From: an uncultured Cetobacterium sp. | GTDB taxonomy: Bacteria > Fusobacteriota > Fusobacteriia > Fusobacteriales > Fusobacteriaceae | Direction of reading: 5' to 3' | Assembly (NCBI RefSeq): GCF_945952365.1 | Contig: NZ_CAMFHX010000003.1 | Coordinates: 1 to 64,000 of the forward strand | DNA length: 64,000 nucleotides | Shown here: in pieces, positions 1-64,000 of the stretch | How positions within the stretch are numbered: position 1 is the first letter of the stretch | Layout: each line of letters begins with the position of its first letter | Program-made: the position numbers and the translations under genes | The notes under the pieces: generated by a model | Told to the model about the DNA's origin: nothing | What the model saw: only the letters and a program-made list of their open reading frames with translations | The model's database searches: none

Positions 1-74
1 TTATACCTCAAAGGATTGGAGTAGTTTCAATAAATTTTAAGTTAACAGAAACTTATAAAATATGAGGAGGAGTT

Positions 75-491
75 ATGAATATAGAAATTTTATCTAATAA
101 CAAGGTTTTAGTTAAATTTGAAGATAATACAGTTTTTTATGAAGGGGCTTTAATTGAAGTTAGTGATAGAGTTATAAAAGTAAGAAAAAGTAAATTAGAT
201 TGGTGTAATCCACATATAAGCTATTTGGAAAATAATTCTAAAAAAAATGAGATTATTTATCGAAAAGCAATAGAAAAAGATTTAGATAAAATAAATATTT
301 TAAACTTACATAGATATTTTGACAAAAAAATTGAGGAAGAGGTAGTTTTAGAAAAAATTGATTCGATAGATAACTTAGTTGTGGCTGAAGATAAAGAGAT
401 TGGATTGATTGTTGGGTTTAAAAATAACTTAAAAAAAGAAAAATTTATTATTCATACATATAGAGGTTTAAATATAGAAAAAGCTTTATAA
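75..491 (+). CDS. hypothetical protein, 138 aa
   Basis: I do not recognise this protein. It is a soluble, charged, Lys/Glu-rich 138-residue sequence with no signal peptide, no membrane segment and one cysteine. Residues 1-40 look like alternating beta strands and the middle is probably helical. The ATG sits behind a strong GAGGAGG at 62-69, which fixes the start. A lipoprotein gene follows 25 nt downstream on the same strand, so the two may be co-transcribed; the upstream part of any operon lies outside the window. No function is assigned. Confidence 0.6.
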   Translation: MNIEILSNNKVLVKFEDNTVFYEGALIEVSDRVIKVRKSKLDWCNPHISYLENNSKKNEIIYRKAIEKDLDKINILNLHRYFDKKIEEEVVLEKIDSIDNLVVAEDKEIGLIVGFKNNLKKEKFIIHTYRGLNIEKAL

Positions 492-516
492 AATAGGAGA
501 TATAAGAGGTGAGTTT

Positions 517-1140
517 ATGAAAAAAATATGGATATTTATTTTATTAATCCTTAATTTTTATGGTTGTGGAAGGTCAATACCTCGTTTGAAAACAGATAAA
601 TATATGGATGTAAATGAGGTTCTTCAAACTGGTCAAAATAGAACGGTTTGGGTTTCATCAGCTAAATCATCGGGAAGTTATGCTGGGCAATTCGATAATA
701 TTTTTGGAGAGGATTTTTTAAAAGTTATTATTCAGGATGAGTTATATAAAAGTGGATTTAACGTTGTGGAAAGGGCTGAGTTAGGAGATATTATGGAAGA
801 GCATATATTTTCTAAAACAATGACCTCAAACCCATTAATACCAAATATGATTTCTGCAAATTATACATTATCTATGAAGTTAATTAACATTCAGACATCA
901 ACAAGTGGAATTTTTCTTCCGCTTATTTATATGGATACAAATGATGAGATAGAATCATCTGTTGAAATAAAATTAATTGATAATACAACTGGAGTTGTAA
1001 AAACAAGAAGTGGTCACGCTGTAGTTGTTTTAAATAGTCGAAATATATTACTTTTCTTTGGTGATATAAGTTCAAATGGCAGTAATGGAGTTGAATTTTC
1101 TATAAGAAGTGCTATCAGAGATGCTTTAAGCAAGTTTTAG
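517..1140 (+). CDS. CsgG/HfaB-like outer-membrane lipoprotein
   Basis: The 207-residue product starts with a short hydrophobic signal ending in a lipobox (NFYGC, Cys17), so it should be lipidated and exported. The mature part resembles the CsgG/HfaB family: a stretch reading RTVWVSSAKSSG, then FLKVIIQDELYKSGFNVVERAELGDIM-type sequence as in CsgG-like proteins that compute an age- and NVVER-like core, and a C-terminal GVEFSIRSAIRDAL segment. CsgG proteins form secretion pores for curli-type subunits; here the family call is by eye. The next gene, 9 nt downstream, encodes a small exported protein and may be its partner. SD GAGGTGAG precedes the ATG. Confidence 0.6.
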   Translation: MKKIWIFILLILNFYGCGRSIPRLKTDKYMDVNEVLQTGQNRTVWVSSAKSSGSYAGQFDNIFGEDFLKVIIQDELYKSGFNVVERAELGDIMEEHIFSKTMTSNPLIPNMISANYTLSMKLINIQTSTSGIFLPLIYMDTNDEIESSVEIKLIDNTTGVVKTRSGHAVVVLNSRNILLFFGDISSNGSNGVEFSIRSAIRDALSKF

Positions 1141-1149
1141 GAGGAAAAT

Positions 1150-1524
1150 ATGAAAAAGTTTATAATTTTATTAACAATACTAGCACCAATTTTATATGGA
1201 AAAGAACTGGTTTATATTGATTTTCCTGAAACTATTAATTCGTATAATATAATAGATGGGTATAATAAGTGGAAAGATGAAGTTTTAGAGTTGAGCTTAA
1301 ATGAGAAATTAAGACAGCTTGAAAGATTACGCTATGAAGGTGAAATTCAAAAAGAAGAACTTAGATTTCTTTATAGAGAAGCCGAATATAGAATTATTAC
1401 TGAAAGAGAACAACTAAAAAACGATTTGGTTAGAGGTAAGATATATTATTACTATTATAAGCATCATAGAAAATATTATTATTATGATTTTAATTACAAC
1501 ATAATCTATTTAAAGGGATTTTAA
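1150..1524 (+). CDS. small exported protein, Tyr-rich C-terminus
   Basis: A 124-residue protein with a clear signal peptide (residues 1-17, MKKFIILLTILAPILYG) and a charged helical middle (about 45-95) that could form a coiled coil. The C-terminus is strikingly rich in tyrosine with a few His/Lys/Arg (KIYYYYYKHHRKYYYY region). I do not recognise the family. It follows the CsgG-like lipoprotein by 9 nt with AGGAGG at 1139-1145, so the two are probably one operon and the product probably acts in the envelope, perhaps as the lipoprotein's partner (inference). Confidence 0.55.
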   Translation: MKKFIILLTILAPILYGKELVYIDFPETINSYNIIDGYNKWKDEVLELSLNEKLRQLERLRYEGEIQKEELRFLYREAEYRIITEREQLKNDLVRGKIYYYYYKHHRKYYYYDFNYNIIYLKGF

Positions 1525-1532
1525 AGACGAGT

Positions 1533-1564
1533 AAAAGTCACGCTATTATTATAAGGTGACTTTT
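1533..1564. terminator. bidirectional intrinsic terminator
   Basis: Nine-base stem AAAAGTCAC/GTGACTTTT with a 14-nt loop. It has A/T tails on both sides and lies between the convergent exported-protein gene and the cas6 operon, so it can serve both. Confidence 0.8.
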
Positions 1565-1569
1565 AATGG

Positions 1570-2307
1570 TTATAGATTTATTTGGCCCATTCCATACTCT
1601 GTAAACTCTCCAACACCTGTGAAATATGAAAAATAAAAAAGATAGTTTATATATTTTTTTAAGCTATTATCAATTGAAGAAAGATCAAATTCAACTTCTC
1701 CTAAAAAACCTTTATATTGTTGATTTTTAATATTTAATTTCTTAATTTTTACATCTTGATATTTAATTTTTATATTTTTAAAAATATATTTTGGGATATT
1801 TAATACCTCTTTTTTTATATTTTCATCTGGGAAAGTTTGAAGAAATTTTTTTGAGATTTTTAATAGATAGAGATAAGGATTAGGTTCTGAATAATATTCA
1901 TCACCAAATCTGAAAATTGTAGGAGATAGAAATTTAATACTTATAGTATCTTTGATTTCTAGAGTTAAGAATCTCTGTAAATCTATATTTTTTGTATAGA
2001 TATTTTTTTTATCATTTAAGATAATCTCTTCAAATATTATTTTTTGATTTTGAAACTCAATCTCTTCACCAAAAACTTGAGCTTTAATAAGGTATCTAGT
2101 AATTTTTTGCTTAGATTCTGGTGTTAAAGAACTCACTCTTATAAAATAACTTTTATTCAAAGAAAATTCTTTATCTTTTGTTAGAATATTTGATATCACG
2201 ATATCTTTTAAATTATTAAAGATATATTTTTCTTTAAAACGTTCAATTTTTTGGTTATCTTTATTTAAATGTATAACTTTAAATTTGACTAAAAAACTAA
2301 AAAACAC
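1570..2307 (-). CDS. cas6: Cas6-family CRISPR RNA endonuclease
   Basis: A 245-residue RAMP-superfamily protein. The C-terminal glycine-rich loop (GVGEFTEYGMGQI, residues about 231-243) preceded by a hydrophobic FYFSYFTG strand is the Cas6 signature. The middle has FLSPTIFRFGDEYY, as in Cas6 proteins that process pre-crRNA inside repeats. The start is GTG at 2307, whose G is shared with the TAG stop of the upstream Cas6b-like gene (TAGTG), so translation is coupled. Catalytic residues of Cas6 vary and I cannot fix them here. With the two other Cas6-type genes in the window it probably serves one of the two repeat classes. Confidence 0.85.
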   Translation of the reverse strand: MFFSFLVKFKVIHLNKDNQKIERFKEKYIFNNLKDIVISNILTKDKEFSLNKSYFIRVSSLTPESKQKITRYLIKAQVFGEEIEFQNQKIIFEEIILNDKKNIYTKNIDLQRFLTLEIKDTISIKFLSPTIFRFGDEYYSEPNPYLYLLKISKKFLQTFPDENIKKEVLNIPKYIFKNIKIKYQDVKIKKLNIKNQQYKGFLGEVEFDLSSIDNSLKKYINYLFYFSYFTGVGEFTEYGMGQINL

Positions 2308-2948
2308 TAAAACACCTCTTTTATAGTTCCATAACCTATACTTTTTCTTTTTCCAAGACCGATATAACTTGGTAGTTTTACATTTGTAGTAAACTCGCCA
2401 ACAAAACCTAGAACTTTAGTATCTTTTTGAACTATTAACATCTCTTTAAAATCTCCGCTAACCTCGATTTTTTTATCAGCCCATATTCTATTTAATTTAA
2501 AAAATTCAATGATATTATTTCTTAATTGAGCATTTAGATCAAAATCATCATTTTTATATTTTTTATAATTTTCTTGATTTAAAGCAAACCAAGGAGATAT
2601 GAAGTTATATTTATAGGATTTCTCAGAGTCTATTGATAAAGTGTAGTTTTTAAGAGTGATTTCGCTATCCACTAAAATATTTTTTCCATTAATATCAATA
2701 TCTCTAATTTTTTCATAAGTTTGAATTAACGATTCAGCACCATCTTCTATTCCAACTATAGATAAAATCCCATCTAAAACTTTATAATAAATTTTTGATG
2801 ACTGATAATTAAATGTAAAGGTGTCTACATGGTTATGAAAAAGTATATTTTCTTGAAAAGTTCTTCCCATAAATCCTCTTAATTTTTCAGCATCTCTATT
2901 ATTAAATTTTAAATTTGTATTTAATTTAACTATTGCTAATTTGCTCAT
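2307..2948 (-). CDS. cas6b: Cas6b-like CRISPR RNA endonuclease
   Basis: The 213-residue product has the look of the Cas6b family: an N-terminal FNNRDAEKLRGFMG segment, HNHVDTFTFNY at about 38-48 followed by IYYKVLDGILSIVGIEDGAESL, and a C-terminal glycine-rich loop (GLGKRKSIGYGTI). Histidines in the HNH stretch are candidates for catalysis, as Cas6 enzymes often use His for metal-independent RNA cleavage. The SD is GGAGGGG before ATG. It is the first gene of a two-gene operon with the second cas6, 1-nt overlap. I see no two-box promoter here; an ordinary AT-rich upstream region holds TATAAT-like hexamers at 2967-2983. Confidence 0.75.
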   Translation of the reverse strand: MSKLAIVKLNTNLKFNNRDAEKLRGFMGRTFQENILFHNHVDTFTFNYQSSKIYYKVLDGILSIVGIEDGAESLIQTYEKIRDIDINGKNILVDSEITLKNYTLSIDSEKSYKYNFISPWFALNQENYKKYKNDDFDLNAQLRNNIIEFFKLNRIWADKKIEVSGDFKEMLIVQKDTKVLGFVGEFTTNVKLPSYIGLGKRKSIGYGTIKEVF

Positions 2949-3048
2949 TTTCCCCTCCGATTTTTTATTATAGTATTATTATACATTTTTAAAAGAAAAA
3001 AATAAAGAGAGTAACAATTTTTGATTGTTCTCTCTATCTAATTATTTC

Positions 3049-3858
3049 TTATTTCTGACAGCAACTACAAGGTTTAAATCCTGTTCTTTTTAGTATATCA
3101 ACATTACAACCATTATTTTCATTTACATAGATTGTAAGTAATGAATCAATTATTTTCATTTTTAAATCGTGAATTTTTATCAATAAGTTTTTATATTTTT
3201 TTATTAGGGAACTTTTTATATCTTTGTTATCCATTTTAGCTACACTTGAAAATTTTAAACATTCTATGAATACTTTTAGATCTTCTTTTTCAACCTTTGT
3301 TAAACTTAATCTTTTAATCTCATTTCTTAATTCCTCTATATTATCTATTAGAATCTCTTTAGAACCTGAATTTTTATATTCTTTATAAATTGGAAAGTCA
3401 ATATTATTGCCCCATTTTTTTAAATGTATTAAATCAAATGTTTGATGATTTGTAAAGTATAAGTTTTCATTTTGTATTAACCACTCTTTATAGTTATCTA
3501 GTATCTCTTGAGGAATATTTCTATCTATCATAAAATTTTTATAATCATTTTTTAGATTTTTACACTCTAAGTTTTTATGATATGCAGGTGAAGAGTTATA
3601 TAGTTTATAAGGATCTTCTAAATTGATTCTTAATATATGTTTATTTAAAGTTAATTCATTTTTTTTATAAAACTCCTCGTAATTGAGGATAAAATTTTTA
3701 TTAAGAAGTATTTGATTCTTTTCTTGAGAAGAGAAAATTACGCTTTTATCTAAACCGTTACCAATTTCAGTTATTATGAAGTTATATTTTTCGCTATATC
3801 CTCTAAAATTTTCTAATATTCTTTTGAAATTACTATTTGTTAAATATACAGTTTCCAT
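3049..3858 (-). CDS. unknown CRISPR-linked protein with C-terminal CSCC
   Basis: I do not recognise this 269-residue protein. It is soluble and largely helical, especially in the last 100 residues. A short motif (AYHKNLECKNLKNDYKNFMI, about residues 90-110) contains His and Cys, and the last residues read GFKPCSCCQK, so a metal site is possible. Expression starts from a two-box promoter (3901-3943) that lies inside the leader inverted repeat of CRISPR array 1, exactly mirroring the promoter of the membrane-protein gene at 9171. That placement makes it a likely CRISPR accessory gene (inference). AAGGAG precedes the ATG. Confidence 0.55.
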   Translation of the reverse strand: METVYLTNSNFKRILENFRGYSEKYNFIITEIGNGLDKSVIFSSQEKNQILLNKNFILNYEEFYKKNELTLNKHILRINLEDPYKLYNSSPAYHKNLECKNLKNDYKNFMIDRNIPQEILDNYKEWLIQNENLYFTNHQTFDLIHLKKWGNNIDFPIYKEYKNSGSKEILIDNIEELRNEIKRLSLTKVEKEDLKVFIECLKFSSVAKMDNKDIKSSLIKKYKNLLIKIHDLKMKIIDSLLTIYVNENNGCNVDILKRTGFKPCSCCQK

Positions 3859-3900
3859 AAATCTATTCTCCTTTTAGATATTAATTTTCCTTATAGTTTA

Positions 3901-3943
3901 ATAATATCATCTACCTCTTACAATTCTTTTATAATTTTTACAA
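3901..3943 (-). promoter_or_regulatory. two-box promoter of the 3858 gene
   Basis: Read on the minus strand: TTGTAA (3943-3938), 14 nt, TTGTAAGA (box 3923-3918), 11 nt, TATTAT as -10 (3906-3901). No -35 hexamer at the usual distance. It is nearly identical to the promoter at 9100-9142, since both lie in the two copies of one inverted repeat. Confidence 0.75.
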
Positions 3944-4187
3944 TTTTTCCTCAAACTAATAAAAATATGATATAATATCTATATATAGAAATAATTGCTC
4001 CTACAAAGAGAACACTTTTAAATCAATTAATACGCTCTCTAATAGAGTACTACAAAAACTTAAAATTACAAAAAAGTTAAAATAAATGGAAAAAACAACT
4101 CTTTTTTTAGCTAAAAATACCCTATTTTAACTTTACAATTTATATGCTATAATACTCTTGTAGAGAAGAATTGGAGTCAATTTACGG
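3901..4187. repeat. left copy of CRISPR leader inverted repeat (leader of array 1)
   Basis: This 287-nt stretch is repeated in reverse complement at 8856-9142, also 287 nt, with scattered substitutions. It holds the leader of array 1, including an extended -10 TATATGCTATAAT ending at 4153 that should start the pre-crRNA, a TTTTTTTAGCTAAAAA palindromic stretch, and at its outer end the outward two-box promoter. The stretch has no gene; it ends directly at the first repeat with sequence GTCAATTTACGG. Confidence 0.85.
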
Positions 4188-4879
4188 GTTAAACACTATA
4201 TCCATATAAAATAAGGATTGTGACGTTGATATCATTTTTAGTTATAAAGTAGGAGGAGGTTAAACACTATATCCATATAAAATAAGGATTGTGACTATAA
4301 GGATAATAATTTATTTTATGATTTAGTTCTGTGTTAAACACTATATCCATATAAAATAAGGATTGTGACCAAAATAAAAAAAGATTTATACAAAATTATA
4401 ATGAGTGTTAAACACTATATCCATATAAAATAAGGATTGTGACGGATATCCACTCTTTAATTTTAAGAGATGGAAGTGTTAAACACTATATCCATATAAA
4501 ATAAGGATTGTGACGCAGGTATTTTACCCATATCAGAAGTTGCTCTCCGTTAAACACTATATCCATATAAAATAAGGATTGTGACCAGTAGTAGTAGATG
4601 ATCTCTTAGCATTGTTCTTGTTAAACACTATATCCATATAAAATAAGGATTGTGACGCTAAAGAGATATTATCTCTCACTAATAGGTCACACCACAGTTA
4701 AACACTATATCCATATAAAATAAGGATTGTGACTTTCTTCTAACCTTTGCCCGTAAATCCCGTTGAACGTTAAACACTATATCCATATAAAATAAGGATT
4801 GTGACTTAAATCAATTGCATTGCTAGGTTGGAAATCATGCTCGTTAAACACTATGTCCATATAAAACAAGGATTATAAT
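4188..4879 (+). CRISPR. CRISPR array 1, 10 repeats, 9 spacers
   Basis: Ten 37-nt repeats start at 4188, 4259, 4333, 4407, 4478, 4549, 4620, 4697, 4769 and 4843; each begins GTTAAACACTATATCC and ends AAGGATTGTGAC, with a weak ATCC/GGAT stem. Spacers are 34-40 nt. The last repeat is degenerate (two internal changes and the final GTGAC replaced by ATAAT), which marks the old, leader-distal end; the leader is at the left, so transcription is rightward. A CCCAC/GTGGG terminator follows at once. The repeat is identical to that of array 2 and differs from array 3. Confidence 0.98.
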
Positions 4880-4880
4880 T

Positions 4881-4902
4881 CCCACATTTTGTGGGTTTTT
4901 TT
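4881..4902 (+). terminator. terminator of CRISPR array 1
   Basis: CCCAC-ATTTT-GTGGG hairpin followed by seven T, directly after the degenerate last repeat. It separates pre-crRNA from the cas1 operon. Confidence 0.8.
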
Positions 4903-4907
4903 ATTTT

Positions 4908-4950
4908 TTGTAATTTTTATCATTTTTTTGTAAGATACATACTATAGAAT
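4908..4950 (+). promoter_or_regulatory. two-box promoter of cas1-cas2-cas2-helicase operon
   Basis: TTGTAA 4908-4913, 14 nt, TTGTAAGA with box at 4928-4933, 11 nt, TAGAAT -10 at 4945-4950. The start codon of cas1 is 27 nt further on. Confidence 0.75.
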
Positions 4951-4977
4951 AAAACTATATTTATTGGAGGTGATAGT

Positions 4978-5949
4978 GTGGATATTTATCTTACAGAATT
5001 TGGTAGTAAATTAAAAAAATCAGGAGAAGCGTTTTGTGTAATTAACTCTAAGGGTGAGCATTTTTTTTCAATTAATCAGGTAGAGTGCTTTATCATAGAA
5101 GATAAGATATCTGTTACATCAGATGCTTTACAATTGGCTATAAATAATGATATTCCAATTATTTTATCCGACAAATTAGGAAATGTTATTGGGAAAGTAT
5201 GGCAGTATAAATTTGGATCTAATGCAAAAATAAGAAAAAAACAATTGGAATTTTTTGATACTGAGATAGGAAGTGAATTAGGAAAAGAGTGGATTATTAA
5301 GAAGTTGAAAAATCAAATTCAACATCTTGAAAAGCTTTCATCTCGGAGAAAAATAACAACTTACGCAGAAGATATAGCTAAAATGAATCAGCTTATGGAT
5401 AAACTATCAACTTTAAATGGAACACCTTCTGAAATAAGGCAAAGCTTAATGGGATATGAAGGAAATATCTCTAAAATATATTTTAGATGCATTTCTGATT
5501 TATTGCCTGAAAAATGGAAATTTAAGCAAAGAGAGCATCAAGGAGCTAAAACTCCATACAATATAGTTTTAAACTATCTATATGGAATTTTATATTCAAA
5601 AGTTGAACATGCACTTATTGTTGCTGGATTAGATCCATTTATTGGAATTTTTCATACAGATAATTATAATAAGCCATCTTTATTATTTGATTTTATAGAA
5701 CAATTTAGATTCTTAGCTTTAGAACAAGCCGTAACTTTATTTACAAAAGGGACTATTCAACAAAATTTTTTCTTAGAAAAAGAAGATAAATCTATAGTTT
5801 TAGAAGCAACAAAAAAACGTATTATAGTTCAAGAATTTTATAAAACTCTAGAAAGGAGTGGGAGTTTATCAAACAAAAAAAATTATACTCATAAAAGTTT
5901 GATAAAATTAGAAGCTAGAAATTTAGCTGTATCCCTTATGAATTTATGA
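4978..5949 (+). CDS. cas1: Cas1 integrase (array 1/2 module)
   Basis: A 323-residue Cas1, the metal-dependent integrase that inserts new spacers with Cas2. The N-terminal beta domain is followed by the helical catalytic domain with the three expected ligands: Glu in GYEGN (about 160), His in GIFHTDN (about 226) and acid in FDFIE (about 240). The GTG start is set by GGAGGTGATA. The stop overlaps the next cas2 by 4 nt (ATGA). Length and motifs are normal. It sits midway between two inward-facing arrays with identical repeats and should feed both. It is clearly different in sequence from the second, RT-linked Cas1 at 24072. Confidence 0.97.
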   Translation: MDIYLTEFGSKLKKSGEAFCVINSKGEHFFSINQVECFIIEDKISVTSDALQLAINNDIPIILSDKLGNVIGKVWQYKFGSNAKIRKKQLEFFDTEIGSELGKEWIIKKLKNQIQHLEKLSSRRKITTYAEDIAKMNQLMDKLSTLNGTPSEIRQSLMGYEGNISKIYFRCISDLLPEKWKFKQREHQGAKTPYNIVLNYLYGILYSKVEHALIVAGLDPFIGIFHTDNYNKPSLLFDFIEQFRFLALEQAVTLFTKGTIQQNFFLEKEDKSIVLEATKKRIIVQEFYKTLERSGSLSNKKNYTHKSLIKLEARNLAVSLMNL

Positions 5950-6233
5950 TATATATTGTTAGTTATGACATTTCAAATAATAATAATAGATCTGGTTTAA
6001 ATAAGTTTTTGAAAGAATCTGGTTTGTTACCTATACAAAAATCTGTTTTTTTTGGAGAGTTATCTCCAAAAGGAAGGGAAAGACTTATAAAAGAAAGTAA
6101 AAATTTTTTTAATAATAAAAAAGATAGTTTACTATTTATCAATTTATCTTTTGAAGATTTTTCAAATTTTAAAAGATTTGGAATTAATAAAGACTTGAAT
6201 GAATTAAAAAAAGAGGAGGTTGAATTTTTATAA
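5946..6233 (+). CDS. cas2: Cas2, first of two tandem copies
   Basis: A 95-residue Cas2 with the ferredoxin-like fold signature: IYIVSYDIS at residues 2-10 (Asp8), PIQKSVFFGEL at about 29-39, and a C-terminal strand. Cas2 dimers bridge two Cas1 dimers in the spacer-integration complex. The ATG overlaps the cas1 stop (ATGA), so the two are translationally coupled. Unusually, a second cas2 follows directly and overlaps its end. Confidence 0.93.
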   Translation: MIYIVSYDISNNNNRSGLNKFLKESGLLPIQKSVFFGELSPKGRERLIKESKNFFNNKKDSLLFINLSFEDFSNFKRFGINKDLNELKKEEVEFL

Positions 6234-6514
6234 AATTTTTTATAATGTATGATATTACTGATAATAATGTTAGAAATAGATTTATTAAACTTTTAAGAAA
6301 TTTAGGGTGTTTAAGAGTTCAGAAGTCCGTTTTTTTAGGTGATATTTCTGAACCTGTTCTTGAAACAATTGAATCGAAAGTTTTAAATATCATAAACACA
6401 ACAAGTGATTCAGTATATATATTTCCTATTTGTCAAAGGGAATATAGAAATTCTATATTTATAGACAAAAGACAGGTTCAAAATATTTTAGATATGAGTG
6501 CAATTATTCTTTGA
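6230..6514 (+). CDS. cas2: Cas2, second tandem copy, non-ATG start proposed
   Basis: A second Cas2: FFIMYDITDN with the conserved Asp, RNRFIKLLRNLGCLRVQKS-type helix, then KSVFLGDI. The first ATG (6245) lies 25 nt past the only SD (AGGAGG, 6214-6219) and would cut off half of the first beta strand. Starting at ATA 6230 (10 nt from the SD) gives the normal Cas2 layout with Asp at position 8 and 94 residues; ATT 6224 is the alternative. The frame is open from 6224. Two different Cas2 genes in one operon suggest a heterodimer or one copy with a separate role. Confidence 0.85.
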   Translation: MKFFIMYDITDNNVRNRFIKLLRNLGCLRVQKSVFLGDISEPVLETIESKVLNIINTTSDSVYIFPICQREYRNSIFIDKRQVQNILDMSAIIL

Positions 6515-6525
6515 AAGGAGCTAAG

Positions 6526-8250
6526 ATGTCACTAGAAATTATCAATGATAAAGATATAAAACTTGAAGTTTTTCAATTGGAATTTCAAAATAAAATTAAA
6601 AATTTCTATGAAAATGAGAATGCTATACTTTATGTAAAACCTCAAATTAGAGATTTTAACTTAGATTTTTTATTGATTGATTTTTTGAGAGGAGTTTTCA
6701 TATTTAAAGTTATAGATTGGAAACAGGAAGAGATTGAATATATGAACTCTGTAGTAGGTGAAGTTCGAAAAAAAGGTGTTAAAAATCCATTTTTTCAAGT
6801 TAAACAAAATTACAATTATTTTAAAGGGCTTTTTGAAAACCAAGACTTTCTTTTAAATGATAGTGGAGAACTTAAATTTAATTTTAGAACTTTTGTTGTT
6901 TTTACTGAAATGAAGTCAAATCATATTAAAAATTTTAAATATAAATTCAGTGATACATATAAAGAATACATAGCCAAAGAAAATCTAGGAATGCTTGATT
7001 TAAATTATTTTTTATCTTCAACGAAAGAAACATTGAGTGATAAAGTAGTAAATTGTATAAGAGGTTGTATTTATCCAGAAATTCTTATTACAGATATCGA
7101 AAAAAAGGATGAGTTTTTAAATGAAGATTTAGTAGATGAAACAATAAAAGTTTTAGATACTAATCAAGAAAGATTAGCCAAAAATTTAGAGAATGGATTT
7201 CAACTGATTACAGGTGTTCCTGGAAGTGGTAAAACAGTAGTATTAATGTCTAGAGCTATTCATTTGGCGAAAGCTCGTCCTAATTGGAAAATAAAAATTT
7301 TAACATATAACCGAACTTTAAAGTCTAGAATTGAGAGTAAAATAAATGATATTAAACCAATCTTAGAGTTTGAAGGCATAAGTTTAAATAATTTAACGGT
7401 AGATACGTTTCATACTTTAGCCTTAGATATTGCTGGAGTAAACGCTGAAAATTTTAATAATAGTCAATTTTGGAAAAGTGAGCTACCTAAATTAGCTCTT
7501 TCAAAAGCAGTTCCAGCTTATGACGCTATATTAATTGATGAATATCAAGACTTTGAAGAGGAGTGGATTAAAGTTTGTATTAACTCTTTAAAAGTGATTG
7601 ATAATCAAAATCAAAAAAATCTACTCCTTGTAGGTGATCCTTTACAGGCTATTTATAATAATCAAGAGATCTGTTTTAGTTCATTAGAACTATCACCCAT
7701 TGATAAAAAACTTTCCCTTAACTTTTCTTATAGAACAGGAAAAAAACAGATGCTACTAGCTTCTAATCTAATTCTAGATGATGATAATGGAGAGCCGATT
7801 AGTAAATTTTCTGAGTTAGAAAATATAAAACTTCAGACAAATCACAATAGTGAAGTTTATTTTATAGAGCGTGGATATACAGAGATTTTTGATATATTAA
7901 CTTTTTTGTTAATTAAAGAAAAAATTAATCCTGAAGATCTAATGATCTTAGTTCCTACAAATAAAAGTAAAGAGGATTTTTATCGATTATTACCAAGTAA
8001 TTTAACTTCATTTTTAACTTTTTCAAAAGATTTTTCAGAAACTCATGGAGTTGTAACTACATACTATTCAGCAAAAGGTTTAGAGGCTAAAATTTGTATC
8101 CTCATAGAATTTGAAAAAATTAGGAATAAAAAAATAGCCTATGTCGCATTGACAAGGGCTTCAGAAGAAACTTATATTTATTGTAAAGATAAATTTAGTA
8201 ATCAAAATATAATAAAAATAGAAAATTTCTTAAAAAATATGAATGCTTAA
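6526..8250 (+). CDS. NERD-like domain plus UvrD/Rep-type helicase
   Basis: A 574-residue protein. The first 100 residues resemble a NERD nuclease-like domain, but the usual catalytic E-x-K of this fold reads GVFIFKVIDW, so the acidic residue and lysine seem lost and nuclease activity is doubtful. Residues about 210 onward are a superfamily 1 helicase: Walker A GVPGSGKT, DEYQDFEEEW (Walker B), LVGDPLQAIY, SYRTGKKQ, a YYSAKGLEA motif and YVALTRA. SF1 DNA helicase with ATPase activity is the expected chemistry. The ATG at 6526 follows AAAGGAG. As the last gene of the cas1-cas2-cas2 operon it may process DNA ends for spacer capture, in place of Cas4 (inference). Confidence 0.85.
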   Translation: MSLEIINDKDIKLEVFQLEFQNKIKNFYENENAILYVKPQIRDFNLDFLLIDFLRGVFIFKVIDWKQEEIEYMNSVVGEVRKKGVKNPFFQVKQNYNYFKGLFENQDFLLNDSGELKFNFRTFVVFTEMKSNHIKNFKYKFSDTYKEYIAKENLGMLDLNYFLSSTKETLSDKVVNCIRGCIYPEILITDIEKKDEFLNEDLVDETIKVLDTNQERLAKNLENGFQLITGVPGSGKTVVLMSRAIHLAKARPNWKIKILTYNRTLKSRIESKINDIKPILEFEGISLNNLTVDTFHTLALDIAGVNAENFNNSQFWKSELPKLALSKAVPAYDAILIDEYQDFEEEWIKVCINSLKVIDNQNQKNLLLVGDPLQAIYNNQEICFSSLELSPIDKKLSLNFSYRTGKKQMLLASNLILDDDNGEPISKFSELENIKLQTNHNSEVYFIERGYTEIFDILTFLLIKEKINPEDLMILVPTNKSKEDFYRLLPSNLTSFLTFSKDFSETHGVVTTYYSAKGLEAKICILIEFEKIRNKKIAYVALTRASEETYIYCKDKFSNQNIIKIENFLKNMNA

Positions 8251-8258
8251 ATCGATTT

Positions 8259-8290
8259 AGAACTCTTGAATTTTCAGGAGTTCTTTTTTA
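8259..8290 (+). terminator. terminator of the cas1 operon
   Basis: AGAACTC/GAGTTCT stem (with an inner TGAA/TTCA pairing) followed by TTTTTT, ending directly against the degenerate last repeat of array 2. Confidence 0.8.
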
Positions 8291-8294
8291 GTCA

Positions 8295-8855
8295 TCTCCA
8301 ATCCTTATTTTATATGGATATAGTGTTTAACAAGGTAAGGGTAATTCTCTAAAGAAGTTCTCTCTGAAGTCACAATCCTTATTTTATATGGATATAGTGT
8401 TTAACTTTGGAGTTGCGGTAGTTACTTATCGTAATTTCAAATTGTCACAATCCTTATTTTATATGGATATAGTGTTTAACATTGTTCCTGCTCCAGAAGT
8501 AACTACAAACAAACAAGTCACAATCCTTATTTTATATGGATATAGTGTTTAACCTGCAGGCGCAGGACTAGTACTTGGAGGAATTGGTGTCACAATCCTT
8601 ATTTTATATGGATATAGTGTTTAACAAAAGACCTTGTTAGATTAGTTGATAAGATTTCAGTAAACGTCACAATCCTTATTTTATATGGATATAGTGTTTA
8701 ACTTGATGAGTTAAGTTGTTTCTTATCAGTTGGCGAACTTGAGTCACAATCCTTATTTTATATGGATATAGTGTTTAACTTACAAGAAATTCTGCAAAGT
8801 ATTTCGCTATCTCGATATGTCACAATCCTTATTTTATATGGATATAGTGTTTAAC
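8295..8855 (-). CRISPR. CRISPR array 2, 8 repeats, 7 spacers
   Basis: Eight copies of the reverse complement of the array 1 repeat, at 8295, 8369, 8444, 8517, 8589, 8666, 8743 and 8819 (37 nt each). The copy at 8295 is degenerate at its outer end and marks the leader-distal end; the leader is on the right (8856-9142), so transcription runs leftward, toward array 1. Spacers are 35-40 nt. Read on the plus strand, all seven spacers have an open frame that looks protein-like, for example AGAGLVLGGIG in 8554-8588, which would make the crRNAs antisense to the target message. Confidence 0.98.
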
Positions 8856-9142
8856 CCGCAATTTAACTCTAAATCTTCTCTACAAGAGTATTATAGCATA
8901 TAAATTGTAAAGTTAAAATAGGGTATTTTTAGCTAAAAAAAGAGTTGTTTTTTCCTTTTATTTTAACTTTTTTGTAATTTTAAGTTTTTGTAGAGCTCTA
9001 TTAGAGAGAATATTAATCAATTTAAAGGTGTTCTCTTTCTAGGAGCAATTATTTCTATATATAGATATTATATCATATTTTTATTAATTTGAGCAAAATT
9101 TGTAAAAATTATAAAAAAATTGTAAGAGATAGATGGTATTAT
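8856..9142. repeat. right copy of CRISPR leader inverted repeat (leader of array 2)
   Basis: Reverse complement of 3901-4187 with the same length (287 nt). It includes the leftward extended -10 (TATATGCTATAAT on the minus strand, near 8890-8905) that should drive array 2, and the outward, rightward two-box promoter at 9100-9142. Apart from these signals it holds no gene. Confidence 0.85.
9100..9142 (+). promoter_or_regulatory. two-box promoter of the 9171 operon
   Basis: TTGTAA 9100-9105, 14 nt, TTGTAAGA box 9120-9125, 11 nt, TATTAT 9137-9142. It is the mirror copy of the promoter of the 3858 gene. Confidence 0.75.
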
Positions 9143-9170
9143 TAATTTGTAGTTAAGAAAGGAGATAAAG

Positions 9171-9467
9171 ATGAAAATAAAATTAAAACTATTAGATAAA
9201 TTTTTCGATGAATTTAAAGTAGGGGTACTAATAATTATTTTTCAAATTATAATGTTAACTTTTTGTTTTTATCCATTTTATAAATGGGATTTAGAGATAA
9301 GAGGAACACCGATTGAATATATATTTGAACCAGGGTATTCAGGACATGCAACATATATATTAGCTGTAATATATAGCCTTTTAAATATAATACTTTTAAA
9401 TATTTTAAATGTAAAAAAGAATAGAGAGATTGAAAAATTAAAAAAACAACTTCAAAAGATAAACTAA
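9171..9467 (+). CDS. small membrane protein, two TM segments
   Basis: A 98-residue protein with two hydrophobic segments (about 17-36 and 58-80) joined by an extracytoplasmic loop of about 20 residues (RGTPIEYIFEPGYSGHATY region) and a basic coiled C-tail (KKNREIEKLKKQLQKIN). No family is recognised. It is the first gene of a four-gene operon behind a two-box promoter and AAGGAG. The next gene encodes a Gly/Ala-rich hydrophobic protein, so a small membrane-acting module is plausible (inference). Confidence 0.6.
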   Translation: MKIKLKLLDKFFDEFKVGVLIIIFQIIMLTFCFYPFYKWDLEIRGTPIEYIFEPGYSGHATYILAVIYSLLNIILLNILNVKKNREIEKLKKQLQKIN

Positions 9468-9494
9468 AAATACAAAATATACGAGGAGAAAAAA

Positions 9495-9797
9495 ATGAAA
9501 AAATCTTTAATAATACCAGGAATAAGTTTAGTAGGGGGAAGTTTAGCAGCTGCAAAGGTAGTTGGAAGTTCAGCTGCTACAATAATGTCGGTTACTTCAG
9601 GAACAACAGGAGCAGCATTGGCAGGATTATTTGGAGCTTCAGGAACAACAGGAGCAGCAGCGATATCTTCAGGATTGGCTACTATAGGAGGCGTTGTAGG
9701 AGGAGGAATGGCAGCAGGAGCGATAATAACAAAAGCTGTGACCTTTGGAGCTATTGGTGCAGGAGTTTACGGTATAACAAAGGTACTTGACAGATAA
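9495..9797 (+). CDS. Gly/Ala-rich hydrophobic protein
   Basis: A 100-residue protein made almost wholly of Gly, Ala, Ser, Thr, Val and Ile, with repeated small-residue patterns (SGTTGAALAGLFGASGTTGAAA) typical of glycine-zipper or membrane-inserting sequences. Lys only occurs near the two ends. It has no recognised domain. The composition matches the C-terminal half of the nuclease-like protein at 22090, which is also preceded by a two-box promoter. Membrane disruption or oligomer formation is a guess from composition. RBS ACGAGGAG precedes the ATG. Confidence 0.6.
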   Translation: MKKSLIIPGISLVGGSLAAAKVVGSSAATIMSVTSGTTGAALAGLFGASGTTGAAAISSGLATIGGVVGGGMAAGAIITKAVTFGAIGAGVYGITKVLDR

Positions 9798-9820
9798 AAA
9801 AATAAATATGGAGGATTGAA

Positions 9821-10051
9821 ATGGAAGTTTTAGTAATAGGAGAGATAAAAAAAGGAAACTTATTAATAACTCATAGAATTCATGGCGAATTATTAGGAGA
9901 GAATGAAATTTTAGTTAGTATAAATGCGGACATTTATGACAACTTTAGAAGTTCAAATTCTACAGCAGAAACAATATATATTATGGGAGTTGATAATTTC
10001 TTTAAATTTATTGGAAAATTAGATAAGGATAAATATGCAAGAATACTATAG
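9821..10051 (+). CDS. hypothetical protein, 76 aa
   Basis: A short soluble protein, unrecognised, probably mostly beta (MEVLVIGEIKKGNLLITHRI, then LLGENEILVSINADIYD). It lies 24 nt after the Gly/Ala-rich protein with TGGAGG upstream, so it is in the same operon. It could be a neutralising or regulatory partner of its hydrophobic neighbour, but nothing in the sequence proves this. Confidence 0.5.
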   Translation: MEVLVIGEIKKGNLLITHRIHGELLGENEILVSINADIYDNFRSSNSTAETIYIMGVDNFFKFIGKLDKDKYARIL

Positions 10052-10134
10052 AAATATATAGAAATATATAGAAATGAAAAAGAAGTAATTGATACTATAA
10101 TTTAGTAAATAAGAAACAAGGGAGAATTAAAAAA

Positions 10135-10617
10135 ATGAAAAAGTTTAATTTCGAATCAAAAAATATAATTTTTTATAAATATTTAAAAAATGGGATAGAA
10201 CAAGAGGCTATAAAATATAGGATAAATCATGAAAAAGAATACAGAATAACTTATAAATTAATAAATGAATTGATTTTGAATAATACTTCAATTACTATAG
10301 ATGATATTAGTATTTGGTTGCCTGATACAAAAGATTGTTATGAATATTTTTTTGATAAAATAAAACAAATAAAAGAAATGCCTCTTTCTAAAAATAAAGA
10401 AATGGATGATATTTTAAAATTTTGTATATTGAGTTCTTCGCGTTTTTATGGTGTAGAGTTAACAGAGGAAGAGATTGATTTTGAAATAAGAGAAATGGAA
10501 AAAAGAGATAGAGAAATAGAAGAGGCTAGACTTAATAGAATAATAGATATAGAATTTAATCCACACGATGATATGGACGATGAATGGTTCTATTATGAAA
10601 ATACAGATTATTTATAA
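10135..10617 (+). CDS. hypothetical acidic protein, 160 aa
   Basis: Unrecognised 160-residue protein, mostly helical, with a strongly acidic C-terminus (NPHDDMDDEWFYYENTDYL) after a charged helix rich in Glu/Arg. It has no signal peptide or membrane segment. It is the last gene of the 9171 operon, 84 nt after the previous gene; the gap holds two and a half copies of a 10-nt GAAATATATA repeat (10051-10075). GGGAG precedes the ATG. A hairpin terminator follows. Confidence 0.55.
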   Translation: MKKFNFESKNIIFYKYLKNGIEQEAIKYRINHEKEYRITYKLINELILNNTSITIDDISIWLPDTKDCYEYFFDKIKQIKEMPLSKNKEMDDILKFCILSSSRFYGVELTEEEIDFEIREMEKRDREIEEARLNRIIDIEFNPHDDMDDEWFYYENTDYL

Positions 10618-10636
10618 GAATAACTTTGAAATTAAG

Positions 10637-10670
10637 ATTGTCAATGAACTTAGGTTCTTGGCAATTTTTT
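10637..10670 (+). terminator. terminator of the 9171 operon
   Basis: Imperfect hairpin, arms ATTGTCAATGAAC and GTTCTTGGCAAT around TTAG, followed by TTTTTT. Confidence 0.75.
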
Positions 10671-10675
10671 ATTTT

Positions 10676-10718
10676 TTGTAAAGTTTTGGAAAAAAGTGTA
10701 AGAGGGTAAGTGTAGAAT
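10676..10718 (+). promoter_or_regulatory. two-box promoter of the beta-CASP gene
   Basis: TTGTAA 10676-10681, 14 nt, GTGTAAGA box 10696-10701, 11 nt, TAGAAT 10713-10718. The distal box directly follows the terminator of the previous operon. Confidence 0.75.
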
Positions 10719-10754
10719 GGGGCAGATTTAAAATTTAAAAGGAAGTGATGACTT

Positions 10755-12014
10755 ATGTATTTTTATGGTATCAGTGGTAGCAATAAAATTGGTGGCAGTA
10801 GCTATTTTATAAAAATGGGAGATAGAAAGTTTCTTTTGGATATGGGCTTAGATCCTAATTTACCTGGATCTTATCCTAAATATGAAAATTTGTATAGAAA
10901 AAAACTTTTAACCTCTATGGGGGATTTAGATGGTGTAATTATATCCCATGCACATTTAGATCACATAGGTTCTTTACCATATATGCTAAAAGAGGGAAAA
11001 AAAGTTCCTATTCTAACATCAAATGCAACAAAAATTCTGGGAAAAACTTTATTACTTTCAGCACCCAAGGAGAGCGATGAGTATATAGAGATTTTTAAAA
11101 AAGATGAAATTGAAAGTATCTTCTCTTTAATAAATTCAACTGAAGGGGTTATAGAAAAAGATTATCAGATAAATTTTTATGACTCTGGGCATATACTCGG
11201 TTCTAAGATGACAGAGATTATAACTAAAGATGAAAGAGTTCTATATACAGGAGATTTTTCTTTAAAAAATATGATTACAGCTAAAAAAATACCTTTAGCA
11301 TCAATTCAGTCTCCAGATATTTTACTTTGTGAAGGAACAAATTTAACTAAAAATATGAATAGTTACATAAATGAAAGACTTGGATTTATAAGATATGCAA
11401 ATAAGGTGGTAGCTAATGGAGTTTTACTTATTCCAGCTTTTGCACTTGGAAGAACTCAAGAAGTGGTTTGTTTATTAAAAAATGCCATGAAAAGTCAATT
11501 GTTGAAAAGAGTTCCTATATATGTTGATGGTTTATCTATCGAAATAAGTCAACTATACAATCAACTTGGAATAAATGTATTGGATGAAGATGTAAAAATT
11601 GCTTCAAAAAGATTTTATGAAACTATGGATAATTCACCTAAAATTATTGTTTGTAGCTCTGGAATGCTACTCCAAAACTCAAAGTCTTATCTATACGCTC
11701 AGAAAGTTTTGAAAAATGAGAACAACAGTGTAACTTTTGTGGGTTATCAGGACAAGAAAACACCTGGATTTAAACTATTATATCAAAAAAAATTTAATTT
11801 TAAAGCAAATATAAATAGATTTAGTTTCTCAGCTCATGGAGATGAAAATGAAATTTTTCAACTTATAGATAGATTAAAACCTAAAAAAGTTGTATTTCTT
11901 CACAGAAATTTAAAAGAGGATGAGGAAAGAGAGTTAGAAAAGAGATTGGTTAAAATTTTTGGAAAAAATATAAAATTTTACTTTCCAAAAGATGGAGAAG
12001 AGCTAAATTTGTAA
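10755..12014 (+). CDS. beta-CASP metallo-beta-lactamase-fold hydrolase
   Basis: A 419-residue protein of the beta-CASP branch of metallo-beta-lactamases, which are mostly RNA (some DNA) nucleases related to CPSF73 and RNase J. The metal site is complete: SHAHLDH at 64-70, SGHILGS at about 144-150, TGDFS with Asp near 166, and a late His (LHRN near 395). The beta-CASP insert is present with IPAFALGRTQE and SAHGDENEI (about 370). It therefore should be an active zinc nuclease. It has its own two-box promoter, and its final Leu and stop codon (TTG TAA) form the distal box of the next promoter. In context it is the candidate RNA-cleaving arm of the signalling island (inference). Confidence 0.9.
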   Translation: MYFYGISGSNKIGGSSYFIKMGDRKFLLDMGLDPNLPGSYPKYENLYRKKLLTSMGDLDGVIISHAHLDHIGSLPYMLKEGKKVPILTSNATKILGKTLLLSAPKESDEYIEIFKKDEIESIFSLINSTEGVIEKDYQINFYDSGHILGSKMTEIITKDERVLYTGDFSLKNMITAKKIPLASIQSPDILLCEGTNLTKNMNSYINERLGFIRYANKVVANGVLLIPAFALGRTQEVVCLLKNAMKSQLLKRVPIYVDGLSIEISQLYNQLGINVLDEDVKIASKRFYETMDNSPKIIVCSSGMLLQNSKSYLYAQKVLKNENNSVTFVGYQDKKTPGFKLLYQKKFNFKANINRFSFSAHGDENEIFQLIDRLKPKKVVFLHRNLKEDEERELEKRLVKIFGKNIKFYFPKDGEELNL

Positions 12015-12051
12015 ATATTGGGAAAAAATTGTAAGACCTATTTCATATAAT
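12009..12051 (+). promoter_or_regulatory. two-box promoter of the GrpE-like/Hsp70 operon
   Basis: TTGTAA 12009-12014 (the last two codons of the beta-CASP gene), 14 nt, TTGTAAGA box 12029-12034, 11 nt, perfect TATAAT 12046-12051. Confidence 0.8.
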
Positions 12052-12082
12052 AATTTTATAAAGAAGCAAAGGAGAGTTTGAA

Positions 12083-12958
12083 ATGAAAAAATATTTAGAA
12101 AATGTAGCACAGAATATAAAAGTGCTTGAACCAAAACTTATTTATGGAAATCAAATAGATAATGCGTTTATAGAAAAGAGTTTGGAAAATTTTGAGAAAT
12201 CACCAAATAGAATAAAGGAAAGAGAGTTATTTAATATATTCGGTGAGGATATTTTAAAGATAGATGTTTTAAAGTTTGCACGTATTTTTAAAATGGATAC
12301 TCCTAGATGTAGAGAGGAGATCAAAAATGAAACAGCTAATTTAGTTCAGAAATTTATAGAGAGTTTAAATGATAAAGAGATTATTTTGGCTGATTTACTA
12401 AAAGAAAAAAGAATATATTATGTATCTTATAAAGCTTTTTTAATTCAAATTGCAAAAATAAAACCAGAGTTAAAGGATTCTTTAAATAAAATATTAGAAA
12501 ATTTAAATGTAAAAAGTTGTAAAAAAATAGTTGAAGATCTATTTAAGTTCCAGGATATGCAAAGATTGAAAGAAACCGCTCAAGAGTTAGAAGAAAGCTC
12601 AGAAGCTAAAGAGTTAATAAATCTCTTTAAAGATTTAAATAGTAGAAAAACTGATTATTTACTTGATAGATTAGCATTTTTAGTAAAAGAGTTAGAAAGT
12701 GATGAAACTAAAGAGAAAGAGATGTTTCTTTTAAAAAATCTTTTTAAATTTTTTAGAAGTGTAGGTTTAAATCCTATAAAAAAATATGGTGACAACTTTG
12801 AGGTAACTTTAAAAGATATTCAAGATGGAGAGTATATTGGAGAACCTTTTGAGGAGTTAGAAAAAAAAGAGGTAAATTTTGAAAGATTGGGTTGGAGATA
12901 TGGAAGAGTTCAAATTAGTCCGATTGTTTATAAAGAGATAAAAAAGGAGGCTTTATAA
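12083..12958 (+). CDS. GrpE-like cochaperone partner of the Hsp70-like protein
   Basis: A 291-residue protein: long helices for the first 220 residues, then a compact C-terminal domain that resembles the GrpE beta domain (FRSVGLNPIKKYGDNF, DGEYIGEPFEE, then GWRYGRVQISPIVYK). GrpE proteins exchange ADP for ATP on DnaK. Its stop codon overlaps the start of the Hsp70-like gene by 1 nt (TAATG), which fits a dedicated partner pair. It is much longer than normal GrpE (about 190 residues) because of an added helical N-terminal region. The GrpE assignment is by eye and needs a structure comparison; the pairing with Hsp70 is seen directly. Confidence 0.65.
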   Translation: MKKYLENVAQNIKVLEPKLIYGNQIDNAFIEKSLENFEKSPNRIKERELFNIFGEDILKIDVLKFARIFKMDTPRCREEIKNETANLVQKFIESLNDKEIILADLLKEKRIYYVSYKAFLIQIAKIKPELKDSLNKILENLNVKSCKKIVEDLFKFQDMQRLKETAQELEESSEAKELINLFKDLNSRKTDYLLDRLAFLVKELESDETKEKEMFLLKNLFKFFRSVGLNPIKKYGDNFEVTLKDIQDGEYIGEPFEELEKKEVNFERLGWRYGRVQISPIVYKEIKKEAL

Positions 12959-15576
12959 TGAGTTTTATAAGAGAACATCATTTAGGAATAGATTTAGGAA
13001 CAACAAATAGTTTAGTAAGTTGGAGTACAGAAAATCATAAGGGGGAGATTGTAACTGAAGTATTAAATATAGATATGCCTGATATAACTGGAATAGTAAA
13101 ATCACAATTGCTACCATCTTATGTATTCTTTGATGAGAAATCTAGGCCAATAATAGGTAGAAAAGCCAAATCTATGTTAAGTAGACAACCAGATAGAGTT
13201 ATCAAAAATGCAAAGAGTTTTATGGGAAGTGATAAAACATTCAATATAGGTGACAAAGAGATATCTCCAATTGAAGTATCTGCAATGATTTTAAAATATA
13301 TTGGAAAAGCTGTTGAGAAACAGTTTGGAGAGTATCCAAAAGATGTTGTTATAACAGTTCCAGCTTCTTTTGACACAGATAAAAGAAGTGCTACATTAAA
13401 AGCAGCGGAAATAGCAGGATTTAATGTTAAAGAGAGGGATGGGAGTTATAAAAATATACTTTTAAGTGAACCAAGAGCAGCACTTTATGACTATGTAAAT
13501 TTACAAAATAAAAATGAGATTCCAGCTACAATAGATTTTAAAAAGCCTAAAAATATAGTCGTATTTGATCTAGGTGGAGGAACTTTAGATGTCTCAATTC
13601 ATAATCTTGTTTATAATAATAAAGGTGATATAGATATTAAAGATTTGGGAGTTTCTCGTTATACTGAAGTTGGTGGAGTAGATTTTGATAAGATAGTAGG
13701 AAACTATTTAATGAATAAATTTGTTGAAAAAAATAGTATTAAAAAATTAGATGACTATGAAAATAACTATTTAAAAGATAGTTTCCAAGAGTTTGCTGAG
13801 GAGATTAAGTTAGATTTAAATGAACAGATTGAAAATGAAAAACTTTTTGGATTTGGAGATGAAAATTTAGAAAATATAGTGAGTGAGATATATAAAACAT
13901 CTATTTATGGTGGATATAACTTTTCGTATTCTATGAGTTTAAAAGAATATAAAGAGATTGTAGGAGAACTTTTAGCTCAAAATTTAACAATGGAAAGTTT
14001 AGCTATACTAGATGAGATAAAAAATACAGAGAATATAATATATCCTATTTTAGATTCACTAAAAAAAGCAGAGGAAAAAAGTAATCAAAAAATAGAGATT
14101 GATGCAGTTATTTTAAATGGTGGTATGACAAAGTTCCATTTGATTCAAGAGAGAGTTGAAAAATTCTTTGGTATAAAAGTAAGCTCGGTTTTAGATCAGG
14201 ATAAGTCGGTAGCAAGAGGAGCTTCAGTATATAATTATAGAATAAAGAATGGTGAAGTTTTTGAAAAGATTCAAAATGATACTATAGGTCTTCAAAGAAA
14301 TGGAGGCATAGTTTACCATCTTATAACTGCAGGAACGGTTTTACCAACAAGGAAAACAATATCAGACTTTGTAATACCACAAAATAGTGTTAGTTTTATA
14401 GATTTACCATTTTATTTAGGAAGACGTGAAGATATAGAGTCACCAAATAGAAAGATAGCAGAGAGAAGGGTATATTTTAAAGAGGCTTTAAATCGTGGAG
14501 ATAGTGTGTCTATGGAGATTAAAGTGGATGAGATGGGAATTATGGAGATAGTTGGTTTTGCAGGAAGAAAGAAGCAAGAGTTTACTGTTAAAGTATCGGC
14601 AGATGGTAATGTAGAAAAAGAAATACCTATAGTAAATGAACCTGTAAAGGAAAAGTTTATACCTGAAAAATTTGTACCAACAGGAGAGTTTATTGAGATA
14701 GAAAGAACTTTTAAAGATTTTATCTCTCTTTGTTCAAAATATGATAAGTTAAGAGTTGATTCTCAAAAAACTAGTATTATTCAAAGAATTAAAAAGATTG
14801 AAAAAGATGTATTAAATGGAATAAATGGAAAGCACTTTTTACAAGAGTTAATTAAAAGATATAAAACTTTGACTCATTTTGCTAAAGATAGAGGAACTCT
14901 ATTACTTGGAGAGTTTGGAAAGATATATTCTGAGGAGAGAGAAAATATTCAAGAGATATTCCAAAAGAATATAGATATAATGGAAGTTATGTTAATGTCA
15001 CCAGATAAATTATCAAAGGCTATGTCAGGATATTTTAGATTTTCTGTAGAGGGATTAAGAAAGATTGACGCTATTCTTGAGGATGAGGCTATTATAGTTG
15101 AATATATAGGTAATCCATTACTTAAAGGGATTGAACACTCTTTGATTATGACTGCTGGAAGTGTTTGTAAGGATTTAAAAAGTTTAGATGTTATTAAAAA
15201 TATTGTAGATACATCACCGAGTGATGCTAGTTATTGGGCACTAGGAAAATTTGGAAGTAGAGAGAGAAAGCATATAATTTCAATAGATCTATTAGAAAAT
15301 CAAGCTAGGAAAATAGCAGAAAAATTAACTAAAATAAAAGGAAAAGAGATTTTAAGAAGTGCAATTTATGCCCTTACTGAAATATGCGACAGAAGAGAAT
15401 CAAGAGATAGAGTTTCTAAAGAAACTGGGGATTTTGTATTAAATGAGTTGGAAAAAATAACTGATAGAACTGCAAGTATAGTTAAGATTTCTGATGTTTG
15501 TAGAGCTGTTATAAAAGGAGAAAGATTGAGTGAAGAGCAGAGTAAAGTTCTATTAGATTTAAGAGTTTTACTTTAA
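12958..15576 (+). CDS. divergent Hsp70 (DnaK-like) ATPase
   Basis: An 872-residue Hsp70-like protein, over 200 residues longer than DnaK. The actin-like ATPase domain has all landmarks: GIDLGTTNSLVSW (about 9-21), VITVPASFDTDKR (about 128-140), VFDLGGGTLDVSI (about 201-213) and ILNGGMTKF (about 385). After about residue 470 a short beta region gives way to a long helical region with no DnaK-type EEVD-like end, so the substrate part differs from housekeeping DnaK. It is coupled to the GrpE-like gene and shares its promoter. Likely role: an ATP-driven remodeller specific to this island (inference). No J-domain protein is seen in the window. Confidence 0.85.
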   Translation: MSFIREHHLGIDLGTTNSLVSWSTENHKGEIVTEVLNIDMPDITGIVKSQLLPSYVFFDEKSRPIIGRKAKSMLSRQPDRVIKNAKSFMGSDKTFNIGDKEISPIEVSAMILKYIGKAVEKQFGEYPKDVVITVPASFDTDKRSATLKAAEIAGFNVKERDGSYKNILLSEPRAALYDYVNLQNKNEIPATIDFKKPKNIVVFDLGGGTLDVSIHNLVYNNKGDIDIKDLGVSRYTEVGGVDFDKIVGNYLMNKFVEKNSIKKLDDYENNYLKDSFQEFAEEIKLDLNEQIENEKLFGFGDENLENIVSEIYKTSIYGGYNFSYSMSLKEYKEIVGELLAQNLTMESLAILDEIKNTENIIYPILDSLKKAEEKSNQKIEIDAVILNGGMTKFHLIQERVEKFFGIKVSSVLDQDKSVARGASVYNYRIKNGEVFEKIQNDTIGLQRNGGIVYHLITAGTVLPTRKTISDFVIPQNSVSFIDLPFYLGRREDIESPNRKIAERRVYFKEALNRGDSVSMEIKVDEMGIMEIVGFAGRKKQEFTVKVSADGNVEKEIPIVNEPVKEKFIPEKFVPTGEFIEIERTFKDFISLCSKYDKLRVDSQKTSIIQRIKKIEKDVLNGINGKHFLQELIKRYKTLTHFAKDRGTLLLGEFGKIYSEERENIQEIFQKNIDIMEVMLMSPDKLSKAMSGYFRFSVEGLRKIDAILEDEAIIVEYIGNPLLKGIEHSLIMTAGSVCKDLKSLDVIKNIVDTSPSDASYWALGKFGSRERKHIISIDLLENQARKIAEKLTKIKGKEILRSAIYALTEICDRRESRDRVSKETGDFVLNELEKITDRTASIVKISDVCRAVIKGERLSEEQSKVLLDLRVLL

Positions 15577-15587
15577 TAGGATTTAGA

Positions 15588-15610
15588 AGAGGCTAGGTAA
15601 TCTAGCCTCT
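15588..15610 (+). terminator. hairpin after the Hsp70-like gene
   Basis: Nine-base perfect stem AGAGGCTAG/CTAGCCTCT with a 5-nt loop; the T tract behind it is poor, so termination may be partial. Confidence 0.55.
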
Positions 15611-15703
15611 CTTAAGTTTAATCAATTTTACTCTCAGCCACTAAAAGCCATTCCTATCTTTATTACTTTTGATACTTTATTATTTCAAGTATTTAAATAT
15701 TAA

Positions 15704-15746
15704 TTGTAAAAATAGCAAAAAAGTTGTAAGACGGCTCTGATAAACT
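15704..15746 (+). promoter_or_regulatory. two-box promoter of the first vWA gene
   Basis: TTGTAA 15704-15709, 14 nt, TTGTAAGA box 15724-15729, 11 nt, TAAACT 15741-15746 as a weaker -10. Confidence 0.7.
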
Positions 15747-15781
15747 TATAGCATAACAAGAAAACGTGTGAGGTGAGTTTT

Positions 15782-16426
15782 ATGAAATTTAATTTTCAAA
15801 GTTTAGACTATTTTTCAGGGACAAAGATTCCAGTTATTTTTTTACTAGATGTTAGTGGCTCTATGGGGACTATTGATAAAACTGGTGTCTCTTGTATAAA
15901 TCAACTAAATTCAGGTTTTGAGGTTTTTTTAAATAATATTTTGGAAGATGAAATAGCTTCAGCTGCTTTAGATTTATCTGTTATTACATTTGGTGGTGAA
16001 AATCCTGAGCTTTTCTTGGATTTTGAACAATGGAATGGTGGAACTAAAAGTAATTTTGTGGCTAGTGGTGGAACACCTATGGGAAGTGCCTTAGAACTAG
16101 CTTATCAACAAATTGAAAGTAGAAAGTTAGTATATAAAGATTATGGAATAAACTATTATCAACCTTGGGTTATTTTAATGACAGATGGTGAACCAACTGA
16201 CGATATTGAAACTGCGAAGAGTATTTTTATAGATTTACAAAACAAAAGAAAGGTAACTTTATTCCCTGTGGCTATTGGAAATGATGCAAATATTGAAGTG
16301 CTTAAAGAGTTGAATCCGAGTATAAATCCTCTTAGAGTTGAAGGAACTGATTTTAAAAAATTCTTTACTTGGTTGAGTAGAAGTGTTGAACAAAATGAAT
16401 TAGATATAGAAAAATATAACTATTAA
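15782..16426 (+). CDS. TerY-type von Willebrand factor A domain protein (1)
   Basis: A 214-residue protein that is essentially one vWA domain of the TerY type. The MIDAS metal site is intact: DVSGSMG at about 21-27, the Thr loop GGTPMG at about 97-102 and MTDGEPTD at about 138-145. Such domains bind partners through the metal. The ATG at 15782 is preferred to the GTG at 15773 because AGGTGAG sits 5 nt before it. A second, related vWA gene lies at 18586, and a kinase and PP2C-like phosphatase lie nearby: this is the TerY-P triad described in tellurite-resistance-related systems. A perfect 15-bp hairpin follows. Confidence 0.9.
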   Translation: MKFNFQSLDYFSGTKIPVIFLLDVSGSMGTIDKTGVSCINQLNSGFEVFLNNILEDEIASAALDLSVITFGGENPELFLDFEQWNGGTKSNFVASGGTPMGSALELAYQQIESRKLVYKDYGINYYQPWVILMTDGEPTDDIETAKSIFIDLQNKRKVTLFPVAIGNDANIEVLKELNPSINPLRVEGTDFKKFFTWLSRSVEQNELDIEKYNY

Positions 16427-16427
16427 G

Positions 16428-16462
16428 TTTTTTACAAAAGGGATTTTCCCTTTTGTAAAAAA
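16428..16462 (+). terminator. 15-bp perfect hairpin, overlaps next promoter
   Basis: TTTTTTACAAAAGGG pairs with CCCTTTTGTAAAAAA around a 5-nt loop. The right arm contains the distal TTGTAA box (16453-16458) of the kinase promoter and the left arm its inverse, so terminator and regulatory site are physically merged. Confidence 0.75.
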
Positions 16463-16495
16463 CGATAAAAAATTGTAAGAAGCATAAGTTATTAT
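16453..16495 (+). promoter_or_regulatory. two-box promoter of the kinase-Ppx gene
   Basis: TTGTAA 16453-16458, 14 nt, TTGTAAGA box 16473-16478, 11 nt, TATTAT 16490-16495. Confidence 0.75.
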
Positions 16496-16523
16496 ACATA
16501 TATAAAGATTGCAGGAGGAAAAG

Positions 16524-18533
16524 ATGTTAAAAAATGATTTGAAAATAGAAAATGAAATCAATTCAGGTGGGGAAGGAACAATATTCAAATTAAAAAATCA
16601 AAAGGTTTATAAAGAGTTTCATAATAGCGATAGTAAAATTCAAGAAAAATTAAATAGAATAATGTTAAGAAATATAAACCTAGATACTATCTGTACTCCA
16701 GATGAGTTAGTAGAAGAAAATGGTAAAGTTATTGGATATACTATGAAAAATATTGAAGGAACAAACTTAAAAAACTTTCTTCTTCTTACATCAATGGGAA
16801 AAAAGGAGATTAAAAGATCTAATCTTGTGAATATAGCAATTCAAATAGCTTCATCATTCAACTATATTCATTCAAAAAGAATTCTTGTCGGAGATGTAAG
16901 TGATAATAATATTCTTATAGATAAAAATTTAAATATAAATCTTATAGATTGTGACTCGTTTCAAGTAGATAAGTTTCTTTGTGAAGTTGGAACTGATGAA
17001 TTTACACCAGTAGAGATGATGGGACAAAACTTTAAAACAACAGCAAGAACATTGAATAATGAATACTTCTCACTTGGAGTTTTACTTTTTAAAATTTTAA
17101 TTCCTGGTAGACATCCATTTACTGTAACAAATGGTGGTAGCGCTATTGAAAATATAAAAAATGGTTCTTTTGCTTATCCACTAGCTAATGATTATGATTT
17201 CAATACTCCACTTGATAAAAAACTGCTTTCTACATGGAATGAGATGCCTTTATATATAAAAGAGTGTTTCTTTAGAACTTTTAAGACAAAAGATAGAGTA
17301 TCACCAAAAGAATGGTTAGAAGTTTTAGCAAAATACAATATGGATATTTTAGAAAACAGTTATTCAAATAGCATTTTTTCAGAGGATACTGCAGCAAATG
17401 TTAATGTTCCTATTTCTTTAGATAGAAGAAATGGAACTGGAAATGCTCAAAATCTTTTAAATACAAATGGAACAAAAATTGGAGTTCTTGAAATTAGCAC
17501 TAAGGCTATTAAACTTTTAGTTAGAGGATTTGATAATGAATTAAAAGATTTTTCTTATGAAGATTTTGGTGAAGCAAATGGTGGTTTTAGAGAGGGGCGT
17601 TTAACAAATATAGGTAAACTTTTAGATAAAGATCGTAATATGAATATCTCATTATTAAAAAAAGCGATTGATTATAGTGTTCGTGAATTTTTAGCAAAAG
17701 CAAGAGAGTTAAATGTTAAAAATCTATACTGTGTTGCTACTGCTGCAGTAAGAGGAGCTAAAAATAGAGATGAGATTTTAAGATTTTTAAAAACTGAATA
17801 TAATTTGTCATGTAGAGTTTTATCTAGAGATGAGGAAAGTAAACTAACTACAAATGCCTTTAAATATACAGGTAAAATACATCCAAATGGAATTAAAGTT
17901 TTAGAGGATTCTATAAAGAAAAACTATCTTTTTATTGATCAAGGAGGGGGTTCTACTGAGATTGCTATCTTAAGAGGTTTTGATAACTCTCTTATCGCTT
18001 CGAAGAGCTTAAACTTTGGAAGTACGATACTTTTGAATACTCTTACTATTAATAGTAATTTAAATACACCTTTATATTCTGCCTTTGAAGAGAATTTAAA
18101 GACTGTTAAGTCTAAAATTAACAATACTCTAAAAAAAGAGGTTAAAGATATTATAGTTCATGAATGTATTTCTGTAGGTACAGCTATAACTTCAGCAACA
18201 GGGAAAAAAGGTAATAAAAAACAACATTGTGCTGTAATGAATTCTGAGGCTATCCAAAAATCATGCTCTAATGCTATGAATTTTCTATTGGAAAAATATG
18301 AAACTGTAGGAGAGCTTTTAGTTGCTCTTAAAGCTGAAGATGAATCAAACTGTAAAAATAGAGTTTTAGATTCAGCACTAACAAAGGCTTTAGGATTACC
18401 AGCCTTTTTAGAAATTCTTAAAAAATTTAAATTAGACAAACTTGTAGTAAGTGGAACTGGTCTTTGGTATGGTGCTTTTTATAACCACTTAGAAGAGGAG
18501 CTTGGAATGCATCAAATGGATGCTGTAAATTAA
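16524..18533 (+). CDS. protein kinase fused to Ppx/GppA-type phosphatase domain
   Basis: A 669-residue fusion. Residues 1-275 are a Ser/Thr-type protein kinase of the family found with TerY: glycine loop NSGGEGTIF (13-21), Lys30, catalytic loop GDVSDNN (Asp124, Asn129), metal-binding DCD (142-144), and EYFSLGVLLFKIL. Residues about 316-665 are a Ppx/GppA sugar-kinase-fold domain: GVLEISTKAIKLL (normally DxG-S), REGRLTNIGKLL, VATAAVRGAKNRDEIL and DQGGGSTEI (472-480), the family that hydrolyses polyphosphate or pppGpp. The first motif has Glu in place of Asp. The start ATG follows AGGAGG. A kinase joined to a (p)ppGpp/polyphosphate enzyme suggests signal sensing coupled to phosphorylation (inference). 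Confidence 0.88.
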   Translation: MLKNDLKIENEINSGGEGTIFKLKNQKVYKEFHNSDSKIQEKLNRIMLRNINLDTICTPDELVEENGKVIGYTMKNIEGTNLKNFLLLTSMGKKEIKRSNLVNIAIQIASSFNYIHSKRILVGDVSDNNILIDKNLNINLIDCDSFQVDKFLCEVGTDEFTPVEMMGQNFKTTARTLNNEYFSLGVLLFKILIPGRHPFTVTNGGSAIENIKNGSFAYPLANDYDFNTPLDKKLLSTWNEMPLYIKECFFRTFKTKDRVSPKEWLEVLAKYNMDILENSYSNSIFSEDTAANVNVPISLDRRNGTGNAQNLLNTNGTKIGVLEISTKAIKLLVRGFDNELKDFSYEDFGEANGGFREGRLTNIGKLLDKDRNMNISLLKKAIDYSVREFLAKARELNVKNLYCVATAAVRGAKNRDEILRFLKTEYNLSCRVLSRDEESKLTTNAFKYTGKIHPNGIKVLEDSIKKNYLFIDQGGGSTEIAILRGFDNSLIASKSLNFGSTILLNTLTINSNLNTPLYSAFEENLKTVKSKINNTLKKEVKDIIVHECISVGTAITSATGKKGNKKQHCAVMNSEAIQKSCSNAMNFLLEKYETVGELLVALKAEDESNCKNRVLDSALTKALGLPAFLEILKKFKLDKLVVSGTGLWYGAFYNHLEEELGMHQMDAVN

Positions 18534-18585
18534 TATATTTTATAATAACTATGTAAAGATAAAAAACAAAACGGAGGAATTATTT

Positions 18586-19299
18586 ATGAAAATTTTATTT
18601 GATTTTAATAATGAAGTAGAAAAAGAAGCAGAAAACCCTATGGCAAGAATCCCAGTTGTAATTATTGCAGATACAAGTTCATCAATGAATGGAGAAAAAA
18701 TTAATATCCTTAATTCTGAAATTAAAAAGTTTTATGATGAGGTTAATCACAACTCTAAAAATGAGATTTTAAAATACTCTTTAGATTTGGCTGTTCTTGG
18801 ATTTAAATTTGATACTTGTGCAAGAGAAACACATCCAGTTGTAATTAATAAATTTAGTGTTATGGAATCTCAAATAACTCCAACATTCAATGCTTTTGGT
18901 CACACACCTTTAGGGGCAACAGTAAATACAGCTATAGATATGTTAGAAAAAAGAAAAGAAATGTATAAAATTGGAGGAATTCAATATTATCAGCCAATGT
19001 TAGTTATAATAAGTGATGGAGATCCTACTGACAGTATTGAAAGCGCTACTAGAAGGGCTATAGAGTTATCATTAAAAAGAAAACTTAGTGTTTACCCTGT
19101 TATCATAGGAGAAGATGGAAATTTAGATAATCTGCAAAGATTTACTCCTAATAAAATTTCTAAAAGAGTTAGAACTGAAGATTTACCTCAAGTTTTTAAA
19201 TGGTTGCTTTCTAGTGCTAAAAAGGTTAGTGAAAGTACTATCGACTTTGATATCACTGTAAATATAACTAAAGATTGGAATGAGATTGTAAATGGATAG
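18586..19299 (+). CDS. TerY-type von Willebrand factor A domain protein (2)
   Basis: A 237-residue vWA protein related to the one at 15782. MIDAS residues are present: ADTSSSMNG at about 28-36, GHTPLGATVN at about 105-114 and ISDGDPTDS at about 144-152. The last 30 residues extend past the domain. The ATG follows CGGAGG. It lies in the probable operon kinase-vWA-PP2C-small protein-radical SAM, 52 nt after the kinase. Together with the kinase and PP2C it completes a TerY-P triad. Confidence 0.88.
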   Translation: MKILFDFNNEVEKEAENPMARIPVVIIADTSSSMNGEKINILNSEIKKFYDEVNHNSKNEILKYSLDLAVLGFKFDTCARETHPVVINKFSVMESQITPTFNAFGHTPLGATVNTAIDMLEKRKEMYKIGGIQYYQPMLVIISDGDPTDSIESATRRAIELSLKRKLSVYPVIIGEDGNLDNLQRFTPNKISKRVRTEDLPQVFKWLLSSAKKVSESTIDFDITVNITKDWNEIVNG

Positions 19300-19309
19300 G
19301 GGGAGAGTT

Positions 19310-20125
19310 ATGAATTTTAAAGTTTGTGGTGTTAGTGTTAGAGGGAGAGCTCATGAAATTGAGAACTCTCCTTGCCAAGATAGTATTTTTTATAAAAGCT
19401 ATGGAAACAAGAGTTTTATAGCCTTAGGGGATGGAGCTGGAAGTAAAAAGTTTTCACAAATAGGATCTAAGGTGATAACTTCAGAAATTTGTGGTATACT
19501 AAATAGAGACTTTGATTATATTTATAAAGCTAAAGCTGCTGAAGCTAAAAATTTTATTATAAGTAAGCTTTGCAATTCTCTTCAAATAGAAGCTTCTAAA
19601 AAAAATATAGCTGTCAGTGAATTAAGCTCAACTCTTATGTTTCTAGGAATCAAAGACTCAAAACTTATTATTGGACACCTTGGAGATGGAATGATTTGTA
19701 TGAAGAAAGGCGAGAAAATAGAGATTCTTTCTAAAAGTGAGGAGAGAGAATATTCAAACACAACTTATTTTGTTTCACCTAAAAATGCAATGAAATTAAA
19801 TCTTTTCAGAGGGGACTTAAATATTTTAAAAGCAGTTAAAGGGTTTTTCCTGTTTACAGATGGATGTGAAAATTTCCTTTATAGTAAGAGACTAGATAGT
19901 GTTAATCCAATTTTAAATGAAGTTTTAAATTTTTTAAATAAAAAATCTGAAAAGCAAGTAAATAAACAAATAAAAATATCTATCAATAGCTGTATCAAAG
20001 AGAAAAAAACTTTTGATGATTGTTCTCTTGGAATCTTATCAATAAACACAAATAGAAGAGTTATTCGTATTAATAAAGGAATACGAAGAAAAGCTAAATA
20101 TAGAAAATGTTTATTAAATAGATAA
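19310..20125 (+). CDS. PP2C-like protein phosphatase
   Basis: A 271-residue PP2C-family (PPM) phosphatase of the TerY-associated kind. Visible motifs: the N-terminal GVSVRGRAHEIENSPCQDS segment (the usual GxxHxxxxxxxQD pattern), ALGDGAGSKKFSQIGS (about 44-59, metal-binding Asp), LGDGMI (about 124) and FTDGCENF (about 182), FDDCS near the end. These bind the two metal ions used to remove phosphate from Ser/Thr. The expected partner is the kinase two genes upstream. ATG 19310 is preferred over the upstream ATG at 19292 because GGGGGAGAG precedes it. Confidence 0.85.
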   Translation: MNFKVCGVSVRGRAHEIENSPCQDSIFYKSYGNKSFIALGDGAGSKKFSQIGSKVITSEICGILNRDFDYIYKAKAAEAKNFIISKLCNSLQIEASKKNIAVSELSSTLMFLGIKDSKLIIGHLGDGMICMKKGEKIEILSKSEEREYSNTTYFVSPKNAMKLNLFRGDLNILKAVKGFFLFTDGCENFLYSKRLDSVNPILNEVLNFLNKKSEKQVNKQIKISINSCIKEKKTFDDCSLGILSINTNRRVIRINKGIRRKAKYRKCLLNR

Positions 20126-20140
20126 ATACAGGAGAGAAAG

Positions 20141-20308
20141 ATGAAAAATCTCACAGAAAATGAGGATAAAGAGTTGGTTCAAAGTTTAGATATAGAGTCT
20201 CAAGAAATCGAATGGAATGATATTCTTGAAATTATAAAAAAAGAGATTGAAAATAAGGGGGAGGTTTTTAATGGAGATGATTTTAAAAGAAGGAAGGGGA
20301 AGAGTTGA
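20141..20308 (+). CDS. small acidic protein, 55 aa
   Basis: A 55-residue open frame with a good ribosome site (AGGAGAG, ATG 20141) between the phosphatase and radical SAM genes. The sequence is acidic and helical (KELVQSLDIESQEIEWNDIL) with a basic tail RRKGKS and no cysteine. It overlaps the start of the radical SAM gene by 38 nt, so the two are translationally coupled. It may be a small partner of the radical SAM enzyme; a peptide substrate is conceivable but not shown. Confidence 0.6.
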   Translation: MKNLTENEDKELVQSLDIESQEIEWNDILEIIKKEIENKGEVFNGDDFKRRKGKS

Positions 20309-22022
20309 GGTAGGAGAAGTTAATTTTGACTTCTCCTATTTTGACGTTTTTCCAAAAATGAGAGTAATTTTAGAGAGTGATTTAAAAAATCCAATTTTAC
20401 AAATAGTTACTTTAGAAAAAAAATTAAGAGATTTAGATTATGAAGAGATTGAAATTGAGGTTTTGAAAAGATATAGAGATGCCTTTAATTTCCTTTTAGA
20501 TTCAACATATTTACTTAAAAATGGTAACAGAAAAAGCTTTACTTTCACTAAATCTTTAACTCAAAAAAAAGCTATTAGATTATCTTTAACTGAGAATTGT
20601 AATTACCGTTGTTTCTTCTGTCATGAAGAGGGGATGGATATGAACGCTCGTAGAGAATCAGCAAATTTTGAAGAGATGTGTGAACTACTTTTGAAAATGA
20701 GGGATTTAAACTATCAAGACTTAACTTTTACAGGAGGGGAGCCTCTTGTAGCTAAAAATGATCTAATAAAATATATGAACTTTATGGAGGCTAATAATTA
20801 TACTCCAGATTTAACTATTGTAACTAATGGCTATTTAATAGATAAGGTTTTAATAGAAAGAATAAAAATATATAAAGGAGAGTTTAAATTTAATTTCTCT
20901 ATGCATAGTGTAGATAAAGAAAGTTACTTCCAAATTGTTAATCCTAAAAATGGTGATATAGATTCTTTTGATAAAGTTCTTAAAAATATTGATTTGATTA
21001 GAGAAAGTGGTATCAAATTAAAAATGAACTTTGTTCTTTTGAATGGTTTAAATTCATCTCCTGATTATATAAAAAGAATTCTCGAGTTTGCAAATGAAAA
21101 AGGAGCTTACTGTGTTAAGTTCTTAGAACTTCTTGTAACAGATAAATTAAATAAGTTTTTTAATTACTTCTATAGTTTAGAGTCTGCTATTAAAGATTTA
21201 GGTGACGATATATTCTTAGAGAATTTAACTTACAGAAGAGGAGAGTATATATTTAAAAATAACTTACTTGTTGAGTTTCAAAAATGTACTTGTGCTAATG
21301 GATGTAGTGTTTGCCCATTAAATAGAGAGATTAATGTAACTCCTCAAATGTCATATTATCCATGTTTCATCCTAGATACTAAAAAGATAGATATTGATAA
21401 TAACAATATAGAGGAATCTTTAAAAAAGGGTGATGCAGTTATTGAAAATCTTATTAAAAGATATGGTAATAAAAGCCCAGTTATTATCAAAAATGTAGCT
21501 AATGAAAAAGAAAAAAAAGAATTTTATTATAAGTCTGTATTTACTTTAGAAGAGATTGAAAATTTAGTTGATAAAAATAGTTTTAAGTTAGATAGACAAA
21601 GAGCTTTTACTGATTATATATACCAAAATGAAAATGATCAGATTAATCTTAATTATAAAAATCTTTTAAAATTAAGTAAAAATAGTTATGAGAGTCATTA
21701 TAGAGAGATTGTACAAAAAAGAGAGTTTAACTATGAAAAAAATCATTGCAGTATTGAATTTATAACAGAGGGAAAAATTATTGAAAGTAAAGAAAATTAT
21801 GAGAGCTATTTAAAACATCTTGGATTTGTTAATAGTCTGACTTTAAATTGGAATATTAAATTTTTCAAGAGTAAAAATAGGGAGTTTAGTATTGGTATCA
21901 ATGAAAATACTGGACTTATTTATGTAGTTTCACCTAAAGAGATTGATAGTGAGTTATCAAACCTTTTAGATTTAAAACTTTTAAAAGAGGATCTTTATAA
22001 AGATATAGTTAAAAATATGTAA
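20271..22022 (+). CDS. radical SAM protein, MoaA-like
   Basis: A 583-residue radical SAM enzyme. The first 100 residues are an added N-terminal domain; the cluster motif CNYRCFFC (Cys110, Cys114, Cys117) binds the 4Fe-4S cluster and SAM, followed by LTFTGGEPL. A second Cys set (CTCANGCSVC about 348-357, then YYPC) resembles the auxiliary cluster of MoaA/SPASM proteins. The C-terminal 150 residues have no recognised domain. The start is ATG 20271 after GGGGGAGG, inside the 55-aa gene. The substrate is unknown; a role in modifying a protein or small molecule in the phospho-signalling system is inference. The TAA stop is part of the distal box of the next promoter. Confidence 0.85.
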   Translation: MEMILKEGRGRVEVGEVNFDFSYFDVFPKMRVILESDLKNPILQIVTLEKKLRDLDYEEIEIEVLKRYRDAFNFLLDSTYLLKNGNRKSFTFTKSLTQKKAIRLSLTENCNYRCFFCHEEGMDMNARRESANFEEMCELLLKMRDLNYQDLTFTGGEPLVAKNDLIKYMNFMEANNYTPDLTIVTNGYLIDKVLIERIKIYKGEFKFNFSMHSVDKESYFQIVNPKNGDIDSFDKVLKNIDLIRESGIKLKMNFVLLNGLNSSPDYIKRILEFANEKGAYCVKFLELLVTDKLNKFFNYFYSLESAIKDLGDDIFLENLTYRRGEYIFKNNLLVEFQKCTCANGCSVCPLNREINVTPQMSYYPCFILDTKKIDIDNNNIEESLKKGDAVIENLIKRYGNKSPVIIKNVANEKEKKEFYYKSVFTLEEIENLVDKNSFKLDRQRAFTDYIYQNENDQINLNYKNLLKLSKNSYESHYREIVQKREFNYEKNHCSIEFITEGKIIESKENYESYLKHLGFVNSLTLNWNIKFFKSKNREFSIGINENTGLIYVVSPKEIDSELSNLLDLKLLKEDLYKDIVKNM

Positions 22023-22059
22023 TTTAGCCTCAAATTCTGTAAGACACTAGTTGTATAAT
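22017..22059 (+). promoter_or_regulatory. two-box promoter of the 22090 gene
   Basis: ATGTAA 22017-22022 (containing the stop of the radical SAM gene), 14 nt, CTGTAAGA box 22037-22042, 11 nt, perfect TATAAT 22054-22059. Confidence 0.75.
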
Positions 22060-22089
22060 TGGTCATAACAAATTTTAAGGAGGTTTGAG

Positions 22090-23187
22090 ATGAACAAAAA
22101 AAGAGCTAGCGGTGCATTTATTGGGAAGAAGGTCATCCAGGAAGGGGCTACTAGAAATTCTATTGCAAAAGAAACTTTCACTAATATTTCAGAGTTGAAT
22201 GTCAACAGAGGAAACTTAAAGGGATTTATATTTGAGCATCTACATGTGAAAGAGATGAACTATGAACTTATGAAAAAAGGTCTAAAAGCAGAGGTTATAG
22301 ATAACAATGGTTTGGCTGATATCATAGTAAAAAATATTAAAACTGGTAAAGTAGTGGAGCGAATTCAAACTAAATGTGGATATGAAAGTGGATCTACTGA
22401 TATTTTTAAATATGTTAAAGATGGACAAACGATTGTTATAAATGGTGATTCTAAAAACTTAGCACAAAATCTTACTAAAAAAGGAGTTGATTTTAAAAAA
22501 TCTACAATCACTAACAAAGAAGCTACTAATACTGCTAATTTAATGAAAGTAGAAAAAAAATTACTGGGAACTAAAAATGCTCCAATTACCAGTAAAGTTT
22601 TACAAACTAAAGAGATTATAAAAAATAGTCATAATACAGGATTAAAGGGAGCTAAAAAAGGAGCTTTATTTGGGGCTGGAATTAGTCTTGGTTCAAATGC
22701 TGTTGAAGTTATTCGTGGTGAAAAAGAGATTGAAGAAGCTCTTGTTGATGTGACTGTTGATACTGCTATTGCTGGAGCTACTGGATATGCCGTAGGAGCT
22801 GCAGGATCTTTTATTGCTAGTACTAGTGTTGGAAGTGCTGCTATTGGAGCCGTTGGTTCTGGAGTTGGGGCTTTAGCTGCTACTTCAGCGGGAACTGCTG
22901 TTATAGGAGCTGTCGGAACTGCAACTGCAGGAATTGCTGCTACTTCGGCTGCTGTTACTGGTGTTGTTGCTACTGGTACCACTGCTGCAGCTTCGGCGAT
23001 TGCTTCTACTGCTGTAGGAGGCATTATTGCTGGTGCCGGAACTGCTATTGTTTCTACTACTGCTGGTGCAGCTATTCTAGCTGGAGCTGCTACAGCTACA
23101 GCGGCGGTAATTGCTTCCGGTCCTATTCTTTTAGGTGGAGCTATTATTGGAGGAGCTTGTAGCTTGATAGGTGGATGGTTTGACTAG
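22090..23187 (+). CDS. nuclease-like N-terminus with Gly/Ala-rich membrane tail
   Basis: A 365-residue two-part protein. Residues about 35-125 look like a restriction-nuclease-type fold: Glu in GFIFEHLHV, Asp in NGLADIIVKN, then VVERIQTKCG, giving an E...D...Q-x-K pattern of the PD-(D/E)xK kind. Residues about 185-365 are almost entirely Gly, Ala, Ser, Thr, Val and Ile, a long membrane-inserting or glycine-zipper region ending GACSLIGGWFD. This looks like a toxic effector or a membrane-tethered nuclease (inference). It has its own two-box promoter. Codon use in the tail is GC-richer because of GCT/GGA codons. The family is not recognised. Confidence 0.7.
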   Translation: MNKKRASGAFIGKKVIQEGATRNSIAKETFTNISELNVNRGNLKGFIFEHLHVKEMNYELMKKGLKAEVIDNNGLADIIVKNIKTGKVVERIQTKCGYESGSTDIFKYVKDGQTIVINGDSKNLAQNLTKKGVDFKKSTITNKEATNTANLMKVEKKLLGTKNAPITSKVLQTKEIIKNSHNTGLKGAKKGALFGAGISLGSNAVEVIRGEKEIEEALVDVTVDTAIAGATGYAVGAAGSFIASTSVGSAAIGAVGSGVGALAATSAGTAVIGAVGTATAGIAATSAAVTGVVATGTTAAASAIASTAVGGIIAGAGTAIVSTTAGAAILAGAATATAAVIASGPILLGGAIIGGACSLIGGWFD

Positions 23188-23196
23188 TAAAAATCT

Positions 23197-23226
23197 AAAA
23201 GGTGACTTTGATTAGAGTCACCTTTT
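23197..23226. terminator. bidirectional terminator
   Basis: AAAAGGTGACT/AGTCACCTTTT stem with an 8-nt loop between two convergent genes (22090 gene and cas4). Confidence 0.85.
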
Positions 23227-23229
23227 ATT

Positions 23230-23802
23230 CTATGAAATGCATATTTTTTTAAAATAACAAGAGTTGCATTTTTCAATATTTAGATTTAAGTTTGGAATAT
23301 ATTGCCCTAAAAATATTTTTTTCATCATATTTATATTTTCAAGGCAATTAGCAAAGTCTTCTTTTTCAAAAACTACTTCAATACATTTTATAGCTCCTCT
23401 AGTGTAAACTATATAACCTTTTAATACTGTTACATTATAATTTCTTTTTATTAACAGTGCATATAAAGTTAACTGTATTAAATGCGTTTCGTGAATCTCA
23501 CCCATATACTCTGAAAACTTATACTCCACTGGTGTAGCTTCTTTTGTTGAAAAAAAAATCTCATCAACTATCCCACAAATATCAATATCTTGGTCATATA
23601 TTTTTACTTCTTTTTTATTGGATTCATATTCTTTAAATATTTTTTTTATGTAATTTTGATACTTGAATCTTTTTTTATGAAAGTTACTTCCTTCTTTAAC
23701 TAATGAATTGTTTTCTAATGGTTCTGAAAATTGATGAAGATTTTTAAAATAAATAATTCTTGGACAATAAATATAATTTTTTATATCTGTTACGGTAAAC
23801 AT
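23230..23802 (-). CDS. cas4: Cas4 exonuclease-like adaptation protein
   Basis: A 190-residue Cas4 of the PD-(D/E)xK family. Iron-sulfur cysteines are all present: Cys13 (IYCPR) and CNSCYFKKIC at 179-188. Nuclease landmarks are GIVDEIFF (Asp about 81), TPVEYKFSE (E-x-K about 92-94) and QLTLYAL. Cas4 trims prespacers and helps fix PAM and orientation. It is the last gene of the operon JAB-E1, NYN, E2, RT, cas1, cas2, cas4, directly adjacent to cas2 (1 nt gap). Confidence 0.93.
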   Translation of the reverse strand: MFTVTDIKNYIYCPRIIYFKNLHQFSEPLENNSLVKEGSNFHKKRFKYQNYIKKIFKEYESNKKEVKIYDQDIDICGIVDEIFFSTKEATPVEYKFSEYMGEIHETHLIQLTLYALLIKRNYNVTVLKGYIVYTRGAIKCIEVVFEKEDFANCLENINMMKKIFLGQYIPNLNLNIEKCNSCYFKKICIS

Positions 23803-23803
23803 C

Positions 23804-24091
23804 TCAAATAACCTCTATCAAAGAATCTTTTAAATATTTATTTATATTTATTTTTTGACCATAATATCTCAATGTTTTAAAAGAATCTTTATCTATTTTC
23901 AAAATAATAAAAGAATCTGTTTCCAAAGAGATTAACTGATTACTTTCTACTATTACTTCTTCAATATAGACTTTTTTTATATTTCCTGCAAAAATTGATT
24001 TTTGAAGTCTAAATAAACCTTTATTTTTAAGATATTTAACTATTTTAGCTCTAACCTTTTCTGACGAGATATCATACAGTATCAAGTACAT
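23804..24091 (-). CDS. cas2: Cas2 (RT-linked module)
   Basis: A 95-residue Cas2: YLILYDISSEKVRAKIVKYL with Asp at position 8, GLFRLQKSIFAGNI, and a final FKTLRYYGQK strand. The ATG at 24091 is chosen because AGGAGG lies 9 nt before it; the TTG at 24100 touches that SD and cannot use it. The first codons overlap the end of cas1 by 20 nt. It is a separate lineage from the two Cas2 copies at 5946 and 6230. Confidence 0.92.
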   Translation of the reverse strand: MYLILYDISSEKVRAKIVKYLKNKGLFRLQKSIFAGNIKKVYIEEVIVESNQLISLETDSFIILKIDKDSFKTLRYYGQKININKYLKDSLIEVI

Positions 24092-25037
24092 TTTGATCAA
24101 CCTCCTCTGTAATATTTACAAAGTATTTAGCAACTTCAAATAAATCTTGTTGTATTTTATCAATAGTTTTTATTTTTTTACCTTTAAAAGTAACTAGTTT
24201 ATTTAACTCATTATAATAAAGTGGAACTAAATTTTTTTTACCCTCATCATTCAAAAAGAAAGTATTGTTTTCAACTATAAAATAACTTTTTCTAACTTTA
24301 TTAGCTCTAAAAAACTTTGTAGCAGAAACGTATGCTATATATCGATATTTTTCAATAAAATCAAAAACAAATGATGGACGATTATAGTCATCTCTATGAA
24401 AAAATCCTAAATTTGGATCTATACCTGCAATTAATGAACTTTTTTCTATTCTGTTATATAAAATACCTAAAAAATAATTAACTAAAGCATTAAATTCATC
24501 TAATGCTGGTCTAAAACTTCTTTTTGAAAATTGAAATTGTTTTGGTAATACTTGTGATACTATTGAGAAATAAGTTTTTGAAATATTTCCTTCGAATCCT
24601 CTAATACTATTTAAATCACAATTGTTTTTTAAATTTTCTTGGAATCTGATAATATCTAATAAGTTTTCTTGCTTAGTTAAATCAGATATATGAGAATTCA
24701 TATTTAAAGCTTTTTCCTCTATCCATCTTTTTGAAATTTCTAATCCTAAAGAACTTTTAGAGCATAGGAGTTGTCCTTTTCTTATTTTTGATAGAGTACT
24801 TACTCCTGTACTCCAAAATCTTCCTTTAGGATAGCCATATTTATCTAAAATAACAATATCTATATTATTTTCTATTGCTTCTCTTAAAAATCCCGTTGTA
24901 ATTCTAACGTTTCCAGATATTAAAATACTAGAGATATCTCGATATGAATATTCTAATTTTTCATTTTTTGTTGCTACAACTAATAACTCTGCACTTTTAT
25001 AAAGAGCACATCCGTCTTGAGATATAAATACTTCCAT
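24072..25037 (-). CDS. cas1: Cas1 integrase (RT-linked module)
   Basis: A 321-residue Cas1 with the complete active site: Glu in GFEGN (about 150), His in GFFHRDD (about 218) and FDFIEKYR (about 235). It inserts spacers together with its Cas2. The gene lies 4 nt behind the reverse transcriptase gene, so the two enzymes are made together though not fused. The expected consequence is capture of spacers from RNA as well as DNA, as known for RT-Cas1 systems. AGGTGATATT precedes the ATG. Confidence 0.96.
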   Translation of the reverse strand: MEVFISQDGCALYKSAELLVVATKNEKLEYSYRDISSILISGNVRITTGFLREAIENNIDIVILDKYGYPKGRFWSTGVSTLSKIRKGQLLCSKSSLGLEISKRWIEEKALNMNSHISDLTKQENLLDIIRFQENLKNNCDLNSIRGFEGNISKTYFSIVSQVLPKQFQFSKRSFRPALDEFNALVNYFLGILYNRIEKSSLIAGIDPNLGFFHRDDYNRPSFVFDFIEKYRYIAYVSATKFFRANKVRKSYFIVENNTFFLNDEGKKNLVPLYYNELNKLVTFKGKKIKTIDKIQQDLFEVAKYFVNITEEVDQNVLDTV

Positions 25038-25041
25038 AATA

Positions 25042-25929
25042 TCACCTACTTTTATAAATTTTTTGTCCTAAAAACTCAATTTCACCAGTTTTTTTAAAAT
25101 CAATAACTCTAGATTTTTCATAATTTAAATTTAGCTTATAAGAACTTAAAATATCCTCTATATATATTATTACATTTTTTAAATCTAAATTATTTTTTAA
25201 TAAGACTAAAAAATCATCTGCATATCTTACAAAAGTAACATTACTTTCATTCAATAGTAAATCAAATTTATGTAAATAAATATTTGAATAAAAAGGACTT
25301 AAAGGTGCTCCTTGAATAACTCCTTTTTTCTTTTTAAATATATTGCCACTATAATATATCCCTTGATTTAAAAATCTATTTAAAAGTAGTATTAATTCTG
25401 GATCTTTTATTTTTTCAGCTAATATTTTTTTTAAAAGTTCATGATCTATATTATCAAAAAAAGCTTCGATATCTAAATCTAGTATATAATGATAGCCTTC
25501 ATCTAAATATTTTCTAACTTTCTCTACTGCATCTATATAAGAGATATTTTTTCGATAAGCAAAACTATTTTCTAAAAATTCATTTTCAAAAATTGGACCT
25601 AAGATACTCAGTATTGCATTTTGAACGATTCTATCTTCTAAACAAAGAATACCAATCTCTCGATCTTTACCATTTTTCTTTTTAATAAGTGCTAGTTTTA
25701 CTATCTTTGGAATATAACTATTATTTTCTAATATTTTTGAAAGATTTGATAAAAAATAAATTTCTTGTTCTGATATATCGTTTAGGGTAATATTATTTAT
25801 CCCTGGACCTTTATTTTTCTTTTTAACTTTCAAATATGCATCATATATATTGTCTAATTTTGAAATTTCTTTTAATGTTAATGATCTGTACTTTCCAAAA
25901 CTTCTGTTATCAATTGAAAATAAGTCCAT
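25042..25929 (-). CDS. CRISPR-associated reverse transcriptase
   Basis: A 295-residue stand-alone reverse transcriptase of the group II intron-like type. Motifs: VKLALIKKKNGKDREIGI (motif 1-2), LDLDIEAFFDNIDH (motif A, about 136-149), KGVIQGAPLSP (B), FVRYADDFLVLL (C, YADD about 223-226) and EFLGQKIY (D/E). No maturase X domain, DNA-binding or endonuclease region follows, and no intron RNA is visible, so it is not a mobile intron. It starts inside the last codons of the E2 gene (52-nt overlap; AAAGGTGATA before ATG) and lies 4 nt from cas1. It should make cDNA for RNA-derived spacers. Confidence 0.95.
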   Translation of the reverse strand: MDLFSIDNRSFGKYRSLTLKEISKLDNIYDAYLKVKKKNKGPGINNITLNDISEQEIYFLSNLSKILENNSYIPKIVKLALIKKKNGKDREIGILCLEDRIVQNAILSILGPIFENEFLENSFAYRKNISYIDAVEKVRKYLDEGYHYILDLDIEAFFDNIDHELLKKILAEKIKDPELILLLNRFLNQGIYYSGNIFKKKKGVIQGAPLSPFYSNIYLHKFDLLLNESNVTFVRYADDFLVLLKNNLDLKNVIIYIEDILSSYKLNLNYEKSRVIDFKKTGEIEFLGQKIYKSR

Positions 25930-26546
25930 AAGTTATCACCTTTCTTCCAATCTTCTATATATTTAACAAAATGAGGTTGCCAAGCTCCATTTTCAATATA
26001 AACACAATACCATTTCCAACCAGACTCTAAAGGTTCTTTTGCTGCAGAATGATACGCTAAATTATAAAAATGTCCATTTGGAGATATCTGTAAATCTGCT
26101 TTTAAATAAAATCCTATTGGAGGATTATTTGGATAATCAGATGGAAAAACAATTAATAAAGGAGTTTCTTTAGCTAAAAAATGCCAGTTTTTAGGTAATC
26201 TATAGTTTGGAATTATTAACCAGTCACAATTTTGTTCATCAAATTTTAAATCTTGATTTCTAAATAACTTTGTACCAATATCAATAACTTGGTTTTTTAT
26301 TATATTTTTTGATAAATCAGAACGAAGCTGAAAAAAATTACCTTTTGTTCTATCTGGAATATTACTGATTTTAGTAAAATCATCTAATTTATAAACTCCA
26401 TCATCTTTTATTGTTTCAAAACTATTTTCTTCTTTTTCAATCACAAGTCTTCTATTAGGATTTAGATTAATAGCTTTTTTTATTTGAGATCCATCAACAT
26501 CTTTTGGTGTTGGTATTGAAACTCTTTTTCCATTTATAATAGCCAT
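25878..26546 (-). CDS. ubiquitin-like domain fused to prokaryotic E2 (family E type)
   Basis: A 222-residue fusion. Residues about 1-68 resemble the multi-ubiquitin-type beta-grasp domain (INGKRVSIPTPKDVDGSQIK, NPNRRLVIEKE, VYKLDDFTKI). Residues about 75-222 match the prokaryotic E2 family E pattern: FPSDYPNNPPIGFYL (134-148), SPNGHF (155-160), His166, GWKWYCVY with Cys181 as probable catalytic cysteine, and a TYFQLITEVL end. E2 proteins carry activated ubiquitin-like proteins as thioesters. The Ubl lacks a free C-terminal glycine tail, so it may guide binding rather than be conjugated. It lies in an operon with JAB-E1, an NYN-like protein and RT-cas1-cas2-cas4. Confidence 0.8.
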   Translation of the reverse strand: MAIINGKRVSIPTPKDVDGSQIKKAINLNPNRRLVIEKEENSFETIKDDGVYKLDDFTKISNIPDRTKGNFFQLRSDLSKNIIKNQVIDIGTKLFRNQDLKFDEQNCDWLIIPNYRLPKNWHFLAKETPLLIVFPSDYPNNPPIGFYLKADLQISPNGHFYNLAYHSAAKEPLESGWKWYCVYIENGAWQPHFVKYIEDWKKGDNLWTYFQLITEVLESTDH

Positions 26547-26547
26547 A

Positions 26548-27084
26548 TTATAAGTTCACCTCACTTTCAATCTCACTTATATTATTAATATCTTTTATAT
26601 TTTCTTTCATAATTTCATTTATTGAGATAACTCCTTGTGCAATTCCTTTTAATCTCTCATTTTCATAGTTGTCGACTGAAATTAACTCTACTCTAATACC
26701 TCTATCTCTAAGAGTTTTTAGTAATGGATAAAACATACTATTTACAGATCCGAAGACAAGAATATCAATTTTGAGTTCTGAAACAAATTTTAAAATATCT
26801 ATAATCATTTCAATTTCATAAAAATTATAATCCTCCTCTTCTTTTGAGTAACTAATTGTTTTTTTTATTAAAAATCCTGATTTTTCAATATTTTCAATTA
26901 ATAATCTTTCAGTATTTTCTGTTGCATAGTTTAAATTAAAGTATGCATAAGCATCAATTAATTTTCTTCCTTCTTCTAAATTACCTAAATATTCTAAAAA
27001 TTTTTCATAATTTAATTCTATTTCCGATTTTGATACTGCATTTTGAAAACTAAAAAAATCTAAAACTACTCCAACTCTTTCCAT
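26548..27084 (-). CDS. NYN/LabA-like protein with altered active site
   Basis: A 178-residue protein with an NYN (PIN-like) Rossmann fold: VGVVLDFFSFQNAV at the N-terminus (D and N of the first motif kept) and ILVFGS...FYPLLKTLRDRGIRVELIS near 125-145. In active NYN nucleases the second motif reads SGDxDF; here the acidic positions are Ser and Asn (FGSVNSMF), so catalysis is probably lost or changed. It lies between the JAB-E1 gene (15 nt) and the Ubl-E2 gene (1 nt) and has a strong GGAGGG site. Possible roles are RNA binding or serving as conjugation target (inference). Confidence 0.65.
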   Translation of the reverse strand: MERVGVVLDFFSFQNAVSKSEIELNYEKFLEYLGNLEEGRKLIDAYAYFNLNYATENTERLLIENIEKSGFLIKKTISYSKEEEDYNFYEIEMIIDILKFVSELKIDILVFGSVNSMFYPLLKTLRDRGIRVELISVDNYENERLKGIAQGVISINEIMKENIKDINNISEIESEVNL

Positions 27085-27099
27085 TTTTTCCCTCCTTTT

Positions 27100-28425
27100 T
27101 TATAGGTTACATATAAAACAATCTTTTTTTCTATTTTTTATACTCATATTATCCTCATAAATAGTTGGTATTTTATTATTTTCATAGACTAAAATAGAAC
27201 TTTCTCTATTATAATTTGTAAACTCATTTATATAACTATCAACGGCTAATGAAGCTAAAATAGTATTTAATGTTTTTACTGCGGGGTCTTTATGCTGCGT
27301 TATATATCCTCTTTTTAAAATTTTTTCTTTAATCTCTTCACTTTTAATATTTTCATAATCAATATTTATCTGCTTTACTCTTCCTAAGCATCTTAAACAA
27401 AATTTCTCTCCTGGAAATATTTTAATAACTTCTCCACTTATATCAGATACAATACCATTTTTAACACTTATATTTACACCTATAGAAATAAATGGGATAA
27501 AGTATCTTAAGCAAAAATCATTAACAAATGCCCTGCTTGAATGATTATCTGTTGTTAAAAAAACTTTATTACTTTCTAACACTTCATTTAGTGCTTCATC
27601 TGATTTAATATCTGAGTTTATGGCTTTTATATTTAAAAAAGGATTTATTGATAATAAATGTTCTTTTAATACTTCAACTTTTAATCTTTTATCTTCAGCA
27701 TCTTTATATTTTGCACCAACTAATCTGTTTAGGTTTGAGTATTCAACAATATCATTATCTATTAAAACTAAATTATTAAAACCCATATTGATTAAATGTT
27801 CAGCAACCACAGAACCTAAACCACCAACTCCTACTATTGAAATTTTTTCAGTTGAAAATATCTTTTTTAAATTGTCAATTCCCATATAATCAATGTTTCT
27901 ATTATAAATATCTAAATATTTAGGATCCTGAATCTCTTTAGTAATATTCCATTCTTTTATTTCAATCTCTTCTATTTTTTCATCTAGATATATTCGTCCT
28001 TTATAAGAGTTGTTTGAAAAAACTAAACTTGCATAACTTGTTTTTGGATAATTTTCTTTTAAGTATTCTTTAAAATTTTTTTCATCTTCATCATCTATTG
28101 ATGAAAAGCTTACTTTACTATTTGACTCTAAAAAAGGATGGGTATGTATTTCTACTAATGTATCAACATCGACTCTTTTATCTAAATCTAAAAGTATTTT
28201 GTAAATGAAATCTTTTTTTATAGAGATATGAGTTAAACTAGAACTTAATATTTCACTTTGTTTAGGATAACAAATCTCTATCTCTTTTAAAATAACCAAT
28301 TTATTAACCTGCTCTCTTTTAGCCAGTATTATACAAAACTGTTCTTTTTTTTCATCTGAAAATAGATTTTTAAATATTTTATTCAAACTGTTTTTTTTAA
28401 AGCGTATTTCATATTTTTCATCCAA
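27100..28425 (-). CDS. JAB protease-E1 activating enzyme fusion
   Basis: A 441-residue fusion. Residues about 30-150 are a JAB/JAMM isopeptidase: EIHTHPF (His94, His96) and SSIDDED (Ser/Asp ligands), which in this family cuts ubiquitin-like proteins. Residues about 185-440 are an E1/ThiF adenylation domain: GVGGLG (199-204), LIDNDIVEYSNLNR, FLTTDNHSSR, with zinc-type cysteine pairs CLRC and CFIC. I choose TTG 28425 as start: AGGAGG lies 6 nt before it, whereas the upstream ATG (28455) overlaps the -10 of the promoter and lacks an SD. It heads the seven-gene operon ending in cas4. Confidence 0.82.
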   Translation of the reverse strand: MDEKYEIRFKKNSLNKIFKNLFSDEKKEQFCIILAKREQVNKLVILKEIEICYPKQSEILSSSLTHISIKKDFIYKILLDLDKRVDVDTLVEIHTHPFLESNSKVSFSSIDDEDEKNFKEYLKENYPKTSYASLVFSNNSYKGRIYLDEKIEEIEIKEWNITKEIQDPKYLDIYNRNIDYMGIDNLKKIFSTEKISIVGVGGLGSVVAEHLINMGFNNLVLIDNDIVEYSNLNRLVGAKYKDAEDKRLKVEVLKEHLLSINPFLNIKAINSDIKSDEALNEVLESNKVFLTTDNHSSRAFVNDFCLRYFIPFISIGVNISVKNGIVSDISGEVIKIFPGEKFCLRCLGRVKQINIDYENIKSEEIKEKILKRGYITQHKDPAVKTLNTILASLAVDSYINEFTNYNRESSILVYENNKIPTIYEDNMSIKNRKKDCFICNL

Positions 28426-28454
28426 TTTTAGCCTCCTATTTTTAATTTTACTCA

Positions 28455-28497
28455 TTTATACAAATTTCTTTTTACCTGAAAAATGAAAACTTTACCT
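28455..28497 (-). promoter_or_regulatory. two-box promoter of the JAB-E1/E2/RT/cas operon
   Basis: Read on minus: AGGTAA (28497-28492), 14 nt, AGGTAA (28477-28472), 11 nt, TATAAA (28460-28455). Both boxes carry the same AG variant, which supports a true direct repeat. Transcription should begin near 28448, downstream of the ATG at 28455. Confidence 0.65.
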
Positions 28498-28524
28498 AGA
28501 GTTGTATTAAGCTAGTAATATAAT
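28482..28524 (+). promoter_or_regulatory. possible two-box promoter of the CARF gene
   Basis: Proximal box TTGTAT (28502-28507), 11 nt, perfect TATAAT (28519-28524). The distal position reads AATGAA, a weak match, so this is the least certain member. It overlaps the divergent promoter of the JAB-E1 operon. Confidence 0.45.
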
Positions 28525-28541
28525 TAAACTTCGGAGGTCAT

Positions 28542-30050
28542 ATGAGGGAAATTTACTTAGAAACTTTAAAAAATGCAATGAATGATTTTAACTATAGTAT
28601 TAGGAAAGAAGATTTATTTAAAGCAACTGAAATATATCACCTCTTAACTTTTGTAGGTCTTTCTAAAATTAGAGAATATGAAAATAGTAATATTGAAAAT
28701 AGTTGTTCTCTTTTTCCATCTTTAAAAAAATTAACGATGTTTTGTACTGATGAATCGTTAAATAATGCAATTTCACTTAAAAATAAACTTTTAAAACCAG
28801 ATTTTGAAATTCAAATCATAATTATGGATGCTAATATTTCAAATAGAAATCTTTATCACAATATTTTAAAAGTAATTAATTATCAGGATTTTGATTCTAT
28901 TTTTTTTGATACAACTCAAGGAATGAAAACTATAAGTATTGCATTTTACAAATTGGGAGTAGAGTTGGGAATTAAATCTTTAAACTGGGTATCGACTCAC
29001 TCTTTGAAAGATGATTATAATCTTTTTAGATGTATTGATAGCTTAAGAATCGATTTTTTAACCAATCCTAAAAATGAAAACTATAAATTTTTTAAACTTC
29101 TAAACGATTCAATTGATAATTATGATTTTAAAGGTGTTGCGAATCTATATAAAAGTATAAATGATAATGAAAAGTCTTTCTTTTTCGAATCGTTATCTCG
29201 TTTATTTGATGATTCTTGTATTGATATTAATTTTTTCAAAAATAATCTCAAAGATTTTATTTTTAGTTTTTCAAAACTATCTTCTTTTTCTCGAAAAAGA
29301 TTTAAAGAAGTTTTTAATATTTTCAATTTTTTTCTAAATGAAGCTGAATCGGATACTTCAATTGTTTCTTTTGATTCTTTAAGTGAGTTTGGATTTGTGG
29401 ATAGTGTAACAGAAGATGAAATTGAATATCTTTATAACTATCTTTTTATTCCTTTTCTTCTGAAAAAAATAAAAAATATAAATATTAGAGAGTTTATCTT
29501 TTCAAAGTACTTAAGTTGGTGTTTTAATAATAGAACAGTTGACTACACTATAGATAATCCGAGTTTTTATTTTGATATCTTAAATAATTTTTTTCATATG
29601 AGACAGGTTGAAGTATTTAAAAATACCTTAAATTTTACAAATTTATTAAAAGAGAAAAGGGTTGACTTTATAAATTTTTCTATGAATAGAATTGAAATTG
29701 AAGGTTATGAAATAATTTTTTCAAATAAATTTATTAGTAATTTTTTTGGAAGAGATTTAAAAAGTTTTGTTTTGAGAAGTCTTATAAATAATAAGAATAA
29801 AGAAGTTTTTATGATGGAAATTATAGATTTGATTGATAAATTAGAAATTAAAAATATATCTAAAGCTTTTTCAGATTTAGAAAAGAATTTTAAATTACTT
29901 AATATTGAATTAAATAATTTATTCTTAGAGGAAAAACTAGAATATAGAGACATCATTAAATATGTTCCCAATAAAGAGACTCGTTTAACAAATTATAAAT
30001 CTATCATTTTGAATCAATATTATTCTCCTAAAATATATATTAATATTTAA
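28542..30050 (+). CDS. CARF-domain protein with unknown effector part
   Basis: A 502-residue protein with an N-terminal CARF-like Rossmann domain: LTMFCTDESLNNAISLKNKL (about 64-83), and the ligand-loop signature FFDTTQGMKTIS (about 121-132), then INWVST-like strand. CARF domains bind cyclic oligoadenylates made by Cas10. The remaining 300 residues are helical, with no R-x4-6-H HEPN motif and no nuclease motif I can see, so the output is unknown. It resembles the CARF protein at 41866 in layout. CGGAGG precedes the ATG. A strong terminator separates it from array 3. Confidence 0.7.
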   Translation: MREIYLETLKNAMNDFNYSIRKEDLFKATEIYHLLTFVGLSKIREYENSNIENSCSLFPSLKKLTMFCTDESLNNAISLKNKLLKPDFEIQIIIMDANISNRNLYHNILKVINYQDFDSIFFDTTQGMKTISIAFYKLGVELGIKSLNWVSTHSLKDDYNLFRCIDSLRIDFLTNPKNENYKFFKLLNDSIDNYDFKGVANLYKSINDNEKSFFFESLSRLFDDSCIDINFFKNNLKDFIFSFSKLSSFSRKRFKEVFNIFNFFLNEAESDTSIVSFDSLSEFGFVDSVTEDEIEYLYNYLFIPFLLKKIKNINIREFIFSKYLSWCFNNRTVDYTIDNPSFYFDILNNFFHMRQVEVFKNTLNFTNLLKEKRVDFINFSMNRIEIEGYEIIFSNKFISNFFGRDLKSFVLRSLINNKNKEVFMMEIIDLIDKLEIKNISKAFSDLEKNFKLLNIELNNLFLEEKLEYRDIIKYVPNKETRLTNYKSIILNQYYSPKIYINI

Positions 30051-30090
30051 AAAACAAGAGATGATTTATCTTAGTCATCTCTTGTTTTTT
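30051..30090 (+). terminator. terminator of the CARF gene
   Basis: AACAAGAGATGA/TCATCTCTTGTT stem with a 10-nt loop followed by TTTTTT; it lies just before the distal end of array 3 and may stop array transcription from the other side as well. Confidence 0.85.
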
Positions 30091-30099
30091 TGTATTTAA

Positions 30100-31118
30100 C
30101 TCTTAATCCCTTTCAGGGATATTTTTTTATTTTGAGAACTAATTGGCAAACTGGAGAAACAAAGGAAAACTTGTCTTAATCCCTTTCAGGGATATTTTTT
30201 TATTTTGAGAGAAGGTTCTATGTATAAAGGCTTCTTATCAGCGTATGTCTTAATCCCTTTCAGGGATATTTTTTTATTTTGAGGCCGCATTCTTTGGGAA
30301 CATGAAGATTGATGCGAACGAGGTCTTAATCCCTTTCAGGGATATTTTTTTATTTTGAGCGTCAAAGAGCTTGTGAGATTATTTCATTAGGAAGAAAGTC
30401 TTAATCCCTTTCAGGGATATTTTTTTATTTTGAGTTAATACAGGTAACTATGAATCATCAAGTTCTAAAGTGTCTTAATCCCTTTCAGGGATATTTTTTT
30501 ATTTTGAGTTGCTAAATCTCAAGCCAGAGATACTGAGCTTGAAAATAGTCTTAATCCCTTTCAGGGATATTTTTTTATTTTGAGGTACATATGGGGAACA
30601 AAGGAAGATTAGGCTTATTCATTGTCTTAATCCCTTTCAGGGATATTTTTTTATTTTGAGCTTGGTAGCTTAACAGGTTCTTCTACTTTATCATCAGTAG
30701 GGTCTTAATCCCTTTCAGGGATATTTTTTTATTTTGAGCCAAAAGGATGTATTTAACGCTAGAATGGAGCAGTCTGTAGTCTTAATCCCTTTCAGGGATA
30801 TTTTTTTATTTTGAGATAAAACCTCTTATATTCGATGCGGATTTAAAGTTGACAAAGTCTTAATCCCTTTCAGGGATATTTTTTTATTTTGAGTTTAGAG
30901 TCGGTAATGGCTCTTCTTTGAAAGGCGTAAAGTCTTAATCCCTTTCAGGGATATTTTTTTATTTTGAGAAAAAAAACAAAAATAAGGAGGAATTTATTAT
31001 GTCTAAGTCTTAATCCCTTTCAGGGATATTTTTTTATTTTGAGAAAGCGTTAGGATTATCTCAAGAAGAGAATAAATGGTTGTCTTAATCCCTTTCAGGG
31101 ATATTTTTTTATTTTGAG
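30100..31118 (-). CRISPR. CRISPR array 3, 14 repeats, 13 spacers
   Basis: Fourteen 37-nt repeats at 30100, 30173, 30247, 30323, 30398, 30472, 30548, 30624, 30702, 30779, 30857, 30932, 31007 and 31082. On the plus strand each reads GTCTTAATCCCTTTCAGGGA then a T-rich part ending TTTTGAG; the first has C for G at position 1. The stem ATCCC-TGAAA-GGGAT suits a Cas6 product. The long AT-rich leader with a promoter is on the right, so the crRNAs come from the minus strand and end in GGATTAAGAC, similar to GGATTGTGAC of arrays 1 and 2. Spacers are 36-41 nt. Confidence 0.98.
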
Positions 31119-31378
31119 CCGTTAGTTTTCATAGAACTCTTAATTATAGAGCTTTTATAGTATATTTTCTTTTAGTAAAATTTAGTAATTTTCTCTAAAA
31201 TTTATACTAGCTAGGATAGAAAACGCTTGTAATTTGTCTCTTGAAACATCTAATTTAGTAAAAATTTAGATACCTAAAAACCTCTTCTATTGAGCTACCC
31301 TTTTATATCTTGATTTGTCCATAGAAAAATTTTCTGGGTCTATGATATAATTATAGCATATAAAAAGTAAGTTTTCAA
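31119..31378 (-). promoter_or_regulatory. leader and promoter of array 3
   Basis: A gene-free 260-nt AT-rich stretch. On the minus strand it has TTGAAA (31378-31373), 17 nt, TATAAT (31355-31350) within TATATGCTATAAT, the same extended -10 as in the leaders of arrays 1 and 2. The first repeat follows about 230 nt downstream. Confidence 0.7.
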
Positions 31379-31384
31379 ACATAA

Positions 31385-31424
31385 AAAGAGAGAATTTCTA
31401 AAAAAAATTAGATTTTTCTCTCTT
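31385..31424 (-). terminator. terminator of the PIN-kinase gene
   Basis: AAAGAGAGAA...CTAA pairs with TTAG...TTCTCTCTT; on the minus strand a T run follows (31387-31383 region). It precedes the array 3 leader promoter. Confidence 0.65.
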
Positions 31425-31440
31425 ATTCTTTTTTTGATTT

Positions 31441-32778
31441 TTATAAATTTTTTAAAAGTTTTAACCAAAATTCACATGTATATCTTTTTTCATTCTGTGT
31501 AAATGCTTTATAAAAATGACTTCTCATGTATTCAGGTAGCTCATTCCAAAGAGTATTCCAAATTCCTTTTGGAGTATTTTCTAATTCTTTTCCGTCTACA
31601 CTATATTTAAAATCAGAGGTTTTAATTCTTTCAACTAATGTTTTATCACTTTGTCTCTGATCGTAAGGGTGTTTTCCTCTCATTAAAATTTTAAAAAGAA
31701 GTATAGAAATTGGAAAATATTCATTTGAAATATCTCTTATATATGTCCCCATATTTTCACCACTAAACTCTGGTGGTAAAAATTCCTCTTTAAAAACATA
31801 ACATGGGTAATTCTCAATCTGATACGAATCTATATCTATAAGACATATCTCATCATTGTCATTAACAAGGATATTATTTGGATTAATATCCCCTATTAAA
31901 ATATTTTTTTTATGAAGACTATTTATTGTTGTTAAGATATTTCTAGCAATTTTTTTCGCACTTTCTTTATCTTTGAGAGTTAAAAGTACTCTTTCCAAAG
32001 TTTTTCCTTCAAATTTCTTCATACTATAACCTACGATCTCATTTAATTCATTAAAAACAATACCTTCTAGTGTTGCTACATTAGGAATTAATATATTCTT
32101 ATTAGATAAAAGCTTAAGCTTTTCAACTCTTTCCTCTGTTAGTTTATTTGCATGAAAGATTTTTATAGCTAAATCTTCATAAAAATAGATTTTGCCTTCT
32201 CCTCCTTCGGCTAAACTTTCAGGTAAAATTATAGACTTCTCTTCTCCTTTTGATACAATTTTTATTGTATCTTTCTCTTCTGGAATATTGGTATTTATTA
32301 TTGTCTTAGAATTATCAACCTTTATTGCTTCTTTAACAGACTTTTGTTTTCCAAAATATGCTAAGGTATCTATTAGATCCCCAAATTCATCAACTTTTTT
32401 TATATAAACATTTCTATAGTTAACCGATTTGCAAGTTTTTGTTTTTAAAAGATCTCGTGCTAAGTTTTTATCATCTGTTATTATTAACATATCCTTTTGA
32501 ATAGCTCCATCATGAACTCTTGCCAATATAGCCGCATCAGCATGAGCTGTGGCGGAAGCTTTTACATGTATCAATCTATTTTTCCTGTTTAAAACCTCTA
32601 ATATTTTTGATGCTGTTCTTAATTCCTCTAAATTTTTCCCCTTACTTTGTAGTTTTTTTAGCTCTTTAAAGCTTTCTTCAAACACACAAAATTGTGATAT
32701 ATTAGATTTAGAAATAAATTTTAGAGTATTACTATTCATTAATGCACATGTATCTATTACAACTATTTTTTGAATCAT
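31441..32778 (-). CDS. PIN-domain nuclease fused to protein kinase
   Basis: A 445-residue fusion. Residues 1-145 are a PIN domain with acidic residues placed for catalysis: IDTCALMNS (Asp9), FEESFKEL (Glu34/35), HADAAILAR (Asp81) and ITDDKNLA (Asp102/103), so ribonuclease activity is expected. Residues about 185-445 are a kinase of the same family as the one at 16524: EGGEGKIYF (191-199), AIKIF (Lys206), IGDINPNNIL (Asp297), IDID (314-317) and NEYFPISILLFKIL. The ATG at 32778 follows AGGAGG; upstream in-frame codons are AT-rich noise beyond the promoter. Phosphorylation may gate the nuclease (inference). Confidence 0.88.
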   Translation of the reverse strand: MIQKIVVIDTCALMNSNTLKFISKSNISQFCVFEESFKELKKLQSKGKNLEELRTASKILEVLNRKNRLIHVKASATAHADAAILARVHDGAIQKDMLIITDDKNLARDLLKTKTCKSVNYRNVYIKKVDEFGDLIDTLAYFGKQKSVKEAIKVDNSKTIINTNIPEEKDTIKIVSKGEEKSIILPESLAEGGEGKIYFYEDLAIKIFHANKLTEERVEKLKLLSNKNILIPNVATLEGIVFNELNEIVGYSMKKFEGKTLERVLLTLKDKESAKKIARNILTTINSLHKKNILIGDINPNNILVNDNDEICLIDIDSYQIENYPCYVFKEEFLPPEFSGENMGTYIRDISNEYFPISILLFKILMRGKHPYDQRQSDKTLVERIKTSDFKYSVDGKELENTPKGIWNTLWNELPEYMRSHFYKAFTQNEKRYTCEFWLKLLKNL

Positions 32779-32802
32779 TTTTTTCCTCCTAGTTTTTTTT
32801 CT

Positions 32803-32845
32803 ATTATACTTTGAAGAGATTACAAAAAATTTAAACAATTTACAT
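32803..32845 (-). promoter_or_regulatory. two-box promoter of the PIN-kinase gene
   Basis: Read on minus: ATGTAA (32845-32840), 14 nt, TTGTAA (32825-32820), 11 nt, perfect TATAAT (32808-32803). Confidence 0.75.
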
Positions 32846-32865
32846 TTTTTCTTTTCATAACTATT

Positions 32866-32908
32866 TTGTAATTTTGAATAAAAAATTGTAATATACATAT
32901 ATTAAGAT
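32866..32908 (+). promoter_or_regulatory. two-box promoter of csx20
   Basis: TTGTAA 32866-32871, 14 nt, TTGTAA 32886-32891, 11 nt, TAAGAT 32903-32908. It is divergent from the PIN-kinase promoter with only 20 nt between the two sites. Confidence 0.7.
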
Positions 32909-32951
32909 AGTTTTGTCAATAGAGACAAAAATTTAATTGATGAGGTGAGCT

Positions 32952-33332
32952 ATGAGTACTATGTTTTTACTTTTCTCTCATAAACTAACTAATGAACAAA
33001 TTGCATCTGCTAAAAAAGATTTAAATTGTGAAAATTTAGTTTATTTACCAAGAGAGTTACAAAATCTTTGGTCTAATATTCCTGCTACTGAGCAAGACTA
33101 CGAGCATTTGATACATTTTGAAAACTTTATTTTTAAAAACTATAAAGAAGGCGATTACGCACTTATACAAGGTGATTGGGGTTATACCTACCATATGATT
33201 AATTTTTGTAAAAAAATTGGAGTTATTCCTATATATTCAACTACAGAAAGAAATTCTAGAGAGGTTTTCAACCAAGATGGAAGTGTTTCAAAGATATCTT
33301 TATTTAAACATGTGATTTATAAACGTTATTAA
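32952..33332 (+). CDS. csx20: Csx20, CRISPR type III accessory protein
   Basis: A 126-residue protein that I recognise as Csx20: MFLLFSHKLTNEQIASAKKD, LVYLPRELQNLWSNIP, YALIQGDWGYTYHMINF and IGVIPIYSTTERNSRE, with FKHVIYKRY at the end. The family accompanies type III loci and has been placed among proteins that degrade cyclic oligoadenylate (ring nucleases). Its position between the CARF gene, the PIN-kinase and cas10 fits a signal-removal role. It has its own two-box promoter while the Cas10 operon 84 nt downstream does not show one. GAGGTGAG precedes the ATG. Confidence 0.85.
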   Translation: MSTMFLLFSHKLTNEQIASAKKDLNCENLVYLPRELQNLWSNIPATEQDYEHLIHFENFIFKNYKEGDYALIQGDWGYTYHMINFCKKIGVIPIYSTTERNSREVFNQDGSVSKISLFKHVIYKRY

Positions 33333-33415
33333 AGTTCTTTTTTTATAAAAATAGTGAAAAATACAACTAAATATAGTATAATTATTTCAAATACTGCTAT
33401 AGAAGGGGGAATCGA

Positions 33416-35068
33416 ATGTATTTAGTATCAGTAGAAACTGTTAAAATTAAGGATTTTATTTTTAACACCAACAAACTAAAAACAATAAGAGGTGCTAGTT
33501 TTTTATTAGACTATTTAAATCAAGTTGTTGTAACCGATATTTTAAAGAAAAATCATGTCGAGGATAAAGATGTTCTTTATATCGCTGCAGGAAATGCTAA
33601 ATTTTATTGCAAAGATAAAGAGGTGGCTAAAAAAATAGAAATTGAAATTATGGAGGCTTACAATAATTTTGCTCCAGATTCAAAGCTAGCTATATCATAT
33701 ATAGATGCTGGAAATGAAAAAGTTTGGGTTGCTATGGATAAACTAGCTAAAGAAACCAATATTGTTAAAAATAAAGGGTTTTCGAAAATAAATTTAGATC
33801 TACCATTTATACAAAGATGTGATATCTGTTGTGAAAATCCAGTAGAAATAAAAAAAGAAAATTTTAATGAAACTTTAAAAAACTATGTTAAAAATTTTGA
33901 ACCATATTTAGAGAGAGAAAAATCTAAAAATAATGCAAATGAAAAATTAAAAACTTTAAATGATAGATATAAAATAGAGTCTCAAATTTTTGATAAAGAT
34001 AAAATTTCTGGAATCTGTCCATCATGTTTTGCAAAATATATAGCTGCAAATCTTATTAAAGAGGATTTCCAAGAGATTGGGTTTTATTCTGATTTTAAAA
34101 AAGAGTTTAAAGATGAGTTTAAACCTGTAGATAGCTTGGAAGAATATAAATTAAAGAAATCATTTATAGGTTTTATGTACTCTGATGGAGATTCCGTTGG
34201 TGAATTTTTAAAGAATGCTAAGGAAAATTTCCAAGATGAAGCAAAATATAAAGAGTTTATAAAAACATTCTCAGTAACTTTAGATAAACATACTAAAGGT
34301 AGCTTAATCGAAGTTTTAAAAGAGTTAAGAGAGGAAAATAAGCTTGATGAACACTTTGGAGAGTTTCTAATTGTAGGAGGAGACGACGTTTGTGCTGTCT
34401 TTCCTGGAGATATAGTTATGGAAGTCTCTACAAGATTCCAAGAAAGATTCAACGCTAAAATGAAAGATTACTATAAAACTTGTAACTTCAAAAAGAATGG
34501 TAGCAATATAACATCTTCAGGTGGTGTTGTTATAGCTAAAGCTAAAACACCTATGTATTATCTTTTTGATCAAAGTCTGACTCTTCAAAAAAATGCAAAG
34601 AAAAAGAGATATGAAACATATGAAAATAAAAATGTAGAGTTTAAAAATGGATTTATTGATTTCGCAGTTATAGGTTCTGAAGGAACAGTTAATATTGCAG
34701 AGTTCAGAAAAAGAATTAAAAACCTTATTCAAAGACCATATTCTATTGAAGATATTGATTCTTGTAAAAAAATCAATAGTTTAGTTCAATTAATTGAAGA
34801 TTTAAAAACTTCTAACTTCCCTAAAAATAAGTTAAGAATGTACTATGATTTAAAAGTTGAAATTGAGAAAAATCCTAATAAATCTATAGAAAACCTATTT
34901 TCACTTATTAATACTATTGTAAAACTTGATTCTGAACAAAAAGAATTAATTTTAAGTTGGATTGGTAAGGAAAATTTAAATAACTCTCAGGAAGATACAT
35001 TGAAAAATATATTAAATAATATTTTTGATGTAATTGAACTTTATGATTTTGTAGGGGGGAGTAAATAA
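33416..35068 (+). CDS. cas10: Cas10 (type III large subunit) without HD domain
   Basis: A 550-residue Cas10. It begins directly with the first palm-like domain (VSVETVKIKDFIFNTNKLKT) and has no N-terminal HD nuclease region, which normally takes 100 or more residues. Zinc ligands are CDICC (135-139) and CPSC (201-204). The second palm carries YSDGDS (255-260) and the cyclase motif VGGDDV (GGDD 321-324), so cyclic oligoadenylate synthesis should be intact. A helical D4-like region ends the protein. It heads an operon of coupled effector genes. The promoter region shows TATAAT at 33377-33382 but no two-box pattern. Confidence 0.93.
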   Translation: MYLVSVETVKIKDFIFNTNKLKTIRGASFLLDYLNQVVVTDILKKNHVEDKDVLYIAAGNAKFYCKDKEVAKKIEIEIMEAYNNFAPDSKLAISYIDAGNEKVWVAMDKLAKETNIVKNKGFSKINLDLPFIQRCDICCENPVEIKKENFNETLKNYVKNFEPYLEREKSKNNANEKLKTLNDRYKIESQIFDKDKISGICPSCFAKYIAANLIKEDFQEIGFYSDFKKEFKDEFKPVDSLEEYKLKKSFIGFMYSDGDSVGEFLKNAKENFQDEAKYKEFIKTFSVTLDKHTKGSLIEVLKELREENKLDEHFGEFLIVGGDDVCAVFPGDIVMEVSTRFQERFNAKMKDYYKTCNFKKNGSNITSSGGVVIAKAKTPMYYLFDQSLTLQKNAKKKRYETYENKNVEFKNGFIDFAVIGSEGTVNIAEFRKRIKNLIQRPYSIEDIDSCKKINSLVQLIEDLKTSNFPKNKLRMYYDLKVEIEKNPNKSIENLFSLINTIVKLDSEQKELILSWIGKENLNNSQEDTLKNILNNIFDVIELYDFVGGSK

Positions 35069-36666
35069 TGATAATAAAGTACAGTGCTGTTTTACAAACA
35101 CCAGCGATGACTGGAAAAGATGGAGTTATTGGAAAGGATTTAGATATTATTACAAAACTTGATAACAATGGTCTTCCATATTTTAGTGCTTCTACAATAA
35201 AAGGTATTTTAAAAGAAAAGGTATCTTTATTTTCGACAGCTTTAAACTTTAATTTTCCTATCAATAAGTATTTTGGAGTAGAAGGTGAGATTGAATCAGG
35301 TATGAGATTATCTCCTTTAACAATGGATTCTAAGAAATACTTAGAATATAAGGAGTTTTTAACTGATGATAGATCAGGAATTAGAATAGATAAAGCTAGT
35401 AAAACTACAGCTGAAGGTTCACTATTCTCATATGAGTTTATTAGAAGCGAATTGGAGTTTACTGGAGAGATTGAAATTTTTTATCCTCTTGAAGGAGAGA
35501 ATCTTAAATTTTTCAAAGCTTGTTTAGAAAGAATAGAGGCTATTGGTGGTTTAAAGTCAAGAGGATTGGGTAAAGTTAAAATTAAAGTTTTAGAATGTAT
35601 TGAAAATAAAAATAACTCTCATAAAACTTTAAATACAAGTAATCTAAAAGAGTACAGCTACACTCTTAAACCTTTAGAAAATTTAATTTTAAAAAATCAA
35701 GAGATTGGTAATGAGATTACAACTAATAACTATATTCATGGTGGAACTTTAAGAGGAGCTATTATCTCTCTTTTAGACAGAGAATTTAATGTAGATACCG
35801 AAGCTCTTATTAAAAACTTAAAAGTATCTCAAGGGTTACCTAAAGATCATTTTGTAGCTTCGGCTTCTATTTTACAAAGTAAGTATCCTGTTAAAAATGG
35901 AAAGGTAGTTCGTATAAATAAACTTTTAGCTAAGAACTCTGAAGATAAAGTTGATGGTAAAGAGGTTAAATTTGAAAGATATGGCTCTCCAATTGTTAAT
36001 AAAAACTTTGAAAAATTAGTTTTAAATAAACAAAGTGAAATAAATATTGCAATTGATAGTAAAACTAAAACCTCTGAAGAGGGTATGCTTTTTAATAAAG
36101 AGATATTTTTAGCTAAAGATATGGAGTTTTCAGGAAAAATAGTTTTAAGTGAAGAGATTGTTAAAACTATTTCAAATAGATATATCTATATTGGAAAAAA
36201 TAAAAGCAAAGGATTTGGAAAATGTTTGATAACTTTTGAACCTACAAATTTGAAGAAAGAAAAAGTTGATTCGAGTAAACTTCAAAGATTATCAAGGGAG
36301 ATTGGAACAGATAAAAAATATTTTACAATAGATTTTAATTCAGATATGATTTTACCATTTATGGATACTGAATCTATTGGTAACAAAATTAAAGCGCTTT
36401 TAGGTTTAGAATCAGTTATATGGGAAGAGAGTAAAAGTTTTATCAATCTAATCTCAATTGGTGGTTATAATCAATTAAACAAAATTAGAAAATCTACAGA
36501 GTTTGCTATTGCAAAAGGTGGAGTATTAACTTTTTCAACTACTGAATTTACTAACGACCTAATTCAAAAACTAAGTTCTATCCAAGAAAAAGGGATAGGA
36601 AGTAGAAAAAATGAGGGGTTTGGAGATGTTGAAATCAGCAGTAAAACTCATTTGGAGGTAAAATAA
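35068..36666 (+). CDS. fused RAMP protein, Cas7 (Csm3-like) plus Csx10/Cas5-like
   Basis: A 532-residue protein with two RAMP units. The first (about 1-185) is Csm3/Cas7-like: YFSASTIKGILKEKV, RSGIRIDKASKTTAEGSL and the glycine-rich GGLKSRGLGKVKI. The second (about 195-530) resembles Csx10: YIHGGTLRGAIISLL, IYIGKNKSKGFGKC (third G-rich element) and EKGIGSRKNEGFGDVEI at the end. Such proteins belong to type III-D effector complexes, where they line crRNA. The ATG overlaps the cas10 stop (TAATG). Catalytic Asp for RNA cutting cannot be fixed by eye. Confidence 0.82.
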   Translation: MIIKYSAVLQTPAMTGKDGVIGKDLDIITKLDNNGLPYFSASTIKGILKEKVSLFSTALNFNFPINKYFGVEGEIESGMRLSPLTMDSKKYLEYKEFLTDDRSGIRIDKASKTTAEGSLFSYEFIRSELEFTGEIEIFYPLEGENLKFFKACLERIEAIGGLKSRGLGKVKIKVLECIENKNNSHKTLNTSNLKEYSYTLKPLENLILKNQEIGNEITTNNYIHGGTLRGAIISLLDREFNVDTEALIKNLKVSQGLPKDHFVASASILQSKYPVKNGKVVRINKLLAKNSEDKVDGKEVKFERYGSPIVNKNFEKLVLNKQSEINIAIDSKTKTSEEGMLFNKEIFLAKDMEFSGKIVLSEEIVKTISNRYIYIGKNKSKGFGKCLITFEPTNLKKEKVDSSKLQRLSREIGTDKKYFTIDFNSDMILPFMDTESIGNKIKALLGLESVIWEESKSFINLISIGGYNQLNKIRKSTEFAIAKGGVLTFSTTEFTNDLIQKLSSIQEKGIGSRKNEGFGDVEISSKTHLEVK

Positions 36667-37052
36667 TGGATTTGTTAAGAGAGAAAGCTTTAAAAATAGT
36701 TGATAATAGATCTAATGAAATAATTAAAGAGTTTATTGAGGGAAAATTTAACTTTAAAACTGCTACTAAATCTCAGTTTGCAACTTTAGAAGGAATTTTA
36801 GAACAAAGAAATTTCAACTTAGAGTCTGAGAAAATAGAGGATTTTATACTTCAAAAACTACAAAAACAAAAAAGTGAAGATTTTTTTAAAGATGTATTTA
36901 AAAACTATATAGAAAAAAGAGAAGTGATTTTAAATTTTTTAAACTCTTCTGAAGAGGATACCAAAGTTAAAAATCAAATTTTCAGAGAGATTTTTTATCT
37001 AATTAAAATTAGTTTTAGAAAAGAAAACGCTTTAAAAACTTTAAATATTTAG
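36666..37052 (+). CDS. cas11: small subunit, Cas11-like
   Basis: A 128-residue, all-helical protein rich in Lys, Glu and Phe. Its size and place between the RAMP genes of the effector operon fit the small subunit (Cas11) that stacks along the target strand in type III complexes. Sequence conservation in this family is poor, so the call rests on position and helical composition. The start ATG overlaps the previous stop by 1 nt (TAATG). Confidence 0.75.
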   Translation: MDLLREKALKIVDNRSNEIIKEFIEGKFNFKTATKSQFATLEGILEQRNFNLESEKIEDFILQKLQKQKSEDFFKDVFKNYIEKREVILNFLNSSEEDTKVKNQIFREIFYLIKISFRKENALKTLNI

Positions 37053-37064
37053 GGGAGGGAAAGA

Positions 37065-37814
37065 ATGAATTTTAGTCAATTTAAAAATAGATATGTTATC
37101 ACAGGAGAGCTAACAGTTGAAAATGCTCTTCACATTGGAAGTGGAAAAGTTGAAGGAGATTTTGACTCAGCTTTTATAAAAACAGGAGAAAATGGTTACT
37201 ACATTCCAGGGTCATCTTTTAAAGGGTATTTAAGAAGTAAAGTTGAAGGATTTTTAGTTGGGTCACCGTTTGGATTAAAAGCTGGAAATGATTTGTTAAA
37301 TGAAGGGGATGTTCTTGGAATATTTGGTTATACAAGTTCTGATATCTCAAAAGATGATAAAGTTACAGAGAGATTAAATAAAATATTAGGAGCAGATTTT
37401 AAAAATTTTGCTTCTAAACTTCATATATCTGATTTACAAATTATGGATAACAATACAAAAGAGGTAACTAGAGATGGTATCAAAATATCTAGAAAAACTG
37501 GGGCAACTGTAAAAGGAGCTAAATTCGACTACAATGTTATTGAGAAAGGAAATAAGTTTTCTCTTGAAATGAGTTTAGAAAATATAGAAGATTATCAACT
37601 GGAACTTATTATGTTGGGATTAAAAGATATCCTTGCTGGAGATTTGTTTGGTGGAAAACTTTCAAGAGGTATTGGAAAGTGTAAATTAGAATTAAAAGCT
37701 TGTAAATTTGTAGATTCAAATGATAAAGAGTCTTTAAAGAACTATATATTTAAAGGTGAATTAAAAACAAAAGATATAAAAACTCTTAATAAAATAACTA
37801 AAATATCACTATAG
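37065..37814 (+). CDS. cas7: Cas7 (Csm3-like) backbone subunit
   Basis: A 249-residue RAMP protein of the Csm3 type: ENALHIGSGKVEGDFDSAFI near the N-terminus, with Asp at the place used by Csm3 for target-RNA cleavage, IPGSSFKGYLRSKVE, RDGIKISRKTGATV and the G-rich FGGKLSRGIGKCKL. It should form part of the backbone that holds crRNA and cuts target RNA at 6-nt steps. GGGGAGGG lies before the ATG. It is one of four Cas7-type genes in this operon, as in type III-D. Confidence 0.9.
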   Translation: MNFSQFKNRYVITGELTVENALHIGSGKVEGDFDSAFIKTGENGYYIPGSSFKGYLRSKVEGFLVGSPFGLKAGNDLLNEGDVLGIFGYTSSDISKDDKVTERLNKILGADFKNFASKLHISDLQIMDNNTKEVTRDGIKISRKTGATVKGAKFDYNVIEKGNKFSLEMSLENIEDYQLELIMLGLKDILAGDLFGGKLSRGIGKCKLELKACKFVDSNDKESLKNYIFKGELKTKDIKTLNKITKISL

Positions 37815-37823
37815 GGGGATGCT

Positions 37824-38678
37824 ATGTTTAATGTTAATAAAAATGAGATAAAAATATCTCTTAAAATTACTCCTAAATCTCCTCTTTTAATTAAGGCTAG
37901 TGATGATGTTCAGGAGAAGGGAAATCTAATTCAATGGAATACTACAGCTGGTAGTAAAGAGGCATTTATTCCTGGTTCAACTCTTAAAGGTATGTTAAAA
38001 GATATTTTCTATTCAATTTGGTATGACCACTTTAACTTAGAAGAGGATAAGTTTAAAGAGATTCCAGAGGGAAAGTATAAAAATGATGATAAAGTATATG
38101 ATTATGAAGATTATATGGAGGATATTTTAAAAGAAAAAGGTGAGGATGTTTTCTTGGAGAAATCTTTAAAAATATCTAAACTTTTTGGAGCTAAAAATCT
38201 TAAAAGTAGACTTCATATAGATGATGCTTATTTTAAAAAACATGGAAAAGAGGAGAAAGGTCCCAAAGTTGAAAAAGAGGAACCTAAATCAATTACGCCA
38301 ATAGATAGATTTACTGGTGGTGCTGTTGTTCCGTTACAATTTGAATATACAACTGATGCTTTTGTAACTGAGCTAACTATTAAAAATATTGAAAAACATG
38401 AATTAAAAGCTTTGCTTTTTGCAATAAGAGATAGTATTGATGGTGATGTTAGAATTGGTTCTTCTAAAACTAGAGGATTTGGAGAGATTGAGTTATCTAT
38501 TGAAAGTATGGAATATAAGGAGTTTAAAAATAGCTCTTTAACTTTAGATAGTTCTAACTTTAATCTAGACACAGAGAAATCTTTAAAATTAGGAGAAGAC
38601 TACCTATATAAAGTTTATAAATTAAAAGAGAACGAACCTTTGAAAAATTTTGAAATTCTAAAGAAAGTGGTTGGGTGA
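37824..38678 (+). CDS. cas7: Cas7-type RAMP subunit
   Basis: A 284-residue RAMP protein: SLKITPKSPLLIKASDD, FIPGSTLKGMLKD, SITPIDRFTGGAV (the RFTGGA element typical for Csm3/Cas7 in III-D) and IGSSKTRGFGEIEL. The region 80-120 is an acidic insertion. It is a backbone subunit of the same complex. GGGGGATG precedes the start. The end overlaps the next gene by 4 nt (GTGA). Confidence 0.88.
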   Translation: MFNVNKNEIKISLKITPKSPLLIKASDDVQEKGNLIQWNTTAGSKEAFIPGSTLKGMLKDIFYSIWYDHFNLEEDKFKEIPEGKYKNDDKVYDYEDYMEDILKEKGEDVFLEKSLKISKLFGAKNLKSRLHIDDAYFKKHGKEEKGPKVEKEEPKSITPIDRFTGGAVVPLQFEYTTDAFVTELTIKNIEKHELKALLFAIRDSIDGDVRIGSSKTRGFGEIELSIESMEYKEFKNSSLTLDSSNFNLDTEKSLKLGEDYLYKVYKLKENEPLKNFEILKKVVG

Positions 38679-39070
38679 TTAAAGTGATAAAAAATTTGGA
38701 TACTGTTATTAATGACTTAAATATAAATGAGAGCTTTAACACTATACTAGTTGATTATGAAAAGCAGAATGGAATAACAATCTCTAAAGATGTTACAGAG
38801 CTTCAGTCTCTAAAAGAAGCTACTCCTTATAAGTTCTATATATTTAATGATTCTATTATGGTTTATGGAGTAAAAATTGATGAAGATGAGTACTTTGTTG
38901 AAGAGATAAAGGCTAGTGATTTTTCTTCTGAGGCTAAAGAAGCAGTTATGTTCTTTGATGAAAAAGAGATTACTAAAGTAGTTGGAAACTCTGTGGAGAG
39001 AAAGCTTAAATTCCGTAGGGGGTTAATTGGCGGAGTTGAAAAAATACAGTTTATTGGACTGGAGGGGTAG
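38675..39070 (+). CDS. csx19: Csx19-type CRISPR protein
   Basis: A 131-residue protein with SLKEATPYKFYIFNDSIMVYGVKIDEDEYF-like strands and a conserved-looking EAVMFFDEKE segment. It lies between RAMP genes and directly before a large RAMP gene; this pairing is typical of Csx19 in type III-D loci. The start is GTG at 38675, overlapping the previous stop (GTGA); GTG 38684 is an alternative. Its molecular role is unknown in the family. The name rests on context and general resemblance. Confidence 0.7.
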   Translation: MIKVIKNLDTVINDLNINESFNTILVDYEKQNGITISKDVTELQSLKEATPYKFYIFNDSIMVYGVKIDEDEYFVEEIKASDFSSEAKEAVMFFDEKEITKVVGNSVERKLKFRRGLIGGVEKIQFIGLEG

Positions 39071-39072
39071 TT

Positions 39073-41064
39073 GTGGCAAAAGGAAAGATACAAAATGTTG
39101 ATTTAAAAAATTGTCAGATTAAAATAGGTAAAGAAATTTATAAAATAGATAAAAATACAGCAAGAATACTATCAGATGATATTTTTGCTAAAAATTCTGA
39201 AGTAGAATATATAATTTTAGAAAATAAAAATATTTCTATAAAAAAACTTAGAGGATTGGAATTTATTAAAGAAAAAAGTGTAGCAAAAAATATTCCTTCA
39301 CATTCTGGAAACTTAAAATCTATAACTAATTCTGTTACTAATAGTTTAAATAAAACTAACATGATTTTCAGTTATCCATATAACTTTGTTAGAGTTGGAG
39401 AAAAAGTTGAAAGAGAAGCAATTGATAAAGGTGAACTTTCTGGAAAGATAGTTTGTACTTTAACTAATAGATCGCCACTATTTTTCCCAGAACCTAAAAG
39501 TAGTAAGACATCTAATGATCATTCTGAAGAGATGTTCTATAAAAGAGATGGAAAGTATATTATTCCTGCAAGTTCTTTAAAAGGTAGCTTTAGAAGTGTT
39601 TTAGAGGCTATATCTAATAGCTGTTTACTTAATATTGAAACTGAGAGGCTTGAAAAAAGGCTTGGTGCTGGAGCATTTAATGATAGAGTTTTTGGAATAA
39701 TTAAAAGACTTCCTACAGAACATGAGGATGGACTTATTGTTCAGGCTACTGTTTTAAAAGTTAAAACTGAAGCTCTTCCTTTTGAATACAAAGATAAAAG
39801 AGGCAAGGGAAAAGAAAATATTTATGACTTACCTCTATCTAATTTAATAAAGAATTATGAACATATAAATAACAGTAATGATTTTGGAAAGATTACTAAT
39901 GGAAAAAAAGATATGGAGGGTATTCTTTGGATAAGTTCTGACATTTTCAGTAAGAAACATGAAAAAATACTTTATCCAACTCAAAATGGAAAATCATTTA
40001 AATTTACTATGGATGAATACAAAGATATTCAATATCTTTTAAAACAAAGAAGTGAAAGAGATTTAAAAAAGAGTGGAAAAGAGTTTTATATAGAAGATAT
40101 AAAATCTGGAGATCCAATTATTTTCCAAGTTGATAAAAATGGAAATGCTAAAAATCTTGCTTTTTCTGAAATTCCAAGATTGAGATATAAATATAGTCCA
40201 TATGATTTAGTGCCAGAAGAGTTAAAAGCTTGTGATACTTTTGAGGATGCTTGTTTTGCTTGTAGAATATTTGGAATGACTGGTAACAACAATGAGGATA
40301 AAAAAGAAGAGGATAAGGATAAGATTTCTCTTCAAGGAAGAGTTTTCTTTAAAGATGCTACTATTGATAAAGATAAGGCTAATATTCAGTCTAAACCTAT
40401 TCTTATCAAATCTCTGGGTGAGCCTCATCCTACTTTAACAGGTTTCTATCTAGAAAATGGAACATATGATGATAAAACTAAAATAAGAGGTAGAAAATTC
40501 TATTGGCATCATAAAGATAAACTTAATACTGATTATTCTAAGTTTAAAACTTCTATTACTCCTGAAAAAGAGGAAAAGCATAACTCTAGTATTCAGTTCA
40601 TGAATTCTGGAAACGAATTTAACTTTGAAGTGTCATTTAAAAATTTAAAAGAGGATGAGTTAGGACTTCTTCTTTTAACTTTAGAGTTGGAAAATGATAT
40701 GCTTCATAAGTTTGGAAAAGCTAAAGCTCTTGGTTTTGGTAGCTCAGAAGTTAAGGTAACTAATCTTTTACTTCAATCTAAAAATAGGTATGAATCTTTT
40801 GATTCTTCATATGTTGAAAGTGAAGATAAACAAAAGTTTGTAGATAGTTTTAAAAATAAATTTAATCTTGAAAACAAAGATCAATGGAAGGACTTAAAAG
40901 TTATTCTAAATCAAACTAATAAACTAGATTTCTCTAAGAGTCCATTCCCTGAAGAACAAAAATTTAATAAAAAAACTAAAACTAGTTCTGGAGATTTTAA
41001 TACTCTAAATTGGTTTTCAAATGATAAAACTAGAATTTTACCTAAAATTCAAGATTATAAATAG
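39073..41064 (+). CDS. large RAMP protein of TIGR03986 type
   Basis: A 663-residue protein. The first 80 residues are a beta-rich domain that could be OB-like; the core begins at GKIVCTLTNRSPLFF and has YIIPASSLKGSFRSVLEAIS (about 158-177), a second element FACRIFGMTGN (about 394) and HKFGKAKALGFGSSEV (about 550). This matches the large type III-D RAMP proteins annotated as TIGR03986, which cap or extend the Cas7 backbone. GGAGGGG precedes the GTG start, 2 nt after csx19. Confidence 0.85.
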   Translation: MAKGKIQNVDLKNCQIKIGKEIYKIDKNTARILSDDIFAKNSEVEYIILENKNISIKKLRGLEFIKEKSVAKNIPSHSGNLKSITNSVTNSLNKTNMIFSYPYNFVRVGEKVEREAIDKGELSGKIVCTLTNRSPLFFPEPKSSKTSNDHSEEMFYKRDGKYIIPASSLKGSFRSVLEAISNSCLLNIETERLEKRLGAGAFNDRVFGIIKRLPTEHEDGLIVQATVLKVKTEALPFEYKDKRGKGKENIYDLPLSNLIKNYEHINNSNDFGKITNGKKDMEGILWISSDIFSKKHEKILYPTQNGKSFKFTMDEYKDIQYLLKQRSERDLKKSGKEFYIEDIKSGDPIIFQVDKNGNAKNLAFSEIPRLRYKYSPYDLVPEELKACDTFEDACFACRIFGMTGNNNEDKKEEDKDKISLQGRVFFKDATIDKDKANIQSKPILIKSLGEPHPTLTGFYLENGTYDDKTKIRGRKFYWHHKDKLNTDYSKFKTSITPEKEEKHNSSIQFMNSGNEFNFEVSFKNLKEDELGLLLLTLELENDMLHKFGKAKALGFGSSEVKVTNLLLQSKNRYESFDSSYVESEDKQKFVDSFKNKFNLENKDQWKDLKVILNQTNKLDFSKSPFPEEQKFNKKTKTSSGDFNTLNWFSNDKTRILPKIQDYK

Positions 41065-41076
41065 GAGAGGGTACAA

Positions 41077-41865
41077 ATGTTTTACAGTTTACTCATAAGA
41101 ATTAAAGCTCAAAAAAGTGGAGAATTCAAATTTTTTACAGGTAAAAAACTTCATGCTGCTTTTTTAAATATAATAAAAGAAGCTGATAATGAACTTGCCC
41201 AAGAACTTCACGATAAAGATATTCCCAAAGAGTTTACAGTTTCAAATATTTTTGGAACAAGTAGCCGTGGATTTAAACTTGAAGAGGGAAAGGATTACCT
41301 TTTTAGAGCTACATTCTTAAATGATAAGATATACAAGATCTTCTCTAGTGAAATATGTAAAAACATACTTTTATCAAAGGGGATATTTATTGAAAATATC
41401 CCCCTTTCTATTGAAGAGATTGTTTATAAAGATAGTAGATATTCAGGAGTTATGGACAAGATAGATTCAACATCTAAAAGATACAAATTAACATTTAAAA
41501 CTCCTACACTTTTCAAAAGTGGAGATTTCTTTATAAGATATCCTGAAATCAATCTACTTTTCAAATCCCTTCTAACTAAGTATAACCTTTATTCAGAGGA
41601 AAAAATTGATGAAAGTATATTGGAGTTTTTAAATGAGATTAACTATGAGAAGATGGATTTGAAATTAAAAAGAGAGTATTTAAATAAATTTTTTATAGAG
41701 GGATTCGTAGGAGAACTTATTGTTAGAATAGATAGTAAAAATAAAGACTTTATTCAAGATATAAACAAACTACTTAACTTTGCTTTCTATTGTGGCGTTG
41801 GAACTAAGAGTAGCGTTGGATTTGGACAAGTTTTAGTTGAAAATTTAGAAGGAGTTGAGAGATAG
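41077..41865 (+). CDS. cas6: Cas6 endonuclease of the effector operon
   Basis: A 262-residue Cas6: FFTGKKLHAAFLNII with His32 in the first helix, a likely catalytic position, SNIFGTSSRGFKLEEGKDYLFRATFL, KFKTPTLFKSGDFF, and the C-terminal glycine-rich GVGTKSSVGFGQV (about 243-255). It processes pre-crRNA, probably of array 3 whose repeat has a strong ATCCC/GGGAT stem (inference). It is the third Cas6-type gene in the window. AGGAGAGGG precedes the ATG, 12 nt after the RAMP gene. Confidence 0.92.
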   Translation: MFYSLLIRIKAQKSGEFKFFTGKKLHAAFLNIIKEADNELAQELHDKDIPKEFTVSNIFGTSSRGFKLEEGKDYLFRATFLNDKIYKIFSSEICKNILLSKGIFIENIPLSIEEIVYKDSRYSGVMDKIDSTSKRYKLTFKTPTLFKSGDFFIRYPEINLLFKSLLTKYNLYSEEKIDESILEFLNEINYEKMDLKLKREYLNKFFIEGFVGELIVRIDSKNKDFIQDINKLLNFAFYCGVGTKSSVGFGQVLVENLEGVER

Positions 41866-43530
41866 GTGACAAACTATATTGATAAAATAAAACAACTTTG
41901 TCCCGAGTTAGATGAAGTTGGAGTTGGAGCTGTAAATAAATATATATCAGATCAAGAGCTTAACCCTATAGAGGAAGATTTTCTATTCAATTTAAAAAAT
42001 TTAAATATTGAAAAGCAAAAAGAAAAAATATCTCAAATAGATATTGAGAATATTAGTACTTATATTTCATTTTTTAGTTTAGCTGATATTGGAAAGTATG
42101 AATACTCTATTTTAGAAAAAAATCTTCAAATTTTTGAAAATATAGAAAATATCTATTTTCTTGCTACACCTCAAAGTATTGAGAAGTGTAAAAATGAAAT
42201 TAGTAAAATGAAAATATTATCTAAAGATCTTAATATTAAAGTTATTGATATTGATCCTAATGATTATGAAGGTGTTTACAATCTTTTATTAAAAGAGATT
42301 ACAAATAATGATATTGAAAACAAAAATATCCTTATTGATAATACCTTAGGTCCTAAAATGGTAGGTTATTCTCTTTATAAATTTTCAATAGATCAAGGGA
42401 CTCGATTAATAACGTGGCAAAGTCAAAATTTAAAAGATTCTACTAAAAGAGTTCCTGGAGTTGATACTTTAAACTATATTGAGTTTCCTCAATTGAAAAA
42501 TTCAACTATTATAAATAAAATAAATAATTTTTTAGAAAACTATAAATTTGAAGAAGCTTCAGATTTAGCAAATTCTATTAATAATATTGAAGAAGCTGAT
42601 GTTTTTGAAAAAATAGCAACTATTTTTAATATTGATTCACTTATGTCTTATGAATCTTTCTTAGAATCTATAAAAGAGTTTATAGATTCGATTAGTTCTA
42701 CCAAATATAGAGCAAGTATAAAAACTAAACTTAAACCATTTATAAAAGAGTTAAATGAATTTTTAGAAACTAAAGATAAAAAAATTCAGTATATTAATTT
42801 TTTAAGTTTAGTCTTTAATTATTTAAAACAAAAATTTAATGAAAATCCAATATTTAAAGTTATAATTTGTGACATATTAAAATCAAATAAAATTTTAACT
42901 AAAACTGAAAAAGATAATATTTTAATACTAATTAATGCGGATAAGTTTGAAGATATTATCAACATTAATAAGGTACTAGATACATTTACTGCCTTCATAT
43001 TAGTTACTTATAAAGAGTTACCTAAAACTCATCCTCTAGAATTAGAAATTTTTTATGATTATATTCTTTATAGCTTACCTAAAACTATTTATTTAAAAAA
43101 TACAATATTACATATTGATAAACAAGGAATTGAAATTGATTTAGTCAAAGAATACAATCTAAGAGAAAATATGTATCATAGTTCTTTCAATTTAAAGGAT
43201 TTTTCAAACAAAAAGAAAAATAAAAAAATTCTAATTACTTTATTTGGAAAAATTAATGGTGAACTTTCTAATGAAGAATTTAAGGATTTAATAGATTCTG
43301 AAAATACAAACAATACAGATTCTCAACAAGACACATTGATTTCTAGATTTAATAAGTTTGTAAAAACCTTCAATGAGTTTATTAGTCATATTATTGAAGA
43401 TAATTATCCTACAAAATCTACTTTTTTAAAGGATCAAAATTTGATAGAGTATAAAAAAACTATAGCTAAAGATGAAAGTGGTAGATCTGTTAATAAATAT
43501 ATTTTAAAAATAAATCCAATTTATATGTAA
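41866..43530 (+). CDS. CARF-domain effector (Csx1/Csm6-like)
   Basis: A 554-residue protein. The CARF domain spans about 60-190: IYFLATPQSIEKCKNEISKM, VIDIDPNDYEG and the signature ILIDNTLGPKMVGYS (155-169), which binds cyclic oligoadenylate. The C-terminal part is helical and contains NLRENMYHSS with Arg433 and His438, an R-x4-H motif of HEPN ribonucleases, so RNA cleavage on activation is likely though the surroundings are not typical. It is the last gene of the cas10 operon; its GTG start follows the cas6 stop directly (TAGGTG). Confidence 0.78.
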   Translation: MTNYIDKIKQLCPELDEVGVGAVNKYISDQELNPIEEDFLFNLKNLNIEKQKEKISQIDIENISTYISFFSLADIGKYEYSILEKNLQIFENIENIYFLATPQSIEKCKNEISKMKILSKDLNIKVIDIDPNDYEGVYNLLLKEITNNDIENKNILIDNTLGPKMVGYSLYKFSIDQGTRLITWQSQNLKDSTKRVPGVDTLNYIEFPQLKNSTIINKINNFLENYKFEEASDLANSINNIEEADVFEKIATIFNIDSLMSYESFLESIKEFIDSISSTKYRASIKTKLKPFIKELNEFLETKDKKIQYINFLSLVFNYLKQKFNENPIFKVIICDILKSNKILTKTEKDNILILINADKFEDIININKVLDTFTAFILVTYKELPKTHPLELEIFYDYILYSLPKTIYLKNTILHIDKQGIEIDLVKEYNLRENMYHSSFNLKDFSNKKKNKKILITLFGKINGELSNEEFKDLIDSENTNNTDSQQDTLISRFNKFVKTFNEFISHIIEDNYPTKSTFLKDQNLIEYKKTIAKDESGRSVNKYILKINPIYM

Positions 43531-43540
43531 TATTTTTGAA

Positions 43541-43575
43541 AGTCAAGTATAAAAGTTTTATACTTGGCTTTTTTT
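43541..43575 (+). terminator. terminator of the cas10 operon
   Basis: AGTCAAGTATAAAA and TTATACTTGGCT arms with a short loop followed by seven T. The T tract runs into the distal box of the next two-box promoter. Confidence 0.85.
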
Positions 43576-43616
43576 GTAAAAATCTATGAAATTTTGCCAG
43601 AACAATATTTTATAAT
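43574..43616 (+). promoter_or_regulatory. two-box promoter of the HEPN gene
   Basis: TTGTAA 43574-43579, 14 nt, TTGCCAGA (box 43594-43599, two mismatches), 11 nt, perfect TATAAT 43611-43616. Confidence 0.6.
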
Positions 43617-43668
43617 TACCTTGTTAAATGTTAAACAAATAAAATAAAACAAACTATGGAGGTAATTT

Positions 43669-44463
43669 ATGAAAACTATGACTAAAGGATATGAGGATAT
43701 TATAAATCATTTTTATCAATTTGATATGAATGATTATGATAATAAGGCTGCTAAGAAGTTAAATAATGAATTGGAAAAAGAAAATCAATTTTTGAGAAAG
43801 GAACTTAAAAATTTAGAGAGAGAATTTGAAAAACTTAAAAATACAAATTTGAAAAATCACTCTTTTGAAATTTTAAAGAAATCATTAGATTGCAAATACC
43901 CAAATCTTACAGAGGATAGCATAAAAGCTTTAGCGACTGCGGAATATCTATTTTTAAATGAAAAAATTGAGATGGACTATTCACCTATATATATTAACTA
44001 TGTAAAAGTTCTTGAATTAGAGATTAAAAATAAATTAAATCTTTATGAAAAGCTAACTTTTGGTGGCTTAATAGAAAAAATTGGAAATCTTTATGAGTTC
44101 AAAACCTTTATAGATACACTAATGAAAAATAGAATAATTGAAATGAGAAATCGAGCTACTCATTTGTCTGATTTAAAAAAAATTGAGTGTGGTAAAATTA
44201 GAAATCTTTTACTTAATGAAGGTTGGTTAGAGCGTTTACTATATATTTTAGAAAGTTTTAATGAAGAAAAAATAAAAAATGTTGATCTAGATATAACTAT
44301 TTTAGATGCTGATGGATGTGAATTCTTTAAAAATAAGCTATATACTGTTTATACTACTCTTGATGATAAAAGAATACTGAGTAACAAAAATATTAAACTT
44401 GGAAATTTCAAAGGAAAAGGAAAAGAGATTGAATACAATAATTTGACGTATATATTAATTTAA
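43669..44463 (+). CDS. HEPN-domain protein with coiled-coil N-terminus
   Basis: A 264-residue protein. Residues about 25-62 form a charged coiled coil (NNELEKENQFLRKELKNLER). The middle, about 80-205, is a HEPN-type helical domain with EMRNRATHLSDL: Arg160 and His165 give the R-x4-H ribonuclease motif, preceded by YINYVKVLELEIKNKL as in large HEPN proteins of abortive-infection type. The last 50 residues are a small beta region. It likely cleaves RNA when triggered. It has its own two-box promoter and a GGAGG site, and it closes the defence block. No antitoxin-like gene is adjacent. Confidence 0.75.
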   Translation: MKTMTKGYEDIINHFYQFDMNDYDNKAAKKLNNELEKENQFLRKELKNLEREFEKLKNTNLKNHSFEILKKSLDCKYPNLTEDSIKALATAEYLFLNEKIEMDYSPIYINYVKVLELEIKNKLNLYEKLTFGGLIEKIGNLYEFKTFIDTLMKNRIIEMRNRATHLSDLKKIECGKIRNLLLNEGWLERLLYILESFNEEKIKNVDLDITILDADGCEFFKNKLYTVYTTLDDKRILSNKNIKLGNFKGKGKEIEYNNLTYILI

Positions 44464-44491
44464 AAAATTAAAGTAGATGAACTATAAAAAC

Positions 44492-44515
44492 AGTGACTAG
44501 AAATCTTCTAGTCAC
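44492..44515. terminator. bidirectional terminator
   Basis: AGTGACTAGAA/TTCTAGTCACT perfect 11-bp stem with a 2-nt centre, between convergent genes at the right border of the supralocus. Confidence 0.75.
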
Positions 44516-44874
44516 TCTAAAGTATTATTTTTACAAAACTCTTTATATTCACGTAAAACGTCAGCGTAGCTACGAGCTACATATCCTATAAGAGTTGCGT
44601 CATCAACCCACCCAGCGACCGGTATAATATCAGATACAGCATCAATAGGAGTTATAACATAAACAATTGCAGTTGTAAGTATAAAGAAACATTTTTTATT
44701 TAATTTATATTTTTTATTTTTTGTATCTTTGATTAAATTTATAATAAGAAGTAGATCCTCTGTAGTTGCTCCTAGATTCATAGCTTTTTTAATAGCTAAT
44801 TTTAAATCATGAGAATTTAATTTTCTTCCTTTAAAGCTATTAAAAAATTTAAAAATTATTTTATCCATAAACAC
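44512..44874 (-). CDS. YkvA/DUF1232 family membrane protein
   Basis: A 120-residue protein with the DUF1232 signature: ITPIDAVSDIIPVAGWVDDATLIG (about 75-98) in a hydrophobic region preceded by a basic stretch. The family is small, membrane-associated and of unknown function. The track start ATG 44874 has an alternative at 44868 (MDKIIF); the upstream TGGAGTG fits either. It lies outside the CRISPR block and looks like ordinary chromosome. Confidence 0.85.
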   Translation of the reverse strand: MFMDKIIFKFFNSFKGRKLNSHDLKLAIKKAMNLGATTEDLLLIINLIKDTKNKKYKLNKKCFFILTTAIVYVITPIDAVSDIIPVAGWVDDATLIGYVARSYADVLREYKEFCKNNTLE

Positions 44875-45077
44875 TCCATCAAATTTTTTTACTATATTAT
44901 AGTATAAGGCTTTTTTTGAGTTAATTCAAGAAAAAATATTTTCTTATAATTTGATTTGTAAATATACAAAAGACACTATTATGAAATGATATGCATATAA
45001 AAATTATATTTCAAAAATATAAAGCTATAGGGTATAATCTATATCATGAATAATAATACCATAGGGAGGTACACACT

Positions 45078-45380
45078 ATGAAAAAAGCGGTTTTATTTTT
45101 ATTAGCACTTTCCACATTAAGTTATTCAGCACCAAAGACTTCATATAAGACAGGAGTGGCCTTTGCACTAGGAGATTATTTTAATACTCCAGCGATAAAG
45201 GTATTAGAAGCTGATAAAGTCGTTCAGCTAGATGAGAATATATTTGCTCAGAAGGTAAAATATCAGACCTATAACGATTTTGGTGGGCAGATTGAAAAAG
45301 AAAAAATATTCGTATTAAAAAAGATAAACTCTACATATTCTTTTGTTGAAAAGTTAGATATAGGAGATATAGAATTATAA
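45078..45380 (+). CDS. small exported protein
   Basis: A 100-residue protein with a signal peptide (MKKAVLFLLALSTLSYSA, cleavage near residue 18) and a short mature domain of beta type (VVQLDENIFAQKVKYQTY...KEKIFVLKKI). No family is recognised. GGGAGG precedes the ATG, and the gene has its own terminator, so it is a single-gene unit. Confidence 0.65.
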   Translation: MKKAVLFLLALSTLSYSAPKTSYKTGVAFALGDYFNTPAIKVLEADKVVQLDENIFAQKVKYQTYNDFGGQIEKEKIFVLKKINSTYSFVEKLDIGDIEL

Positions 45381-45387
45381 ATAATTG

Positions 45388-45413
45388 AAAAGACCTGCAA
45401 TTGCAGGTCTTTT
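45388..45413. terminator. palindromic terminator
   Basis: AAAAGACCTGCAATTGCAGGTCTTTT is a perfect inverted repeat (arms of 13) with T tails, between the convergent exported-protein and MATE genes. Confidence 0.85.
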
Positions 45414-45459
45414 GTTTAACATTTCAATATTAGTCCTATAATTAAAATACTATAAAAAA

Positions 45460-46791
45460 CTAAGAAAAAATTCTAACATTATCTTTTTTTAGATACATAA
45501 GTGTAATAAAAGCCATTAAACATTCTGTAACAGCTGTCGCTAACCATAAACCTTTTATTCCAAATTTCCAAGATAATATAAAAATTAATGGAATTGTTAA
45601 AATACACTGCTTTGAAATATTTAAAATTAAACTTGTTTTAAACTTTCCAATAGCCTGGAAGTATCCAGCACCAATAACATTAATACCTAAAAGAAAAATC
45701 ATTGAAAAATAAATTTTAGAACTATTTACTGCTGCTAATTTTAATTGATAATCCGTTTTAGCAAAAATATCCATAAGAGAATTACTAGCTAAAACAGTAA
45801 CTAAAAATCCTAAAGTAGCAACAATACTACTGTAAAGCAGAGATTTCCTACATATAGTTTGAACTCTCGCTAAATTATTTCTTCCATAGTTATATCCAAG
45901 AATAGGTTGAGTCCCTTGATAAATTGCTACAATTGGTAAAAATACTATAAGGTATAAACTACTCAGAATTCCAAAAGTAGCTATATATAAATCTCCACCC
46001 AATCTTTTTAAAATAATATTTGTTATGACAACAACTGAAGCAGTGAAAAATTGAACTAAGAAAGCGGGTGCTCCTATTGTTGTAAGTTCCTTTACTCGAT
46101 CAATTTTTAAAGCTAAATTTGTAACTTTTAATTTTAAATGTTGGCTATATCTGCTTAAATAGATTAATTGTGATATAACAGCCATAAAGTTTCCAATAAC
46201 TGTTGCTAATGCAGCCCCTTTCATACCCATATTAAGAATATGGATAAAAATAGGATCTAAGATAATGTTTGTTAAACATCCTATAAGACCAATCAACATA
46301 GCTTTTTTAGGTGCTCCACTCCCAATTATCATTTCATTGGTTCCAACATACATAACCTGTAAAAATATTCCAAGTGAAAGTGGTTTTAAATAACTCATTG
46401 TATAATTGAAGAGCTCTCCACTTCCACCTAAAGCTAAAATAACTTTATCTGTAAATAAAAATAGTAAAATAGTTTGAAGTATCCCTATTAAAAATAGTAA
46501 AGTAAATCCATTTCCAAGAATACATTCTCCACGCTTTAAATCCCCTTTTCCTAGATTAATACTCATAAGAACACCGGATCCAATTCCAAATAGAAGCCCA
46601 GTAGCTAAATTGAATGTTGAAATTGGCATTGTCAAACTAACACCTGCAATTCCCATTCTTCCAATGTAATACCCTATAAAAAACCTATCTGCTAAATTAT
46701 AAAAAATATTTACTCCCATAGCAACTAAAGCCGGAAGAGAGTATTGGATAATAAGTTTACTAATTTTTTCTTTTTCTAATCTTTCTAACAT
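45460..46791 (-). CDS. MATE family efflux transporter (1)
   Basis: A 443-residue, 12-TM-segment protein of the MATE/MatE family: SLPALVAMGVNIFYNLADRFFIG at the N-terminus, GAPAFLVQFFTASVVV in the second half and GTQPILGYNYG, all typical. It should export cationic compounds using Na+ or H+. The gene is divergent from a Crp/Fnr-type regulator with an AACCGG-N8-CCGGTT palindrome between them, so control by that regulator is likely. Confidence 0.9.
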   Translation of the reverse strand: MLERLEKEKISKLIIQYSLPALVAMGVNIFYNLADRFFIGYYIGRMGIAGVSLTMPISTFNLATGLLFGIGSGVLMSINLGKGDLKRGECILGNGFTLLFLIGILQTILLFLFTDKVILALGGSGELFNYTMSYLKPLSLGIFLQVMYVGTNEMIIGSGAPKKAMLIGLIGCLTNIILDPIFIHILNMGMKGAALATVIGNFMAVISQLIYLSRYSQHLKLKVTNLALKIDRVKELTTIGAPAFLVQFFTASVVVITNIILKRLGGDLYIATFGILSSLYLIVFLPIVAIYQGTQPILGYNYGRNNLARVQTICRKSLLYSSIVATLGFLVTVLASNSLMDIFAKTDYQLKLAAVNSSKIYFSMIFLLGINVIGAGYFQAIGKFKTSLILNISKQCILTIPLIFILSWKFGIKGLWLATAVTECLMAFITLMYLKKDNVRIFS

Positions 46792-46847
46792 TATAAAATC
46801 TCCTTGTTTTTAGTATATAAATAGAGTATCATAGTTTTATATAAATA

Positions 46848-46867
46848 AACCGGCTATATATCCGGTT
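46848..46867. promoter_or_regulatory. palindromic operator between MATE and Crp/Fnr genes
   Basis: AACCGG-CTATATAT-CCGGTT, a 20-bp inverted repeat of notably GC-rich arms in an AT-rich spacer. Its place between a divergent transporter and a Crp/Fnr regulator suggests the regulator's own site. Confidence 0.6.
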
Positions 46868-46888
46868 CTGAAAAAAGGGTGATTGTTT

Positions 46889-47527
46889 ATGAAAAGTAAA
46901 AATGAAATAGATTATTATTTAAAAAAGTATAATCTAGAAACATATATGAAGAAAGAACTTTTGAATAAATTTTTTATAAAAAGATTTAAAAAAGAAGAGA
47001 TGATATTTTCAGTAGAAGAGGAAAGTAAAATTATATATTTTTTTGTAGAAGGAAAAGTAAAGATTTATTCAGCATTCTATGGAAATAAAGAAGTTGTAAT
47101 AGAGTTTTGTAGACCATTACAAATTTTAGGCGAGATAGAGTATATACAAAATAAAAATATTAATGTTAATGTTGAAGCTTTAACTCCTTGTACCGTGATT
47201 GGAATTTTAAGAGAGGATTTCAAAAGAATGATTTCTAAAAATGACGAGTTATATGAATTACTCTTGAGAACGATTACTAACAAATTAACAACAACAATGA
47301 GACACGTCTTAAACTATCATCAGATGCCACTAAAAGAAAGGGTTTTGGATTATTTAGATGAACTTTCAAGTCACAATAAAATTGAGGGTATTAAATATAT
47401 AGAGATGGCTGGTTTTTTAAAAATTTCTGATAGACATTTAAGAAAAGTTTTGAAAGAGTTGGTTGAGGATGGCATTATAGCGAAAAATGGGAAAAATATA
47501 GAGCTTTTAAAAAAGAAAAAAGGATAG
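46889..47527 (+). CDS. Crp/Fnr family transcription regulator
   Basis: A 212-residue regulator: cyclic-nucleotide-binding-type beta roll (FSVEEESKIIYFFVEGKVKIYS, LGEIEYIQ) at about 30-115, a long dimer helix and a winged helix-turn-helix at about 150-205 (FLKISDRHLRKVLKELVEDGII). There is no N-terminal FNR cysteine set, so it is not an oxygen-sensing FNR. ATG 46889 is chosen because AGGGTGA lies upstream; the in-frame TTG 46883 overlaps that site. It probably controls the divergent MATE pump. Confidence 0.88.
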   Translation: MKSKNEIDYYLKKYNLETYMKKELLNKFFIKRFKKEEMIFSVEEESKIIYFFVEGKVKIYSAFYGNKEVVIEFCRPLQILGEIEYIQNKNINVNVEALTPCTVIGILREDFKRMISKNDELYELLLRTITNKLTTTMRHVLNYHQMPLKERVLDYLDELSSHNKIEGIKYIEMAGFLKISDRHLRKVLKELVEDGIIAKNGKNIELLKKKKG

Positions 47528-47528
47528 A

Positions 47529-47789
47529 TTAACTATCCTTTAGAATATTGATTATTTCAATTACTTTTTTATTTTTTAAGTTATAATAAACCCAACCACC
47601 ACTTTTTTTCGAATCTAAAATTTCAGCTTCTTTTAAAATTTTTAAATGCTGAGATAAGTTAGATTGTGTTGCATTGAAAAAATCTTGTATTTTACAAACG
47701 CAAAGGCTCTCTTCATTTGAAAGTAATTTGATTATTTCTAATCTTAGTGGATGAGCTAAAGCTTTTAAAATTTTAACCTCTTTTTCCAT
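47529..47789 (-). CDS. ArsR family metal-responsive or redox repressor
   Basis: An 86-residue winged-helix repressor: ILKALAHPLRLEIIKLL, SLCVCKIQDFFNATQSNLSQHLKIL (recognition helix with a CVC metal-type motif at about 32-34) and SKKSGGWVYYNL. The ELCVC-type motif matches ArsR/SmtB sensors of As/Cd/Zn, though here it reads SLCVC. Its stop lies next to the Crp/Fnr stop (convergent, 1 nt apart). A consensus promoter precedes it. Confidence 0.9.
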   Translation of the reverse strand: MEKEVKILKALAHPLRLEIIKLLSNEESLCVCKIQDFFNATQSNLSQHLKILKEAEILDSKKSGGWVYYNLKNKKVIEIINILKDS

Positions 47790-47835
47790 TACATTTTCTC
47801 CTTTAAATACTTCTGATAATCATATCTAATATCTT

Positions 47836-47864
47836 ATGTTATCTTAATGGAGATAAAATGTCAA
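47836..47864 (-). promoter_or_regulatory. sigma-70 promoter of the arsR-type gene
   Basis: On the minus strand TTGACA (47864-47859), 17 nt, TAACAT (47841-47836). Confidence 0.55.
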
Positions 47865-47871
47865 TAAATTA

Positions 47872-48579
47872 TTACTCTTTAATCTCTTTTGGATAATTTG
47901 TAATTATTCTAGTAATTCCCATCTCTTTTAAAATTTTGGCATCTTTAGAAGTATTGACAGTCCAAACATTTATATCAATATTTTTACTATTTAAATAATT
48001 TACATCCTCTTGGAGAATAAAACTTTTTGCAGGATGATATGCACTTAATTCAAATCCTAAATTTTCAATATATTTATCTAAATTAACAAGAGTACTTTCT
48101 ACTAAAATTCCAATTTTAATAGATGGATCTAGACTTTTTATATTTTTTAAAAGATTGTGACTAAAAGATGATACTATAATATTTTTAGTTGGATATTGTT
48201 GTATTATCTCTACTAAAATTTTTTCAGAGCCTCTTTCACGAGAATACTCCTCTTTTAACTCTATATTGATTAACATGTGATCTGGAATTAAATCTAATGT
48301 TTCCTCTAGAGTTGGGATTTTTTCTCCTTTAAACTCTTCAGAAAACCAACTTCCAGCATCTAATTGTCTTAACTCTTTTAAAGTATGTTCTCTAACATAT
48401 CCACTCCCATTAGAAGTTCTTTCTAATGTCCAGTCATGGAAAACAACCATCTTTCCATCCTTTGTTTGTTGAACATCAAATTCGAATCCATCACAACCGT
48501 CAACAATAGCTTTTTTAAAAGCTGCAATTGTATTTTCTGGAGCAGTTCCAGAAGCTCCTCTATGTGCTAAAATTTCCAT
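47872..48579 (-). CDS. glycerophosphodiester phosphodiesterase
   Basis: A 235-residue GDPD-family TIM barrel: LAHRGASGTAPENTIAAFKKA (4-24, catalytic His and Glu/Arg), GCDGFEFDVQQTKDGKMVVFHDWTLERTS (33-61) and INIELKEE (about 104). It hydrolyses glycerophosphodiesters to glycerol-3-phosphate and an alcohol. Length and motifs are standard for cytoplasmic GDPD (UgpQ-like). A GGAGGATT site precedes the ATG. Confidence 0.93.
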   Translation of the reverse strand: MEILAHRGASGTAPENTIAAFKKAIVDGCDGFEFDVQQTKDGKMVVFHDWTLERTSNGSGYVREHTLKELRQLDAGSWFSEEFKGEKIPTLEETLDLIPDHMLINIELKEEYSRERGSEKILVEIIQQYPTKNIIVSSFSHNLLKNIKSLDPSIKIGILVESTLVNLDKYIENLGFELSAYHPAKSFILQEDVNYLNSKNIDINVWTVNTSKDAKILKEMGITRIITNYPKEIKE

Positions 48580-48664
48580 AAATCCTCCTGAGATTAAGTC
48601 ACTTAATAAATTTCAAAATTATTATATTTTTTTTGAACTCAAAAGTCAAATTCATTTACAGGAT

Positions 48665-50614
48665 TTAAACAGAGAGTTTTTTTATATTTATAAAAGTATC
48701 GTAGTAAGCTACTTGTCCTCCGATATCAGAAGATAAACTATTTGTTAAGAAATTAGGATTACCTTGTGCTTTGCTCCACTGCATAAAGATATAAGCTTCA
48801 TCTTTTTTCAGATTCAAATCGATATTAACTTCAGAGTTTATACTTCCATTGAGAGATGAAACAGTAACAAACTCCCCCTCCTTTAATCCTTCAGAATTTT
48901 GACTAGATATAAATATCTGAGATATCTCTTTAGCATCTCCTATATGTTGATTAAATAAAGAGTTTTTAGCATGAGGTGTAACTAACCTTATAGGATACTC
49001 TTTAGAACTTTTATGTGCTTTCATAAAAATTGGCATTGCTTCAGCTCCCTCTCCTAAAGCTAGTTGGCTGTAAATTTCTATTTTTCCAGAAGGTGTTCCA
49101 AATTTTTTATCTTCCCAAGCAATATGTCCATTCTGAATATTGATATCCTTCTTTTTCAAATCATTTAAAGTTATATTTAATGGCGCCAAAACTTTATTTA
49201 GATATTGCTCTTTAGAAACAAGAGGATAGTTTTCTAAATTCATTAATTTTGCTAAACTTTGGAAAAAGAAATATTCATCCATCTCCTTCAATTCAGGTTC
49301 TACAACTTTTTCATTATACATAAGTGATGGCATAAGCATAGAGGAATAAATTATATCTTCGCTTTCTAAAGTGTTTGTAACAGGAATTACAAGATCACTA
49401 TTTTTAGCTGTGTCAGTTAAAAACATATCAAAACAAACTTTAAATGGTATGCTATTATAAGCTGATAAAGTTTTATTTAAATCTGGAAGTTGATTTAAAG
49501 GATTAGCTTTACTAATAAAAATAGCTTCAATTTTATTACTGTTTACAAAATTTGAAAAATCAGTTATTTTAAACTCTCTAGAATTGATTGCATGCTTTGA
49601 ACTGTTGTAAGGGTCTCTATTCAGTATTTGAGGATAGATTTTACTAGAATAAAAAACTCCAGCTCCATTTTTTCCAATATTCCCTGTTATACTCATTAAA
49701 GCATCAATAGCTCTTACGTTATTTCCACCGTTCACATATCTTTGCATTCCATAACCAATAAAAGTCATAATATTTCCAAGAGATATGAAATCAAATAGCT
49801 GCATTATTTTTTCGCTGGATAATCCACATTCGTTTATCAATTCATTCATATCTAAAGTTGAAAGATATTCTGAAAACTTTTCAAATCCGAATACATTTTT
49901 ATCTATAAAATTTAAATCGATAATATTTTTTTCTATAGCTAATTTACTTAAAGCTAAAGCAAGAGCACCATCGCTTCCAGCCTTTAAACTTATATGAAGA
50001 TCGCTAATTGAAGATGTTTCGTTTTTTCTAAAATCGATTGTTACTATTTTTATTCCTAATTTTTTCATTTCAATAAGTTTTTTATATAGATGAATTGAAG
50101 TAACCGCAGGATTTCTTGACCAAAGGATAATAACTTTCGCATTTTTCATATCGCTTAAATCACTAGTTTGTCTACCGCCGAAATCGTAATCATGAGCAGC
50201 ACATCCAGCCGACCAACAAGTTCCACCAGTTGAAGTTGAAATACCACCTAAAAAATTAAAAAATATATCGTGAATTCCTTTTAATAATCCACCAGCTCCA
50301 GATTCACTATAATGAATAATCGAGTTTGTTGAATTGTTATTTTTAATTGTTTTCAATTTTGAAGCTATAAGAGAGAGTGCTTCTTCAAAAGTGATCTCTT
50401 TAAATCCCTCTCCTACTTTTAAAAGAGGTTTTAAAATTCTATTTTCATCGTATAAACGATTTAAATGTTTCAATCCTTTTGAACATAAAAACCCATCTGT
50501 TAAAGAGTTTTCAGTACTACCTTCTAATTTTATAACTTTCCCATCTTTTTTATATACATTAATTTTACAAACATCAAAGCAATCTAAAGAGCAACTATTT
50601 TTAAAAATCTCCAT
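48665..50614 (-). CDS. molybdopterin-dependent oxidoreductase
   Basis: A 649-residue molybdopterin oxidoreductase of the DMSO-reductase family: the 4Fe-4S motif SCSLDCFDVCKINVYK (7-22) with the fourth Cys in GFLCSKGLKHLNRL, LGGISTSTGGTCWSAGCAAH, IDFRKNETS, and a C-terminal MopB-binding domain (RLVTPHAKNSLFNQH). No Tat signal is visible, so it is cytoplasmic. Substrate is unknown. The start ATG follows AGGAGG. No partner subunit lies beside it. Confidence 0.88.
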   Translation of the reverse strand: MEIFKNSCSLDCFDVCKINVYKKDGKVIKLEGSTENSLTDGFLCSKGLKHLNRLYDENRILKPLLKVGEGFKEITFEEALSLIASKLKTIKNNNSTNSIIHYSESGAGGLLKGIHDIFFNFLGGISTSTGGTCWSAGCAAHDYDFGGRQTSDLSDMKNAKVIILWSRNPAVTSIHLYKKLIEMKKLGIKIVTIDFRKNETSSISDLHISLKAGSDGALALALSKLAIEKNIIDLNFIDKNVFGFEKFSEYLSTLDMNELINECGLSSEKIMQLFDFISLGNIMTFIGYGMQRYVNGGNNVRAIDALMSITGNIGKNGAGVFYSSKIYPQILNRDPYNSSKHAINSREFKITDFSNFVNSNKIEAIFISKANPLNQLPDLNKTLSAYNSIPFKVCFDMFLTDTAKNSDLVIPVTNTLESEDIIYSSMLMPSLMYNEKVVEPELKEMDEYFFFQSLAKLMNLENYPLVSKEQYLNKVLAPLNITLNDLKKKDINIQNGHIAWEDKKFGTPSGKIEIYSQLALGEGAEAMPIFMKAHKSSKEYPIRLVTPHAKNSLFNQHIGDAKEISQIFISSQNSEGLKEGEFVTVSSLNGSINSEVNIDLNLKKDEAYIFMQWSKAQGNPNFLTNSLSSDIGGQVAYYDTFINIKKLSV

Positions 50615-50705
50615 GCTAAACCTCCTGAAAAAAATAAATAAATTATATCATATTTTTAAAAAAAATGTTATGATGAAGGGATAAGAAAAAATTAAGGAGG
50701 ACAAT

Positions 50706-52082
50706 GTGAAACAAGAATTAACCCTACACAACGGAGACATCAAGAAGCTACTTGTAAAGTATTCTATTCCTGCCATAATTAGTATGCTAGTAAGTGCTTT
50801 ATACAATGTCGTGGACAGAATATTTATAGGAAATATGAAGGATGTTGGAGCTTTAGCTATAACGGGAGTGGGAATAACTATGCCGATAGTTACAATCGCT
50901 TTGGCATTTTCAATGCTGATTGGTATTGGAGCTACAGCAAATATTTCAATCAAGTTAGGTGAAAAAAGAAAAGATAGTGCTGAAAAAATAATGGGAAATA
51001 TAATAACCCTATCTATAATTTTAGGATTAGTAATAACGATCTTAGGAAGTGTATATAAAGATCCTATATTAAAAGCTTTTGGTGCAAGTGAAAGTACACT
51101 TAAATATGCAAGAGAGTATATAACAATTATTCTTTATGGAACTGTTTTTAATATAATGGGATATGCATTAAATAGTACAATAAGAGCTGATGGAAATCCA
51201 AAAATATGTTCGGCAATAATGGTTATAAGTTGTTTTGTAAATATAATACTAGATCCTATATTCATATTTACTTTTGGATTAGGAATTAAAGGAGCTGCTA
51301 TAGCAACAGTATTATCACAAGTTATGACAGCGATATTATCTTTTGCATACTATATGAGTAAGAAATCAAATCTGAAAATAAAAAAATCAAATTTAGCTTT
51401 AGATAAAGATATTGTAAAACTGATTTTAGCAATTGGAATATCACCATTTACAATGCAATTAGCTACAAGTATGGTTCAAGTTGTAAATAACAATGCTTTA
51501 AAACTACATGGTGGAGATTTAGCAATCGGAGCTATGGCAACAGTAAATGCTGTCGCGCTACTTTGCTTCATGCCAGTTTATGGAATTTCGCAGGGAGCAC
51601 AACCTATTATTGGTTATAACTTTGGAGCTAAACAATATAAAAGAATGGAAGAGGCTTATAAAATAGCAACATGGTCAGGAATAATAATCTTTGGAGTTGC
51701 ACTATTCTTAGTAGAAGTTTTCCCTTCAACAATAGTAGGATTATTCAATAAAAATCCAGATATTATGGCTATATCAATTCATGGAATGAGAATCTATCTA
51801 ATGGCAATGCCGTCAATCGCAATAGGAATGGCAGGAAGTAATTATTTCTTAGCAATAGGAGAGGGAAAGGCTGCGATGTTCTTAAGTTTATTAAGACAAG
51901 TAATTCTATTAATTCCATTGATTATGATTTTCTCTAGAATGTATGGATTAACTGGAATCTGGTTAGCTCAACCAATATGTGATTTAATAGCAGCTATTGT
52001 AACAATGATAATGGTAGATAAAAATTTAAATAAATACAATGGCTCTCAATTTGCACTTTTCAAAATGAGAATATACGAATAA
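50706..52082 (+). CDS. MATE family efflux transporter (2)
   Basis: A 458-residue MATE protein with 12 predicted membrane segments: YSIPAIISMLVSALYNVVDRIFIGN, GISQGAQPIIGYNFGAKQ and a hydrophobic C-terminal half. The start is GTG at 50706 with AAGGAGG upstream. It is a paralogue of the pump at 45460 in the same window. It is probably a drug or cation/Na+ antiporter. Confidence 0.92.
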   Translation: MKQELTLHNGDIKKLLVKYSIPAIISMLVSALYNVVDRIFIGNMKDVGALAITGVGITMPIVTIALAFSMLIGIGATANISIKLGEKRKDSAEKIMGNIITLSIILGLVITILGSVYKDPILKAFGASESTLKYAREYITIILYGTVFNIMGYALNSTIRADGNPKICSAIMVISCFVNIILDPIFIFTFGLGIKGAAIATVLSQVMTAILSFAYYMSKKSNLKIKKSNLALDKDIVKLILAIGISPFTMQLATSMVQVVNNNALKLHGGDLAIGAMATVNAVALLCFMPVYGISQGAQPIIGYNFGAKQYKRMEEAYKIATWSGIIIFGVALFLVEVFPSTIVGLFNKNPDIMAISIHGMRIYLMAMPSIAIGMAGSNYFLAIGEGKAAMFLSLLRQVILLIPLIMIFSRMYGLTGIWLAQPICDLIAAIVTMIMVDKNLNKYNGSQFALFKMRIYE

Positions 52083-52418
52083 AATTAAAGATATTATATA
52101 AGAAGGGACCTATTTTTCTATAAAAAGAAAAATAGGTCCTTTTTTTCAAAGAACCTATTTTTCACCACACACACACTTTACTATACATCATAAGGAAATA
52201 ATGTACTGAATGTAGTATATATGAAATTAATAAATTTAACAAATATAATAATTATATAATATAGATATATTAAAAATAATATATCTATTCAAAAAAGGAA
52301 AAATATTTAAATGTAGGTATAATAAATTGATTAAAAAGCTATTGACAAAACAAGAAAAATATAATAAATATCTTAGTAGAAAGTTTAAAACTTTCTCAAA
52401 AATTAAAAGGAGATTAAA
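52083..52418. other. intergenic region with terminator and promoter elements
   Basis: 336 nt without a clear gene. Hairpin GGACCTATTTTTCT/AGAAAAATAGGTCC at 52106-52139 with a T run ends the MATE gene. The middle has CACACACACAC (52166-52176) and very AT-rich sequence. TTGACA at 52342-52347 with a TAAATA 17 nt later may drive the 52419 gene. Confidence 0.5.
52106..52146 (+). terminator. terminator of the second MATE gene
   Basis: 14-bp stem around ATAAA with seven T following. Confidence 0.85.
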
Positions 52419-52616
52419 ATGGCTAACGGAAGAATGAACTTTAATCAATTTGAAGATGATGAAATGGATTACATCCCAAGAGAGTTTAGAAGAGAAGAAG
52501 GCAAAGAGGATAAAAAGAAAGTTCTTAAAATGAAAAAGGACTTCAAAGAAAAAAGTAAAAATAAAATGTTGAATGACAAAAAGAGGTTCAATGAATTTAT
52601 GTTAGATGATGAATAA
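52419..52616 (+). CDS. small highly charged protein, 65 aa
   Basis: A 65-residue protein dominated by Lys, Glu, Asp and Arg, with acidic start (NQFEDDEMDYIPREFRREEG) and basic middle. It has no hydrophobic core, so it is probably disordered or nucleic-acid-binding. AAAGGAG precedes the ATG. No family recognised. The AT-rich 3' region has a weak hairpin. Confidence 0.6.
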   Translation: MANGRMNFNQFEDDEMDYIPREFRREEGKEDKKKVLKMKKDFKEKSKNKMLNDKKRFNEFMLDDE

Positions 52617-52665
52617 AAACAATTAAAATAAAAAATAATAAAAAATGGACTATGTAGTCCATTTT

Positions 52666-53322
52666 TTAATTTTCTATCCAATTTGTTTTTTCTATAATCT
52701 CCTGAATTAATTCATGCCCCATCTTTGGATGAATAGTTTCCTCGTGAGAGATTGTTACGATTGACATAGCCATAGAGAACTTAACAGTATCCTTTATAGA
52801 TAAATCATTCATATAACCAAATCCTAATCCAGCAACGAAAGAATCTCCTGCACCAGTTACATTTTTAACTGTAACTCCAGTAGCTTTTAAAGTTCCACTT
52901 TCAGTTCCATTTGTATAATAGATTCCATCTGCATCTAAACTGATAAATACATTTTTAATTCCTAAAGAAAGGAAATGTTTTCCAACTTTCTCTAGGTCTT
53001 CTCTAGTATTTATTTTTATTCCAGATAAAACCTCTGCTTCAACTCTGTTAGGCTTTATAGTGTGGAAATACTTAATTAGATGTTTTACCTTCTCAGCTTT
53101 AGTAGAAGAGATAGGATCTAATATGAAATTAGTTTTCCCTGTTTTAACTCCAACTCTAGCCATATTCTCAGCTATATTTCTAGAAACTCCTCCAAAAGAT
53201 ATTTTTATCTTCCCTGGAATAGAATCACAGGCTTTGTATGATGAGTTGCAAAAACCAAACATATCAACAACAGAAGCTCCAAAAACTAGTATATATTTTT
53301 GTCCGCTTAGACAATCTTGCAT
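52666..53322 (-). CDS. PfkB-family sugar kinase with internal deletion
   Basis: A 218-residue PfkB kinase, about 100 residues shorter than normal. It begins as a full protein (ILVFGASVVDMFGF, KIKISFGGVSRNIAENMARVGV at about 40-60) then jumps to KTGKTNFILDPIS and continues to the end: NRVEAEVLSG, FISLDADGIYY and GAGDSFVAGLGFGY with catalytic Asp. The lost part would hold lid strands and substrate loops. There is no stop or frameshift, so an in-frame deletion or a genuinely short variant fits. The full relatives resemble pseudouridine kinase. Activity is doubtful. Confidence 0.75.
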   Translation of the reverse strand: MQDCLSGQKYILVFGASVVDMFGFCNSSYKACDSIPGKIKISFGGVSRNIAENMARVGVKTGKTNFILDPISSTKAEKVKHLIKYFHTIKPNRVEAEVLSGIKINTREDLEKVGKHFLSLGIKNVFISLDADGIYYTNGTESGTLKATGVTVKNVTGAGDSFVAGLGFGYMNDLSIKDTVKFSMAMSIVTISHEETIHPKMGHELIQEIIEKTNWIEN

Positions 53323-53491
53323 TACAAATTCCTCCTAAATATAAAAAAAATAAATAAATATATTTTAACAGATTTTTTACAAAAGTCAAAGATTAAAATT
53401 ACAGAATTAAACTTATGTTTATTTATTTCTTTTTTTAGAGATAAATGTTATAATAAACAATTGAAGAATATATAGATTTAAAGGAGAATAT

Positions 53492-54706
53492 GTGAATAAT
53501 TTTAATGAATTAAAAGTTAATAAAAATATAGTTGAGCTTTTAGCTAAAAAAGGTATAAAAGAACCAACAGAAATTCAAACAGAGGCGATTCCAGTTATTT
53601 TAAACGATAAGGATGTAATAGGACAAGCTTCAACAGGAAGTGGAAAGACGTTTGCTTTTGGAATTCCGTTAATACAAAAAATTAAAACAGTTGGAAAAGA
53701 CCCCTCAGGACTTATTATTGTTCCTACAAGAGAGTTAGCTATTCAAATAGCTGATGAGTTAGAAAAAATAAACTTTGAGAATAAGAAAATACTTCTAACT
53801 TATGGAGGAAGAGAGATAGCAGGTCAGATTGAGAATTTAAAAACAGGAGTAGATATAGTTATTGGTACACCTGGAAGATTAGTTGACTTAATAGAAAGAA
53901 AAGCAATAAACCTTTTAAAAATAAAAACTCTAATTTTAGATGAAGTAGATCAAATGCTTCTTATGGGATTCAGAAATGAAATTGATAAAATAATAGAGGT
54001 TTGTAATAGAAAAAGACAAACACTTTGTTTCTCAGCAACAATAGACTCGACAGTTAAAAAAATGGCATATAGAATTACAAAAGAGCCAGTAAATATAGTT
54101 ATTGAAAGTAAGGAAAATAAATTAGCAAATATAAATCAGTATGTAATCAAAACAAGTGATAGAAGAAAGCTAGATACACTTTGTTCTTTACTAAACGAAA
54201 CAAATCCATTTATGGGAATAATTTTCTGTAGAACAAAAGTTAGAGTGGATAGTTTAGAAGAGGAACTTTCAGCTAGAGGATATTCTTGTCAGAAATTACA
54301 TAGTGATATTCCACAAGCTAAAAGAGAAAAAATAATGAAAGCTTTTAAAGATGTAGAGTTCCAATTCTTAGTAGCAACAGATGTTGCAGCTAGAGGAGTA
54401 GATATAACAGGAGTAACTCATATATTTAACTATGATATAACAGAGGATGTTGAAAGTTATATCCATAGAATAGGTAGAACAGGAAGAGCTGGTGAAAAAG
54501 GTGATTCATACCTATTTGTAACGGATAGAAATACAGAGATGTTAATAGATATTCAAAAGCAAATAAAAATGAATATTCCTGAAAAAGAGGTTGAGTATAT
54601 TTCTGGAGTTATGTCAGCCTTAGAACTACCTAAAAAGAAATACAATAAGAAAATAAACGCAAGAACAAAAAATATAGAAGAGCAAAAAAAGCGTTATAGA
54701 CAATAA
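53492..54706 (+). CDS. DEAD-box RNA helicase (DEVD variant)
   Basis: A 404-residue DEAD-box helicase with motifs ASTGSGKT (about 46-53), PTRELA, motif II DEVD (LILDEVDQMLL, about 150) instead of DEAD, SAT (about 180), ATDVAARGVDI and HRIGRTGRAG. It unwinds RNA using ATP in ribosome assembly or mRNA turnover. The basic tail of about 30 residues ends IEEQKKRYRQ. The start is GTG after AAGGAG. Confidence 0.95.
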   Translation: MNNFNELKVNKNIVELLAKKGIKEPTEIQTEAIPVILNDKDVIGQASTGSGKTFAFGIPLIQKIKTVGKDPSGLIIVPTRELAIQIADELEKINFENKKILLTYGGREIAGQIENLKTGVDIVIGTPGRLVDLIERKAINLLKIKTLILDEVDQMLLMGFRNEIDKIIEVCNRKRQTLCFSATIDSTVKKMAYRITKEPVNIVIESKENKLANINQYVIKTSDRRKLDTLCSLLNETNPFMGIIFCRTKVRVDSLEEELSARGYSCQKLHSDIPQAKREKIMKAFKDVEFQFLVATDVAARGVDITGVTHIFNYDITEDVESYIHRIGRTGRAGEKGDSYLFVTDRNTEMLIDIQKQIKMNIPEKEVEYISGVMSALELPKKKYNKKINARTKNIEEQKKRYRQ

Positions 54707-54739
54707 AAACGAAACTAAAAAAAGGGGTTGTGTGTTAAA

Positions 54740-55321
54740 GTGGAAAGAATACAAAAGCAGATGGAATTTTTATTTGAAATCGATAAAATAAAGGATATTT
54801 TTAGACAATCTTTAGTTGTTGAAGGAAAAAGAGAGGAAAATGATGCAGAGCACAGCTGGCATATGGCCTTAGTTGCTTTAACTATAAAAGAATACTTCCA
54901 AGGTGAGGTAAATTTAGAAAAATCGCTGAAAATGATTTTGATTCATGATTTAGTCGAAATTTATGCTGGAGATACTCCTGCTTTTGGTGCTGTAAGACCT
55001 GATAAGGCAGATGAAGAGTTGAAAGCTGCTGTTAAAATTTTCTCTCTCCTACCAGAGGATCAAAAAGAGTATTTCTTAAATCTATGGTTAGAGTTTGAAG
55101 CGTGTGAGAGTAATGAAGCTAAGTTTGCTAATGTTTGTGATAGGTATCAAGGGTTTATGCAAAATTTAACTTCAGATGGTCATACTTGGAGAAAATTCAA
55201 TGCTCCTTTAGAAATGGTTTTAAAAAGAGCAGAGGTTATAAAGAAGTACACTCCAGAATTGTATGAAAAATACATGCTTCCTCAATTTTTATCATATAAA
55301 GAGAGAGGAATTATAAAATAA
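54740..55321 (+). CDS. HD-domain hydrolase, YfbR-like
   Basis: A 193-residue HD-domain protein: EENDAEHSWHMALVALTI (His/Asp ligands about 33-42), LIHDLVEIYAGDTPAF (about 71-86) and RWRK-type end. The family includes 5'-deoxynucleotidases (YfbR/HDDC2). Start GTG 54740 (MERIQKQ) is preferred on homologous layout; TTG 54728 is an alternative next to AAAGGGG. It lies 33 nt after the helicase and may be co-transcribed. Confidence 0.85.
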   Translation: MERIQKQMEFLFEIDKIKDIFRQSLVVEGKREENDAEHSWHMALVALTIKEYFQGEVNLEKSLKMILIHDLVEIYAGDTPAFGAVRPDKADEELKAAVKIFSLLPEDQKEYFLNLWLEFEACESNEAKFANVCDRYQGFMQNLTSDGHTWRKFNAPLEMVLKRAEVIKKYTPELYEKYMLPQFLSYKERGIIK

Positions 55322-55421
55322 TAAATAGTCTTTAAAATGTTAGATATATTGCTTTTTATGTACCTTTATGGTATTATTTAATGTATTAAAATAAAAAAAA
55401 CAAAAAAATATCTATAAAGTA

Positions 55422-55450
55422 TTGACATTTAAGGGTTTAGTGAGTATAAT
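55422..55450 (+). promoter_or_regulatory. consensus promoter of the HU gene
   Basis: TTGACA, exactly 17 nt, TATAAT; the 5' untranslated region is then about 80 nt. Confidence 0.8.
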
Positions 55451-55535
55451 CGGTTTAAAGATACCATAAATCAAGGGTTTTCAAGTTTTTGGTTTCTTGT
55501 ATATTATATTTTATAATAGTTCAAGGAGGGTAACA

Positions 55536-55808
55536 ATGACTAAAAAAGAGTTTATCGAATTATTTGCAAAAACAGGTGAATACACTAAAAAAGATGCAGA
55601 GAAAGCAGTTAAGTTATTTTTAGATTTAGTTGAACAAAAGCTAGTTGAAGGTGAACCAGTATCATTTATCGGATGGGGAAAATTTGAAGTAGTTACTAGA
55701 GCAGCCAGAAGCGTAAGAAACCCACAAACAGGTAAGAAAATGAAATTAAAAGAGAAAAAAGTTGTTAAATTTAGAGTTGGTAAAACTTTAGAGGAGAAAA
55801 TAGGATAA
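55536..55808 (+). CDS. hup: DNA-binding protein HU
   Basis: A 90-residue HU/IHF-family protein: MTKKEFIELFAKTGEYTKKDAEKAV helices, EPVSFIGWGKFEVVTRAARSVRNPQTGKKM (the DNA-bending arm with RNPQTG) and VVKFRVGKTLEEKI. It compacts DNA and is highly expressed; a full-consensus promoter matches. ATG 55536 follows AAGGAGGG. A hairpin terminator follows at 55818. Confidence 0.96.
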   Translation: MTKKEFIELFAKTGEYTKKDAEKAVKLFLDLVEQKLVEGEPVSFIGWGKFEVVTRAARSVRNPQTGKKMKLKEKKVVKFRVGKTLEEKIG

Positions 55809-55817
55809 TTATGGAAT

Positions 55818-55862
55818 GCTTCGAATACAATTCTTTTGGAGAATAACATTCGAAGCTTTTTT
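55818..55862 (+). terminator. terminator of the HU gene
   Basis: GCTTCGAAT/ATTCGAAGC outer stem with an inner ATTCT/AGAAT pair and TTTTTT tail. Confidence 0.85.
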
Positions 55863-55881
55863 ATTGAAAAAGAGGTGTAAA

Positions 55882-57471
55882 GTGAAAATCGTTATAAACA
55901 ACATTAATGTTTCTATTGAGAGAGATCAAAACCTTGAACTGAAAAAAGAGATCATCAAAAGAGGTATTAAAGAAGAGAATATAGAAAGAATAGAATATTC
56001 TAAAAGATCAATAGATAGCAGAAAAAAAACAGAGATAAAATTTGTTTACAATATAGAAGTAACACTAAAAAAAGATGTAGATTTATCTACTTTAACAAAT
56101 GTGAATTTAGCTAAAGAGATTATAGAGGATACATTAATTGGAAAAACAGGAGTAGAAAGAGTTGCTGTTATAGGTGCAGGGCCAGCAGGTCTTTTCGCGG
56201 CATTAAGATTATGTGAATTAGGGATAAAGCCTATTATATATGAACGTGGAGAAAAAGTAGACGACAGAGATAAAACTATCGATGAGTTTATAAAATTTAG
56301 TATGTTAAATCCAAACTCAAATATTCAATTTGGAGAGGGAGGAGCTGGAACTTATTCTGATGGAAAGCTAAATACTAGAGTTAAAAGTGGATACATGAAT
56401 AAAGTTTTCTTAGAATTAGTAGAGAATGGGGCTCAAGAACAAATTCTTTGGGATTATAAACCACACGTTGGAACAGATGTTTTAAAAGTTGTAGTAAAAA
56501 ATCTAAGAGAAAAAATTATAAAAATGGGTGGAGAGTTTCATTTTAACACTCTTATAAAAGATATAGTTATTTTAGATGGAGTGGTTAAAGGTTTAAAAAT
56601 ACAAAATCTAAAATCACAAATTTTAATTGAAGAGACTGAACTATTTGATCATGTTGTCTTAGGAATAGGACACTCTTCAAGAGATACCTATAGAATGTTA
56701 CACTCTAAAGGTGTTTTCATGGAAAATAAACCATTTGCTATTGGAGCTAGAATTGAACATCCAAGAGTTGATATAGATACTATGCAATATGGAAAAATGG
56801 CATCTCATCCTAACTTAGAAGCTGCAACATATAGCTTAACTTATAACAATAGAGAAGAGGAGAGAGGAGTTTTCTCATTCTGTATGTGTCCAGGTGGAGT
56901 AATAGTTAATGCAGCATCACAAGAGGGTGGAAGTTTAGTTAATGGAATGAGTTATTCTACAAGAGATGGAAGATTTTCTAACTCAGCTTTAGTTGTTGGT
57001 GTAAAAGCTAATGAGTTTGGAGATGAACTGTTCTCTGGAATGGAATACCAAGATAGATTAGAGAAAATGACATATGACGAAGTAGGGAACTACGGAGCTC
57101 TTTATCAAAATACATTGGATTTCTTAAAAGATAAGAAAACGAATAGAAAAATAGAGTCAAGTTATGAGATGGAACTTAAAAGTCATGACTTAAACAGTTT
57201 ATTCCCTAAAGTTATAGCTGACAATATGAAAAAAGCTATGGGATATTGGGAAAAAACACAGAGAAACTTTATAAGTGAGCATGCAAATTTAATTGGTCCA
57301 GAAACAAGAACTTCTGCACCAGTGAAAATAACTAGAAATGAACTTGGAGAATCAATCAATACGAAAGGTCTTTATCCAATAGGAGAGGGAGCAGGATATG
57401 CTGGTGGAATTATCAGTGCTGCTATTGATGGATTTAAAATTATAGATTTAGCATTTGCAACAGCAAAATAA
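55882..57471 (+). CDS. FAD-dependent oxidoreductase
   Basis: A 529-residue flavoprotein. After an N-terminal 80-residue domain comes the FAD-binding motif VAVIGAGPAGLFAALRLCELG (about 96-116), EGGAGTYSDGKLNTR (about 157) and the C-terminal GEGAGYAGGIISAAIDG. This is the family of uncharacterised NAD(P)/FAD dehydrogenases common in anaerobes. The start is GTG 55882 with AGAGGTG upstream; upstream codons overlap the HU terminator and are discarded. Confidence 0.88.
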   Translation: MKIVINNINVSIERDQNLELKKEIIKRGIKEENIERIEYSKRSIDSRKKTEIKFVYNIEVTLKKDVDLSTLTNVNLAKEIIEDTLIGKTGVERVAVIGAGPAGLFAALRLCELGIKPIIYERGEKVDDRDKTIDEFIKFSMLNPNSNIQFGEGGAGTYSDGKLNTRVKSGYMNKVFLELVENGAQEQILWDYKPHVGTDVLKVVVKNLREKIIKMGGEFHFNTLIKDIVILDGVVKGLKIQNLKSQILIEETELFDHVVLGIGHSSRDTYRMLHSKGVFMENKPFAIGARIEHPRVDIDTMQYGKMASHPNLEAATYSLTYNNREEERGVFSFCMCPGGVIVNAASQEGGSLVNGMSYSTRDGRFSNSALVVGVKANEFGDELFSGMEYQDRLEKMTYDEVGNYGALYQNTLDFLKDKKTNRKIESSYEMELKSHDLNSLFPKVIADNMKKAMGYWEKTQRNFISEHANLIGPETRTSAPVKITRNELGESINTKGLYPIGEGAGYAGGIISAAIDGFKIIDLAFATAK

Positions 57472-57501
57472 TTAGAGTAATCGAGAATAGGAGAAAAAAT
57501 A

Positions 57502-58722
57502 ATGAGAATTTCAAAAAAAGAAGCATTAGAGTGGTTTAGTCATTTATCATCTCTTTCAGGAGATAAAACAGAAGTTTATAAAAGATTTAGCCCAATTATA
57601 GAATCAACTATGAGACAGATAGAGTTAGCTGTAAATAAAAAACATGCTGATATGAAATCTGAAATTGGAGATTTAAAAGATTTAAAGGGAAGAACATTTT
57701 TTGTTGGAGATCAACAAAAGTTTCCAAAAGGATGTGTTTCTTGCTTATTTGGTGACGGTTTAGGTGGAATAAGAAAAACTCATGAGTGTAATCTACTTTG
57801 TAAATTCTGTTACTATCATGATAATATAGATAATCAAGAACCTATTCCTGATGGAATGTGGGAGATAGGAGAAACTCTTTACTATGAAGAGGATATAGAC
57901 CTATTATTATCAATACAGAAAAAACCAAGTGGAATTGCTTATGTTTACTTAGAGCCGTTCTTAGAGATTGAAAAATATTACGGTATCATTAAAAAGTTAA
58001 GTGATGCTGGAGTATATCAACATATGTATACAAATGGATCTCTTTGCACAAGAGAAAATCTACAAAAATTAGGAGAAGCTGGATTAAACGAGTTAAGATT
58101 TAATTTAGGTGCTGTAAAATGTAGTGATAAAGTTATAGAGAATATGGCAATGGCAAAAGAATATATTCCTATGGTAGGAATAGAGACTCCAATGACTCCA
58201 GAGTTTTATTCTGAGTTCTTAAAGAAAAAGGAAGCAATTTTAAATACAGGAATAGATTTTATAAACTGTGCTGAACTTCATTTTGGAGAGGATAACATAA
58301 ACAACTATGTTGGAGAGAAAATGTATATGGCTAGAAGAGGATACATATCACCTCTATGGTCTAGAGAGATTACATTTAAACTTATGAAAGCAGCAGTTGA
58401 AGAGAATTGGCCAGTTGTTGTTCACGATTGTTCGAATCATACAAAATACTCTAGAGAGTTAAATAAAAATTCAAAGCAAGGTCAAGCTTTTGGTGCTACA
58501 ACTTACATGAGTGAATTTGATAGATTCTTACCTCACTTATTCTTAGCAACATTAGAGGATGAAGATTTCAAATTCCTAAATGAAGATGAGTTACCAGAGA
58601 ATTTAAAATTAGAAAATTGTATTGAAGAAATAGATTTTCTTTTAGTTGAAGAAGAGGATGAGATGTACGACGGATTCTTTGAGGAAGACTTCGATGAGGA
58701 AGACGAAGAGGATGAAGAGTAA
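57502..58722 (+). CDS. radical SAM protein
   Basis: A 406-residue radical SAM enzyme with CNLLCKFCYYHDN (about 92-104, three Cys of the cluster), KTHEC before it, LEPFLEIEKYYG and an extremely acidic C-terminus (about 40 residues, mostly Asp/Glu). Function unknown; it may act with the flavoprotein 30 nt upstream. GGAGAAAA site precedes the ATG. Confidence 0.88.
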   Translation: MRISKKEALEWFSHLSSLSGDKTEVYKRFSPIIESTMRQIELAVNKKHADMKSEIGDLKDLKGRTFFVGDQQKFPKGCVSCLFGDGLGGIRKTHECNLLCKFCYYHDNIDNQEPIPDGMWEIGETLYYEEDIDLLLSIQKKPSGIAYVYLEPFLEIEKYYGIIKKLSDAGVYQHMYTNGSLCTRENLQKLGEAGLNELRFNLGAVKCSDKVIENMAMAKEYIPMVGIETPMTPEFYSEFLKKKEAILNTGIDFINCAELHFGEDNINNYVGEKMYMARRGYISPLWSREITFKLMKAAVEENWPVVVHDCSNHTKYSRELNKNSKQGQAFGATTYMSEFDRFLPHLFLATLEDEDFKFLNEDELPENLKLENCIEEIDFLLVEEEDEMYDGFFEEDFDEEDEEDEE

Positions 58723-58734
58723 TATATAACAAGA

Positions 58735-58767
58735 AATGAAGAGATAGATTTTTTATCTCTTCATTTT
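58735..58767. terminator. bidirectional terminator
   Basis: AATGAAGAGATA/TATCTCTTCATT stem with T/A flanks between convergent genes. Confidence 0.85.
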
Positions 58768-58788
58768 ATTTTTAAAAGCTATATTTTA

Positions 58789-59343
58789 TTATGCTAACTC
58801 CATTCCTTTTTTCACTTTAAGAATAGTTGCTTCATCAACGAAAACACTAGCTAAAGCAAATCCAAACTCAACTGATTTTCCGGCCCCTGGAGAAGTTATT
58901 AAATTTCTATCAATAACTGCATCCCCCTCCAAATAGTTTAAACTATTCATATCCTCTTTTACAGAAGTATGACAAGTGAATTTATAATCTGAGATTAAAT
59001 TATTAACTCCTAAAATTGTTGGTCCACCACATATAGCTCCAACGTATCTATTATCATTTAAATATTCTTTTACAATTTTAATAACTTTTTCATCTGTTCT
59101 AAGATTAACAAATCCAGGGAATCCTCCAGGTATAACAACCATTACTCCCTCTCCTGAATTCATATTTTCAATATTAATATCAGCTATAACTTTTACTTTT
59201 TGAGCTGATTCAACCTCTAAAGTATTCTCTAAAGTAGATACAGTAACTACATTTAATCCAGCTCTTCTTAAAACATCTACTGGTGCCATTGCTTCAATAA
59301 GTTCAAAACCATTAGCTAACATTATAAAAATTTTTTTATTCAT
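58789..59343 (-). CDS. DJ-1/PfpI family protein
   Basis: A 184-residue DJ-1/PfpI protein: IMLANGFELIEAMAPVDVLRRAGL (acidic Glu15 region), VVIPGGFPG (about 70) and nucleophile elbow GAICGGP (Cys about 103), then TSPGAGKSVEFGFALA. The family includes glyoxalase III, chaperones and deglycases (YajL-like). Full length, single-gene unit. GGAGGTG precedes the ATG. Confidence 0.92.
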   Translation of the reverse strand: MNKKIFIMLANGFELIEAMAPVDVLRRAGLNVVTVSTLENTLEVESAQKVKVIADINIENMNSGEGVMVVIPGGFPGFVNLRTDEKVIKIVKEYLNDNRYVGAICGGPTILGVNNLISDYKFTCHTSVKEDMNSLNYLEGDAVIDRNLITSPGAGKSVEFGFALASVFVDEATILKVKKGMELA

Positions 59344-59445
59344 AAAACACCTCCGAAAAATATTTAACCTAATTATAACAGAAACCTTAAAAAAACACTA
59401 GATTATATGATATAATCATTATATAACTGAAAAAGGAATGATTGT

Positions 59446-60093
59446 ATGAAAATAAATTATGAATTAGAAATGCAAAAAGAGCTAGATAAAATAGGACTTA
59501 ATAGTGGAAAGAAACTATTGATACATTCTTGTTGTGCACCATGTAGTTGTGCAATACTTGAATATTTAAAAACATATGTAGATATTGATATATATTTTTA
59601 CAACCCTAATATTACAGAAAAAGAGGAGTATATTACAAGATTAGAAGAACAATATACTTTTAATGATGCTATGGAATTTGGAATGACTATTATAGAAGGA
59701 GAATATAGTCCTGGAAAAGATTTTATAGAAAAAATAAAAGGGTTTGAAAAAGAGAAGGAGGGAGGGGCTAGATGTCGTAAGTGTTACAGACTAAGAATGG
59801 AAGCTACAGCAAAAAAAGCAAAAGAGTTAGGCTATGAATACTTCACAACTGTCTTAAGTATTAGTCCGATGAAAAATTCAGCATGGATTAATGAAATTGG
59901 AATTGAATTAGAGGAAGAGTATGGTATTAAATTTTTAAGAGGTGACTTCAAGAAAAAAAGTCGATACTTAAGAAGCGTTAATCTTTCTAGAGAGCATGAT
60001 TTATACAGACAAGATTATTGTGGGTGTATTTACTCTAAATTGGAAAGAATAGAAAAAGAGAGAGAAAAGGAAAAGATAGATGGTGAAGTATAA
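59446..60093 (+). CDS. queH: epoxyqueuosine reductase QueH
   Basis: A 215-residue QueH (DUF208): HSCCAPCSCAILEYL (27-41) with the paired cysteines, CRKCYRLRMEATA (about 107), NSAWINEIG and DYCGC (about 193). QueH makes queuosine for tRNA anticodon wobble from epoxyqueuosine using iron-sulfur chemistry. The end overlaps the next radical SAM gene by 14 nt. Confidence 0.95.
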   Translation: MKINYELEMQKELDKIGLNSGKKLLIHSCCAPCSCAILEYLKTYVDIDIYFYNPNITEKEEYITRLEEQYTFNDAMEFGMTIIEGEYSPGKDFIEKIKGFEKEKEGGARCRKCYRLRMEATAKKAKELGYEYFTTVLSISPMKNSAWINEIGIELEEEYGIKFLRGDFKKKSRYLRSVNLSREHDLYRQDYCGCIYSKLERIEKEREKEKIDGEV

Positions 60094-61000
60094 TAATAGA
60101 AGGTTCTATTCACTTAATGATTACTTTAAAGATACTTTTGAAGAAAAAATATTTAAGGTTTCATTAGATGGTGGATTTACTTGTCCGAATAGAGATGGTA
60201 AAGTTGCTCACGGTGGATGTATATTTTGTAGTGATGCAGGAAGTGGTGATTTTGCAGGAAATAGAAGGAAGAGTATAACTGAGCAAATAGATGAGCAGTT
60301 AGAATTTATGAAAGATAAAATAAAAGATAATAAAGTAATTGCGTATTTTCAAAATTTTACAAACACATATGGTGAGGTAAAATATTTAAGACAGATATAT
60401 TATGAGGCATTAAATCATCCCAAAGTGATAGGCTTAGCTATAGGAACTAGACCTGATTGTATAGATGATGATGTATTACAACTTTTAGAAGAGATTAATC
60501 AAAATTATTTCTTCTGGTTAGAATTAGGATTGCAAACTATAGATGATAAGGTAGCTAAACTTATAAACAGAGGATATGATTTACCAGTTTATTTAAATGC
60601 AGCAAAAAAATTAAAAGAAAAAAATATAAAGTTTGTTACTCATATGATTATTGGTTTACCAAATGAGGAGAGAGAAGATATTTTAAAAACAGCTAAATGT
60701 ATTGTTGACTCAGGTGCTTGGGGTATAAAGATTCATTCGCTTCATATAATAAAAGGAACTAGATTAGAAAAACTTTATAATGAAATTAAATTTAAAGTAT
60801 TTACAATGGAAGAATATGTTGAGATGGTTGTAACAATTTTAAAATCTCTTCCTGAAAATATGGTTGTACATAGAGTGACTGGTGATGGAAAAAAAGAAGA
60901 GGTTGTAGAGCCTTTATGGAGTTTAAATAAACGTAAAGTGTTAAATGAAATAGAAAAAGAATTAAAAAAGAGAGAATATATGCAGATGGAGGATGAATAA
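60080..61000 (+). CDS. radical SAM protein, TIGR01212 (YhcC-like)
   Basis: A 306-residue radical SAM protein: CPNRDGKVAHGGCIFCS gives the cluster motif (C-x-n-C-x2-C with GGCIFC), YFQNFTNTYG, LGLQTIDDKVAKLINRG, and KIHSLHIIKGT. This matches the YhcC/TIGR01212 group, of unknown substrate and sometimes tied to sulfur or tRNA chemistry. It is coupled to queH (14-nt overlap) and to the RpiR gene (TAATG). Confidence 0.92.
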   Translation: MVKYNNRRFYSLNDYFKDTFEEKIFKVSLDGGFTCPNRDGKVAHGGCIFCSDAGSGDFAGNRRKSITEQIDEQLEFMKDKIKDNKVIAYFQNFTNTYGEVKYLRQIYYEALNHPKVIGLAIGTRPDCIDDDVLQLLEEINQNYFFWLELGLQTIDDKVAKLINRGYDLPVYLNAAKKLKEKNIKFVTHMIIGLPNEEREDILKTAKCIVDSGAWGIKIHSLHIIKGTRLEKLYNEIKFKVFTMEEYVEMVVTILKSLPENMVVHRVTGDGKKEEVVEPLWSLNKRKVLNEIEKELKKREYMQMEDE

Positions 61001-61857
61001 TGGGTGGTACACTTATAAAATTAAAAGAATATCAAGAGAGTTTTACTAAAAATGAGAAAAAAATATCAAATTTTTTATTAGAAAATACAGATGAAATAAA
61101 AGTATTAAATACTTATGATTTAGCAATAAAATGTGATGTGAGTCAGGCATCAGTGGTTAGATTTGCTAAAAAACTTGGATTTAAAGGATTCCCTGAGTTT
61201 AAAATAGCATTAGCTGGGGATTTAGCTATGAGAAATAACGAAAAAGAGATCAATATAATATATGACGAAATTCAATTTGATGATAGTACAGAGACTTTAG
61301 CTAAAAAAGTAGTTTATGAAAATATCAAGAGTGTTGAGGATACATATAAAATTTTAAATTTTGAAGAGATTGAAAAAGCTGCAAAGACTATCGATAAAGC
61401 AAATAGAATATTTATACTAGGTGCAGGATTCTCTGGAATTATAGCAAGAGATTTCCAATATAAACTTTGGGAGCTAGGAAAAAATGTTATCTTTGAAACA
61501 GACCAACATATTCAATTGACAAATGCATCTACAGCAGGAGAGGGAGATGTAGTTTTCGTTATATCTTATAGTGGACAAACATTAGATATTTATCAAAGTA
61601 TTTTAGAGTTTAAAGATAGAGGGGTAAAGGTTATTACATTAACAAAATTTGCAGCAAATCCTATTAAAGATATTGGGGATGTATCATTAAGTACAATTGT
61701 TGAAAAAAGTAATTTAAGATCAACTTCACTTTCTTCAAGAATGGCTCAACTTACAGTTATAGATATACTGTATATAAAATTGATCCAAATGGATAGAGAT
61801 AAAGCAAACAAGTTAATTGGTGATGCAGTTGAGAGTGTAAAAAAATTCAAAATGTAA
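61000..61857 (+). CDS. MurR/RpiR family sugar regulator
   Basis: A 285-residue regulator with N-terminal HTH (KKISNFLLENTDEIKVLNTYDLAIKCDVSQASVVRFAKKLGFKGFPEFKI) and a SIS domain (about 110-260; ILGAGFSG, SYSGQT). It should sense phosphosugars such as GlcN-6-P and control the nagB-nagA genes directly downstream. ATGGGTGG start overlaps the stop of the previous gene. Confidence 0.93.
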   Translation: MGGTLIKLKEYQESFTKNEKKISNFLLENTDEIKVLNTYDLAIKCDVSQASVVRFAKKLGFKGFPEFKIALAGDLAMRNNEKEINIIYDEIQFDDSTETLAKKVVYENIKSVEDTYKILNFEEIEKAAKTIDKANRIFILGAGFSGIIARDFQYKLWELGKNVIFETDQHIQLTNASTAGEGDVVFVISYSGQTLDIYQSILEFKDRGVKVITLTKFAANPIKDIGDVSLSTIVEKSNLRSTSLSSRMAQLTVIDILYIKLIQMDRDKANKLIGDAVESVKKFKM

Positions 61858-61974
61858 ATATAATTCATAAAAATGAAACTCTAAAGAAAAAAAGTTTCTA
61901 AAAAGATTGACTTTTAAGAAAATAAATGGTAACTTTATTATAGAATATATAATTAAATCGAGGGAGTGATTTTA

Positions 61975-62805
61975 ATGAGAGTAATTATAACAGAAAAAAA
62001 TATCGGAGATTGGGCAGCTGTATATGTTGCTAAAAAAATATTAGCAGCAAAGCCGACTGCTGAAAAACCATTTGTTTTAGGACTACCTACTGGTGGAACA
62101 CCTTTAGAGATGTATAGAAGATTAATTCAATTCTGTAAAGATGGAATTATTTCATTTGAAAACATTATTACATTTAATATGGATGAGTATGTTGGATTAT
62201 CTCCAGCAAATGACCAAAGTTACCACTACTATATGTATGAAAACTTCTTTAAGCATATCGATATTAAAGAGGAAAATATAAACATACTTAATGGATTAGC
62301 AACTGATTATAAGCAAGAGTGTGAAGAATACGAAGCTAAAATAAAAGCTGTTGGAGGAATTGATTTATTCTTAGGAGGAATCGGACCTGATGGACATATC
62401 GCTTTCAATGAGCCAGGATCATCTTTAAGTTCAAGAACTAGAGATAAAGAGTTAACTATGGATACAATTATAGCTAATGCTAGATTCTTCGGTGGAGATA
62501 TTGATAGAGTACCTAAACTTTCTTTAACTGTAGGAGTTGGAACAATTCTTGATGCAAAAGAAGTTTTAATAATGGTAAATGGGCATGGAAAAGCAAGAGC
62601 TTTACACCATGCAGTTGAGCAAGGAGTAAATCATATGTGGACTATCAGTGCACTTCAGTTACATCCAAAAGGTATTATCGTTTCTGATGAAGCTGCTTGT
62701 ACAGAGTTAAAAGTTGGAACTTATAGATATTTCAAAGATATTGAAAGTGCTAATTTAGATACAGATCTACTAATAGAAGAGTTATACAAAAGTTGTGGAA
62801 AGTAA
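61975..62805 (+). CDS. nagB: glucosamine-6-phosphate deaminase NagB
   Basis: A 276-residue Nag[16 protein letters not shown] (about 36-50), NMDEYVGL (catalytic Asp, about 67-74), [17 protein letters not shown] (about 134-150, His of the triad) and [13 protein letters not shown]. It converts glucosamine-6-P to fructose-6-P and ammonia. ATG 61975 with AGGGAG 9 nt before it is preferred to GTG 61966. Upstream is a TTGACT-type promoter region. Confidence 0.97.
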
Positions 62806-62820
62806 GGAGATGAATTGTTG

Positions 62821-63960
62821 ATGAAAGCTATAATAAATGGAGAGTTATTTATAGGAAATAAATTCTATACTGGAAAAGCTTTGATTCTTGATGGAGAGAG
62901 AATAGTAGATATAATATCTGAAGATGAATTAAAATCAACTTACGGAGATATAGAAACTGTAGATGCAGAAAAAGGATATGTTACTCCTGGATTTATAGAT
63001 TTACAACTAAATGGTTGTGGAGGAGTTCTTTTCAATGATAATATAAGTTTAGAAACTTTAGAAATCATGCACAAAACAAATTTAAAATATGGATGTACTT
63101 CTTTTACTCCAACATTAATTACAACTGGAGATGAAAATATACAAAAAGCTTTAGATTTAGTTCAAAGTATTGAGAACAAAGGTAAGTATGGAATTTTAGG
63201 TTTACATATAGAAGGACCTTATATCTCTAAAGATAAAAAAGGAATCCATAATCCTAAATTTATAAGAAAAGCTGACGAAGCTATGATAGATAAAATTGTT
63301 GCTGCTGGAAAAGAAAATGTAAAAATAATTACATTAGCACCAGAAAATACAGAAAAAGGAATCATTTCGAAACTTCATACAGCGGGAATTCATGTTGCTG
63401 CTGGGCATTCTAACGCTACTTATGAAGAAGTGAAAGAAAAAGAAGGTTTTGGAATTACACTTGCAACTCATCTTTACAACGCTATGACATCTTTCAATCA
63501 TAGAGAGCCTGGAGTTGTAGGAGCTATTTTTGATAGTGATATAAAAGCAGGAGTTATTGCTGATGGTTTCCACTGTCATTATTCAGCTATCAAATCAGCT
63601 ATCAAAATTATGGGTGAAAGATTATTCTTAGTTACTGATGCTGCTGCTCCTGTAGGAACAAATATGGAGTACTTCTACTTTGAAGGAAATAAAGTTTACT
63701 ATAAAGATGGTAAATGTTTTGGAGAGGATGGAACTTTAGGTGGTTCAGCTTTAACTATGGATGCAGGAGTTAGAAATCTAGTTAAGTTCTGTGATATAAC
63801 TTTAGAAGAGGCTATAAGAATGGCAACTCTTTATCCAGCTAAAGCAGTAAACATTGATAATGAATATGGGAAAATATCACCTGGATATTTTGCTGATATA
63901 GTAATTTTAGATAAACATTTAAAATTGAAAAAAGTTATAGCAAAAGGTGAGTTAGTATAG
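62821..63960 (+). CDS. nagA: N-acetylglucosamine-6-phosphate deacetylase NagA
   Basis: A 379-residue NagA (amidohydrolase TIM barrel): PGFIDLQLNGCGG (about 54-66), LHIEGPYIS (catalytic metal region, about 126), AAGHSNATYEE, THLYNAMTSF and VTDAAAPVG (Asp about 269). It hydrolyses GlcNAc-6-P to GlcN-6-P, feeding NagB 15 nt upstream. ATG 62821 is chosen; two in-frame TTG codons (62815, 62818) precede it behind AAGGAG. A terminator follows. Confidence 0.97.
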   Translation: MKAIINGELFIGNKFYTGKALILDGERIVDIISEDELKSTYGDIETVDAEKGYVTPGFIDLQLNGCGGVLFNDNISLETLEIMHKTNLKYGCTSFTPTLITTGDENIQKALDLVQSIENKGKYGILGLHIEGPYISKDKKGIHNPKFIRKADEAMIDKIVAAGKENVKIITLAPENTEKGIISKLHTAGIHVAAGHSNATYEEVKEKEGFGITLATHLYNAMTSFNHREPGVVGAIFDSDIKAGVIADGFHCHYSAIKSAIKIMGERLFLVTDAAAPVGTNMEYFYFEGNKVYYKDGKCFGEDGTLGGSALTMDAGVRNLVKFCDITLEEAIRMATLYPAKAVNIDNEYGKISPGYFADIVILDKHLKLKKVIAKGELV

Positions 63961-63967
63961 TTTTATA

Positions 63968-63995
63968 AGGGGTAGAGTCTTCTACTCCTTTTTTT
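63968..63995 (+). terminator. terminator of nagB-nagA
   Basis: GGGGTAGA/TCTACTCC 8-bp stem (one G-T pair) followed by TTTTTTT. Confidence 0.8.
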
Positions 63996-64000
63996 ATATA

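Follow-up and report, generated by a model that had tools for sequence, protein, structure and literature searches.

An operon in an uncultured Cetobacterium sp. joins the genes of a ubiquitin-like (Ubl) conjugation pathway to those of a reverse transcriptase (RT), Cas1, Cas2 and Cas4. We read this block, found in the 64,000-nucleotide stretch of DNA that we analysed (the window), as a self-contained CRISPR adaptation module with a built-in Bub-type Ubl conjugation pathway, employing a cysteine E2, that would tag the adaptation machinery; we give this reading a probability of about one half. The sequences themselves show what the block is made of, that it recurs and that its catalytic residues are conserved; the chemistry, the substrate and the effect of the tagging are what we infer.

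All seven genes of the operon lie on the minus strand, in the order JAB-E1, NYN, Ubl-E2, RT, cas1, cas2 and cas4 (Table 1), with intergenic distances in that order of 15, 1, -52 (an overlap), 4, -20 and 1 nt. The original prediction of seven genes on one strand is borne out, as are its gaps of 1-15 nt, but the overlaps (52 and 20 nt) are larger than it had allowed; its span of 23230-28425 is nearly right, JAB-E1 starting at 28455 or at a later in-frame codon instead of at 28425. The single promoter that it proposed is unconfirmed, with 46 promoter-like sites found against 56 expected by chance, and a strong predicted intrinsic terminator 3' of cas4 closes the operon. Because the same gene order recurs in two further genomes, the arrangement is not a product of chance. 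Pfam matches reach at least the curated cut-off for six of the seven proteins, and comparison with the same-genus copy shows purifying selection on every operon gene tested, Ubl-E2 being among the most conserved. The divergent CARF gene begins just 86 bp away from JAB-E1; it adjoins the operon in all three genomes, and its product contains no HEPN R-x4-6-H motif. The conserved block also takes in this CARF gene and the CRISPR array.

Table 1. Coordinates of the operon, its predicted functional codons and its neighbours in the window
Feature	Position	Strand	Matches and remarks
JAB-E1 fusion (BubCD-like), 451 aa	27100..28455	minus	N-terminal JAMM peptidase, C-terminal E1-like adenylation domain
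Y379 codon (JAB-E1)	27304..27306	minus	Bub-type tyrosine
NYN-domain protein, 178 aa	26548..27084	minus	Pfam NYN E 2e-13; active site degenerate
Ubl-E2 fusion, 222 aa	25878..26546	minus	Ubl, residues 1-69; E2 domain, residues ~80-222
G69 codon (Ubl-E2)	26340..26342	minus	predicted mature Ubl C-terminus; predicted JAB cleavage site between G69 and N70
C181 codon (Ubl-E2)	26004..26006	minus	predicted E2 catalytic cysteine, C-x7-W-x-P motif
Reverse transcriptase, 295 aa	25042..25929	minus	RVT_1 E 2e-35; PADLOC RT E 5e-81; intact YADD
cas1	24072..25037	minus	Cas_Cas1 E 7e-62
cas2	23804..24100	minus	CRISPR_Cas2 E 3e-14; likely start 24091
cas4	23230..23802	minus	Cas_Cas4 E 6e-15
Intrinsic terminator	23196..23227	minus	12-bp stem, then T-rich tail; directly after cas4 stop
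Divergent CARF protein, 502 aa	28542..30050	plus	PADLOC CARF E 1e-10
CRISPR array	30100..31119	plus	14 repeats (36-37 nt), 13 spacers of 36-41 nt
Type III-D effector operon	33416..43530	plus	Cas10, Csm3-like, Csx10/Cas5, Cas6, second CARF

Pfam detects the ThiF domain of JAB-E1 with E 2e-41 and its JAB half with E 0.3 only. The identity of the JAB half is settled by a complete JAMM set (E33, H99, H101, S113 and D116, in a numbering that runs from 28440) and by Citrobacter BubCD, which is the best PDB match of the protein both in sequence (E 7e-46) and in fold (E 6e-28). Across an alignment of 14 relatives the JAMM residues, the adenylation residues and four zinc Cys are conserved with few exceptions, and the Bub-type tyrosine, Y379 in the same numbering, is kept in 14 of 14 sequences. 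The crossover loop has no conserved Cys in this alignment, a single unconserved one occurring in the copy from genome G002. The conserved tyrosine of Bub reportedly carries an oxyester. Its residues and best matches place JAB-E1 within the established Bub (Iyer 6e) pathway.

The predicted fusion of a Ubl to an E2 core withstood a check for another fold: the Pfam domain Prok-E2_E (PF14462, E 5e-7) is found in all four Ubl-E2 members, the profile matches the eukaryotic E2 2fo3 weakly, and the motif around C181 has the canonical E2 spacing. G69 aligns with the natural C-termini of stand-alone Ubls from Mesorhizobium, Oscillatoria and locus L009, and it is through alignment, not by a confident model, that the N-terminal Ubl is assigned. 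The structure model of Ubl-E2 is poor (mean pLDDT 50) and too weak to carry fold claims by itself; its leading fold matches are all UBC E2s and BubB, none of them reaching E 0.001. We also considered a sulfur-carrier role, in which E1 and Ubl would form a ThiS/ThiF-like system instead of a conjugation pathway, as the kinship of the E1 domain with ThiF/MoeB might suggest. We judge this highly improbable: the protein has a JAB domain and matches BubCD better than ThiF, the E2 has a canonical cysteine, and no sulfur genes lie nearby.

The original prediction had cited Bil-like systems and CBASS as known settings of bacterial E1-E2-JAB modules, but the closest known system is the Bub (bacterial ubiquitination-like) pathway, operon type 6e of Iyer et al. 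2006. As in that type, a JAB domain is fused N-terminally to the E1-like domain, the Ubl (free or E2-fused) has a C-terminal glycine, predicted here to be G69, a Prok-E2_E domain is present, and the E1 has a conserved Tyr (Y370 in Citrobacter BubCD) and no crossover-loop Cys. The E2 sets the operon apart: C181 is invariant in Fusobacteriota and at loci L008 and L009, whereas Iyer's 6e E2s, which are RWD-like, and the aligned plasmid Bub E2s are without it. Further differences are the single Ubl domain, the added NYN protein and the setting within a CRISPR adaptation operon, and Pfam gave no match among the operon proteins to DUF6527, the treble-clef metal-binding companion of Bub/6e. In type II CBASS, Cap2 and Cap3 bring E1/E2 chemistry and a JAB partner into an immune operon, as here; that system requires an E1-E2 fusion and a CD-NTase, and neither was found in the block with Pfam or PADLOC. 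Bil (BilABCD), for which we know of no CRISPR link, likewise encodes Ubl, E1, E2 and JAB together, but as four separate proteins, JAB and E1 being one protein here. A Cys domain is part of the E1 of Bil (PMC11354881), and the operon contains neither a separate E1 of this kind nor a separate JAB.

Aligned with the intact NYNs of L008 and L009 and with VPA0982 (2qip), the operon NYN keeps D9 and has E90 and N115 in place of the other catalytic aspartates; across the three block genomes D9 is kept and the other Asp positions read E/Q/E and N/D/N. The catalytic Asp triad of the CRISPR-associated NYN ribonuclease of B. fragilis (D13, D118 and D143), our reference for comparison, is complete in none of the three. 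With most of its catalytic aspartates lost, the operon NYN is probably no active RNase, and the gene is under purifying selection (dN/dS ~0.16 against genome G004). If the NYN were instead the core of a Ubl-controlled RNA-processing unit, its tie to adaptation might be the trimming of RNA protospacers, which Chi and White raised as one possibility for the B. fragilis NYN (PMC11346440), and in L008 and L009, too, a NYN accompanies Ubl-E2 and JAB-E1, there with its active site intact. The loss of catalytic aspartates in the adaptation operons argues against RNase activity there, however, and we find this explanation very hard to credit.

The remaining operon genes have the marks of an RT-associated adaptation module, a YADD RT standing beside cas1 and cas2 family matches and a CRISPR array. 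PDB matches of the RT include group II intron RTs and the Cas6-RT-Cas1 protein 7kft. As in the RT-Cas1 and Cas6-RT-Cas1 modules of type III systems, the RT accompanies cas1 and cas2 and would serve a type III effector; here, by contrast, it stands as a protein of its own, the operon includes cas4, and the Ubl pathway precedes the RT. PADLOC matches to Cas10, Csx10/Cas5 and Csm3-type proteins identify the neighbouring operon as type III-D, and this effector, outside the block itself, is the likely user of the array. In both G002 and G004 the operon is accompanied by repeats of the same family, and the array spacers gave no significant match when searched against phages.

Close relatives (at least 53% identity) of Ubl-E2, RT and JAB-E1 each occur only in the same three of 98 Fusobacteriota genomes, which belong to two genera of one family and make up the entire sample of the full block. 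Gene order is the same and gaps are near-identical in the three, and each has the divergent CARF gene and an array next to the operon; the expected recurrent linkage of Ubl-E2 and JAB-E1 with cas1, seen in two other genomes, survived the attempt to refute it. In G002 the block lies at another locus, with the III-D effector orthologue on a separate contig, and its proteins are 40-68% identical, against 61-86% for those of the III-D effector. Set apart from its effector in this genome, the block thus behaves as one unit, remaining intact as it moves or evolves on its own. In another phylum, a set of Ubl-E2, JAB-E1 and NYN adjoins cas6.

Defence genes cluster, and an independent Bub-like operon could have come to lie beside adaptation genes in a defence island with no functional link between them, the more so in a sample of three genomes of one family and one cas6 neighbour in another phylum. 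Against such hitch-hiking, which we regard as distinctly unlikely, the NYN gene sits between the E1 and E2 genes, the Ubl-E2 and RT genes overlap, gene order in the block withstands the 40-68% divergence and the change of locus, and a cas6 neighbour turns up again in another phylum. Ubl-E2/JAB-E1 pairs without a visible CRISPR link were found in the regions read at L009, L125 and in Armatimonadota, so the pathway can act elsewhere. Such relatives, together with the antiphage role of the Ubl pathways of Bil and CBASS (PMC11354881, PMC10097602), would suit a Ubl pathway that works as an independent antiviral arm, tagging phage proteins in the manner of Bil, and is merely co-expressed with the adaptation genes. 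We consider this rather unlikely, since the all-or-none co-occurrence with RT and cas1, the 52-nt overlap of the Ubl-E2 and RT genes in all three genomes and the joint movement as a block point to a shared task.

Searches of the phylum (395 genomes) and class (22 genomes) of L008 returned nothing new besides L008 itself, neither plasmids nor viral contigs yielded Ubl-E2, and the search of viral contigs for close relatives of the RT was likewise negative. Weaker RT matches in Fusobacteriota are at most 37% identical, and the three best of these resemble group II intron RTs, with cas genes absent from the short stretches read around them. JAB-E1 matches in other Fusobacteriota are partial and mostly limited to the ThiF/MoeB domain.

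The CRISPR-adaptation setting had been proposed as new, and no ubiquitin-like/Cas1 operon is described in the literature searched, which took in the text and figure legends of Altae-Tran et al. 2023. The link was nevertheless partly anticipated: the legends of that survey list ThiF among adaptation-module-linked genes and NYN, ThiS and Prok-E2 among CRISPR auxiliary genes (PMC10910872), so that a CRISPR link of Ubl genes is not wholly new. The Prok-E2 it names is of family A, whereas that of the operon is of family E, and its text describes neither a mechanism nor a fixed RT-Cas1-Cas2-Cas4 order.

In the mechanism that we propose, RT, Cas1, Cas2, Cas4, the array and the CARF protein would be the parts of the adaptation module. 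The JAB half of JAB-E1 would cut the Ubl-E2 precursor after G69 and the E1 half would adenylate G69 and hand the Ubl on, probably via Y379, to the E2 cysteine C181. From there the E2 would attach the Ubl to its target, and JAB could take it off again. No Ubl substrate is identifiable from the sequence; the target may be a part of the adaptation machinery, namely the NYN pseudo-nuclease, RT or Cas1. Tagging might switch or retarget spacer capture, possibly from RNA, in infection, and the captured spacers would serve the type III-D effector. That a reversible Ubl tag on RT-Cas1-Cas2 or the NYN subunit controls the timing or the nucleic-acid source of spacer capture we offer tentatively, at somewhat less than even odds.

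A fixed operon with RT-Cas1-Cas2-Cas4 points the Ubl pathway to a definite task and narrows its candidate targets to a few. It would make testable both what a Bub-type pathway modifies and how spacer capture is regulated in infection, and its cysteine E2 bears on the relation of thioester E2s to the cysteine-less E2s of Bub. The fixed block of Ubl pathway and adaptation enzymes suggests that bacteria may control the making of immune memory through protein tagging; if true, a Ubl tag on the adaptation complex would be the first case in which the formation of immune memory is controlled by protein conjugation.

The original prediction of seven consecutive minus-strand genes, from a JAB-E1 fusion to cas4, is borne out, with all seven present. 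The operon and its overall span stand, except that JAB-E1 starts at 28455 or a later in-frame codon; the statement of a single promoter needs tempering. The gaps from JAB-E1 to cas4 measure 15, 1, -52, 4, -20 and 1 nt, not 1-15 nt, and an intrinsic terminator lies immediately 3' of cas4. A CARF gene is oriented divergently from JAB-E1, followed by a CRISPR array with 14 repeats and, farther along the window, a type III-D effector operon.

Coordinates of the operon and of other features observed
Feature	Location	Coordinates	Strand
JAB-E1, NYN, Ubl-E2, reverse transcriptase, cas1, cas2, cas4	window	28455 -> 23230	minus
Second cas1 (4978-5949) and Cas6-like/RAMP pair on opposite strand	window	1570-5949	
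Metallo-beta-lactamase, HSP70-like, vWA, kinase, second vWA, PP2C, radical SAM cluster	window	10755-22022	
Protein with long hydrophobic Gly/Ala-rich C-terminus, bordering the block	window	22090-23187	
PIN-kinase protein, grouped with the 10755-22022 cluster	window	31441-32898	
Second CARF protein, R-x4-H motif (RENMYH)	window	41866-43530	
Stand-alone Ubl, end VKGGC	L009 (Armatimonadetes MAG)	1480-1692	
Ubl-E2 fusion (GWNWYC) and JAB-E1 adjoining DnaJ-like protein	L125 (viral-collection contig)	7290-9386	

Among 98 genomes of the phylum, probably Fusobacteriota, Ubl-E2 was found in three (that of the window, its congener G004 and G002 from a different genus), and close relatives of the reverse transcriptase (RT) and JAB-E1 are confined to the same three; remaining RT matches reach at most 37% identity, and remaining JAB-E1 matches are partial, mainly onto the ThiF/MoeB domain. 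Gene order is identical and gaps near-identical across the three (cas4 of G004 lies outside the stretches read), the 52-nt Ubl-E2/RT overlap is common to all, and each has a CARF gene and an array as neighbours of JAB-E1, the arrays all belonging to a single repeat family. In G002 the block (operon, CARF gene and array) is on contig C3 and the III-D effector is on contig C10 with its own array of that repeat family; the effector proteins are 61-86% identical to those of the window, the block proteins just 40-68%. Given this separation and these unequal identities, the block stays whole while moving or diverging independently. A less likely explanation is that the Ubl genes hitch-hike beside adaptation genes.

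Elsewhere in the window, the metallo-beta-lactamase to radical SAM cluster and the PIN-kinase protein look like a phospho-signalling set tied to the III-D effector, apart from the block; parts of it adjoin that effector in G004 and G002 at ~78-91% identity. The Gly/Ala-rich protein also occurs at the G002 effector locus, which is without the block. Relatives of the second cas1 and its neighbours adjoin another, larger Cas10 on G004 contig 25. A HEPN assignment for the second CARF protein is doubtful because its RENMYH motif is not conserved in G004.

BubCD, the Citrobacter JAB-E1 protein of the bacterial ubiquitination-like (Bub) pathway, is the top sequence match to the JAB-E1 profile (E 7e-46) and the top fold match to the AlphaFold model (mean pLDDT 70; E 6e-28). 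JAMM and E1 adenylation residues are kept in 14 relatives, barring two single exceptions. The E1 crossover loop lacks a conserved cysteine and has an invariant tyrosine instead (Y379 in the window), equivalent in the profile alignment, allowing an offset of 2, to BubCD Y370, which is changed to Phe in one PDB entry and in Bub work reportedly bears Ubl as an oxyester. Sulfur transfer by E1 and Ubl is an unlikely alternative to conjugation.

The E2 domain is Prok-E2_E, with an invariant cysteine in canonical C-x7-W-x-P spacing that plasmid Bub E2s lack; it was for want of this cysteine that type 6e E2s were described as inactive (Iyer et al., PMC1779556). The Ubl-E2 structure model is weak, yet its top fold matches are UBC E2s. 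The fused Ubl terminates in RTKG, immediately before N, and its gap-free alignment with stand-alone Ubls ending NFG (Mesorhizobium), TTEG (Oscillatoria) and KGGC (L009) marks G69 as the predicted processed C-terminus. The L009 Ubl extends one residue past the double glycine, as would be expected if JAB trims it from a precursor form.

A non-exhaustive scan with two short patterns, in which each species was represented by a single genome, returned two further Ubl-E2 relatives. L008 (Proteobacteria MAG) encodes Ubl-E2, JAB-E1, a small protein, NYN and, at the contig end, cas6 (Pfam E 2e-9), with several Cas10 genes in the genome. L009 encodes NYN, stand-alone Ubl, E2 and JAB-E1, with no cas genes on the contig and no Cas10 in the whole genome. 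Chromosomal E2 genes with a cysteine (GWTxCC) were also seen in four Armatimonadota loci (L099, L101, L103, L104), directly adjoined by JAB-E1 in L101 and L104; no CRISPR genes were seen in the stretches read, nor was NYN or cas seen in that of L125. Less probably, the pathway might tag phage proteins instead.

Intact NYN RNases require three aspartates (PMC11346440), and these are intact in L008 and L009. The NYN copies of the three adaptation operons preserve the first of them, with E/Q/E at the second position and N/D/N at the third. Together with a dN/dS of ~0.16 (window versus G004), these alterations suggest that NYN is retained for a role other than ordinary catalysis, possibly as scaffold, RNA binder or tagging target; a less likely reading is that the Ubl system controls NYN.

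Both halves, Bub-type conjugation and RT-type III adaptation, are already known. A 2023 survey (PMC10910872) links ThiF to adaptation modules and counts NYN, ThiS and Prok-E2 among the auxiliary genes of CRISPR, so the co-occurrence may already be on record, without analysis. In the literature searched we found no description of the fixed seven-gene order, a cysteine E2 in a Bub-type background, or the mapped Ubl cleavage site and pseudo-NYN.

What can be read at the sequence level is the block's composition, its recurrence, conserved predicted catalytic residues and the cleavage-site match. In the working that we consider most likely, JAB would cut Ubl free from Ubl-E2, E1 would adenylate G69 and pass Ubl to C181, the predicted E2 cysteine, and E2 would attach it to a protein of the module, with JAB undoing the tagging. 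Tagging would presumably act on spacer capture, where the RT would permit spacers from RNA that the III-D effector could then employ.

What the first reader, a model, noticed from the sequence alone, without database searches (positions are those of the whole stretch)
30100..31118. Spacers of array 3 are antisense-oriented, including one covering a start codon and SD
Read on the plus strand (opposite to crRNA), 12 of 13 spacers have an open frame that reads like protein (for example TNWQTGETKEN, QKDVFNARMEQSV, KALGLSQEENKW), and by hand count they are about 58% purine, as coding strands are. Spacer 30969-31006 holds an AAGGAGG site, then ATGTCT: the crRNA would pair with the ribosome-binding site and start of an mRNA. 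This fits RNA targeting and possibly spacer capture from RNA by the nearby RT-Cas1.
Basis: partly seen in the sequence, partly recalled or inferred. Interest (0 to 1): 0.8.

Follow-up and report, generated by a model that had tools for sequence, protein, structure and literature searches.

The report
Type III CRISPR array with antisense spacers
A bacterial immune memory bank holds snippets stored almost always in the direction that lets its guide RNAs pair with an invader's messenger RNA; the pattern is real, but neighbouring memory banks without a reverse transcriptase show it too, so it reflects RNA-targeting immunity and does not prove that the snippets were copied from RNA.

Summary
Array 3 (13 spacers, crRNA on the minus strand) has 58.1% purine on the crRNA-complementary strand, an open frame there in all 13 spacers, and one spacer with AAGGAGG-N8-ATG. 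Array 3 alone is marginal under a codon model (10 of 13, p=0.09). Across seven arrays of its repeat family in three Fusobacteriota genomes, 70 of 82 spacers read as coding on the target strand (p=4e-11; estimated 93% antisense). Type I arrays of the same bacterial family give 257 of 514.

RNA targeting is well supported: the genome has one Cas10 (III-D-like) and no Cas3 match, and in RT-less arrays all six perfect self-matching spacers lie in the harmless sense orientation. RNA capture by the RT is not shown: RT-less arrays are antisense to a similar degree (47 of 63), and published RT-Cas1 systems acquire with little strand bias. Selection through transcript-dependent interference suffices. 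The start-codon spacer is ordinary (4 of 82, 1.5 expected). No array 3 protospacer was found. The RT is separate from Cas1, in a gene row with ubiquitin-like E1-JAB, E2 and NYN genes conserved in three genomes.

The parts
30100..31118 (-). CRISPR array 3: 14 repeats of 37 nt, 13 spacers; transcribed on the minus strand; target (mRNA-like) strand is plus
30969..31006 (-). spacer holding AAGGAGG (30984-30990) and ATG (30999-31001) on the plus strand: crRNA would cover a ribosome-binding site and start codon
   Evidence: a 23-nt match to a C. somerae gene context suggests a common local initiation motif
31119..31318 (-). leader of array 3 (AT-rich, conserved in relatives)
   Evidence: 71-74% to four G001 arrays, 65% and 50% to G013 arrays
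30050..30091 (.). terminator-like hairpin between the CARF gene and the distal end of the array
   Evidence: read from the sequence; seen in the downstream alignment
25042..25929 (-). stand-alone reverse transcriptase, group II intron-like, YADD intact
   Evidence: Pfam RVT_1 1.7e-35, TIGR04416 below cut-off, PADLOC RT, alignment
24072..25037 (-). cas1 (E149, H214, D226 invariant in three orthologues; catalytic role recalled)
   Evidence: Pfam 7.3e-62
23804..24100 (-). cas2
23230..23802 (-). cas4
25878..26546 (-). prokaryotic E2 (UBC-like) with possible N-terminal ubiquitin-like segment
   Evidence: Prok-E2_E 5.4e-7; Multi_ubiq 0.0016, below cut-off; fold search top hits are E2 enzymes, E 0.016 or weaker
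26548..27084 (-). NYN-domain predicted RNase
   Evidence: 2.2e-13
27100..28455 (-). JAB-E1 (ThiF) fusion
   Evidence: ThiF 2.1e-41; Prok-JAB 0.042, below cut-off; JAMM-like residues read by eye
28542..30050 (+). CARF-domain protein beside the array
   Evidence: PADLOC CARF 1.1e-10
31441..32898 (-). PIN-like and kinase-like domain protein
32952..33332 (+). Csx20-like ancillary protein
   Evidence: PADLOC 2.7e-43
33416..35068 (+). cas10 (GGDD present; no HD domain reported by the searches)
   Evidence: only Cas10 match in G000
35068..36666 (+). Csx10-like Cas5/Cas7 subunit (III-D marker)
   Evidence: PADLOC Cas5_IIId 3e-32; TIGR02674 93 bits, below cut-off 177
36666..37052 (+). small subunit candidate (position only)
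   Evidence: no convincing family
37065..41064 (+). Csx7-like and TIGR03986 RAMP subunits plus one small unknown gene
41077..41865 (+). cas6
   Evidence: TIGR01877 1.4e-23
41866..43530 (+). second CARF-domain protein
   Evidence: PADLOC 5.5e-13
4188..4879 (+). control array 1 (9 spacers, beside RT-less cas1-cas2-cas2; three spacers match own chromosome, all sense)
8295..8855 (-). control array 2 (7 spacers, same repeat as array 1)

Best explanation
Array 3 is an ordinary, apparently working type III-D-like CRISPR array. Its spacers come from protein-coding sequence of mobile elements not found in the collections searched, stored so that roughly nine in ten crRNAs of the family would pair with mRNA. 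The orientation is mainly kept by selection: Cas10-Csx10 interference acts only when the crRNA pairs with a transcript, so antisense spacers against invaders protect and are retained, while antisense spacers against the host are lethal and lost. Shown here: the orientation of the array, the family-wide antisense bias, its absence in type I arrays, its presence in RT-less type III-linked arrays, and the sense orientation of all six self-spacers found. Inferred: that interference is active, that selection is the cause, and that the spacers come from phages or plasmids. The RT may also capture RNA, but nothing here requires it.
For: Codon-model strand calls: RT-linked family 70 of 82 (estimated 0.93 antisense, 0.84-0.99), RT-less A1-type family 47 of 63 (0.79, 0.65-0.90) or 45 of 57 without six self-spacers (0.84), type I arrays 257 of 514 (0.49, 0.44-0.54). 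A second model trained on Fusobacterium phage Fnu1 also gives 70 of 82. Codon phase with composition kept: target strand better in 61 of 82, p=8e-7. Two related spacers in different G001 arrays (L059:14619-14654, L061:5738-5778) differ in the shared VTATMEY stretch only at third codon positions on the target strand (sequences). G000 has one Cas10 and no Cas3 match at 1e-10; G006 likewise has Cas10 and no Cas3 match. Six of six perfect self-matches (three in G000 array 1, three in G006) are sense to host genes, p=0.03; one spacer of array 1 is antisense to a gene on a 6.4-kb contig of G005 with two mismatches. Published: type III spacers favour the coding strand in natural arrays (PMC8482600, passages); selection alone makes strong bias (PMC7515739, passages).
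Against: Array 3 by itself is only 10 of 13. No protospacer of array 3 was found in own genome, genus, phages, plasmids, or with the six virus-contig patterns that came from it, so source and selection are not seen directly. One RT-less array (G6a) shows no bias, 7 of 14, three of the 14 being self-spacers. Type I control arrays vary (estimates 0.26 to 0.89), and four large ones of one repeat class together give 116 of 277, a slight lean the other way (my sum). RT-linked arrays showed no self-spacers (0 of 23 in the well-scanned arrays against 6 of 30, p=0.03), which selection alone does not predict.
Confidence: 0.74

Rival explanations
1. The RT with Cas1-Cas2-Cas4 captures mRNA and inserts it in a fixed direction, so spacers are antisense from the moment of capture.
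For: Intact RT beside cas1 in one gene row, kept in three genomes. Highest antisense fraction is in RT-linked arrays (0.93 against 0.79 or 0.84). No self-spacer in RT-linked arrays: 0 of 23 well scanned, 0 of 73 with the lightly scanned ones, against 6 of 30 and 6 of 38; fixed antisense insertion would make every self-spacer lethal.
Against: RT-less arrays show the same bias; the difference is not significant (p=0.10, 0.14 and 0.37). Most of the 0-of-73 searches scored only 4 to 8 candidates per genome. M. mediterranea RT-Cas1 gives only a moderate bias without interference (PMC5576922, passages); a review says RT-active systems have no strand bias outside rRNA genes (PMC9048733, passages).
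Confidence: 0.14
2. The machinery prefers purine-rich ends or strands for sequence reasons, and coding strands being purine-rich is a coincidence.
For: Target strands are purine-rich (0.564 in the RT family).
Against: Codon phase remains when composition is held (61 of 82, p=8e-7); synonymous differences between two related spacers; two unrelated repeat families share the bias; type I arrays show none.
Confidence: 0.05
3. Array 3's pattern is chance and the reader saw words in AT-rich sequence.
For: 10 of 13 is p=0.09; an open frame is found in 9.9 of 13 shuffles on average.
Against: Strand-flip purine test P=0.0025; the 69 spacers of related arrays give 60 of 69.
Confidence: 0.05

Closest known systems
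RT-Cas1-linked type III CRISPR (Marinomonas mediterranea III-B; Vibrio vulnificus III-D, the latter known to me only from a passage in PMC9048733)
   Same: Group II intron-like RT with Cas1 and Cas2 beside a type III effector; III-D type as in Vibrio
   Different: RT is a separate gene; Cas4 is present; the gene row also holds E1-JAB, NYN and E2 genes; RNA capture untested
Type III systems without RT, e.g. Thermus thermophilus (PMC7515739, passages)
   Same: Spacers that survive are antisense to transcripts because of selection
   Different: Here an RT is present; bias is read from codon usage, not from a known phage
Coding-strand bias of natural type III arrays (PMC8482600, passages)
   Same: Same direction and similar strength (88% in Moraxella III-B)
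   Different: That study needs matched protospacers; here strand is read from spacers with no known source
RT-lacking and RT-linked arrays of Arthrospira platensis (PMC5513706, passages)
   Same: RT-linked spacers with almost no traceable source
   Different: No strand analysis was found there with the search terms

Membership tests
Type III-D CRISPR-Cas | Cas10 with GGDD cyclase motif | tested here: met
   Cas10 palm2 5.2e-18; GGDD read in the translation
Type III-D CRISPR-Cas | Csx10-type subunit | tested here: inconclusive
   PADLOC Cas5_IIId 3e-32 but TIGR02674 at 93 bits, below its cut-off of 177
Type III-D CRISPR-Cas | Several Cas7-like RAMP subunits, Cas6 and an array | tested here: met
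RNA-targeting type III immunity | crRNAs antisense to transcripts | tested here: met
   70 of 82 in the repeat family, by codon usage, not by mapped transcripts; array 3 alone 10 of 13, not significant
RT-linked CRISPR adaptation | Intact RT beside or fused to cas1 | tested here: met
   adjacent, YADD conserved; not fused
RT-linked CRISPR adaptation | Acquisition of spacers from RNA | not testable with these tools
   needs an acquisition assay
Fused RT-Cas1 | One polypeptide with RT and Cas1 | tested here: not met
   separate ORFs 25042-25929 and 24072-25037

The most novel reading that the evidence does not exclude
In this Fusobacteriota lineage the RT adaptation module, working with a ubiquitin-like E2, JAB-E1 and NYN nuclease trio in the same gene row, captures spacers from mRNA in a fixed antisense direction, which is why its arrays are about 93% antisense and show no self-spacers, unlike sister RT-less arrays that collect harmless sense self-spacers.
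Probability: 0.1. Interest if true: 0.8.

Novelty: new member of a known kind. Interest (0 to 1): 0.42.

Why it matters
Spacers of RT-linked CRISPR arrays mostly match nothing in databases (PMC5513706, passages). Reading strand from codon usage, with type I arrays of the same family as a 50:50 control, indicates that such spacers of unknown source come from coding sequence and are antisense. It also separates two questions often merged: that an array targets RNA, and that its spacers were copied from RNA. The contrast in self-spacers between RT-linked and RT-less arrays gives a direct test of whether an RT module inserts spacers in one direction.

Tried and rejected
Open frames as evidence: weak, since 9.9 of 13 shuffled spacers also have one. 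Enrichment of start codons as a sign of 5'-end RNA capture: 4 of 82 against 1.5 expected, P=0.07; the RT-less family has 1 of 63; all five on the target strand. Protospacers: for array 3; for its relatives. Phage-collection hits were short and weak; the best, 70 nt at 76% to an unannotated phage record (MT835609.1, E=0.01), was not followed up, and a 31-nt match to phiX174 and kin spans a repeat border. One relative's spacer (L061:5208-5244) matches a repeated intergenic hairpin in several Fusobacteriaceae genomes, including G000:C12 and G035:C4; no Rfam family was found on it above its cut-off, and a pattern for it has no match in viral contigs. Eight viral-contig scans found nothing: six patterns from array 3 (codon patterns for 9-10 residues of five of its 13 spacers, which can only find genes in the frame I assumed, and one exact 27-mer of a sixth spacer), one codon pattern from a G013 spacer, one for the hairpin. 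The genome-contig scan with a Cas1 alignment found nothing; the E2 alignment found two distant loci. Leader-proximal and distal halves of RT-linked arrays do not differ (36 of 43, 34 of 39).

Limits: strand calls assume spacers are coding; the host model was trained on 72 long ORFs without curation. Type I control: 17 regions beside cas3 loci, out of 25 rows above the cut-off, were fetched; three had no array, leaving 17 arrays in 14 genomes; their crRNA direction was set from the repeat ends by recalled rules. Spacers outside 20-60 nt (24-60 for arrays added) were filtered out; one search reported no odd gap, and one search did not print what it dropped. Searches of 61 genomes scored few candidates per genome, so absence of self-spacers is firm only for array 3 and L059:14432-15212.

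Full report
What is there. The window lies in a genome of genus g1, which I take to be Cetobacterium from a coordinate-identical hit to a C. somerae plasmid in G007, same genus. Array 3 (30100-31118) has 14 repeats and 13 spacers. The plus strand is therefore the one a target RNA would have.

Plus-strand purine is 291 of 501 (58.1%), more than half in 12 of 13 spacers; flipping strands at random reaches this with P=0.0025. All 13, not 12, have an open frame on plus, 11 on minus, but shuffles give 9.9. The start-codon spacer is as described: AAGGAGG at 30984-30990, ATG at 30999-31001. Its core also occurs exactly in a C. somerae plasmid at a gene annotated frc (23 nt), so it is probably a common local initiation context.

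A test that needs no protospacer. I scored each spacer on both strands with a codon model trained on host genes; on 38-mers of Fusobacterium phage Fnu1 genes it picks the right strand in 94%, on host genes in 88%. Array 3: 10 of 13. Six further arrays of the same repeat family in G001 and G013: 60 of 69. Together 70 of 82, p=4e-11, estimated 93% antisense. The Fnu1-trained model also gives 70 of 82. With letter composition held, codon phase still favours the target strand in 61 of 82 (p=8e-7). Two spacers in different G001 arrays share VTATMEY and differ there only at third positions.

Controls. Seventeen type I arrays in 14 genomes of the same family give 257 of 514. Single arrays vary (one nominally significant of 17, p=0.017). 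Seven arrays with the repeat of arrays 1 and 2 or close relatives of it, which in the window lie beside cas1-cas2-cas2 without RT, give 47 of 63; I did not annotate the cas1 neighbours of the other five. Two of them are in G006, where no RT of this kind was found at 1e-10. The RT-linked family does not differ significantly from them (p=0.10 and 0.14; 0.37 without self-spacers).

Self-spacers. Array 1 has three spacers identical to the host chromosome: in genes for a D-Ala-D-Ala carboxypeptidase and a lytic transglycosylase, and at the end of a helicase gene. Array G6a of G006 has three, in a ribosome hibernation-like gene, a symporter-like gene and a thioredoxin-like gene (names by eye). In all six the crRNA has the sense of the mRNA and cannot pair with it (p=0.03). 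Another spacer of array 1 is antisense, with two mismatches, to a gene on a 6.4-kb contig of G005. This is what transcript-dependent interference would leave: antisense against others, sense against self. G000 has no Cas3 match at 1e-10 and a single Cas10 match, so these arrays appear to have only a type III effector to serve.

Interpretation. RNA targeting is well supported. RNA capture is a separate claim and is not shown. Thermus thermophilus, without RT, acquires from both strands and ends with strong bias through selection (PMC7515739, passages). In Marinomonas, RT-Cas1 acquisition without interference is only moderately antisense (PMC5576922, passages), and a review states no strand bias outside rRNA genes for RT-active systems (PMC9048733, passages). 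Natural type III arrays in general favour coding strands (PMC8482600, passages). What selection alone does not explain is the lack of self-spacers in RT-linked arrays, 0 of 23 well scanned against 6 of 30 (p=0.03), though the numbers are small and most further scans were shallow.

The neighbourhood. RT, cas1, cas2 and cas4 are the downstream part of one strand-uniform gene row that starts with JAB-E1, NYN and E2; the order looks the same in G001 and G013 (identities checked for Cas1, RT and E2, the rest by size and order only). The E2 has weak support for an N-terminal ubiquitin-like segment (Multi_ubiq 0.0016, below cut-off); a low-confidence model finds E2 enzymes as its best structural matches. 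A Proteobacteria MAG contig carries E2, JAB-E1 and NYN next to a Cas6. A search of the held library for RT-Cas1 with ubiquitin and type III gave no paper, and the titles showed none on this gene row; that is not proof that it is unpublished.

Noticed in passing
25878-28455 (with RT-cas1-cas2-cas4 to 23230): Ubiquitin-like conjugation genes (JAB-E1, E2) and an NYN RNase in one row with the RT adaptation genes, same order in G001 (L059:8913-14120) and G013 (L062:12608-17759); E2 is 91% and 68% identical there, more conserved than the RT (81%, 54%).
   Followed up: partly
L064:452-4268: Proteobacteria MAG contig with E2, JAB-E1 and NYN next to a Cas6 gene: a second CRISPR link of the trio. L065 (Armatimonadetes MAG) has NYN, E2 and E1 by eye, with no cas gene recognised by eye in 9 kb.
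   Followed up: partly
4225-4258, 4370-4406, 4444-4477 (array 1): Three perfect self-matching spacers to the host's own chromosome (G000:C5, C13, C24), all sense to the mRNA; three more of the same kind in G006 (L136:5515, 5594, 6130).
   Followed up: yes
L061:5208-5244: Spacer of an RT-linked array matching a repeated intergenic hairpin with a following T-run in several Fusobacteriaceae genomes; no Rfam family above cut-off.
   Followed up: partly
5946-6514: Two different cas2-like genes in a row after the RT-less cas1 (first one, second by eye).
   Followed up: no
12958-20125: A row with Hsp70-like, von Willebrand-type, kinase and phosphatase-like genes (by eye) upstream of the CRISPR locus; a similar row lies upstream of the effector genes in G013 (L079:2699-6962).
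   Followed up: no
31441-32898: PIN-like plus kinase-like protein between array 3 and the effector operon, also present beside the array in G013 (L079:10380-11717).
   Followed up: no

Follow-up and report, generated by a model that had tools for sequence, protein, structure and literature searches.

The window analyzed here is a stretch of 64,000 nucleotides from an uncultured Cetobacterium sp., with its relatives in the Fusobacteriaceae. It encodes a protein with a PIN domain, a predicted RNase, fused to a protein kinase (hereafter, PIN-kinase), located between a CRISPR array and a type III-D CRISPR operon. A second kinase of interest belongs to a TerY-P island about 15 kb away. The genes and the array are as follows.

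15773..16426, plus strand: TerY-like vWA protein (vWA-1)
16509..18533, plus strand: Kin-Ppx, a TerY-P kinase fused to a Ppx/GppA-like domain
18586..19299, plus strand: second vWA protein (vWA-2)
19292..20125, plus strand: PP2C phosphatase (Pfam PP2C_2, 5.9e-37)
30101..31119, no strand assigned: CRISPR array of 14 repeats, between the CARF gene at 28542-30050 and PIN-kinase
31441..32778, minus strand: PIN-kinase fusion, 445 aa (PIN about residues 1-142, variable linker 143-183, TerY-P-type kinase 184-445)
32952..33332, plus strand: Csx20 (ring-nuclease family), first gene of the type III-D operon (NCBIfam, 4.6e-46)
33416..43530, plus strand: type III-D effector genes, namely Cas10, Cas7/Cas5 genes, Cas6 and a CARF protein (41866-43530)

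Csx20 and the array are located beside PIN-kinase as the first-pass annotation had placed them. PIN-kinase is a unit of its own, divergent to Csx20, and the vWA and PP2C genes are 11-17 kb from it in a separate transcription unit. Both ends of the PIN-kinase open reading frame were confirmed, with the start at the ATG at 32778 and AGGAGG just upstream; an alternative, longer frame starting at 32898 would begin upstream of the gene's own promoter. The Cas10 has a GGDD cyclase motif and no N-terminal HD domain was noticed; signalling through cyclic oligoadenylate is therefore probable. Csx20 degrades cA4 (PMC12409355).

The N-terminal domain of PIN-kinase was weak by sequence, with Pfam PIN_9 matching the window copy at E=1e-3 and the G002 ortholog at 2e-4, both below the cut-off. 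A fold search with the full-length model returned mainly kinases, and the PIN domain was therefore modelled by itself (pLDDT 76). The model aligned to 3ix7 with a VIA-align Z of 12.8 (rmsd 3.6, 125 aligned), and also matched Utp24 (5yz4, Z 11.8), AF0591 (1o4w, Z 10.9) and SMG6 (2hww, Z 10.3); the match to a VapC was lower (Z 7.4). In the predicted structure, the PIN fold is clear. The acidic residues, which had been described as complete, are indeed so, because the tetrad of D9, E39, D81 and D103 is common to 11 diverse aligned PINs (D9, E39 and D103 invariant, D81 at least 90%). The RNases SMG6, Utp24 and AF0591 share this fold and tetrad with PIN-kinase but have no kinase fused.

The kinase domain (residues 184-445) is Hanks-type (Pfam Pkinase, 1.5e-10; PknB 5u94, VIA-align Z 19.5). 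The catalytic residues K206, D297, N302 and D315 and the GGEG are kept, as across TerY-P kinases, and the invariants of that family (the GGEG, K, GD..N..N and D.DS.Q motifs) are all found. Pfam, NCBIfam and PADLOC scans of PIN-kinase gave the PIN and kinase domains only, with no CARF or SAVED sensor domain. The dN/dS was 0.11-0.16 for the PIN and 0.10-0.13 for the kinase, and looser (about 0.3) for the linker; by these ratios, both domains are under purifying selection.

The two kinases of the window had been assigned to one family, which is corroborated by 37% identity (E=2.9e-42) between the kinase domains of PIN-kinase and Kin-Ppx. Among 103 TerY-P-like kinases placed in one tree, those fused to a PIN grouped with Kin-Ppx in a single clade (SH-aLRT 87), two marginal Helicobacter matches excepted. 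A Kin-Ppx-type fusion of a TerY-P kinase and a Ppx/GppA-like domain is also encoded in a Porphyromonadaceae triad (L036, 9974-11992), and a link of this fusion to polyphosphate or (p)ppGpp is possible. A MoaA/viperin-like radical SAM gene (20247-22022) adjoins the TerY-P genes in the window. Its homologs at L121 (15569-17311) and L123 (5145-6095) adjoin type III-D operons in genomes without PIN-kinase and Kin-Ppx, and an accessory role of this gene in type III-D is possible.

The divergent region between PIN-kinase and Csx20 (173 bp) has TGTAA half-sites paired exactly 20 bp apart. This spacing is kept in G002 and G020 while the stretch between the pairs varies. A search with the TGTAA-pair pattern located this element upstream of vWA-1, of Kin-Ppx and of further window genes, with the consensus TTGTAAW-N13-TTGTAAK-N10-TANNNT. 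The copies are as follows.

3901..3942, minus strand: copy for gene 3049-3858
4909..4950, plus strand: copy for the cas1-like gene 4978-5949
9101..9142, plus strand: copy for the small gene 9171-9467
10677..10718, plus strand: copy for the beta-CASP/MBL RNase-like gene 10755-12014
12010..12051, plus strand: copy for gene 12083-12958 and then the Hsp70-like gene 12958-15576
15705..15746, plus strand: vWA-1 promoter
16454..16495, plus strand: Kin-Ppx promoter
22018..22059, plus strand: copy before gene 22090-23187, which has no assigned function
32803..32844, minus strand: PIN-kinase promoter, ATGTAAA-N13-TTGTAAT-N10-TATAAT, kept in G002 and G020 and persisting before the decayed G005 copy
32867..32908, plus strand: promoter of Csx20 and the type III-D operon

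Both kinases had been noted to have two-box promoters, and this was borne out in the form of the TTGTAA-pair element, which is far above chance. The boxes were also read as a sigma-70 promoter, and matches to that consensus were at chance level. The 30 sites from four genomes, many of them orthologous and thus not 30 independent cases, were mostly 37-63 nt from the start codon, and all 30 were followed by TANNNT at a constant distance of 10 nt, a feature that the first pattern did not demand. The extended scan pattern (TGTAAW-N14-TGTAAK-N10-TANNNT), which was drawn up post hoc from the sites, had 10 copies in the window versus 0.015 expected; it is checked independently by where it falls in G020 and by its counts in other genomes. 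G020, from another genus, had exactly four copies, before vWA-1, Kin-Ppx, PIN-kinase and Csx20. Across the 98 genomes surveyed, there were 11 copies in G000, 16 in G002, 12 in G005 and these 4 in G020, with none for the reversed-pattern controls in any of the four. The others had zero or one copy, except for 15 identical copies in G039 that represent one repeated sequence. Apart from the latter, the promoter exceeds chance expectation in the island genomes alone.

The element has direct repeats flanking the -35 region and a good -10, which suggests that it is driven by an activator rather than specified by a sigma factor. The sites of lambda CII provide an analogy for activator-type repeats flanking the -35. 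A search for the regulator showed that sigma factors are numerous in Fusobacteriota with and without the island, and gave no clear candidate. Other defence-like genes have this promoter as well, thus what it demonstrates is shared regulation and not a shared pathway.

Several of these other genes deserve mention. The beta-CASP RNase-like protein (10755-12014) had its best matches to aCPSF1 (1.5e-47) and type VII Cas14 (9.6e-46). The two-gene operon at 12083-15576, with its two-box promoter and Hsp70-like protein, is reminiscent of yegD, which adjoins the yegI/pphC locus in E. coli. A second CRISPR locus at 3049-5949 comprises an array (4188-4784) and the cas1-like gene (4978-5949), and its genes have the two-box promoter, so the regulon covers more than one CRISPR system.

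To profile the occurrence of these genes, we focused on the 98 Fusobacteriota genomes. Intact PIN-kinase was detected in three of them (G000, G002 and G020, the last being another genus), and intact Kin-Ppx in the same three, in two genera. PIN-kinase adjoins Csx20 and type III-D in all three, and each genome that has an intact copy also has vWA and PP2C genes. In a fourth genome (G005), PIN-kinase has decayed (a deletion, frameshifts, and VIDTC to VIDRC), Kin-Ppx is only a remnant and vWA-2 has decayed as well; the type III-D locus retains Csx20, Cas10 and most genes intact, with a shortened Cas6 ORF. With the decayed copy included, PIN-kinase adjoins type III-D in 4/4 cases. The co-occurrence of PIN-kinase with TerY-P genes, proposed as a check in the first-pass annotation, thus held in 3/3 intact cases, with joint decay in the fourth genome.

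Related type III-D Cas10 was found in these four genomes and in five more (G030, G072, G042, G049 and G053), the latter without PIN-kinase and without Kin-Ppx. The gene order in G020 is TerY-P, an antiporter gene, an array, PIN-kinase and Csx20-type III-D, without intervening adaptation genes. Separate minimal triads of vWA, kinase and PP2C, none of them with a PIN, are found in G021, G032 and G079 (the last by kinase match only). As the four island genomes are related within one bacterial family, they represent one or a few histories and not four independent ones, and the association may go back to one island's history instead of having arisen repeatedly.

A scan of genome contigs with the full-length P0001 peptide gave no relatives, and a profile of the kinase family was therefore used. 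From 84,980 species genomes the best 80 loci were kept, and viral contigs added 7 more; the plasmid collection gave no PIN match, and the phage collection had two weak matches to the kinase part only. Eight PIN-kinase fusions were identified outside Fusobacteriota, five in Hydrogenedentota (L037), Albidovulum (L035), Planctomycetaceae (L043), Lachnoclostridium (L042) and a viral contig (L114), and three (L151-L153), of the order of L042, from a further search. The fusions thus occur in Clostridia, Planctomycetes, Hydrogenedentota, an Alphaproteobacterium and a viral contig. A vWA gene was adjacent in 8/8 and PP2C in 7/8 (the exception, L153, is near a contig end), and the operons have the order PIN-Kin, then vWA, then PP2C. 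Wide occurrence of PIN-kinases without vWA/PP2C, which had been named as evidence against the proposed connection, was not found in this sample; as only TerY-P-like kinases were sampled, PINs fused to other kinase families could not appear.

Several PIN-kinases had C-terminal zinc-ribbon/treble-clef matches, a part that the window copy does not have. The Solobacterium and Helicobacter kinases have PIN-like N-termini that are degenerate in appearance, and stand-alone PIN genes are located within TerY-P operons of L042 and L155. No Cas10 was found within 10 kb of the PIN-kinases of other phyla using a small profile of five sequences, and the closest PIN-bearing TerY-P kinases elsewhere had no type III genes within 10 kb. 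A type III-B locus in a Desulfamplus MAG (L034, 1110-14009) contains Cas10, Cmr3, Cmr4, Cmr6 and a VapC-like PIN. At its end, a CARF-RelE/DUF2103 gene is overlapped by a TerY-P-type kinase without PIN, with vWA downstream, and this is a second, independent contact between type III and TerY-P. The Lachnoclostridium island (L042, 473-12767) encodes two TerY-P kinases and a further kinase-like gene, at least three PIN, two PP2C and three vWA proteins.

TerY-P systems are known as antiphage or stress modules, with few known targets. The triad consists of vWA, Ser/Thr kinase and PP2C, and includes the CoCoNuT-associated and STK-OB TerY-P antiphage systems (PMC11090510; Gao et al. 2020, cited in that paper and in PMC7699616); it can act against phage (PMC7699616). 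PIN-kinase resembles the triad in its kinase family, its vWA and PP2C partners, its defence context and the fusion of the kinase to a nucleic-acid-related domain. The known fusions, however, are to a zinc ribbon or an OB fold at the C-terminus (PMC11090510), whereas PIN-kinase has an N-terminal PIN, and the window copy is split off beside type III-D with a shared promoter. The E. coli set of YegI, PphC and YegL (kinase, PP2C and vWA) is a precedent for PP2C acting on such kinases, as PphC is reported to dephosphorylate YegI (PMC13232886), although YegI is membrane-bound and without a PIN domain. Genes for vWA, kinase and phosphatase are reported to be statistically associated with CRISPR loci (UAS-7, -87 and others; PMC10910872). 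These are likewise CRISPR-associated phosphorylation modules with vWA, but the main text of that study describes no PIN-kinase and no shared promoter. We found no link between PIN and TerY-P kinases and no shared promoter in the searchable literature. Relative to that literature the architecture and the shared promoter may be new, with a prior mention possible in Anantharaman et al. (2012) or Shah et al. (2018).

On balance, we favor the reading that PIN-kinase is the kinase that brings an RNase to a TerY-P-type system, split from its triad in these Fusobacteriota and wired by promoter to type III-D; we rate this as somewhat better than an even bet. The type III module, the TerY-P genes and PIN-kinase are all headed by one promoter that is frequent only in the four island genomes, and they therefore probably act as one antiviral programme. 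The bridge between type III and phospho-signalling proposed in the first-pass annotation stands as genetic linkage (3/3, joint decay, two genera) and as a common promoter; its functional side we can only infer. Infection or stress would turn on the two-box promoters, and PIN-kinase, the TerY-P genes (vWA, Kin-Ppx and PP2C) and the Csx20-type III-D operon would be co-produced. The kinase domains and PP2C would then set the phosphorylation state of PIN-kinase or of a vWA partner and so gate the PIN domain, which when active would cut RNA and stop the growth of phage or cell. The reset would come from PP2C, plus Csx20 for cyclic oligoadenylate. The recurrent fusion of the kinase to a predicted RNase is a concrete candidate output for TerY-P that could be tested in vitro, and the shared promoter joins a phosphorylation system and adaptive immunity in one regulon.

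PIN-kinase might also be an independent antiphage gene, in which a PIN effector has its own regulatory kinase, sharing a promoter with TerY-P and type III-D without functional contact. Its divergent unit would fit this, as would the promoter copies before the beta-CASP RNase, the Hsp70 operon, cas1 and other genes. However, PIN-kinase fusions elsewhere belong to TerY-P operons, and PIN-kinase and Kin-Ppx are kept or lost jointly while type III-D persists without them in G005 and five other genomes, so we regard such independence as a possibility of minor weight. A role in target RNA clearance or crRNA handling, with the kinase tuning the complex and TerY-P secondary, could account for the divergent arrangement with Csx20 and the matching promoters at three intact loci, and the Desulfamplus type III-B locus, with a CARF gene and then a related TerY-P-type kinase, is compatible with it. 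That role seems improbable, given a PIN-kinase without a CARF/SAVED domain, five genomes with type III-D and without PIN-kinase, and most PIN-kinases being found without Cas10 within 10 kb.

The intact tetrad and the purifying selection on the fusion would also be expected of a toxin-antitoxin-like addiction gene, in which kinase autophosphorylation holds a VapC-like PIN toxin off and the pair stabilises the island. The best folds are nevertheless of the Utp24/SMG6/AF0591 type, with VapC lower, there is no antitoxin gene, and the decay of the G005 copy was not accompanied by loss of the neighboring type III-D, which makes addiction very unlikely.

Within the favored reading of a TerY-P-type kinase wired to type III-D, the CARF protein at 41866-43530 might sense cyclic oligoadenylate made by Cas10 and activate the two-box promoters as a CRISPR second-messenger regulon, an idea we consider rather doubtful. 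The protein is full-length in the four island genomes, those in which the promoter is frequent; a more distant full-length relative (E=6e-45) is found in G001, without the promoter, and the remaining genomes have partial matches only. No DNA-binding domain was detected in the protein (Pfam gave no HTH, and solved structures gave no useful match). If true, RNA-guided detection of phage would switch on TerY-P and the PIN-kinase RNase, with co-induced Csx20 as the off switch. This raises the question of whether type III CRISPR activation turns on a kinase-controlled RNase.

The CARF proteins at 28542-30050 and 41866-43530 are paralogs (25% identical) without a recognised effector domain, and could act as a regulator or as a new effector. 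An adaptation module on the minus strand (23230-28455) encodes Cas4, Cas2, Cas1 and a reverse transcriptase, together with a Prok-E2-like protein (25881-26546), an NYN-nuclease-like protein (26551-27084) and a ThiF/E1 protein (27103-28455). The Prok-E2-like and ThiF/E1 proteins are a ubiquitin-like-conjugation pair within this CRISPR adaptation operon.
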